Assembly (NCBI GenBank): GCA_030849075.1
Contig: JASAOO010003236.1
Span: forward strand, 1-31,108
Source of the DNA: Zelonia costaricensis
Taxonomy: Eukaryota > Euglenozoa > Kinetoplastea > Trypanosomatida > Trypanosomatidae
Direction: 5' to 3'
Length of the DNA: 31,108 nt
The position numbers were made by a program, and so were the translations under genes. Within the stretch, counting starts at the first letter, position 1, and each line of letters begins with the position of its first letter. Below, piece by piece: positions 1 to 31,108 of the stretch. Under the pieces are notes generated by a model that saw only the letters and a list, made by a program, of their open reading frames with translations, ran no database searches and was not told the origin of the DNA.

Positions 1-358
1 GGGAGGGGGTTTTGGAGGGAGGTGCGGAGAAGGGCAGCGAGTGGCGCACGAAAGACGCCAAAACTCCTGCATGTATAGGAAGGCGTCCCCTCACCGATAC
101 ACACCCCCCCGCAAGAGAGAGGTTGGTCACCACCAGGTGCGTGCACCGGCGGCGTCCGAGAACTAAGGGAAAAATAAAGGGAGAGGGGCACGGTGGACGG
201 CGGAGGCTGGAGGGGGAGGGGGATGAGCGGACAACGGGTGTGACGGGGGGCCACGCCGCCCATCTACGACGCACCTCACCAAGATCCCTCCCCCTGAAGA
301 CGCAGAGAGGGAGGGGGGGAGGGGCTACCAGCTTGAGACCCATCAGGAGACTTGAAAA

Positions 359-391
359 CACACACACACACACAAACACGCAAAAACACAC
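359..391. repeat. CA microsatellite, imperfect
   Basis: Alternating CA units, interrupted by short A-runs toward its right end. It lies in non-coding sequence downstream of the transporter gene. Confidence 0.85.
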
Positions 392-613
392 GAGAGAAGG
401 AACAGTGGGAGGCAGGCCCGAGGGGGGGTTGCCTTCTACAACGCCTCAACGACGTTCGAGTCAGAGAGGGAGCGAGGGGGGGGGCGGGGGAAGAAGGTGG
501 TCACACGGCTTGGCCCAGTCAGGGACGCAGAGGCCCAAGGTACTCACCCCTCGGTCCCCCCGTCTTGCACGCACGGAGGGGGGAGGAGGAGGAGCAGTGG
601 AAGAGGGCCTCAC

Positions 614-631
614 CACACACACACACACACA
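614..631. repeat. CA microsatellite
   Basis: Nine uninterrupted CA units in the 3' flank of the transporter gene. Confidence 0.9.
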
Positions 632-1046
632 GTAGAAGAGCGAGCGGGTGGGGGGACACAAAGACAAGGACGGCTGTGTACAACAGGGAGCAATGGAGAA
701 AAACACACAAACAAAAGAAGTTACGAGGGAGCAAGAGAAGTGTCAGGCGGACGGGGAGAGCGGGAGAAGACGGCATAAGCGGGAGGGGAGGGGAGGGGAG
801 GGGGGGGACCACCTATCACGGACACACACACAAGGAAAAGAGAAACACGATCAGGAACACGCTCACACGTCGAAGCGCGCACAGGGCAAACGAAACCAGA
901 AAAAACAGAGATGCGAGAGAGGGCCACCGAGGGGCGCGGGAAAAGTGGCAGTGTGAAAGTGGAGTGGGTGAGGCTAGCGCCGTGTGATGCAGGCGCAGTT
1001 TTTTTTTTCGATGTGCTCTACGCCGCCTTCAGACACAGAAGCAGGG

Positions 1047-1071
1047 ACACACACACACACACACACACACA
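1047..1071. repeat. AC microsatellite
   Basis: About twelve uninterrupted AC units in the 3' flank of the transporter gene. Confidence 0.9.
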
Positions 1072-1280
1072 GACAAAGGCGCTGACAGAGTTATCAACTT
1101 AAAGAGAAGGAGAGAAAAGAGCATCGAAGATGGACGCACGAGAAGGCAAGCAGGAAAAAAAAAAACAGGAAACGAAGCGTCGCTTACATTTTGAATGCAG
1201 GCGGCCACGCCAACCGCGCAGCAGCAGCACCTGCCGTTGTTTACCCCCTCGCGTGCTGCGCATCGACACAACCTTCCCCC

Positions 1281-1310
1281 CACCCTACCCCACACCCTAC
1301 CCCACACCCC
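1281..1310. repeat. 12-base C-rich direct repeat
   Basis: Two consecutive copies of CACCCTACCCCA followed by a partial third. On the minus (transcribed) strand it is G-rich, with several runs of three or four G, so it could form a G-quadruplex in the RNA or DNA. It resembles telomeric sequence only loosely. Confidence 0.7.
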
Positions 1311-1631
1311 AATCGTTGCTGCACGGCGCGCACAGACGCCAGTTCGGCGACACAGCTCGTACCCTGACGCCAAACAACGAGAAAACCCAAACGGAGAACC
1401 GGCGCGCATTCACGGGAAGGGCGGGTAGAGGGGGGGGGGGGCGGGCGGAACGGGCGACGACCCGGTAGCGAAGCTAAAGGTGGGTCACACCCTGCCTCGA
1501 CGTCCTACCTGTGGGCACCACTTTTATTTGGCTGTTAAACACACATTCACAAGGAGGCAGGTGACGGTGTTTGTCATATATCGAGAGAAAAGGAGGAGGA
1601 GGAAAAGACCGCGGGGCACACGCAAACTGGA

Positions 1632-1688
1632 AACACACACACACACACGCACACACGCGCGCACATACACACGCACACCACCACACAT
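1632..1688. repeat. CA-rich microsatellite near transporter stop codon
   Basis: Imperfect CA repeat with CG and TA interruptions. It begins within about 50 bases of the transporter stop codon, inside the expected 3' UTR, where the transcript reads as UG repeats. Confidence 0.85.
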
Positions 1689-1734
1689 ACCAGCCGCAAC
1701 ATTAAACACACAGACGGGCACGACACCTCGACCC

Positions 1735-3762
1735 TTACTCGTCCCCCTCGCGGCGATCCGGCTGCCGCTCCGCGGTCTTTACCACCTCCGCCTTCTTCTT
1801 CTCGTCCTTCACCTGCGCGTGAATCGCGTGCCCGTTCACGTCAAGGTCGTCGCAGATCCGGACACGCGGCAGCAGCACAAAGGACAGCGGGATGGTGGCG
1901 CACGGCATGCCGAGGTGGCCAATGATGATCAGCCAGCGGACGTTGCTGAAGTCGCACGGCACCGTCGTCGTGACGGGGAAGCGGAACTCGATCAGCAGCG
2001 AGCCAATTGCATTCGACATCGTCTGACCAAGGTTGGCGAAGCCGGCCATCAGCGCGTAGATCATGCTCTCCGAGCCGCGAGGGCACAGGCGCGACATCAG
2101 CAGCACCACCGGCATGTACGACAGCATATAGCAGATCTGGTAGATGATGGCATCACCGCAGATGTACATGGCATGGTCGGGGATGCCGATGTACAGGTTC
2201 CAGCGCTCGACCATGACGAGATCGAAGATGGACGCAAGGATCTGCAGCCCAACAGCAACGCACATCGTCACCTGGTAGTTCATCTTCGAGAACACATAGT
2301 TGAACATCGCCACGCCGAGGATGCCGCCAATGTTCTGAATCACAGCACCCACGGTGTTGTAGAAGACGTAGTCGAAGTGCGGGCCACCCGGCAGGCACGC
2401 CTCGTCCGCGAGGTAGAAGCTGTCCAGCGCGCCAGGGAGCTGGACGTACAGCACGAAGAAGACGTACGTGAACACGTTTGCCTTGGCAATCACGCGCGGC
2501 AGCGTCAGGAAAGCCGCAATGATGCAGACGACGGTGAGCACGATGCAGGCGTACATCAGATCCCACGTCGTGCCCAGGATCGTCACGCACACCATCGTCA
2601 CGACGCTGCACGTCATGATGACGCAATAGATGACCACCTTCCAGTTGCGCGTCACCACCTCCTTGTTGACCTCGAAGGCACCGCACAGGCACCTTGGAAT
2701 CACGAGCTCCTCCTCCTCCTCCGCAACATCCAGCATCGCCACGCGACCCACCTCTGTGTCCGTCTCGCCCAGCCCCAGCAGCTCCCGGTCGCCCTGCTGT
2801 GCCTCGTCGAACTCGCGCTCCGGGTGCAGGTCCTTCGGCTCCATCGCGCCCACATCCGGGGCATCATCAGAGGACTGTGTGGCAGCCACACCCGCCTCCG
2901 CGCGCGCCTTGTCCAGCGCAGCCTTCATGTCCCGCATGTCCTGCAGCCGCTCGACACGGTTCGGCTGCTCGCCGTACCAGTTGAACACAAAGAACACGCC
3001 GCTCACGAACTGCAGTGCTGCGGAGATGAACACGCCGATCTGCATCTTGCCGCTGTCCGACAGCGGGCCCTGGATCACCGAGGCGATCAGCGTGCCCAGG
3101 AGGATCCACACCCAGATTGTGCTCACCAGTGAGGGCCCGGGCACGGGGTTGCGGCGGATCAGGCGGCTGTAGTGGCCCTCCGACAGGATGTCCACATTTG
3201 CCTTGCCGAGGCAGGTCAGAAAGATGAAGGCGGCGGCGGGGTTGCCGGATGCCGGGTTTGCCGGCAGCACACCGTACGCAACCGCGAAGGCCGCGCCGGC
3301 CACGCATGAGAACAGCATGTACCACCGCTTCGTGTAGCCCATGAAGGCGAATGTGTCCGTCAGCATCGCGACAAACGCCTTGATAGACCACCCCATCGAG
3401 TACAGAGCAGCCAGGCGCTGGTAGCGCGTGCCGTCCAGCCCGAAGCGCTTTACCATCATCGGCTGACGGGAGAAGCCAATGATCTGATCCGCAATACCCT
3501 TGAGCGAGAAGTAGCATGCGTTGAGGGAGAGTACGAACACCGGCCCGTAGCCCTCCACGGCGTGCCCCACCACGGGGATCATGCGCACCCACGGACAGAC
3601 CGCGAAGAGCGCCTCCGCTCCGGGGTGCACGATGGTGCCATCAGCGGCAATGCGGCGGCCGTCCTCCGTCATGTGCGGCTGGTGCTCGTGAGGGGCGATG
3701 TTGTTGTCCAAGTCGTTCGGCGCCGCCTCGCGCCCCTTTTCGCTGTCCTGCGGGCTGGACAT
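1735..3762 (-). CDS. Folate/biopterin transporter (BT1/FBT family)
   Basis: A 675-residue polytopic membrane protein of the folate-biopterin transporter family, a branch of the major facilitator superfamily. In trypanosomatids, which cannot make pterins, these proteins import folate, biopterin or related compounds at the plasma membrane. Hydrophobic segments fall into two halves (about residues 70-265 and 370-635) split by an acidic cytosolic loop (265-365, with a run of glutamates near 348-352). The family-typical segment CPRGSESMIYALMAGFANLG is at 560-579, and a GY-K-R-Y loop near 142-148 is also conserved. The ends are hydrophilic; the C-terminus is lysine/arginine-rich. The start is the first ATG; the frame extends upstream only to a GTG at 3819. 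Substrate (folate, biopterin, S-adenosylmethionine or other) cannot be told from sequence. It is the last gene of the unit in this window, and no tandem copy is visible to its right. Confidence 0.94.
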   Translation of the reverse strand: MSSPQDSEKGREAAPNDLDNNIAPHEHQPHMTEDGRRIAADGTIVHPGAEALFAVCPWVRMIPVVGHAVEGYGPVFVLSLNACYFSLKGIADQIIGFSRQPMMVKRFGLDGTRYQRLAALYSMGWSIKAFVAMLTDTFAFMGYTKRWYMLFSCVAGAAFAVAYGVLPANPASGNPAAAFIFLTCLGKANVDILSEGHYSRLIRRNPVPGPSLVSTIWVWILLGTLIASVIQGPLSDSGKMQIGVFISAALQFVSGVFFVFNWYGEQPNRVERLQDMRDMKAALDKARAEAGVAATQSSDDAPDVGAMEPKDLHPEREFDEAQQGDRELLGLGETDTEVGRVAMLDVAEEEEELVIPRCLCGAFEVNKEVVTRNWKVVIYCVIMTCSVVTMVCVTILGTTWDLMYACIVLTVVCIIAAFLTLPRVIAKANVFTYVFFVLYVQLPGALDSFYLADEACLPGGPHFDYVFYNTVGAVIQNIGGILGVAMFNYVFSKMNYQVTMCVAVGLQILASIFDLVMVERWNLYIGIPDHAMYICGDAIIYQICYMLSYMPVVLLMSRLCPRGSESMIYALMAGFANLGQTMSNAIGSLLIEFRFPVTTTVPCDFSNVRWLIIIGHLGMPCATIPLSFVLLPRVRICDDLDVNGHAIHAQVKDEKKKAEVVKTAERQPDRREGDE

Positions 3763-3950
3763 GGCGGAAGCGCACAAGTCAAAGACGAAGGCGTTTGCGA
3801 GTGTGTTGGGCGGCGGCACCGTTCAAACCAGAGTTAAATGGGGTTTTTTAGCGGGGGAGGGGGGGGGGCGAACAGGCGGAGCTATGCAGAAGGAACGTGC
3901 GGTGTGAAGCGTGCTACGTGGCGTCCGCGCGGCAGGAGAGGAAGGGGAAG

Positions 3951-3993
3951 CTCGGGAGGAGAGGAGAGGGGAGGGAAGGGGGGGGAAGGAGGT
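3951..3993 (-). promoter_or_regulatory. Candidate trans-splice acceptor of the transporter gene
   Basis: On the minus strand a 40-base pyrimidine tract (3954-3993) ends in an AG at 3952-3951, giving a 5' UTR of 188 bases. A weaker alternative is the AG at 3883-3882 after a short pyrimidine stretch, giving a 5' UTR of 119 bases. There is no AG at all between 3882 and the ATG, so the acceptor must be one of these or further upstream. Confidence 0.5.
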
Positions 3994-4555
3994 GGTGGTG
4001 GTGGTGTTCTGCGCATGGGGTACGCGCGATGGGGTGCGGCGATACAGGCGAACACCCGGCGTGCGAGATGGGCGCAGGCGGCAAGAGCGGAGGCGGTGAA
4101 ATACAAAAGGGAGGGAGGTGAATACTAGGGAGGAGAGGGGAGGGGAGAGCTTCAACTACGTGCAGGTACGGCATCTCAAGGAAACGGGCAGCGGCGAGCT
4201 CAGCCATCGACGACGGTGGCGCTCCATGGCGCCTTCTGCCTCCGCGCCGGGAAGTCCCACAACAACTCCACCCTCCCCCCCCTCCCCTCCCCTCCCGCGA
4301 GAAGGTCTCCCGGTCGTCTCGACCAAGAGGAAGGCGAAGAGCTGCCCCCCACCTCGGTGTACATGTGCGCCTCTGTGTGCAGCGTGGAGAGAAGGGATGA
4401 CGGACACGCAGCGCGGCACACCCTGCGCCGGTCCAAGTCTCGTCCATCCCCATTTTTCTGTTTGCTGCTATTTTGCGGAGGCGGGCGGCGCCCCGCTAAG
4501 CAGCGACGTCCGGCCCCGTCGACTACAGCACAGCACGCCGGTACTAGAACGAGCA

Positions 4556-4582
4556 TACACACACACATACACACACACACAC
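4556..4582. repeat. CA microsatellite
   Basis: CA repeat with one TA interruption, about 190 bases downstream of the MPN gene stop codon. Confidence 0.88.
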
Positions 4583-4773
4583 GGAAGTCCTTGATGAGGA
4601 GGTGCGTCGCGGCAGCATCTGAGCCTTCATTCCGAAGAGGAAAAAAAGGAAGCAAATGACGTCGAGGGTCGAGTAAGCGACGGTGTGGGGGGGAGGGGGG
4701 GATGGACCAACACCGTCCGCTGTACCCATCCGCTACATTCCACCCCCCCTCCGCGTGGGTGTACCCGGCTGCG

Positions 4774-6312
4774 CTACCGCCGAACGTTCACATGCCCGAG
4801 CAGAATCTTCGTCACCTCCCTCTCGTGTGTGTCGCTGCCGCCACTGCCGCCGCCGCCGCCATTGCGGCCGTGGTGGCGCCGCGCGTCCCTGGTTGAGAGC
4901 TGCATCGCGCGGGAAGCCGACATCGACGTTCTGGAGATGCCGGAGCTGTACCCGCGTGACCGAGCCGAGTCCATGGCAGAGCGCCGCGTGCTGATCAGGC
5001 GCTGCTGCTCCTGCTGAAGGGTGCGCAGGTGCACCGCGATTTGGGCCTCCAAGGCGAGCACAGCGCCCAGCACTGCCTCGCTCGGCCCCACCCCGTCGTC
5101 ACCGAAGCCGCTCGCGGGCTGCACCGCGGCCGTACTGCCATCTGGCACGTTCCGCAGACACGTCGCCACGCTCCGAAGCAGCTCCACGTCCTCCGGCTGA
5201 GTCGGCTGTGACGGTGCGGCGGCGCTGCTGTCCAGCAGTCGCCTCGCCACGCGGAGGCTGCCGAGCAACTCCTGCGCCGCGGAGCCGTTCTGCGACAGCG
5301 GCGCCGCTGCAGCCGGTGCGATGGCGGCCTCCGGTGCAGGGGCCGCCGATCCCGTTAGAGTGCTGAGGCTGGTGGCGCTGCACAGGCGACGCAGAAGCCC
5401 GCCGCCACTACCGCTGCTCTTGTTGTGACCCGGTGCCGCGTCCGCGGCAGAGCCTGTTGTGGGCCCGCCTGTGCGCACGAAGGAGGTCTCCGTGGCCAGC
5501 GCGATCCACTCCATGTCCGCCGGCCCCACCGCCGCTCCCTCCCCCCGCACCGCGGCACCGCCGTCGCCGCGCACGGGACACGAAAAGCAGGCGAAGGGCA
5601 GCCGCGCCGTCGCCGGCGTCAGCGCCGCACTGCCGCCACTCGCCCGCGCCACCTCGTCGTCGTAGACGATAGCGAGCACGAAGCGGGTGGCGGTGGGCGG
5701 CAGTAGTGGACTCTGGTGTAGGAGCAGCTGGAGGCTCTGCGCGATGGCCGCGATGTCGCTGCTGCCATCCGTCACCGCCTCGCCCTTGGCCTTCTTCGCA
5801 GCGCCGCAGCCCTCGATGGAGGGCGACGACGGGCCATCGACCCGCGGGGGCGCCGCTGCAGGACCGCCGTTGCTGCCGTAAGAACGGGGCCGGCATCGCC
5901 CACTGGTGCACACGACGTAGCAGCCGACCACCGCCGTCTCCGGCATCACGGCGCTGAGCTGCTCGCGGTGCTGCACCGCCGCCTGCCAGTCCACGTCCCG
6001 CGTCAGCAGCTGGCACAGGAAGCCCACGTCGCCGCTCGCACTGACGGACACGAGGGCGCCGGTGTCGGGGCGGAGCCGCAGCGGGAGTTCAAACGCGGCG
6101 GAGACGGTGGTGGCGGTGCCGTCGATGGCGTGGGCGGCGCGGTCGCCGCCCTCACTGGGGCCTGCGGTGGCCGTGGTGCCCATCAGCAGGCCTACTGTGG
6201 GCAAGTACGTCGCCGCGGCCGTGCCTGCCGCGCCGCTGTGCTGCAGCCGCGCACGCGTCACGTGATCGGCAATGCTCAGCAGCACCAGCGGGTGCACCGT
6301 GATCGCCGCCAT
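4774..6312 (-). CDS. MPN-domain protein, inactive, CSN6/Rpn8/eIF3f-like
   Basis: A 512-residue protein starting directly with an MPN (Mov34/JAB1) domain: ITVHPLVLLSIADH at residues 4-17 matches the opening of CSN6 (COP9 signalosome) and Rpn8 (proteasome lid). The strand 'GLLMG' (41-45) and 'AAFELPL' (72-78) fit the next conserved elements. The metalloprotease signature of active members (HxH-x7-SxxD) is absent; the equivalent site reads VVGCYVVCTSG (128-138), so no deubiquitinase or deneddylase activity is expected. A helical segment at 345-392 (leucine-rich, ending LRNVPDG) fits the C-terminal helices of MPN-minus subunits. Alanine/glycine/serine-rich insertions (145-185, 220-260, 280-345) make it longer than the usual 300-350 residues. 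I favour CSN6 over Rpn8 because the lid subunit is normally well conserved, but eIF3f/h is also possible. The start is the family start; an upstream ATG at 6621 lies beyond the likely splice site. Confidence 0.75.
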   Translation of the reverse strand: MAAITVHPLVLLSIADHVTRARLQHSGAAGTAAATYLPTVGLLMGTTATAGPSEGGDRAAHAIDGTATTVSAAFELPLRLRPDTGALVSVSASGDVGFLCQLLTRDVDWQAAVQHREQLSAVMPETAVVGCYVVCTSGRCRPRSYGSNGGPAAAPPRVDGPSSPSIEGCGAAKKAKGEAVTDGSSDIAAIAQSLQLLLHQSPLLPPTATRFVLAIVYDDEVARASGGSAALTPATARLPFACFSCPVRGDGGAAVRGEGAAVGPADMEWIALATETSFVRTGGPTTGSAADAAPGHNKSSGSGGGLLRRLCSATSLSTLTGSAAPAPEAAIAPAAAAPLSQNGSAAQELLGSLRVARRLLDSSAAAPSQPTQPEDVELLRSVATCLRNVPDGSTAAVQPASGFGDDGVGPSEAVLGAVLALEAQIAVHLRTLQQEQQRLISTRRSAMDSARSRGYSSGISRTSMSASRAMQLSTRDARRHHGRNGGGGGSGGSDTHEREVTKILLGHVNVRR

Positions 6313-6439
6313 CGTAGGTGACGTCACGTCGTGGGACGGCGTAGACGGCGAAATGCGATGGCAAGTGGTGCGGCGGCTCCTATGAACACGCCCAAGTGCG
6401 TCGCGTGGAGCGGCGTGGGTTGATAGCGTGCACACCGCT

Positions 6440-6482
6440 CTCGCGTACGCGGCGGGAAGTGAAGCGAAAAAAGGGGAAGAAG
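6440..6482 (-). promoter_or_regulatory. Candidate trans-splice acceptor of the MPN gene
   Basis: A pyrimidine-rich tract on the minus strand (6482-6452, including six consecutive T) is followed by the first AG at 6441-6440. The resulting 5' UTR is 127 bases and excludes the upstream in-frame ATG at 6621, which supports the start at 6312. Confidence 0.55.
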
Positions 6483-6620
6483 CTATTGCGCCGCTGCACG
6501 TGAAGTGCCGTTTTTCGGGGGGCTCTTCTGGGCTCGCTGCGCGTGTTGCTACGGTACGCTGCAGTGGGCGATGTCGTGGCATGCGGCGTCCGTCATCACA
6601 AGGGAGGACGCGCAGGTGCA

Positions 6621-6646
6621 TGTGTGTGTGTGTGTGCGTGTGTGTG
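6621..6646. repeat. TG microsatellite
   Basis: TG repeat with one CG interruption between the MPN gene and the WD40-channel gene. Confidence 0.88.
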
Positions 6647-6860
6647 GAAGAATAGAGAGGGAGGAATGGGGGAGGAGAATAGAGTCAAAGCGTCAGGAGG
6701 ACGTCGACACGCTGACGCGCGAAGGAAGAGGGGAGACACACAGAAAAGGAGCGGTCGTGGACCGCCGTGGTGTGCCGGTCTTCTCCTCCGTATTTCGCTC
6801 CTGCGCACGCGTGTCAGCGCAATTTCGCTCAACGACGCCGGTTCTACCTGCGCACACGTA

Positions 6861-6888
6861 GACACACACACACACACACATACACACA
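6861..6888. repeat. AC microsatellite
   Basis: AC repeat with a single TA interruption, about 380 bases downstream of the WD40-channel stop codon. Confidence 0.88.
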
Positions 6889-7268
6889 GGGAGGAGGCAA
6901 CGTGCTACGGCACGGGGCAGCAGCATCACCGGCCAGTCGCTCGACGGCGGCACGCGCGGGGCGATCGAGCTCATGACGGAGACGAGGATAGGGGAGTGCG
7001 TCTGTCAACGTAGGTGAAACGGACGAGAGCGAAGCTGCGCCAGTGCTGCTGTTGCAGCCCGTCTTCGAGGACACGCCGGGGCCGCGGCTAAACCTGCGTC
7101 GCGGTAGTGCGAGGGGTGCACCGCGGAAGGGAAAAAGCTGAGCGGCAGTGTGGGGCACGGCGTGCGCTCATTACGCGCCGCCGCTTCCCCACCCACCACC
7201 CCGCCGCCTCTCCAACGCAAGAAAGAAAAAAACTGTGCGACACGCAACAGGAGGCACCACACAGCGCA

Positions 7269-10200
7269 CTACCGCGCGTCGGCCGACACTGCTGCCACGG
7301 CCCTGGCGAGGGGCCGCAGTCGGGCCTCGTGGTCGGTCATCCGCGCCTGCGTGCGACGCACAACCGCGTAGAGCGGCGTGAGGCGCTCCTGCACGCGCTG
7401 GATGCCGTACTCGAGCCGCCGCCGCCGCTCCTGCTCCGCCGGGTTCTGCGTGCGGTGGTGCTGCTGCTCGTAGTGGTACATCCACGTCAAGGTGTTCCAC
7501 GCCAGCCGAATCACGCTCCGCGCAAACGGGGTGCGCGCCGGCTCCGGTACGAGCAGCAGGAGGTCCGTCTGCCGGACGCGCGGCTCCACCAGCGCCGCCG
7601 CGCCGGTCGCCGCGTCACCTGTGCGGCCCGCGGCGTCCTCGGTGGGCGAGGCCGCAGCGGGAAAAGCGATGGAGAAGGTGCCGGCGAACGAGACGGAGGT
7701 CGAGTCGCGACTTTCGCGCCGTCCGCGGGCCTGGGCGTGTCCGCCTCCGCAACCCCCGTTCCCGTCCGCCCCGCCGCGACCGGCGTCGACAAGACCGCCG
7801 GAGCCGAGCACCGTCATGAGGTTCGGCGACGACGCCAACTCCGTCGACGCCGTGCGGCTGTGGCGGTGCCGAGGGAGTTCATCGGACCCGACGTCGCTGG
7901 CACTGCCCCGGCGCGACCCGCGGCCACTCCACGACCGTAACGACGGCAGCCCGCCACGCCGCACCGCGCCGTCTCGGCCGCTGATAATGTTGATGTCGCC
8001 GCCGTGCCCAGCGCCACCCGTCATGGTCCTGCGGTTGACGTCCCACTGCCGCTGCTGGGGCTGGGGCTGGGCGTGGTCGTGGTCGTGCTGCAGCAGCTGT
8101 AGGCGGCGCCACAGATGCTCGATCAGGACGCTGCGGTGCTGCCCCATCCCCAGCGCCGCACGGGGTGCACTCACGGCGGCGGCGGCGGCGGCTTCTGCCT
8201 TGCCACTGCCGTTGCTGGTGTCGCTGCCGATGCTGCTCGTCAGGACAGGGGCGGGGTCGGCTGCTGCGCCGTCCGCGCTCTCCAGCGACGCGGTGACGGG
8301 GGCGGACTTCACTGGACTATCCGGGGCAGAAGACTGGGACAGGGCCCGCTTTGACGGCGCCGCCGACGCCGTCGCAGGAGCAGCAGCAACGGCAGAGCTC
8401 GGCTTCAGAGAGGTCCGCTGCCGTATCAGTGCGACCTGCTGCTGCACGTCTGACCACCACTTGGCGAGCAGCACGCGGGCCGGGATGCTGGGCGTGGTGC
8501 GCGAGGCGGCCTCGAAGCGCTCCGACACGATGGCCACGACGTACACGTAGAAGAGGGCGCGCACCACATAGTTCACTATGATAACGAGGAAGCGCGCCGT
8601 CACCTCGCGGTCGTCCGACAGCGGTGGGCCCACGCCGTACGGCAGCGGTATAACGCCGCCGACGTACAGCAGCAGCTGCACAAACGCGTTGGACACGGAG
8701 CCGAAGGTGGCGTGGGTCGACCCAAAGAGGCAGTGGAAGGCGATGGCGGTGCCCGTCACGCCGAGGACGAGAAGCACGAGGCCCACCACGATCGGAACTC
8801 GAATCTCCCGCACCACGACGCGCATAATCTGCAGGAAGGGGAACCAGTGCGAAGACAAGACCGTGACTTCGGCAAAGAAGAGCACGCAGTGCACCGACGC
8901 GGCGTTGGACAGGGCGTGGAAGGCCAGCTCGACGCTGTTGAGCTGCGACAGCACCGTGCGCACCACCGGCGGCGCGCTCAGCGAGGGTATGGTGGGGTTC
9001 TCCGTGCCCGGTATGACGGACGGCGTCGTCGCCGTCAACGCAGCCATGGCGAACTGCACGAGCGATGTCACCTCGTGCGTGCGGCTCAGGGCAATCCACC
9101 GAATCGAGAAGCCCACCAAGACGAGCCCCGACACGGTCGTCGCCACCTCCAGCAGCACGGTCCCGGACAAGAAGAACTCCAGTAGCTCCTCCACGTAGTA
9201 CGCGACAATGGCGTCGTAGACCACAAAGCCGAGCTCGACGAGCAGGAGGGCCAGCAAGATGGCCACGCAGGCAGGGATCAAGTAGGCGCTGGAGTTCCCG
9301 TCGGGGTTGTAGCGGGAGAAGGACCGCATGTCCGTCGTGGCCAGCCACGCGCCGGAGACGGGGATCTCCAGCGTGTAGTGCAGCCGCGCCAGCGTCTGCG
9401 AGTGTACGTGGTAGCCGTAGAGCAGCACGTCGATGAGCCGCGTCCGGAGCGGGTCGAAGAGAACCGAGCTGATCTGCGACAGCGTGGCCAGCGCGGCCTC
9501 CATGTTGGCCGCTTTGTCGTTGAGCACGTCGATGGGCAGGTCGACGGTGTACCCAGCACTGTCGTAGTGCCCCGCCACCCCGGTGAAGGCGATGCCGGCG
9601 CCGGAGGTCATGTACGGCACGCAGCCCCTCACCGACGTCGCCCCGCTCGAGCTGACGCCCTCGCTGTCGCTCCCGGCGCTGGCAGGGGGCGCGGCAAAGT
9701 CGAAGCACATTGGCGACGTGGCCTCCGTGTTGGCCCTGAGCGGGCCGTAGCACGGTGGCCCCCCGTCGCCCCCTCCCCCGGACGCCGTGGCATTCGCGGG
9801 CCGGACGAGGTGGCGGTTCCACGTGCAGCTGCGGTTGTGCACCTGCCGCACACGCATCCGCATCCGGGTGAGCAGCACCACGCCGCCCGGCATGGCAGCC
9901 ACATCGCCCACGAGGGTGTGAGCAGCGGCGCTGTCGGTGGCCGCTGCCGCGGCGTCCGGTACCAGCTCCACCTCCACCGGGGCCTGCGCGTTGTGCAGCT
10001 GGTCGAACAGCAGCCGCATCCACGCGGCGAAGTCGGCCACGTTCGTGATGGAGCGGAACGTGTGCGGACGCGCAAAGCCCGGCAGCGGGTGGTTGGCGGT
10101 CACCGCGAAGGTCGTCGCGGCGACGTCGATGGAGTGCAGCGACACCGGGGCGAGGCCCAGCGAAAAGAAAAGTGTCAGAAACGCGGTGAAGGCGGCGGCG

Positions 10201-13181
10201 CACACGGCGCGCAGCACGGAGCGGGCGTTCACCGGGGTCGAGGCGGCGGCACGCAGGCGACGCACCACGAACGACAGCGGCAGCTCCGTGTAGAGCGTCG
10301 CCGTCTCCTCCTCCGTCAACTCCCCCGCCGCGTGATCGCTGAGCACCTCGTCGCGACGCAGACGGGCCCACGGCGTGAGCAGGGCGTGGCCGGCCCCGTC
10401 TAGCCCCGCGTCCGCAGCCGGCGATGTCGTCAGCGAGCCCATCACGGCGTCGTCGACAGCACCGCCCCCGCCCGCGCTGCGCCCGGCCAAGGCGGAGGCT
10501 GGGCCACCCGCGCGGCTCCAGGGCTGCCCCCACCCAGACGGCCGGCCCTCCCCGTCCTCCCCGGTCAGCGCGCCGGTAGACTGCGGCAGGGCCCGCGGGT
10601 CGCTGTCGTCGCTGGTGAGGGGCACGAGCTCACGCAGGTCCCAGCGGCACATCATGTGGTCGAGGGAGGCGCTGCACAGCTGCGCCCCCTGCCGCGTCAG
10701 GCCCGTGACCGCGGCGGTGTGGTAGAGGAAGGTGGCGCGGTACGTCTCCACGCCGTCCACGCCGCGGCCTCCGCCGGCAGTCGCGGTCGTGGCAATGCTG
10801 CCGGTGCCGGTGATGGTGTTGGAGGTAGTGTTGTGGGCCGCAGCAGCAGCAGCAGGAGCAGCAGCGGCCGTCACGACAGGCAGACCAGCCGCGTAGGCGC
10901 CAAGCGGGAGGGAGCTGCTGCGCGGCCGTGCTGCGCCGTACCCCTCTGCCCCCACGTAAGGAATGGCCTCCGTGTCCCACACGTACAGCTCCCCGCGGGC
11001 ACCGCCAACAAACAGGTAGGCGCCGCAGGCCAGCAAACAGCGAGCCCCGCTGCGGCCCTGCAGGAGCATGTCCGGGTTGCAGATCTCCTTGAGCAGTACC
11101 GTGTGCTGACTCCACTGCGTCGCCCACAGCCGCACCACCCCGTCGTCCGTGGCGGTGGCCAGTGACTGGGTGGCGTCGTCGAGCTGCGCGATGTCCCACA
11201 CCGCGCCGCCGCCCACGGCGCTGCCACTGCCCCGCTCGAGCGCGTCCCCGCTGACGCTGAGGATGCTGGCGCTGACGGGGCCGCCGGCTGTGCCGCCGCC
11301 GCCACCGCTGCCACTAAATTCGGCGTCGTCCCCCTCCGCCCCAGCCCCGTTCAGCTCGACGCGGCGGCGCCAGTCTCGCGCACCAGCCTCTCCCGCGGCG
11401 GCGGCGGCGGTGGCGGGGGAGGGCACGGCCGCCACGCTGCTCAGGCACCGCAGCGTCTGGGCGTTCCACACCTTGAAGAGGCCGTCGCTGCCGCCCGTCG
11501 CGATGTACTTGGCAGGCCGCAGACTCACGACAACGTTCACAGGGCCGTGGTGGCCGCGGTAGACGTGCACGCACACCCCTGTCAGCGCACGCCACTGCCG
11601 CACCGTGCCGTCGTCGCTGCCGGTGAAGAGGTTGAGACCGACATCGGGCATCCACAGCGTCGCCAGGGCCGTGATGAGACCCCGATGGCCCTCCAGCACC
11701 GTGGTGTTCTGCAGCGTCCGCATGTCCCACAGCCGGGCCGTGTGGTCGGCGCTGCCCGACAGCAGCAGCGACGAGTGCGGCAGCGTCAGCAGCGACAGCA
11801 CCGTCGCCTGGTGCCCGCTCAGCCCGCACAGCCGCCGCCCAATGCGGCTATCCCACACCTCAATCACACCGGACGGGTCGCCGCCGGTGAAGAGCTCGCC
11901 CGTCGGGGCCGACGCCACGGCACACACCCGCGCCCGCGAGCGCCATGACATGACGGGCCGCCGCGACTGCGGGCCGCCAGAGCTGCGCTGAGCCGCCACG
12001 GCCGCCGCTGCAGCCGCCGCCACCGTCGCCAGCGGCGTGTTGGAGGCCCGGTCAACGCTGCGCCGGCGCCACCGCGCGCGCCGCAGCCCACCCACGAGCC
12101 CAGCATCGCCGCCACTCGACCGTGACGTCGTCAGGCCGGCCTTGTCTGATGCCGGCGATACGGCCGAGGAAGCCCGCGGCGACGACAGAAGGGGCGGCGC
12201 GGACTGCCCAAACTCGCGCCGATCACCGCGGCTCCGCGACGGTGCGCCGTGAGGGGCGGACGGGGAAGCGGACGGCGACGGCGACCCCCGCCGCGGAGGT
12301 GCGGTGGCGGCCGCCGTCGAGGCATTCGCTGAGTGCGTGCGTGGGTGCCGCGCGTCCCGCTGCTGCTGCGACTCCGCCTCCACCGTCTGCGGCGTGGCTG
12401 GTCGCACCGCCACCGCGGCATCGCTGTTGTTGTGGCTGCCGTTGTGCTCGGCGCTGGTGCTGCCGCTGTGGCTGCCCAGACCTCCTGTGAAAGGGCGGAG
12501 GCTGTCAGCGCCGCGGAGCCCCCACTTCGCCGGGGAGCTCCGCGCGCGGTGGCTCGGGTGCGGGCGTGAAAGCGGGTGCTGAGAGGGGGTGGTGTCGCTG
12601 CTGCGGTGCAGGCCCGCAGTACGGGAGGAGGCGGAGGCCGAGGCGGACGAGAAGGATGCGGCCGAGGCGCCGCGCCCGTCCTCGTCACTCTCCATGCCGC
12701 TGCGGCTGCGGTTGTTGCCGGACAAGCTCGCACCCGACACGGACGGCGCCACCGTGGACGCTCGCGGGCCGGAGCTGCGGTACATGGCTTGCGAGAGGAA
12801 GCTGCCGCGGCCGTTGCTGCCGCTGCTGAGCACGGACAGACGCGTCGAGCCCCGCCAGCGGGCCACGCCGAAGTCGCGTGTGGAGCCGGGGTTTGACGCG
12901 CTGCTACCGCGCCGGCTACTATAGCTGTCTTGGAAGGGGACGAGACGACCAGCGCTGTGGGAGCGCCGCTCAACGTTCGACGGAGCCGAGCCGCTGCGCC
13001 TAGGTGCGGCGGTACGCGACGGGGTGCGCCGCGCGGGCTGCACCGCGGAAAGGCTGTGCGACGTCGACGCGGACCCGCCACTGGTGTCGCTGCAAGTGCT
13101 GTTGCGGCTGGTGCTGTTCGCGCTGGACGCCGGCGCCGCATCTGAACGACGACGACGCCGCGGGGATCGACGCGGCTGCAT
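7269..13181 (-). CDS. WD40 propeller-polycystin (PKD2/TRPP-like) channel fusion
   Basis: A 1970-residue protein. Residues 1-405 are a basic, serine-rich, probably disordered tail. Residues 410-850 contain seven WD40-type repeats, with blade ends such as EVWDS (441), RLWDM (483), VRQWR (527), FKVWN (569), VRLWA (683), LYVWD (732) and CRWDLR (845): enough for one propeller. Residues 985-1560 look like a polycystin channel: first helix 990-1011, a 285-residue extracytosolic loop with cysteines and N-glycosylation sequons (the polycystin/TOP position), helices near 1298-1328, 1335-1362 and 1425-1445, a basic S4-S5 stretch (1450-1461), S5 1462-1485, pore segment 1491-1511 and S6 1530-1552 ending AIVSERFE. 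The C-terminal tail (1553-1970) is low-complexity apart from a helical end (1885-1965). By family it should be a non-selective or calcium-permeable cation channel, possibly flagellar. Start: first ATG, 27 bases after a strong splice acceptor; the frame upstream runs through CA repeats. Ion selectivity and location are unknown. Confidence 0.85.
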   Translation of the reverse strand: MQPRRSPRRRRRSDAAPASSANSTSRNSTCSDTSGGSASTSHSLSAVQPARRTPSRTAAPRRSGSAPSNVERRSHSAGRLVPFQDSYSSRRGSSASNPGSTRDFGVARWRGSTRLSVLSSGSNGRGSFLSQAMYRSSGPRASTVAPSVSGASLSGNNRSRSGMESDEDGRGASAASFSSASASASSRTAGLHRSSDTTPSQHPLSRPHPSHRARSSPAKWGLRGADSLRPFTGGLGSHSGSTSAEHNGSHNNSDAAVAVRPATPQTVEAESQQQRDARHPRTHSANASTAAATAPPRRGSPSPSASPSAPHGAPSRSRGDRREFGQSAPPLLSSPRASSAVSPASDKAGLTTSRSSGGDAGLVGGLRRARWRRRSVDRASNTPLATVAAAAAAAVAAQRSSGGPQSRRPVMSWRSRARVCAVASAPTGELFTGGDPSGVIEVWDSRIGRRLCGLSGHQATVLSLLTLPHSSLLLSGSADHTARLWDMRTLQNTTVLEGHRGLITALATLWMPDVGLNLFTGSDDGTVRQWRALTGVCVHVYRGHHGPVNVVVSLRPAKYIATGGSDGLFKVWNAQTLRCLSSVAAVPSPATAAAAAGEAGARDWRRRVELNGAGAEGDDAEFSGSGGGGGTAGGPVSASILSVSGDALERGSGSAVGGGAVWDIAQLDDATQSLATATDDGVVRLWATQWSQHTVLLKEICNPDMLLQGRSGARCLLACGAYLFVGGARGELYVWDTEAIPYVGAEGYGAARPRSSSLPLGAYAAGLPVVTAAAAPAAAAAAHNTTSNTITGTGSIATTATAGGGRGVDGVETYRATFLYHTAAVTGLTRQGAQLCSASLDHMMCRWDLRELVPLTSDDSDPRALPQSTGALTGEDGEGRPSGWGQPWSRAGGPASALAGRSAGGGGAVDDAVMGSLTTSPAADAGLDGAGHALLTPWARLRRDEVLSDHAAGELTEEETATLYTELPLSFVVRRLRAAASTPVNARSVLRAVCAAAFTAFLTLFFSLGLAPVSLHSIDVAATTFAVTANHPLPGFARPHTFRSITNVADFAAWMRLLFDQLHNAQAPVEVELVPDAAAAATDSAAAHTLVGDVAAMPGGVVLLTRMRMRVRQVHNRSCTWNRHLVRPANATASGGGGDGGPPCYGPLRANTEATSPMCFDFAAPPASAGSDSEGVSSSGATSVRGCVPYMTSGAGIAFTGVAGHYDSAGYTVDLPIDVLNDKAANMEAALATLSQISSVLFDPLRTRLIDVLLYGYHVHSQTLARLHYTLEIPVSGAWLATTDMRSFSRYNPDGNSSAYLIPACVAILLALLLVELGFVVYDAIVAYYVEELLEFFLSGTVLLEVATTVSGLVLVGFSIRWIALSRTHEVTSLVQFAMAALTATTPSVIPGTENPTIPSLSAPPVVRTVLSQLNSVELAFHALSNAASVHCVLFFAEVTVLSSHWFPFLQIMRVVVREIRVPIVVGLVLLVLGVTGTAIAFHCLFGSTHATFGSVSNAFVQLLLYVGGVIPLPYGVGPPLSDDREVTARFLVIIVNYVVRALFYVYVVAIVSERFEAASRTTPSIPARVLLAKWWSDVQQQVALIRQRTSLKPSSAVAAAPATASAAPSKRALSQSSAPDSPVKSAPVTASLESADGAAADPAPVLTSSIGSDTSNGSGKAEAAAAAAVSAPRAALGMGQHRSVLIEHLWRRLQLLQHDHDHAQPQPQQRQWDVNRRTMTGGAGHGGDINIISGRDGAVRRGGLPSLRSWSGRGSRRGSASDVGSDELPRHRHSRTASTELASSPNLMTVLGSGGLVDAGRGGADGNGGCGGGHAQARGRRESRDSTSVSFAGTFSIAFPAAASPTEDAAGRTGDAATGAAALVEPRVRQTDLLLLVPEPARTPFARSVIRLAWNTLTWMYHYEQQHHRTQNPAEQERRRRLEYGIQRVQERLTPLYAVVRRTQARMTDHEARLRPLARAVAAVSADAR

Positions 13182-13208
13182 TGGTGTTGTGTTGTTCGTC
13201 GTTGGGCA

Positions 13209-13229
13209 CTGTGAGGAGGGGGGGGGGTG
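13209..13229 (-). promoter_or_regulatory. Candidate trans-splice acceptor of the WD40-channel gene
   Basis: On the minus strand a C-rich pyrimidine tract (13228-13212) is followed immediately by CACAG, with AG at 13210-13209. The 5' UTR would be 27 bases, with no upstream ATG. A second possible acceptor, AG at 14170-14169 below the U-run, would give a 5' UTR of nearly 1 kb. Confidence 0.6.
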
Positions 13230-13626
13230 ATAAGGGGACGCGCTGCGGCGGGGAGAGCCGCCGCCCCTCTTTCCCTCTCTACGCTGGAGCCAACACAACG
13301 ACTGGGATGGGGTGGTAGACGCCGGCCAATGGAGAAGCAGAAAGCGATCAAGCGTCAACTCCACCGAGCAAGAAAAGAAGGACAGACGAGAAGTTGGGGA
13401 GGGGCACTTACGGTTGAGTCGCGGTTGCAGTTCAACGTTCCGTGATGTGCGCACACACACGGGCCCGCTCTTCACACCCGCAGACGCAGGCGTAAAAGAA
13501 AAACAGGAGAGAAAGACGAGGTGCCGAAGTGGAGCAGAGTGAAAGCAGGAAGCAGCCAAAACGCGACGCACCGGCCTTCGCTGGTGCCGCGCAGCGTGAC
13601 GAGGTCGCTGGTGGGTGACGATCGAT

Positions 13627-13636
13627 GTTGTTGTTG

Positions 13637-13669
<33 letters not shown>

Positions 13670-13690
13670 TGTGCGTGTGTGTGTGTGTGC
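13627..13690. repeat. TTG/TG compound microsatellite
   Basis: A short TTG repeat runs into a long TG repeat with CTG and CG interruptions; the longest microsatellite in the window. It lies in the intergenic region between the hydrolase and channel genes and reads as CA on the transcribed strand. Confidence 0.92.
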
Positions 13691-14189
13691 TTGTAAAGGC
13701 GACCCTCAAAGGCAGTGTCCGTCGGCGGTGAGGGCGCTCGCAGCGGTTCGGCTTTGCTGCTGCCCCCGGTCCCCCGTCACAACGCCGACACACAACAAAC
13801 GCAACACGCAAGAGGGGAAAGCGTGCATTCGCAGAGAAGTGTTCAGGAGGTCATCGCGTAGCATAAGGGAACACACCACAAAGGCGGCCAAACTGCGGCA
13901 CCGCGACGGGTGTGGTTCACGACAGTGTGCGGGGCGAGGAAGCCGGCGCGTACGACGCGCCCTCCCCCCCTTGTCTCTCCCTCCTGAACGGCAGCATCGC
14001 CGCGTGCTCGACGGCTCAGGGGGGGGGGGCGGCGTTCCGAATCTTCGCTTTCTTGGTCAGTGGAGGCTTGAGAGGGCGATGACGCTTGTCGGGAGTTCCG
14101 GCGCGCACGGTGACGGCGCGCGCGCGCGGCGCAGACACGGAGGTGAAGGGGCGAAACCAATCCGCTCCCTCCCCCCACCCCACACCGCC

Positions 14190-14205
14190 AAAAAAAAAAA
14201 AAAAA
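14190..14205 (-). repeat. 16-base homopolymer (A on +, U in transcript)
   Basis: A run of sixteen A on the displayed strand, 79 bases beyond the hydrolase stop codon. In the transcript it is a U run. Such tracts serve as the polypyrimidine signal for splicing and the linked upstream polyadenylation in trypanosomatids, or as a U-rich 3' UTR element. The role is inferred from position only. Confidence 0.7.
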
Positions 14206-14283
14206 CAAAGAACGGGCACGCAGGGGCAGGCACGAGCGCGCAGCCCGCCACTGCCCCACGCCTCCTCCCACCTCGAGTGTACA

Positions 14284-17200
14284 TCACGCGGGGTTGGCAG
14301 GGGAAAGCGAGGCTGGCGGCGGCGCGGGCGTGGCGGCGGAGAGGACGACCTTCTCGACATACTCGAAGATCAGCCGCTCCAGCCACGTCGTGCCCTCCAT
14401 GCGCACCTGCCAGTGCGACGGCACCACCGGCGACGCGCCGACGCGGCCGCTGCGGCGGCCACCCGCCGCGGCAGCGCCCCGCCCCTTCAAAGCGTGCACA
14501 TCGTTGACAGGCAACCACTCCACGATACCGCCGCCCAGCACTCCCGCGCCAAGCTCGCCACCGGACGCGTTGCTGGAGCTCGAGGCGGGGCAGGAGCTGG
14601 AGCGGGTGGTGAAGGAGGGGTCGGTGGAGGACGTGCGCGAAGAGGGAGAGGAGGAGAAGCGCGTCGAGGCGCCCTCACCCGCCGCGCCGCCCGCCGCCGC
14701 CGCCCCGTCCATTCCCCGAGCAGGCGAACCCGTCTTGTCGGCCGAGAGCGCCGCGACAACCAGCAGCGGCGTCTGGCGGTTGGCCGCGAACGTCAGCGAG
14801 GCGTGCGGAGGGGCGGCGGCCGGTGGGTGGGCCGGCGGCATCGATGACGTCGCCAGGGGCTGCCACGGCGGCGATGCCGGCTTGCCCTTCTCGCGTGACA
14901 TCCCGGCGCTGCGGTCGCCCACCGACTCGGCCCAGTGGCGGGCATCGACCTCGCGCGTCGCCGTGGCCTCGTCGTCTGCCGCGCCGCGGCGGCGCTCACG
15001 ACGGCGGTGCTGCCGCGGTGCCTCCTCCTCAGACCCATCATCACTGTCGTCTCCATCGGCCCCGTCATCGCCGTCCTGCCAGTACTGCGTCACGACAAGG
15101 CGAGGCCGCCGCCACACCGCCGCCGCGCCCTCCATGAACACAGCGTGGCTGCCGCGCCGGGTCAGCACCGTCGTGATCCAGGGGTTGGCTTGCAGCAGCG
15201 AAAAGGGCAGTGTCGCGGTTGGCGCCACAGGGTCGTCGCGGGCGTGCACGAGGAGCGTCGGCACGCGGATGCGCTGGATCAGCGCGGCGTGCTGGGCCGA
15301 GCGCACCCGCAACTCGACCAGCGCGGCGGCCTGCGACGACAGCGCGGGGGTGCGGACGGAGGCGAGGGGCGGGTACGGGGTGGGCGGCGGCGTCGGCGAG
15401 CCGGCGGGGGCGGCGGCAGCGGCCGGGGGTGATGCTCGGAGCAGCGGGTATGCGTCGTAGTGGTACACCGACGACGCGGCGGATGTGGTGGCGACGGCGT
15501 GCGACGCCGGCGACGGCGCGGACGTGACACTGTGCGACAAGGCGCTGGCGCTGGGCAGGGTGGGGGCGAAGGGGGAGAGCCGCAGCTGCGGCGCCGGCAA
15601 CATGGACGTCATTGCCGTAGTGGGGAGGTCCGCGTACGTGGCCGAGGCACTCACGTTCCGCCGCAGCTCGCCGCTCTCCGAGGCATCATCGTGAGCGGAG
15701 CCGGCGTCAACCGACGCCCTGCGTAAGCCGGCACCGACGGAGTTCTCTGGCGTCGGCGTCGCCGCGGAGGCGGCCGGAGGCGCTTCGCCGTCGCTGGAGG
15801 TGCCGCTGTACGCGCGCACAGGACCCGCAAGCGTGGCGGCGGGGCCGGCAGCCACCACCCCAGCCGCCGCCGCGGCGGCACCACTCTCTGCACTGTTGGC
15901 GGCGGGTGACGGGAGCGAAAACGCCGGCGCAGATGCCGCCATCGCCAGCGTACTCTGGTGGGGGCGGAGCAGGACGCCGCCGTCGGCACTCTCCGAAAGC
16001 CCTGCGGCCCCCTGCCGTGCAGCCGCCGCAGCGCCGCCGCCGCTGGTTGGCAGCCACGCGACCTGCCGCGCGTTGGGCGACACCACCTGCAACGTGCACG
16101 CGGCGATGACGTCCTCCGTGGACATGTGCGACCACGTGCGGTACAGCGGCGAGGCGGACAGTGACGCGGTGGTCGCTCCCAGCGGCGGCCGGTGGGCCGG
16201 CGAAGTTGTCGCCGCGAGCAGGCCTGCGCCGTCGGCGTCCACGCCGTGCGCCACCGTGAGGCGCCGACGTCCACCTCCAGCGGAGGCGCCACGCGGTCCA
16301 CTGGCACCCCCACCGCTGCTGCTGCTACTGCCCGCGGCCCCTCCAGTGAGGGATGCAGGGGTCGGTGCCACGTGCGTCGGGCCGGTGCCGTTGCCGATGT
16401 GCGTGGGCGGGTCGACAGATGGGGGCGGTGGAAGGTCGCGGACGGTGACGTTGGCCGTGTCGAGCCGTTGCTGCTGCTGCGCCTCCGTCATCATGGGCGA
16501 CTGCGCCAGCTCTTCCCAGTCCGTCGCCGTCTCCAGCCGCGGCAAGCCCCACAGCACCGGAGACCTCTCGTGGGGGCGGTCCTGCCGGACGAGGAGCGGC
16601 GAGGACGACGCCCACGTCACTGCGTGGTGTGGCACGTCGAGGCTCGAATGCGTGGCGGCTGCGGCAGGCGCCGCATCCCCGCTCCGCGCCGACGCCACCG
16701 ACACCTCTGCCGTGTTCACGGTGCGTGCAAACTTGGCCGGCGTCTCCACCCGCAGCCCGTGCTGCGGCAGCGGTGGATGCGGCGCGGCGAAGGACGACGC
16801 CGCCGTCGGGTGCGCCTTGGCCGCGGCCCCCGCCGCCGATACGGGCTCCGCCTCGACGCTCCACTCGCTCTCCTCGTCCGTGCGGCGCGAGGGTGGGGCA
16901 GAGAAGCTGTCCGCGGCGCTGGCGGACATGACGCCGTCTGCAGCGTTGCCACGCCAGCCCTGGCGCGCCGCGTAGTGCGCCGGTGCCTGCCGACGCATCA
17001 GCGGCGACGACGATCGCGCCTGCTGCTGTTGCGGCGACGGACGACGCACCCCGCGCTGGTGCCGCTGATGCGTCCACAAGATCGTAGCCCGGTCTAGCCC
17101 GCGCTGCGCACGGTTCACCTCCTCGCGCGCCTCGCGAAAGACCTGGAGAAGGTGGTAGAGGGAGTTGCACGGTGGCGGCACCGCCGCCGCCGATCTCGTC

Positions 17201-20200
17201 GTCTGGGCGGAGGCGAAGGCCCCCTCCGCGCGGTGGGCGCGGCGAGACCAGTCACAGACGCGCCCGCTCTTCGGCGATGCCGCCTGCTGCGGTGCGTGAT
17301 GGTGGCGGTGAAGCAGCAGCGCATCCGCGATCATCTCCATCCTCGTCATGAGCAGCAGCAAGCGCGCCGGCCCTGTGGTGAGGCGGGAAAGGATGCGGGG
17401 CATGTGGGGGGCCGCGTACATCTTCGCCGATCCCGGCGGCGGCGGCGACGCTGACGGCGACGACGTCGGCGGCGTCCGCGTCGCCCGTGAAGAGGCGAGC
17501 GGGCTGGCCGCGCTGCTGCTGACGATGCTGCCGGTGCCGGTCGTCATGATGGTTGTCGCGAAGGAGGTGCGGCGGGTCGTGCCAAGTGGCGATGGAGCCA
17601 TGCGGGGGGCGAGGGGGTGGCGGTGCTGATGCTGCTCCTTCAACATCATCGCCTCGGTGGGCTGCTGCGGCAGGAGCTGGAAGGCGGAGGAGAGGGTGTG
17701 TGACAGACAAACCACCCCATCCAGCCGTGGCGCCGCCACCGCCGCCTCCGCCGGGGCGGCTGGGGCTGGTGCGTGCGCGTGGTGCTGCTGCGTGATGGCC
17801 AGCTCCAGCAGCGGGCTCGCCGCCTCGGACCAGCCCACCGCGACGAGGTACACGGGCCTGCGTGAGGCGGGGGTGCTCGGCACCGGAGGCAGCGACGCGG
17901 ATGGCGCGGAGGGCTCACCGCTAGAGGCGGTGCTGAGTGGATTGCCACGCCGGCCCTCACGGACACCCCCTTCTGCGGTCGCCGCACCGCTGTTGGTGGT
18001 GGTGCCCGTGATCGACTCGAGCTGGGTGCGCAGCCGCTCCACAATACGCCGGAGGTCGCGCAGGGTCAGCGGCGGCATCGAGATGTCGTCTGGCTGCCCC
18101 GCCTCTGCGGCCGGCGCGCGCAGCTCCACGACGGGGACCGCCGCATACCACTCGGGGGCTGCGGGGCCCGTGTTCGGACCAGCACATTGCGGCCCCGCGG
18201 CGCCCTCGCTGCTCTCCCGACTGCTGCTCCTGCTCGCTCTGCGAGTGGTGGGGCTCACGGGAGAGTACGGGGCCTCGGCGGTGTTGGTGGGCGTCCTCGT
18301 CCCCTCCTCCTCCTCTTCGTCGCCCTTGCCGTTCCGCGTGGGCGTGGCAAGGCTGGACTGCCACTGCCCTGCGAGGGTCATCAGCTGGCAGACATGGCTC
18401 AGACGCGCCACGGCATGGGGGTAGAGGCCGCTGCCCTGCAGCAGGGACGGGCAGAGGAGCAGCACCACCACTGGCGCGGTGCTCGGCGATGGCACGGTTG
18501 GCCGCCGGCCGTGCAGCCAGTACACCCCGACAGTCTTCTCGCATGCCGCACTCGTGTTGGCGGATGCCGAGAACGGAACGTGCGTTGCCGTGGGCAGCGA
18601 TGCCGCCGCCGCCGCCGTCGCCGTGGTGGTGTTCGGCGAGCCGCTCGCCAGCCCGTGTGCGGTCACGGACACCGACGGCACCGTGAAGGAGTTCGTGGCG
18701 GTGGCGCTGGTGTATGCGTTCGCCTCGCCGGCCCCGGCGGGGGTGTCGGTGAGCAGGCGCTCGAAGGTGTGCTGCGTGTCGGCCACGTAGCCGTCGATGC
18801 GAGCGTGCACGGCGGCCTCGAGGCGGCGCAGGGGGTACAACAACGAACCGCCGCCGCGCTGCGCGGACACCGCTTGTGGTGGGGATGACGTCCGCGGCAG
18901 CGCCGCCGTGTCGGTGGAGCCGAGCACCAGGGCGTACACGACGCTCTGCAGTACGCGCAGGCAGAGGCGCATCGGCTGCACTAGCGCGGCCACCACGAAG
19001 GACATCGCGGTGCTCGCGCCGCCTCCATGCCCGGCCTCGTACGCCCGCCGCTGGACCACCAACCCCGGCGACGGCAGGCGCTCCCCCCTCTCCTGCACGA
19101 CGGAGTTGTCAGGGTCCAGCCTCGCCGAGCCCCAGCCGCGGCAGCACAGCAGCTCCGCGGCAATGCGAAGCAGTGGGTCGACGAGGGCGAGCAGCAGCTG
19201 CGCACGGGCGTGCACGGCGTACCACGGCGGCAAGAAGCCAAGCTGCCCGCGAAATGGCGGGCCGGGCGCCACCGCCACGTCGACGGAGCCAGACGGCTTC
19301 TGCGCGGCCAGAGGCTGGAACTGCACGGCACACCACGCCGGCACGGCACGCCGCATCTCCCCCTCTGCAGCCACGCCTGCCGCGTAGGCTCTCGCCAGGG
19401 CAGCGCGCCACGCAGCCGGCACGAGCCGCCCACGTCCCCACCGCCGCGCCGTCCCCACCACTGCGCGTGTGGCTGCCGCCACGTCGCCCTGCGGCACCGC
19501 CACCGCCGCACACACCGGGACGCCTTCGAAGAAGACGTCCGTCACGCAGGGCTGCAACGGCGCGCCACCACACGCACCAATGCCACCAGCACCGCTCAGC
19601 CGGCCGCTGAGGCTGTCGGACGCAGCGTGGAGGCGCGCGGGAGGGCGGGCGGTGGCGGCAGGTCGCAGTAGCGGCGTGCAGGCTAAGCTGCCCATCCCCG
19701 CCACCTCCGGCCCAGCGCCCCCTTCCCCGTTGACACTGACGGCGTTGAGGGAGAAGACGTCGCGCAGGCCGGCGTAGGCGCTCGCGGCCGCGCCACCTGC
19801 GGCGCGGAGCCCGCCACCGCCATCGTTCCCGGTGGCGGCCGTGCCGTTGCGTGGCATGGCGATCTCGGCGGGGGAGAGGGAGAGGGGGCGCTGCACGGTG
19901 GAGGCGGACGGCGTGGTGGCCATCGTGTAGTTCGACCACGACCCCTCCGAGTCCTCCTCCCCCTCCCACGCCGCCGCGGGTGGGGAGGGGCGCATCGGCA
20001 GGGCCGGCGAGCTCGAGCCGAGCATCCCGGCGCGGCGCGGCGCCGCCGCGGCAGGGCCGCTGTTGCCCCCATGACCGATCCCGCCACCGCCGCTGCTACT
20101 GCCGTCGAGCGGCGAGCGCATGCCACGGCCCGGGCTGCCGGGGCCGTGCCCGGGGGACGAGGACCACGTCAGGGAGCCGGGCATGTGCGGCCACAGCCGC

Positions 20201-20673
20201 GACGAGCCCGAGAGCGACGCGCCACTGCCAGCGCCAAGGCTGCCGCCCGCGGCGTGCATGGAGTGCGTGGTGTGGAGGGAGCGGACGCCCAGCACGGCGC
20301 GGCGCGCTGACACGCACCGGCGCTCCTCGGCGTCCCGGGCCGTGCCGTCGAGCTGCGGCGACGACGCGGCGGTGGGCTGCTGCAGCAGTGACTGCATCGA
20401 CTGCAGCGCGCAGAGCTTCACGATGTCGAGATGCTCACTCTCGGGCGACGCCTCGCGCTCTTCGGCCGCCTTGTCGTAGTGGTAGGCGGTGGGCAGCACC
20501 TGCTGCACCTGGGCCTCGCCACGCCGCCCCAGCCACGAGCTCCGCGTGTCATGCCGCTCCACCAGGAAGTACGCCGGCAGGAACAAGAGCAGCTGCACCG
20601 TGAAGAGGAGCAGAGTGCGGCCGGCGTAGTAGACGCACGTGATGACGTACGAGAGGGTGGTGCCAATGGCCAT
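14284..20673 (-). CDS. Giant membrane-anchored alpha/beta hydrolase, EMB8/YheT/ABHD1-3 type
   Basis: A 2129-residue protein. The N-terminus (5-37) is a strong hydrophobic segment, probably a membrane anchor, followed by HDTRSSW-LGRR. The hydrolase core is scattered: a 'VVVLLLCPSLLQGSGLYPHAV' type strand-loop at 735-755 (oxyanion region of the fold), the nucleophile elbow VAVGWSEAA with Ser949, the acid strand VPTLLVHARDDPVAP with Asp1813/1814, and the histidine loop RRGSHAVFMEG with His1843. GWS at the elbow, DDP and the GSH-FMEG loop are typical of the EMB8/YheT/ABHD1-3 esterase/lipase group. Between Ser949 and the Asp lie about 860 residues of mostly Ser/Ala/Pro-rich sequence, and another ~600 low-complexity residues precede the core, so the protein is about five times the usual 320-450 residues. 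The C-terminus keeps an ordered WLERLIFEYVEKVV helix (2097-2110). By family it would act on lipid esters at a membrane; substrate unknown. Start: first ATG after the splice acceptor; upstream extension reaches only a TTG. Confidence 0.82.
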   Translation of the reverse strand: MAIGTTLSYVITCVYYAGRTLLLFTVQLLLFLPAYFLVERHDTRSSWLGRRGEAQVQQVLPTAYHYDKAAEEREASPESEHLDIVKLCALQSMQSLLQQPTAASSPQLDGTARDAEERRCVSARRAVLGVRSLHTTHSMHAAGGSLGAGSGASLSGSSRLWPHMPGSLTWSSSPGHGPGSPGRGMRSPLDGSSSGGGGIGHGGNSGPAAAAPRRAGMLGSSSPALPMRPSPPAAAWEGEEDSEGSWSNYTMATTPSASTVQRPLSLSPAEIAMPRNGTAATGNDGGGGLRAAGGAAASAYAGLRDVFSLNAVSVNGEGGAGPEVAGMGSLACTPLLRPAATARPPARLHAASDSLSGRLSGAGGIGACGGAPLQPCVTDVFFEGVPVCAAVAVPQGDVAAATRAVVGTARRWGRGRLVPAAWRAALARAYAAGVAAEGEMRRAVPAWCAVQFQPLAAQKPSGSVDVAVAPGPPFRGQLGFLPPWYAVHARAQLLLALVDPLLRIAAELLCCRGWGSARLDPDNSVVQERGERLPSPGLVVQRRAYEAGHGGGASTAMSFVVAALVQPMRLCLRVLQSVVYALVLGSTDTAALPRTSSPPQAVSAQRGGGSLLYPLRRLEAAVHARIDGYVADTQHTFERLLTDTPAGAGEANAYTSATATNSFTVPSVSVTAHGLASGSPNTTTATAAAAASLPTATHVPFSASANTSAACEKTVGVYWLHGRRPTVPSPSTAPVVVLLLCPSLLQGSGLYPHAVARLSHVCQLMTLAGQWQSSLATPTRNGKGDEEEEEGTRTPTNTAEAPYSPVSPTTRRASRSSSRESSEGAAGPQCAGPNTGPAAPEWYAAVPVVELRAPAAEAGQPDDISMPPLTLRDLRRIVERLRTQLESITGTTTNSGAATAEGGVREGRRGNPLSTASSGEPSAPSASLPPVPSTPASRRPVYLVAVGWSEAASPLLELAITQQHHAHAPAPAAPAEAAVAAPRLDGVVCLSHTLSSAFQLLPQQPTEAMMLKEQHQHRHPLAPRMAPSPLGTTRRTSFATTIMTTGTGSIVSSSAASPLASSRATRTPPTSSPSASPPPPGSAKMYAAPHMPRILSRLTTGPARLLLLMTRMEMIADALLLHRHHHAPQQAASPKSGRVCDWSRRAHRAEGAFASAQTTRSAAAVPPPCNSLYHLLQVFREAREEVNRAQRGLDRATILWTHQRHQRGVRRPSPQQQQARSSSPLMRRQAPAHYAARQGWRGNAADGVMSASAADSFSAPPSRRTDEESEWSVEAEPVSAAGAAAKAHPTAASSFAAPHPPLPQHGLRVETPAKFARTVNTAEVSVASARSGDAAPAAAATHSSLDVPHHAVTWASSSPLLVRQDRPHERSPVLWGLPRLETATDWEELAQSPMMTEAQQQQRLDTANVTVRDLPPPPSVDPPTHIGNGTGPTHVAPTPASLTGGAAGSSSSSGGGASGPRGASAGGGRRRLTVAHGVDADGAGLLAATTSPAHRPPLGATTASLSASPLYRTWSHMSTEDVIAACTLQVVSPNARQVAWLPTSGGGAAAAARQGAAGLSESADGGVLLRPHQSTLAMAASAPAFSLPSPAANSAESGAAAAAAGVVAAGPAATLAGPVRAYSGTSSDGEAPPAASAATPTPENSVGAGLRRASVDAGSAHDDASESGELRRNVSASATYADLPTTAMTSMLPAPQLRLSPFAPTLPSASALSHSVTSAPSPASHAVATTSAASSVYHYDAYPLLRASPPAAAAAPAGSPTPPPTPYPPLASVRTPALSSQAAALVELRVRSAQHAALIQRIRVPTLLVHARDDPVAPTATLPFSLLQANPWITTVLTRRGSHAVFMEGAAAVWRRPRLVVTQYWQDGDDGADGDDSDDGSEEEAPRQHRRRERRRGAADDEATATREVDARHWAESVGDRSAGMSREKGKPASPPWQPLATSSMPPAHPPAAAPPHASLTFAANRQTPLLVVAALSADKTGSPARGMDGAAAAGGAAGEGASTRFSSSPSSRTSSTDPSFTTRSSSCPASSSSNASGGELGAGVLGGGIVEWLPVNDVHALKGRGAAAAGGRRSGRVGASPVVPSHWQVRMEGTTWLERLIFEYVEKVVLSAATPAPPPASLSPANPA

Positions 20674-20732
20674 CTGCGCCAGCACACCGCGCAGTGGCGT
20701 GAGTCTGTGGTGTGTGTGTATTCTCGAGGAGT

Positions 20733-20790
20733 ACCCGTGAAGCAGGACGGAGGAACGAGAAAGTGGGAGGAGGTCGAGGGGGGGGGAGGT
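20733..20790 (-). promoter_or_regulatory. Candidate trans-splice acceptor of the hydrolase gene
   Basis: A long pyrimidine-rich stretch on the minus strand (about 20789-20738) contains no AG until 20734-20733. Splicing there gives a 59-base 5' UTR with the ATG at 20673 as the first start codon. Confidence 0.55.
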
Positions 20791-21287
20791 GTATAAGTCG
20801 ATCACAGGGGAAGTCAAGGGAAACACAAAAAAACTCACAAAAACCAAACAAGCAAAAGGAGGTCAGCCAGCGAAGGCTGCCGGCCGGTCGGTCGGGGGGG
20901 GGGGGGGGCTAAAGGGAGGAACGCTCACGGGTCGTCGGGTGAGGACATCGGGTGGAGACGTCCACCGCCGCGGTCCCCCACACACGTGCGCCGAGGGTGT
21001 ATGGGGTGCGCACCCAAGGGGGGGAGGGAGGTTGGCTGGCTCGGGTGGAGGCGGTGGCGAGTTTTGGGGACAGGAAGCGGGAATACGGTGAGGGAATAGA
21101 AGAGCAGAGCAGTGCGATCGTGTGGGTGAGGGGGGGGGGAGTTTTGGTTTCGATTGTGGCCAAGGCGAAGCCTACATACCCCTGTGGGTGTGTATGTGTG
21201 TGAGGGGCCGTTGTTGCGTGTTTGTGTTCGTACGCTGTCGCCGTGTCATGTAAGGCTCCTTGTGCGGCCGCTCAGATGCGTGGTACA

Positions 21288-21313
21288 TGTGTGTGTGTGT
21301 GTGTGTGTGTGTG
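21288..21313. repeat. TG microsatellite
   Basis: Thirteen TG units without interruption, between the Sec23 and hydrolase genes. Confidence 0.9.
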
Positions 21314-21948
21314 CGGTGCACATGCACATACGGCAGCATTGGAGATGAAGCGCAGGCGATTGGCGCGGACGAGGAGGCTTGATGAGTTTGAAAGTTAGAG
21401 TCATGGGAGGCGTCCGAGTCAAGGGCGTGTCGACCTGCCAGCCGTCCAGCAGGAGCTGCACCCCCCCCTCACCCCCGGGGTAAGCTGCTCACAGCGCAAA
21501 CACGAGTGCACTGCACTGCTCTGGCGGTGGTTCGAAGGTGCGGCCTGCGCAGCCAGCCGACGGCCCAGCCTCCCTCCTTCCTCCACCCTCCTTGGAGCAC
21601 CGGCACCCTCGCGGGGAGGTGTCACGGCGGGCTGTGTGAGTGTCAGCGCGTCCCGCATCACCCACTGGAGCCGCAACCCCACGGCAGCACCCGCAGCACG
21701 TGCCCCCCCCCACTCACACACACAGACACAGTTAAACAGCCGCGTCGACTTCTCCGTGGGCCTCCGCTCTTCTCCAGCTGCTGCGGCGTTGCGCCGTTGT
21801 CGGTTTCTCCGTGGTTGGGTGTTGGTTAGAACTACAGAACCCCGAGCGAGGGCGGCGGAGATGCCGACCCACGCCACACAGGGCACGCCATAGCAGCAGC
21901 GTGCCCCCTCCTCACATCGACGTTCCACTCCCTTCGCATGTGCACTCC

Positions 21949-22083
21949 AACACACACAGGCACACACACACTCACACACACGCCCACAAGGGCACGCAGG
22001 TCGCGCCACACACACACACACACGCTAAGCTCATACCCGCGCCCACACAACCACAAACACACACACGGACCCGCGCACACGCA
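21949..22083. repeat. CA-rich imperfect repeat tract
   Basis: About 135 bases of broken CA repeats, starting 42 bases beyond the Sec23 stop codon. In the Sec23 transcript this would be a UG-rich element at the start of the 3' UTR. It is the largest CA-rich block in the window. Confidence 0.85.
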
Positions 22084-22124
22084 CAGGCCCTGTCGGGGAG
22101 GGAGGCGACATCAACAGCGGCGCC

Positions 22125-25100
22125 TCATGCCTTGCTCTTGTCGTCGGCGGCGACCACGGCCTTCTTGAGCGACGCCATGAAGGTCAGGATCGATGCGTCG
22201 TCAGTGTAGATGACGTCGGGCTGGTCCGGGGCCCCGTTGGGCCCAGTGCCGTACTGGGCGCCAGAGCTCTGGTAGTTGGTGGCGGGGTTCACGCGCGTCT
22301 TGACGTGGCGCGCCTCCGAGCCGTCGGCGTCCGTGCGGGAGAACCGTGGGTACGGGTAGCGGTACGACAAGATGCCCTGCGCGTCTTGCTCCGCCGCCTC
22401 CAGCAGCTCCGCGAAGTTGGCGTATTCGGGGTTCTCGTGGTAGGCGGCCTCGATCCACTGATAAATGGTGCTGCCCCACATGACGTGCACGTTGAAGTAC
22501 GCGTCCATGAGAACGATGTTGTCGTGGCGCAGGCTGTTGCTGTCCAGCTGCACCGGCGACGCGTAGGGCCGCTCAATGTCGTACGAGTCCAGCGTGGGCT
22601 GGATCATGAGCATGCAGTTGTCCACCGACTCGCGCAGCAGCCAGTGCCGCTTGAAAGTCGTCTCATCGGGCGAGATGTTGAGCACCATGAAGTACTCGGA
22701 CCGGCGCAGGTTGTAAATGAAGGACGGGAACAGGGACAGGCACGGGTCGAGCTGCAGCGTGTTGGCCTGGCCCGGCGTGAAGCTGGCGTACCGCCGCACA
22801 AAGCGGACGAGCAGCGTGTCGAGCCACCGCTTCGCGTCGTCCCACTTGCCGGGGTGCCTCTCCAGGATGCTCACCGCCATGCGGGCCACCACCGTCGCCG
22901 CGCACGTCTGGTCGAAGGCGCCGGCGCTCGTGTAGAAGCTCGGCGGCGCCGTCGGCGGTGCGATCGGCTGCACCGTCGACGTCACACGCAGCCGCTGCTC
23001 CCCGCGCGGGGTCGTGTAGCGCGTCGCGAACTGGATGAAGCGCCGCTCATGCGCGCTCTCGATGCCGCCCTGCTTGCCGTCCGCCGTCGCCGTGTCGAAG
23101 ACGAACGAGAGCGTCATGCCCTTGTCCAGCGCGCTGACGCACCAGCGCGTCGTGCCGCCCACCCCCACCTCCAGCGGCGACGTCAGCCGCGCCGGCCCCC
23201 GCTTGTTTGCCTCCACGTCCACGTTGCACGGTCCCAGCGCACCGCGAAGCAGTGTGCCCACTGACGTGTTCACCTCGAGGTGCACGGCGAAGCCGCAGTT
23301 GGCGCTGTAGTCCTCTTGGGCGCCCGCGTCGCCGCCCTCGGTGCCGGGGCGCAGGTCGCACCGCTGCCAGTATCGCCTCAGCGACTCGAGGAACATGATG
23401 TCGGTCGTCTCGTCCTCGACGATGAGGGTGCCGCCGGTGTTGTCGATGCAGCGCCGCATCTCCATCACGCCGACCTGGTCCAGCGACTGCGCAAACACGT
23501 CGAGGCACGTGTTCGCCGCCGTCAGCCGCGGCTCCAGTGCGTTGTAGAAGCTGAAGGCCGCCTCGTAGTACGGCGTGTCGCCCTCGATGATGTCGCGGTG
23601 GAAGCGCATCATGTCGGCCTTGTCCGTGCTGATCACCGCGCCGGGGCCCCGCGTGCAGGGGCCACCGGTGAAGAGCAGGATCTTGCCCATCTTCACGTTC
23701 GCCGCCGCAGCAGCCGCAGCCACGGCCGCCTTGGCGTTGCGGTCGAGCCCCGCCATGTACGCGGCGGGCAGCGGCGGGGCCGCTAGGGCCTCCATGAGGT
23801 ACGTCGCAGCCTCCACAGCCGTCGACGTCGCCCGCAGCGGCCGCCTTGACGACGACACCGCCGCGCCGTCCTCCTCCATTTCGCTGATGAGCGCCGTCAG
23901 CGCGTCCTCAACCTCGCACAGCGGGGCGAGCAGCCGGCCACGGACGGGGTGGCTCTCCGATACCTGCAGCATGCCCTGCAGCGCCTCCGCGGTGTTGGCT
24001 GCGTTGCCGCGCAGCAGGTAGCACTTGCGCACCGCCACGCCCGGCTTGCTGCCGAGCTCCCACACGGCGACCGTGGCGCCGAAGGAGATGAGCCCGACCA
24101 GGGCGTTGCGCGGCAGGCACGGCAGCGACTCCAGCAGGCTGGCCCGCAGCGAGGCCATCTCGCCCGCCGGGATGCACGTGTCCACTACGAAGATAAACGC
24201 CGGCACGGCAGCAGGCGGCGGCGGGGCGGCGCTGGTGGCGCGCGGCGGGGCGAGCACGTACTCGACCGTCTCGTACATGAGGGCCGGGTGCTGCTCCGTG
24301 ACGCCGGTATTCGCCTGAAACGTGTTGCGGCGCTTGCAGGAGAGGCAGACCCAGTACTTGCCCACTTCCCGCTGGCTGTGCACGCTGCAGAAGGCGCCGC
24401 AGTTGGAGCAGCGCAGCTCATCGACCATGGCGCCGAGCACCATGTGGCTCGGCTCGATGGGGTAGAGTGGGGTGTACATGCAGCTCATGGGCAGCACCAT
24501 CTCCGGCGGCATCGTCAGCGTCGCCGCCGACGGGTTCTCCTTCGTCTTTCCCTTCGTCGTGGTAGGGTAGCACGACCAGGTCCAGCGCAGCCCGTTCTCG
24601 TCCGTCGCGTTCGTCGCCGCAGGGGCAGTGGCCACCGTGCTCGCCTGATACGGAGCGGCGGCCGCCATGTTGTTGCTGTTGCCGCCGCCGCCACCGTAGT
24701 AGCCGTCCAGCTGTGGCGGCTGCTGGTGCTGCGGCTGCGGCTGCGGGTGCAGGGGTTGGGGCGCGTAGTAGCCCTGTGACGACTGCTGCTGTGGCTGTGG
24801 CATTGGCGGCGCCGCGGCGGCAGGCGCGTTGTACGCACTCATCGCGGGTGCCGCGCCGTTGATGCCCGGTGCTGCTGCATAGGCATCATGACCGCCGGCC
24901 TGGTAGCCGCCGCCATTGCTCTGGGCGCCGCTCTGGGCGCCGTAGTAGCCCGGCGCTGGTGCCGCCCCGCTGCTGCCGCCGTACGCGCTCGCGGTCTGGT
25001 AGGAGGTGCCCCACGCCCCGCTGCTGGCCGGCTGCTGGGCCTGGGCGCTGTAGCCGCCGTAGCCGCCGTTCATCGCCGCCGGCGCGCTGCCGCCGCCGTA

Positions 25101-25196
25101 GTACTCCGCCCCACTGCCGTAGGCCGCGCCCGCCGTCGCAGCGGCTGCACCCTGCGGCGCGGCTTGGGTGTAGTACGTGTTGTAGGTCTGGCTCAT
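22125..25196 (-). CDS. SEC23: COPII coat subunit Sec23 (Sar1 GTPase activator)
   Basis: A 1023-residue Sec23, the inner COPII coat subunit that pairs with Sec24, activates the Sar1 GTPase and drives ER-to-Golgi vesicle budding. After a low-complexity region (1-198) come: the conserved opening LRWTWSCYP (203-211) and YTPLYP (241-246); zinc finger C263-x2-C266 and C284-x2-C287; trunk domain starting PAFIFVVDTC (332-341) with LVGLISFG (366-373); the GGP-TRGPG motif (511-518) and the LDQVGVMEM strand (572-580); beta-sandwich 640-740; helical domain 760-870; and a gelsolin-like domain 880-975 with the conserved ILSYRYPYPRF (942-952). The Sar1-stimulating arginine of Sec23 lies in this last segment in yeast; Arg951 is a candidate but not aligned here. 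Typical Sec23 is about 760 residues; the excess is the Q/G/A/Y-rich N-terminus and a C-terminal tail. Start: first ATG, 54 bases after the likely splice acceptor; the frame extends upstream only to a GTG. Trypanosomatids carry more than one Sec23; which paralogue this is cannot be said. Confidence 0.95.
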   Translation of the reverse strand: MSQTYNTYYTQAAPQGAAAATAGAAYGSGAEYYGGGSAPAAMNGGYGGYSAQAQQPASSGAWGTSYQTASAYGGSSGAAPAPGYYGAQSGAQSNGGGYQAGGHDAYAAAPGINGAAPAMSAYNAPAAAAPPMPQPQQQSSQGYYAPQPLHPQPQPQHQQPPQLDGYYGGGGGNSNNMAAAAPYQASTVATAPAATNATDENGLRWTWSCYPTTTKGKTKENPSAATLTMPPEMVLPMSCMYTPLYPIEPSHMVLGAMVDELRCSNCGAFCSVHSQREVGKYWVCLSCKRRNTFQANTGVTEQHPALMYETVEYVLAPPRATSAAPPPPAAVPAFIFVVDTCIPAGEMASLRASLLESLPCLPRNALVGLISFGATVAVWELGSKPGVAVRKCYLLRGNAANTAEALQGMLQVSESHPVRGRLLAPLCEVEDALTALISEMEEDGAAVSSSRRPLRATSTAVEAATYLMEALAAPPLPAAYMAGLDRNAKAAVAAAAAAANVKMGKILLFTGGPCTRGPGAVISTDKADMMRFHRDIIEGDTPYYEAAFSFYNALEPRLTAANTCLDVFAQSLDQVGVMEMRRCIDNTGGTLIVEDETTDIMFLESLRRYWQRCDLRPGTEGGDAGAQEDYSANCGFAVHLEVNTSVGTLLRGALGPCNVDVEANKRGPARLTSPLEVGVGGTTRWCVSALDKGMTLSFVFDTATADGKQGGIESAHERRFIQFATRYTTPRGEQRLRVTSTVQPIAPPTAPPSFYTSAGAFDQTCAATVVARMAVSILERHPGKWDDAKRWLDTLLVRFVRRYASFTPGQANTLQLDPCLSLFPSFIYNLRRSEYFMVLNISPDETTFKRHWLLRESVDNCMLMIQPTLDSYDIERPYASPVQLDSNSLRHDNIVLMDAYFNVHVMWGSTIYQWIEAAYHENPEYANFAELLEAAEQDAQGILSYRYPYPRFSRTDADGSEARHVKTRVNPATNYQSSGAQYGTGPNGAPDQPDVIYTDDASILTFMASLKKAVVAADDKSKA

Positions 25197-25250
25197 GCTT
25201 CGTCTTTCCTCTTTCAACGCCTGCGCGTGACGGCGGGAAGGGGGTTGGGG

Positions 25251-25282
25251 CTGAGGAGAATGACGGGGGGGGGGGGGGGAGG
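25251..25282 (-). promoter_or_regulatory. Candidate trans-splice acceptor of Sec23
   Basis: On the minus strand a run of fifteen C (25279-25265) is followed by CATTCTCCTCAG, with AG at 25252-25251. The 5' UTR is 54 bases and contains no ATG, so the Met at 25196 is the first start. Confidence 0.65.
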
Positions 25283-25793
25283 TGCGTTGACGCGCAAGCG
25301 AGAGAAGGGGGAGTGGGGGTGGAGGTGGGCGCGATGGGCGGGCGTGAAGTGTGCAAACCTGGATCCACTGCGAGGGCGAGGGGGCGCACGACGCGGCGAA
25401 GGGGAAGGGGGCAGATGAAAAGAGGAAACACGGGACTATCGATGATGCTGAGGATGGTGATGGAGATGGGAGGGGGGTCCCCACGGTTCACCACGCGGTG
25501 GAGGTCACCACGCAGAGGCGCCTCAAACAGACACACAAAACACACGCACGATGAGGAGCGCTGACGCAGGCACCGCACCCACGCACGAGGGGCGGCGGCG
25601 GTGACGCGTCGTGGGTTCAATGAAGGGAGGTACGAGAAAGGAAGGGGGAGGGAGAGACAAGGATCGATAAGCTAGGACGCGATGAGGTGAGCGGGGTTGG
25701 GTGGAAGGTCTACTATCGCAGGCACAGGAGGGGGGGAAGGGGGGGGGGGTGAATGCCCGTGCGTGGATAGGTGTGTTGTGTGTACGCGTGTTT

Positions 25794-25816
25794 TGTGTGT
25801 GTGTGTGTGTTTGTGC
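25794..25816. repeat. TG microsatellite
   Basis: TG repeat in the gap between Sec23 and the KKT4-like gene. Confidence 0.85.
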
Positions 25817-26489
25817 GTGCGGGTTTCAGTTTTTTTTCTTTTCCTTTCGCCGGTGGGACTGGCGGACTTTAGGGATGGCGCGGCGCGAGTCGCGAAGAGG
25901 CGTGGGTGCAGTGGCACACGGTGCAGAGGCGGCGGGGAAGGGGGTGCGGACAAGGCTGTTGCGTCACAGCCGGAGGTGGGACACTGTGATGATGACGGTG
26001 ACTTGAGGAGAGCACGCGGGAGGAGAGGGGCAGATGGAGGGTGATGGTGCAAGGGTATACCGAATGCGCGCTTTTTTGTTCAACCTTGTGGTAGGCTCAG
26101 GGTGCGCAGAGGGAAGGGGGGGGGGGGGTGGGGCGAGGACGGCAGCAGTCGCCGCGGGTCACGCGTAACGCAGCCTCGCGACCTGGGAAGAACCGTTGGC
26201 ACGCGTCGTGCCGGGTGAGGGCATGACACACACGTGTACAGACGCACGAGTTTGAGTGCGCGCAGGAGGTCGAACGAGGGGGTGAGGTAGAGGCACTGCG
26301 GGGCCAGTGCCCGCCAGCCCCCCACCCCCTTCCCGCCCGTCGACGTCGGCGGTCATGTGCCGACGTGATGGAGTGCGTTCTCTTCTCCGTGTGTCGCTTT
26401 CCTTTTCTTTTCGCCGCGTAAAACACGCGTAGGGGAGCAAAAAGGAGGAGTGGAGTCTACCTGTATGTCGCCGCGAGGCTCGATCACGT

Positions 26490-26505
26490 CACACACACGC
26501 ACACG

Positions 26506-26540
<35 letters not shown>

Positions 26541-26541
26541 G
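26490..26541. repeat. CA microsatellite
   Basis: Long CA repeat with CG, TA and AA interruptions, in the 3' flank of the KKT4-like gene. Confidence 0.9.
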
Positions 26542-27244
26542 GACACCAGTTCGGGTCTTGTCATGCACGCCACGAGAACACGTCAACGAATACGCGACTT
26601 GACGCTGGAGAAAGAAAGGAAAAACATTAGCGAAAGTGAAGCACTAGGAAAGGGGAGGAGGGGGGTGAAGCTGGACGAGGTCTTCTGTAGAGGGGCGGGC
26701 TGTGTTCTTGTCGAGCGGTAATTGGATGGGGGGTGGGAGGGGCACACCACGTCGGTGTGTGTGTACCTCTGTGTGGATCGAGCGGGTTGAGAAAGCACGA
26801 GAGAGGACCACGACACACATGAAAGTGTCCCCTCCCGTTGTGCGCGGTCGCTGCAGCGGCGAGGAGCATCCTCCCTGCCGCAGTCACAACGCATTCCCCC
26901 CCCCGACAACACAGACACAGCCACAACGCAAGTCGACAGCGCAGGCACACGGGACAGGAACCAGCCAGCAACGCTGACCGCATCGCCCTTGCACAGGTGC
27001 AAGCTCCCCATCCCTCCCTCCCCTACCCAGACCCTCTCCGCAAAGCTCCCCTCCCCCCGGTTCTATTGCCCACGCAACTGCACACGTGTAAGTGCCACGT
27101 GTGCGGCACGGCGTCACAAGCGCCTTCTAACGGCACCTCAACGCGAAAACACAAGGAACACGTGACACCACGACGCAGTCCCACACACGTTAACCCTTCC
27201 CCCCCCCGGGCGTCTCCCCCGCGCCTCCAGTCACCACCCCTTGC

Positions 27245-29443
27245 TCAGACGCGGTCCTGCGTGGCGTAGCGGAGCAGATCATCGCCAGAGGTGATGACGA
27301 TGACGTCCTGGGCAACGCCTCCACCACCGCCGACGACGCCGGCGTTCCGCGTACTGGCGCCACTGGGCAGCACCTCGCCACCACCGTACTCGATCACCTG
27401 CGCCAGCTTCGCGCGAATGCTGGGGTGCTCGACGGTCAGCAGGAACCGCTGGCACCGCAGCGGCGGCGGGAAGATGCGCAGCCCACCCTCCTCAAGCTCG
27501 TCCAGCCAGAACCCGCTCTGCTCGCTGTTGTACACGTACTCGGGCGACACCAGCCACTTGCCCGACACGACCCCGCAGAGTGCCTTGACACTGCGCGGCG
27601 TGCCCCGCAGTACAATGTGCGTGGTGCTGGTCGGCGGCGGCTCGTCCAAGTCACTCGCCAGCGCGGCGGCATCGCCACCAATCGCGGCGATCGCATCGGC
27701 CAGCCGCAGCGGCTCGTCGTCCTTCAGCCCGGTGAAGATGAAGCGGCGCGGCAGGGCGGCCCCGCGCTTGGGGTTGACCGGCGACGGCGAGCGCGTCGGT
27801 CCGCCGGAGGCGATGGACGACGTGCCGCTGCGCGTGTTCGGCACGGCAGCCCGCGGCTCCGCAGCGAGCGCTGGGGGAGGGGCGGCCGCGGGCAGCCGAC
27901 CGGCCGCGCGTTGCGTCAGTGGCGGCCGGGTGGGGTGGGCCGGCAGGGCGGCGGCGGCCCGGTGATCCACGCGCTGCTGGTGCGGCTGCTGCCGGGCGAC
28001 GGCGTCCGCCACGGTGTACGCCAGCGCGGAGGCCGGCGGGGGCGTGAGGGACTTGGTCAGGGAGCGGCCCGCCGTCCAGGCCGTGCTCACCACCGGGGTG
28101 GGGCTGTCCAGCTTCAGCGATGTCGTGCCCGGCAGCCGGTGCTGCGACATGCCGCCAGCGACCGCGCCCGGGGTGCGCGCGGAGCGGTCCGCGTTCGTCA
28201 GGCTCGGCGTCCGCGGCGTGCGGCGCTTGCGTGCGCTACGGGACTGCGTACGAGCGTCGACAAGTGCCGTGGACATCTTGCCCGCCGCCGTCGGGGTGGT
28301 GATGTACGCCGGGGACGCCTCGGCCTTGGCCACGGCGCGCCGGCCGGCCTGGCGAGGAGAGGGTGCCTCTCGTCGCTCCGCGGGCGTCACAGCGGCGTAT
28401 GCGTCCGCGGTGACCAGCTCGTCATCGTCGTCGTCGTGGTAGGCGCGCTCTCGCTTGAGCCCGCTCACGCCGCCGCCACCGGGCTGCGGTCGCGTGTTCA
28501 CGGACGCGTGGCCAGTCGTAAGCCCCCCACTGCTGACGATGCCGCCGCTCTGCGTCTTGCGCACGACCACACCCGTCGCGTCGGCGGTCTGGTTCTCCTT
28601 CGCCTGCACCCGCAGCGCCTTGTTCGCGGCCACGGCGGCCTCGTACTTCGCGGCGGACACCATTAGTTGGCGGGACTTGAGCACCTGCCGCAGCGCCTCC
28701 TCCTGGACCTCGTCCTTGCGTTGCAGCACGGCATCGTAGGCGTGCCGCGCCTCCTCCATCTCAAGCACGTGACGATCCTGTGCAGCCCCGAGCTCCGCCT
28801 TCTGCCGCTGCACCACGTCAGACAGCTGGTCGACCCGCTGCGACGTGCGCTGCAGCTCCCTCTCCAGCTCCGTGATGCGGCGCTGCGCCTCGGTCAGCCT
28901 CTGCGTGGCGGCCGTCAGCGCCTCGTGGCTCGCGGCGCGCGGCTCGCGACGTGCGGCGGCAGCAGCACCAGGACCGGCAGTAGACGAGGGGGGAAGGGGA
29001 AGGCCGCCTCCGGTCCCGCTGCGGGGCGGCGCCGGCGCAAAGGTTTGTGTGGGGGACGTTGGGGCGTCCAGTGCGCTGCTGGTGTTGATGTAGAATGAAG
29101 ACACCTCCTGCGTCAGCGAGGTGGCCGAGGTCGATGTGGCCCTGCTGTGCCCCGTGCCGTCGCTGCTGTGTGGCCGACGGTGGGCCGGCAGCTCGGCTGC
29201 ACGGCTCAGCTCATCGACGCCATCGGCGCGTGGACCAGACGCGTAGCCCGTGCGTGGCGGCCGCCCTCGCTGCCCCGGCCGCGCCTGTGCGTGTGTCGGG
29301 CGGCTGGCACTGCTACCGCCGCTGTGGCTGCTGCTGCTCTGTGTTGGGTTGGCGCGCAGCAGTGCAATCATGTGCTGCATGCTCTCCAGCACCTCTGGGT
29401 TCTCGGTCAGCTGGCGCACCAGCGCCTGTGCCTCGGCGCTCAT
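27245..29443 (-). CDS. KKT4: Coiled-coil BRCT protein, probable kinetochore protein KKT4
   Basis: A 732-residue protein. A short N-terminal helix (4-32, LVRQLTENPEVLESMQHMIA) is followed by a disordered stretch, a long coiled coil (about 175-287, rich in E/R/Q/L heptads), a basic Ser/Thr-Pro-rich linker (295-560; ARKRRTPRTPS at 404-414), and a C-terminal BRCT region. The first BRCT (565-650) shows RRFIFTGL and the typical tryptophan in SGKWLVSPEYV; a second, weaker one (662-732) begins RCQRFLLTVEHPSIRAKLAQ and ends VIVITSGDDLL. This order matches the kinetoplastid kinetochore protein KKT4, which in Trypanosoma brucei binds microtubules through its coiled-coil/basic region and carries a C-terminal BRCT domain. 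The match is by architecture and recall, without an alignment; another BRCT protein of DNA repair is the alternative. Start: first ATG, 37 bases after a splice acceptor; the frame reaches only a TTG at 29458. It is the first gene of the unit inside the window. Confidence 0.78.
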   Translation of the reverse strand: MSAEAQALVRQLTENPEVLESMQHMIALLRANPTQSSSSHSGGSSASRPTHAQARPGQRGRPPRTGYASGPRADGVDELSRAAELPAHRRPHSSDGTGHSRATSTSATSLTQEVSSFYINTSSALDAPTSPTQTFAPAPPRSGTGGGLPLPPSSTAGPGAAAAARREPRAASHEALTAATQRLTEAQRRITELERELQRTSQRVDQLSDVVQRQKAELGAAQDRHVLEMEEARHAYDAVLQRKDEVQEEALRQVLKSRQLMVSAAKYEAAVAANKALRVQAKENQTADATGVVVRKTQSGGIVSSGGLTTGHASVNTRPQPGGGGVSGLKRERAYHDDDDDELVTADAYAAVTPAERREAPSPRQAGRRAVAKAEASPAYITTPTAAGKMSTALVDARTQSRSARKRRTPRTPSLTNADRSARTPGAVAGGMSQHRLPGTTSLKLDSPTPVVSTAWTAGRSLTKSLTPPPASALAYTVADAVARQQPHQQRVDHRAAAALPAHPTRPPLTQRAAGRLPAAAPPPALAAEPRAAVPNTRSGTSSIASGGPTRSPSPVNPKRGAALPRRFIFTGLKDDEPLRLADAIAAIGGDAAALASDLDEPPPTSTTHIVLRGTPRSVKALCGVVSGKWLVSPEYVYNSEQSGFWLDELEEGGLRIFPPPLRCQRFLLTVEHPSIRAKLAQVIEYGGGEVLPSGASTRNAGVVGGGGGVAQDVIVITSGDDLLRYATQDRV

Positions 29444-29480
29444 GTTTCGTGCTGCCAAGATGGCAGTGCGAGCGACGGGG

Positions 29481-29520
29481 CTGGTTGCGTNTTGGGAGGT
29501 GGGTGACGGGAAAAGGGAGT
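29481..29520 (-). promoter_or_regulatory. Candidate trans-splice acceptor of the KKT4-like gene
   Basis: A pyrimidine-rich tract on the minus strand (29520-29493) is followed by ACGCAACCAG, with AG at 29482-29481. The 5' UTR would be 37 bases. The ambiguous base at 29491 falls between the tract and the AG and could hide a base that matters. Confidence 0.55.
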
Positions 29521-30687
29521 GCCGCGGCTCAGACTGCCGTGGAACGCAAGCGGGACGCTGGCGACGCGCGAGACAACCACGGTGTGCCGTACGTCGCGCT
29601 TCTTTCTCGGTCAGCGCCTCGGCGATGCGTGGTATTCGGTGTGTGTCGGCGGTGGGGTGGGTGCGGGGGGGGAGGCGCCTCTATCTATCGTGGAGGTGCG
29701 TGTATGGGAGTGCGTGCAGGCGCCTCGTGTGTGTGTGGGGGGTGAGGTGGAGGCGATGGAGAAGTAAGGGAAAGCAAATGGCGCGCGGACGTGGCCAGTA
29801 GTGCCGGCACTGCGCGTCCACTCAGCTAGGAAGCTCCGCGGCGCACGAGGGCCTTCTGTCTAGGTATGCACACACAGACACACACCCTCTTGTGTGTGAT
29901 AGGTGCGTTCTGTGTGAGGCTTGCGGTATTCCGCTTCGCCGAGTGTGGGGGGGGGGGGCGCATGTGAGTATGTGCAGGGGGGGAGGGAAGGAGATCCACG
30001 TAAAAAGTGGAGGGACGGGAAGGGGGCTGAGAAGGAGCGCCTTCTTGGGCATTCGCCGGACATCGCGTCGTGACGCTGGCAACGCACCAGCAGCCGCAGC
30101 GGGAGAGGGCGAGCGGGGAGCCGGGATGCGGTGCGTGGTCAGCGCCAAGAATAAGAGACAACACCAACCCGGGGTGGTGTGCGCCCGCTCCGTTTTCTTC
30201 TTTCCACGTTCGATGGCGTCCCTGTCGAGAGTCCCCCCCACACACACAGACAGACAGACAGAAGCATCGAGAGTCGCTTCCATCGTCGTGTACAGACCCT
30301 TGTATGACCGGCCCGGAGCCCTTGCATCGCGGGTGCACTGCGGCTGTCACGGTGCCCCGCTACCGCTTCAGCCTCCCTTGCGCGTTTGGCGTAGATCTTG
30401 TTAATATGATGCTACTTGATAGAAAGGGAAAGGCGTGGCGAAGGGAGGGGATGGGTGGGTGGATGTATCGAGGTGCACCACACGGAGGTGTGCGCGCCCG
30501 GCTCCCCCCCCTCCCGTGTTGCGCTTCTGTTTCAATTGTGTTTGCTTGTACATTCTCTGGATGAACGGGGGTGTGGTGGGACGCGGACGCGGTGGAGGGC
30601 GAGATTGGCCACGATGAAGGAACAAGAGAGTCCAGTAGGGTGGGACAGCGAGGGCACCCCGCAGCGATAGGGGATGCGTGGGAGGGA

Positions 30688-30775
30688 GGGGGGGGTGGGC
30701 AGAAGTGTGACGTGTGAGCGGGGAAGAGGTGGATTGTTCTGCTGTGACCGTGAACGGGGATTGGGGAAAGCTGAT
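30688..30775. repeat. Direct repeat, copy 1 (88 bases)
   Basis: Starts with eight G and ends CTGAT just before the ambiguous base at 30776. An apparently identical copy lies 96 bases to the right. Confidence 0.92.
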
Positions 30776-30783
30776 NGGGGGGG

Positions 30784-30871
30784 GGGGGGGGTGGGCAGAA
30801 GTGTGACGTGTGAGCGGGGAAGAGGTGGATTGTTCTGCTGTGACCGTGAACGGGGATTGGGGAAAGCTGAT
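30784..30871. repeat. Direct repeat, copy 2 (88 bases)
   Basis: Apparently identical to 30688-30775, preceded by extra G bases (a run of fifteen G from 30777). The single ambiguous base between the copies suggests an assembly join rather than a true tandem duplication. Confidence 0.92.
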
Positions 30872-31054
30872 TAGGGGAGGAGGGGGCTGCAAGCGCGTGC
30901 GTGCGTGTGTATCGCACGCGCCGAACCCTCGTCCTCTCCACCTCCGCCACCCCCGTCCCTTGGCACGGCTTCAGCTGCGCCGCCACATTCTTAAGACACA
31001 AGCACATCGACGCGGAGGAGGAGAAGACACAGAAGACAGAATCGAACAGAGGAA

Positions 31055-31081
31055 GGGGGTGGGGTGGGGTGGGGTGGGGGT
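31055..31081 (+). repeat. GGGGT repeat with G-quadruplex potential
   Basis: Five G runs of four or five bases separated by single T, on the displayed strand. This fits the pattern for a stable G-quadruplex. It is close to the window edge, in non-coding sequence. Confidence 0.8.
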
Positions 31082-31108
31082 GGACGCGGCGAACCGGGCC
31101 AACGCATC

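Follow-up and report, generated by a model that had tools for sequence, protein, structure and literature searches.

Polycystins attract study as sensors in cilia, and their intracellular anchoring and gating are a live question. Polycystin-1 combines an 11-helix body with a giant ectodomain. In polycystin-2 and its TRPP relatives (PKD2, PKD2L1) a first helix, S1, precedes a large loop and helices S2-S6, with a pore segment before S6. Scaffolds such as ODA16/DAW1, WDR5, LIS1 and beta-TrCP are built on a WD40 propeller, and we know of none among these four that carries a channel. The selectivity filter of polycystin-2 is given as LGD in PMC6832002, and this account and PMC12183636 describe for polycystin-1 a filter unlike that of polycystin-2 and S6 arginines in the pore of its 1:3 complex with polycystin-2. 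For kinetoplastids, a 2011 survey reports TRPML/TRPP homologues (PMC3194816), and a review of trypanosomatid calcium channels credits L. major with a single TRP gene and a single TRPML gene, tabled as LmjF.07.0910 and LmjF.26.0990 (PMC6027440); the term "WD40" is absent from the main texts of both articles. A 2012 table of candidate autophagy proteins annotates XP_002954593.1, from the green alga Volvox carteri, with WD40, PKD_channel, COG2319 and Ion_trans (PMC3407069), the order of the domains not being evident from the table row and the accompanying passage making no remark on the pairing.

The gene described here pairs the same two types of domain as the Volvox entry. The window (the whole stretch of DNA analysed, 31,108 nucleotides, contig C426 of a searched genome of 28.67 Mb in 755 contigs) holds on its minus strand an open reading frame that runs from an ATG at 13181 to a stop at 7269-7271 and encodes 1970 residues with no internal stop; frame 1 of the plus strand is interrupted by stops across 7269..13181. 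Its segments are listed in Table 1. The initial annotation had placed a WD40 propeller and a membrane region in one uninterrupted frame, which is confirmed, and the orthologue search recovered three relatives that keep both halves in a single frame: P0002, which is 93% identical, and the nearest named relatives, from Novymonas (P0003) and Leptomonas (P0004), whose NCBI names mention WD40 only. The fusion is more than chance because both halves share one frame in all three, and as judged from these sequences it is real and conserved in Leishmaniinae-type trypanosomatids. Another family member, P0044, lies on a 3.45-kb contig and begins in the linker, so that it is uninformative on the fusion. 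Two scans of viral contigs gave no further relatives. Since the orthologue search, which used shared words, missed the Leptomonas protein despite its place in the query, we do not claim absence from Leishmania or Trypanosoma.

Table 1. Segments of the gene and of the protein it is predicted to encode, in window coordinates.
Feature	Residues	Position	Strand	Basis
Whole gene, 1970-aa ORF	1-1970	7269..13181	-	ORF translation; in-frame orthologues
Low-complexity N-terminal tail	1-406	11964..13181	-	Orthologue identity (just 32% and 22%)
Seven-bladed WD40 propeller	407-862	10596..11963	-	Pfam, identity, AlphaFold2, Foldseek
Low-complexity insert separating blades 4 and 5	583-660	11202..11435	-	
Low-complexity insert separating blades 6 and 7	746-822	10716..10946	-	
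Linker	863-961	10299..10595	-	Coding GC3 0.88; strong pyrimidine-tract/AG acceptor not found
S1	989-1012	10146..10217	-	Hydropathy and alignment
Loop with polycystin-domain pattern	1013-1296	9294..10145	-	Pfam on orthologues, profile alignment
S2	1297-1321	9219..9293	-	Hydropathy and alignment
S3	1333-1364	9090..9185	-	Hydropathy and alignment
S4	1417-1446	8844..8933	-	Hydropathy and alignment
S5	1463-1486	8724..8795	-	Hydropathy and alignment
Pore-helix/filter segment	1487-1525	8607..8723	-	LLLY 1503-1506 without variation; filter residues 1508-1510 differ among orthologues
S6	1526-1554	8520..8606	-	Hydropathy and alignment
NYxxR motif in mid-S6	1537-1541	8559..8573	-	Five of five family members; not in L002, L003
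Conserved post-S6 segment	1555-1579	8445..8519	-	10 of 25 positions invariant in five of five
Conserved C-terminal region	1866-1970	7272..7586	-	64%/59% identity to Novymonas/Leptomonas

All identifiable genes of the window lie on the minus strand. They include a BT1-family transporter (1735-3762, Pfam E 2.1e-154) and a Sec23/Sec24 coat protein (22125-25196, Pfam E 7.8e-37). A 615-aa ORF at 4774-6621, also on the minus strand, shows a weak JAB/MPN match under the cut-off (E 0.026). Another minus-strand ORF, of 2129 aa at 14284-20673, contains no Pfam family over the cut-off; by eye, a membrane helix can be made out near its N-terminus, together with alpha/beta-hydrolase-like motifs that long low-complexity stretches break up. 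At 30776 an N stands within a run of G, with a sequence of about 80-90 bases copied on either side, probably an assembly gap or a collapsed tandem repeat. A genome search with the channel half found a single full copy of the gene and, elsewhere, one weak 55-residue match (contig C697, E 0.0045). The latter was rejected as a relative, the family profile giving it no support (hhalign E 0.38).

The seven WD40-like repeats noted in the initial annotation are well supported. The window protein matches PF00400 (WD40) at E 1.5e-26; HMMER counts three WD40 stretches in it, five in P0003 and four in P0004, and by eye seven WD-type units can be discerned over residues 407-862. AlphaFold2, run for residues 405-866 on five sequences, yields 28 strands, seven times four, and thus predicts a propeller of seven four-stranded blades. 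In this model pLDDT is at least 70 at 270 of 462 residues, most low-confidence residues lying in the inserts and at the end; of the five models, two were worse (pLDDT 49). Foldseek searches with the propeller model returned WD40 structures at target TM-scores (TMt) of up to 0.86, among them the designed seven-bladed 7big (TMt 0.85) and 5yzv (TMt 0.86), with designed eight-bladed propellers at ranks 2-4 by E-value (TMt 0.65-0.69). The fold is held in common with ODA16/DAW1, WDR5, LIS1 and beta-TrCP. The ranking of such scaffolds is generic and gives no information on the partner of the window propeller, and the high position of ODA16/DAW1 among natural WD40 matches was set aside as carrying no meaning.

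The membrane region (residues 989-1554) comprises one helix, a loop of 284 residues, and five more helices, the last of which is preceded by a pore-like re-entrant segment. Hydropathy peaks lie at 992-1010, 1302-1320, 1342-1360, 1424-1442, 1464-1482 and 1531-1549, with a pore-like one at 1499-1517; weaker peaks at 764-782, in a low-complexity insert, and at 1086-1104, within the loop, were not read as helices. Hydropathy and alignment thus bear out the polycystin layout, with a loop of about 285 residues, that had been proposed. By analogy the loop would be extracytosolic, and its cysteines 1119, 1144, 1159 and 1187, invariant in five of five sequences, would suit a folded extracytosolic loop domain. 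The loop ends in the pattern Y..GY...TR...Y...E...G, also found in L003, a gene of the same genome detected by PKD_channel. Residues N1537, Y1538, R1541 and Y1547 of S6 are kept in five of five family members; L003 and a second paralogue, L002, have glycine where R1541 stands. At the filter, with positions assigned via alignment to polycystin-2, the triplet is GGV in the window protein and GGI, SAC, AAS or ASS in the other family members; it is MRQ in L002 and TST in L003, both without an acidic residue. The window protein differs from polycystin-2 in having GGV instead of the LGD filter expected of an orthologue, in its S6 arginine and N-terminal WD40 propeller, and in its scores under the Pfam cut-offs. 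For it, 25 of 26 Pfam families were listed, none of them an EF hand. The C-terminal region reads as helical by eye. AlphaFold2 on four sequences gave an unusable model of the channel region (mean pLDDT 37), with which Foldseek found no match at E<=0.001, so the fold of the channel half rests on sequence profiles. Aligning propeller, channel and paralogues jointly misplaced the partial rows, and this alignment was excluded from folding.

The polycystin ancestry of the membrane half emerges from its relatives. Residues 960-1580 of the window protein alone have no Pfam match at E up to 10, a result that, taken alone, would by the initial annotation's own criterion refute the polycystin-type channel, and the channel half finds no relevant match in the PDB either as a single sequence or as a four-sequence profile. 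When the four cropped channel regions (window, P0002-P0004) were scanned, PKD_channel (PF08016) was matched by one of the four at E 3.1e-5 and Polycystin_dom (PF20519) by two of the four at a best E of 0.0058; these were the sole Pfam families at E<=1, and the window member matched none. On PKD_channel the whole Leptomonas protein reaches 21.6 bits where 22.4 are required, and on Polycystin_dom the P0044 fragment reaches 15.0 bits where 23.6 are required. Neither these two nor the window protein reaches the gathering cut-off for PKD_channel or Polycystin_dom, and for this reason the window protein does not count among the curated Pfam polycystins. An NCBIfam search gave no match. The initial proposal is partly supported: the fusion and the polycystin ancestry hold, the latter through matches of the orthologues and not of the window protein searched by itself.

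Searched with PKD_channel, the genome yields three loci, L001 (585 aa), L002 (940 aa) and L003 (1028 aa), the window locus being absent; Polycystin_dom detects nothing in the genome, controls likewise. L001 (contig C636) is of mucolipin type, with PKD_channel and Ion_trans matches and mucolipin-3 as best PDB match (4.1e-10). For the membrane half of L002 (C637) the best PDB match is PKD1L3 (2.3e-4), followed by bacterial ion transport proteins (0.0014). L003 (C151) passes the PKD_channel cut-off as a locus in the genome search, unlike in hmmscan of the whole protein (19.3 bits, under 22.4), and its PDB matches are non-significant (mucolipin-2, the best channel, E 0.12; polycystin-2, E 1.4). 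Thus L003, the main link to polycystins, is itself divergent. L002 and L003 are two more divergent polycystins in which the acidic filter triplet is missing.

In single BLASTP comparisons the window channel half matched L003 at E 2e-5 and L002 at E 0.45. The family profile (P0001-P0004 and P0044, of which hhalign kept four after its redundancy filter) aligned to L003 at E 4.2e-10 (score 85.4, 469 columns, collinear from loop to S6; one comparison) and to L002 at E 5.9e-6 (score 54.1; one comparison). The top score was 30.7 (E 0.0088) among 48 window-preserving shuffles of L003 and 20.6 among 12 full shuffles. With L003 as genome query, the first match after itself is the window locus (E 0.0017), then the locus of L002 (0.019). 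The loop-to-S6 unit of the window protein is homologous to that of L002 and L003, which, unlike the window protein, are without WD40 (Pfam scan) and without NYxxR in S6. At the C-terminus, similarity to L002 and L003 falls short of significance (E 0.12 and 0.074). Taken together, these profiles make it very probable that the membrane half is a divergent polycystin relative and not a mucolipin or another Ion_trans channel.

Conservation is unevenly distributed along the protein. Identity to the Novymonas/Leptomonas orthologues is 93/79% in blades 1-4, 82/67% in blades 5-6 and 77/63% in blade 7; it is 64/59% in the C-terminal 105 residues, 46/39% in the loop and 42/34% in S4-S6. Fast evolution of the pore could reflect relaxed constraint, and the protein is best called a putative channel, given a filter position that varies among orthologues and an invariant arginine inside S6.

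The explanation that we tentatively favour, and for which the mechanism is inferred, is a propeller-tethered, non-canonical polycystin subunit. This reading is based on the propeller's 93/79% identity against 42/34% in S4-S6, the drifting filter, the invariant N1537, Y1538 and R1541, and the precedent of polycystin-1. By sequence and model, the gene encodes one predicted membrane protein in which the WD40 propeller is followed by a divergent polycystin (TRPP) module, made up of S1, a TOP-like loop and S2-S6 with a pore segment, and by the C-terminal region. With its propeller on the cytosolic side, it would arrive at the cell or flagellar membrane, where the loop and C-terminal region may co-assemble with the same cell's other polycystins, those on C151 and C637. 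The strongly constrained propeller would dock on an intracellular partner and so position or gate the complex, to which the protein's own S5-P-S6 would add little selectivity. That the propeller tethers the protein is a fair guess, favoured by its high conservation.

Polycystin-1 and PKD1L3, non-canonical subunits of heteromers, likewise have no acidic filter triplet, and polycystin-1 has positive residues inside S6, as the window protein does. On the other hand, L002 and L003 also lack the acidic triplet, so this feature is not specific to the window protein. R1541 is a different residue from polycystin-1 R4100, standing, by hand alignment, about five residues N-terminal to polycystin-2 N674/polycystin-1 R4100, and it may not face the pore. 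The non-significant C-terminal similarity to L002 and L003 also weighs against the subunit reading.

A self-sufficient, polycystin-like cation channel, forming conducting homotetramers whose propeller only fixes their location, is possible and somewhat less likely. S1-S6 are complete, the pore helix and TOP-like loop align to the PKD genes, and the LLLY of the pore helix is invariant, all in its favour. The difference in filter triplet among orthologues, the invariant arginine in S6, and the place of S4-S6 among the least conserved parts with predicted structure argue against it. It is unlikely, and less likely than the conducting homotetramer, that the protein is a former channel turned membrane receptor or anchor, in which the loop would sense or bind outside, the propeller signal or dock inside, and the pore be dead. 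The propeller and C-terminal region are indeed more conserved than the pore unit, and the four loop cysteines are invariant, but the six-helix layout and the conserved post-S6 motif have been kept over 34-42% identity, which a dead pore need not do.

That the membrane half derives from a different kind of six-helix protein (a mucolipin, another Ion_trans channel or a transporter) and has a polycystin layout by chance is very improbable. The failure of the window protein alone to match a channel model or a relevant PDB entry, and of the four-member profile to retrieve a PDB channel, would fit this idea. The channel regions of the orthologues, however, match polycystin models only (Pfam, E<=1), and the family profile gives E 0.29 with the mucolipin-type L001 (one comparison) and 0.053-0.71 with ten Ion_trans loci, which are ten of the eleven genome matches, the eleventh being the L001 gene. 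The controls BT1, SEC24 and reversed paralogues gave hhalign E 0.15-0.59, the BT1 transporter standing at 0.59. Least probable of all, and largely refuted, is an annotation or assembly fusion of two adjacent genes read as one ORF, an idea prompted by the many long spurious ORFs in this GC-rich DNA, because Novymonas, Leptomonas and P0002 keep one frame, GC3 is 0.83-0.91, as in coding DNA, across all five gene segments, the linker included, and the splice acceptor between the halves that would have indicated separate genes was not found, residues 861-975 containing no AG with at least 17 pyrimidines per 20-base stretch within the preceding 60 bases.

The propeller-tethered subunit may be taken one step further. 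It is conceivable, but doubtful, that trypanosomatids independently invented a polycystin-1-like subunit, in which an invariant charge in S6 would act as a plug, the filter would drift freely, the cytosolic propeller would replace the giant ectodomain of polycystin-1 as input, and an intracellular scaffold would set the state of the heteromeric channel. If this is true, an intracellular scaffold, for example a flagellar one, and not an outside ligand, would control a heteromeric polycystin channel.

The initial annotation knew of no described protein with this domain order. In the open-access literature we found no description of a WD40-polycystin protein apart from the Volvox table row, which names both domain types without making their order evident (PMC3407069). 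What appears to be new is the conserved WD40-polycystin fusion in trypanosomatids, the domain pair having been in print earlier as a Volvox annotation. The Volvox pairing may be an independent fusion, share a common origin with this one or be a gene-model artefact, and a model with both domain types raises the question of whether flagellates made the pairing more than once. The kinetoplastid TRPML/TRPP genes of PMC3194816 and PMC6027440 belong to the same superfamily as the window protein and may include an orthologue of it. As both named orthologues are stored under "WD40" names only, the family may extend the short list of trypanosomatid channels, and a docking module built into the protein would offer a direct handle on what fixes a polycystin complex inside the cell.
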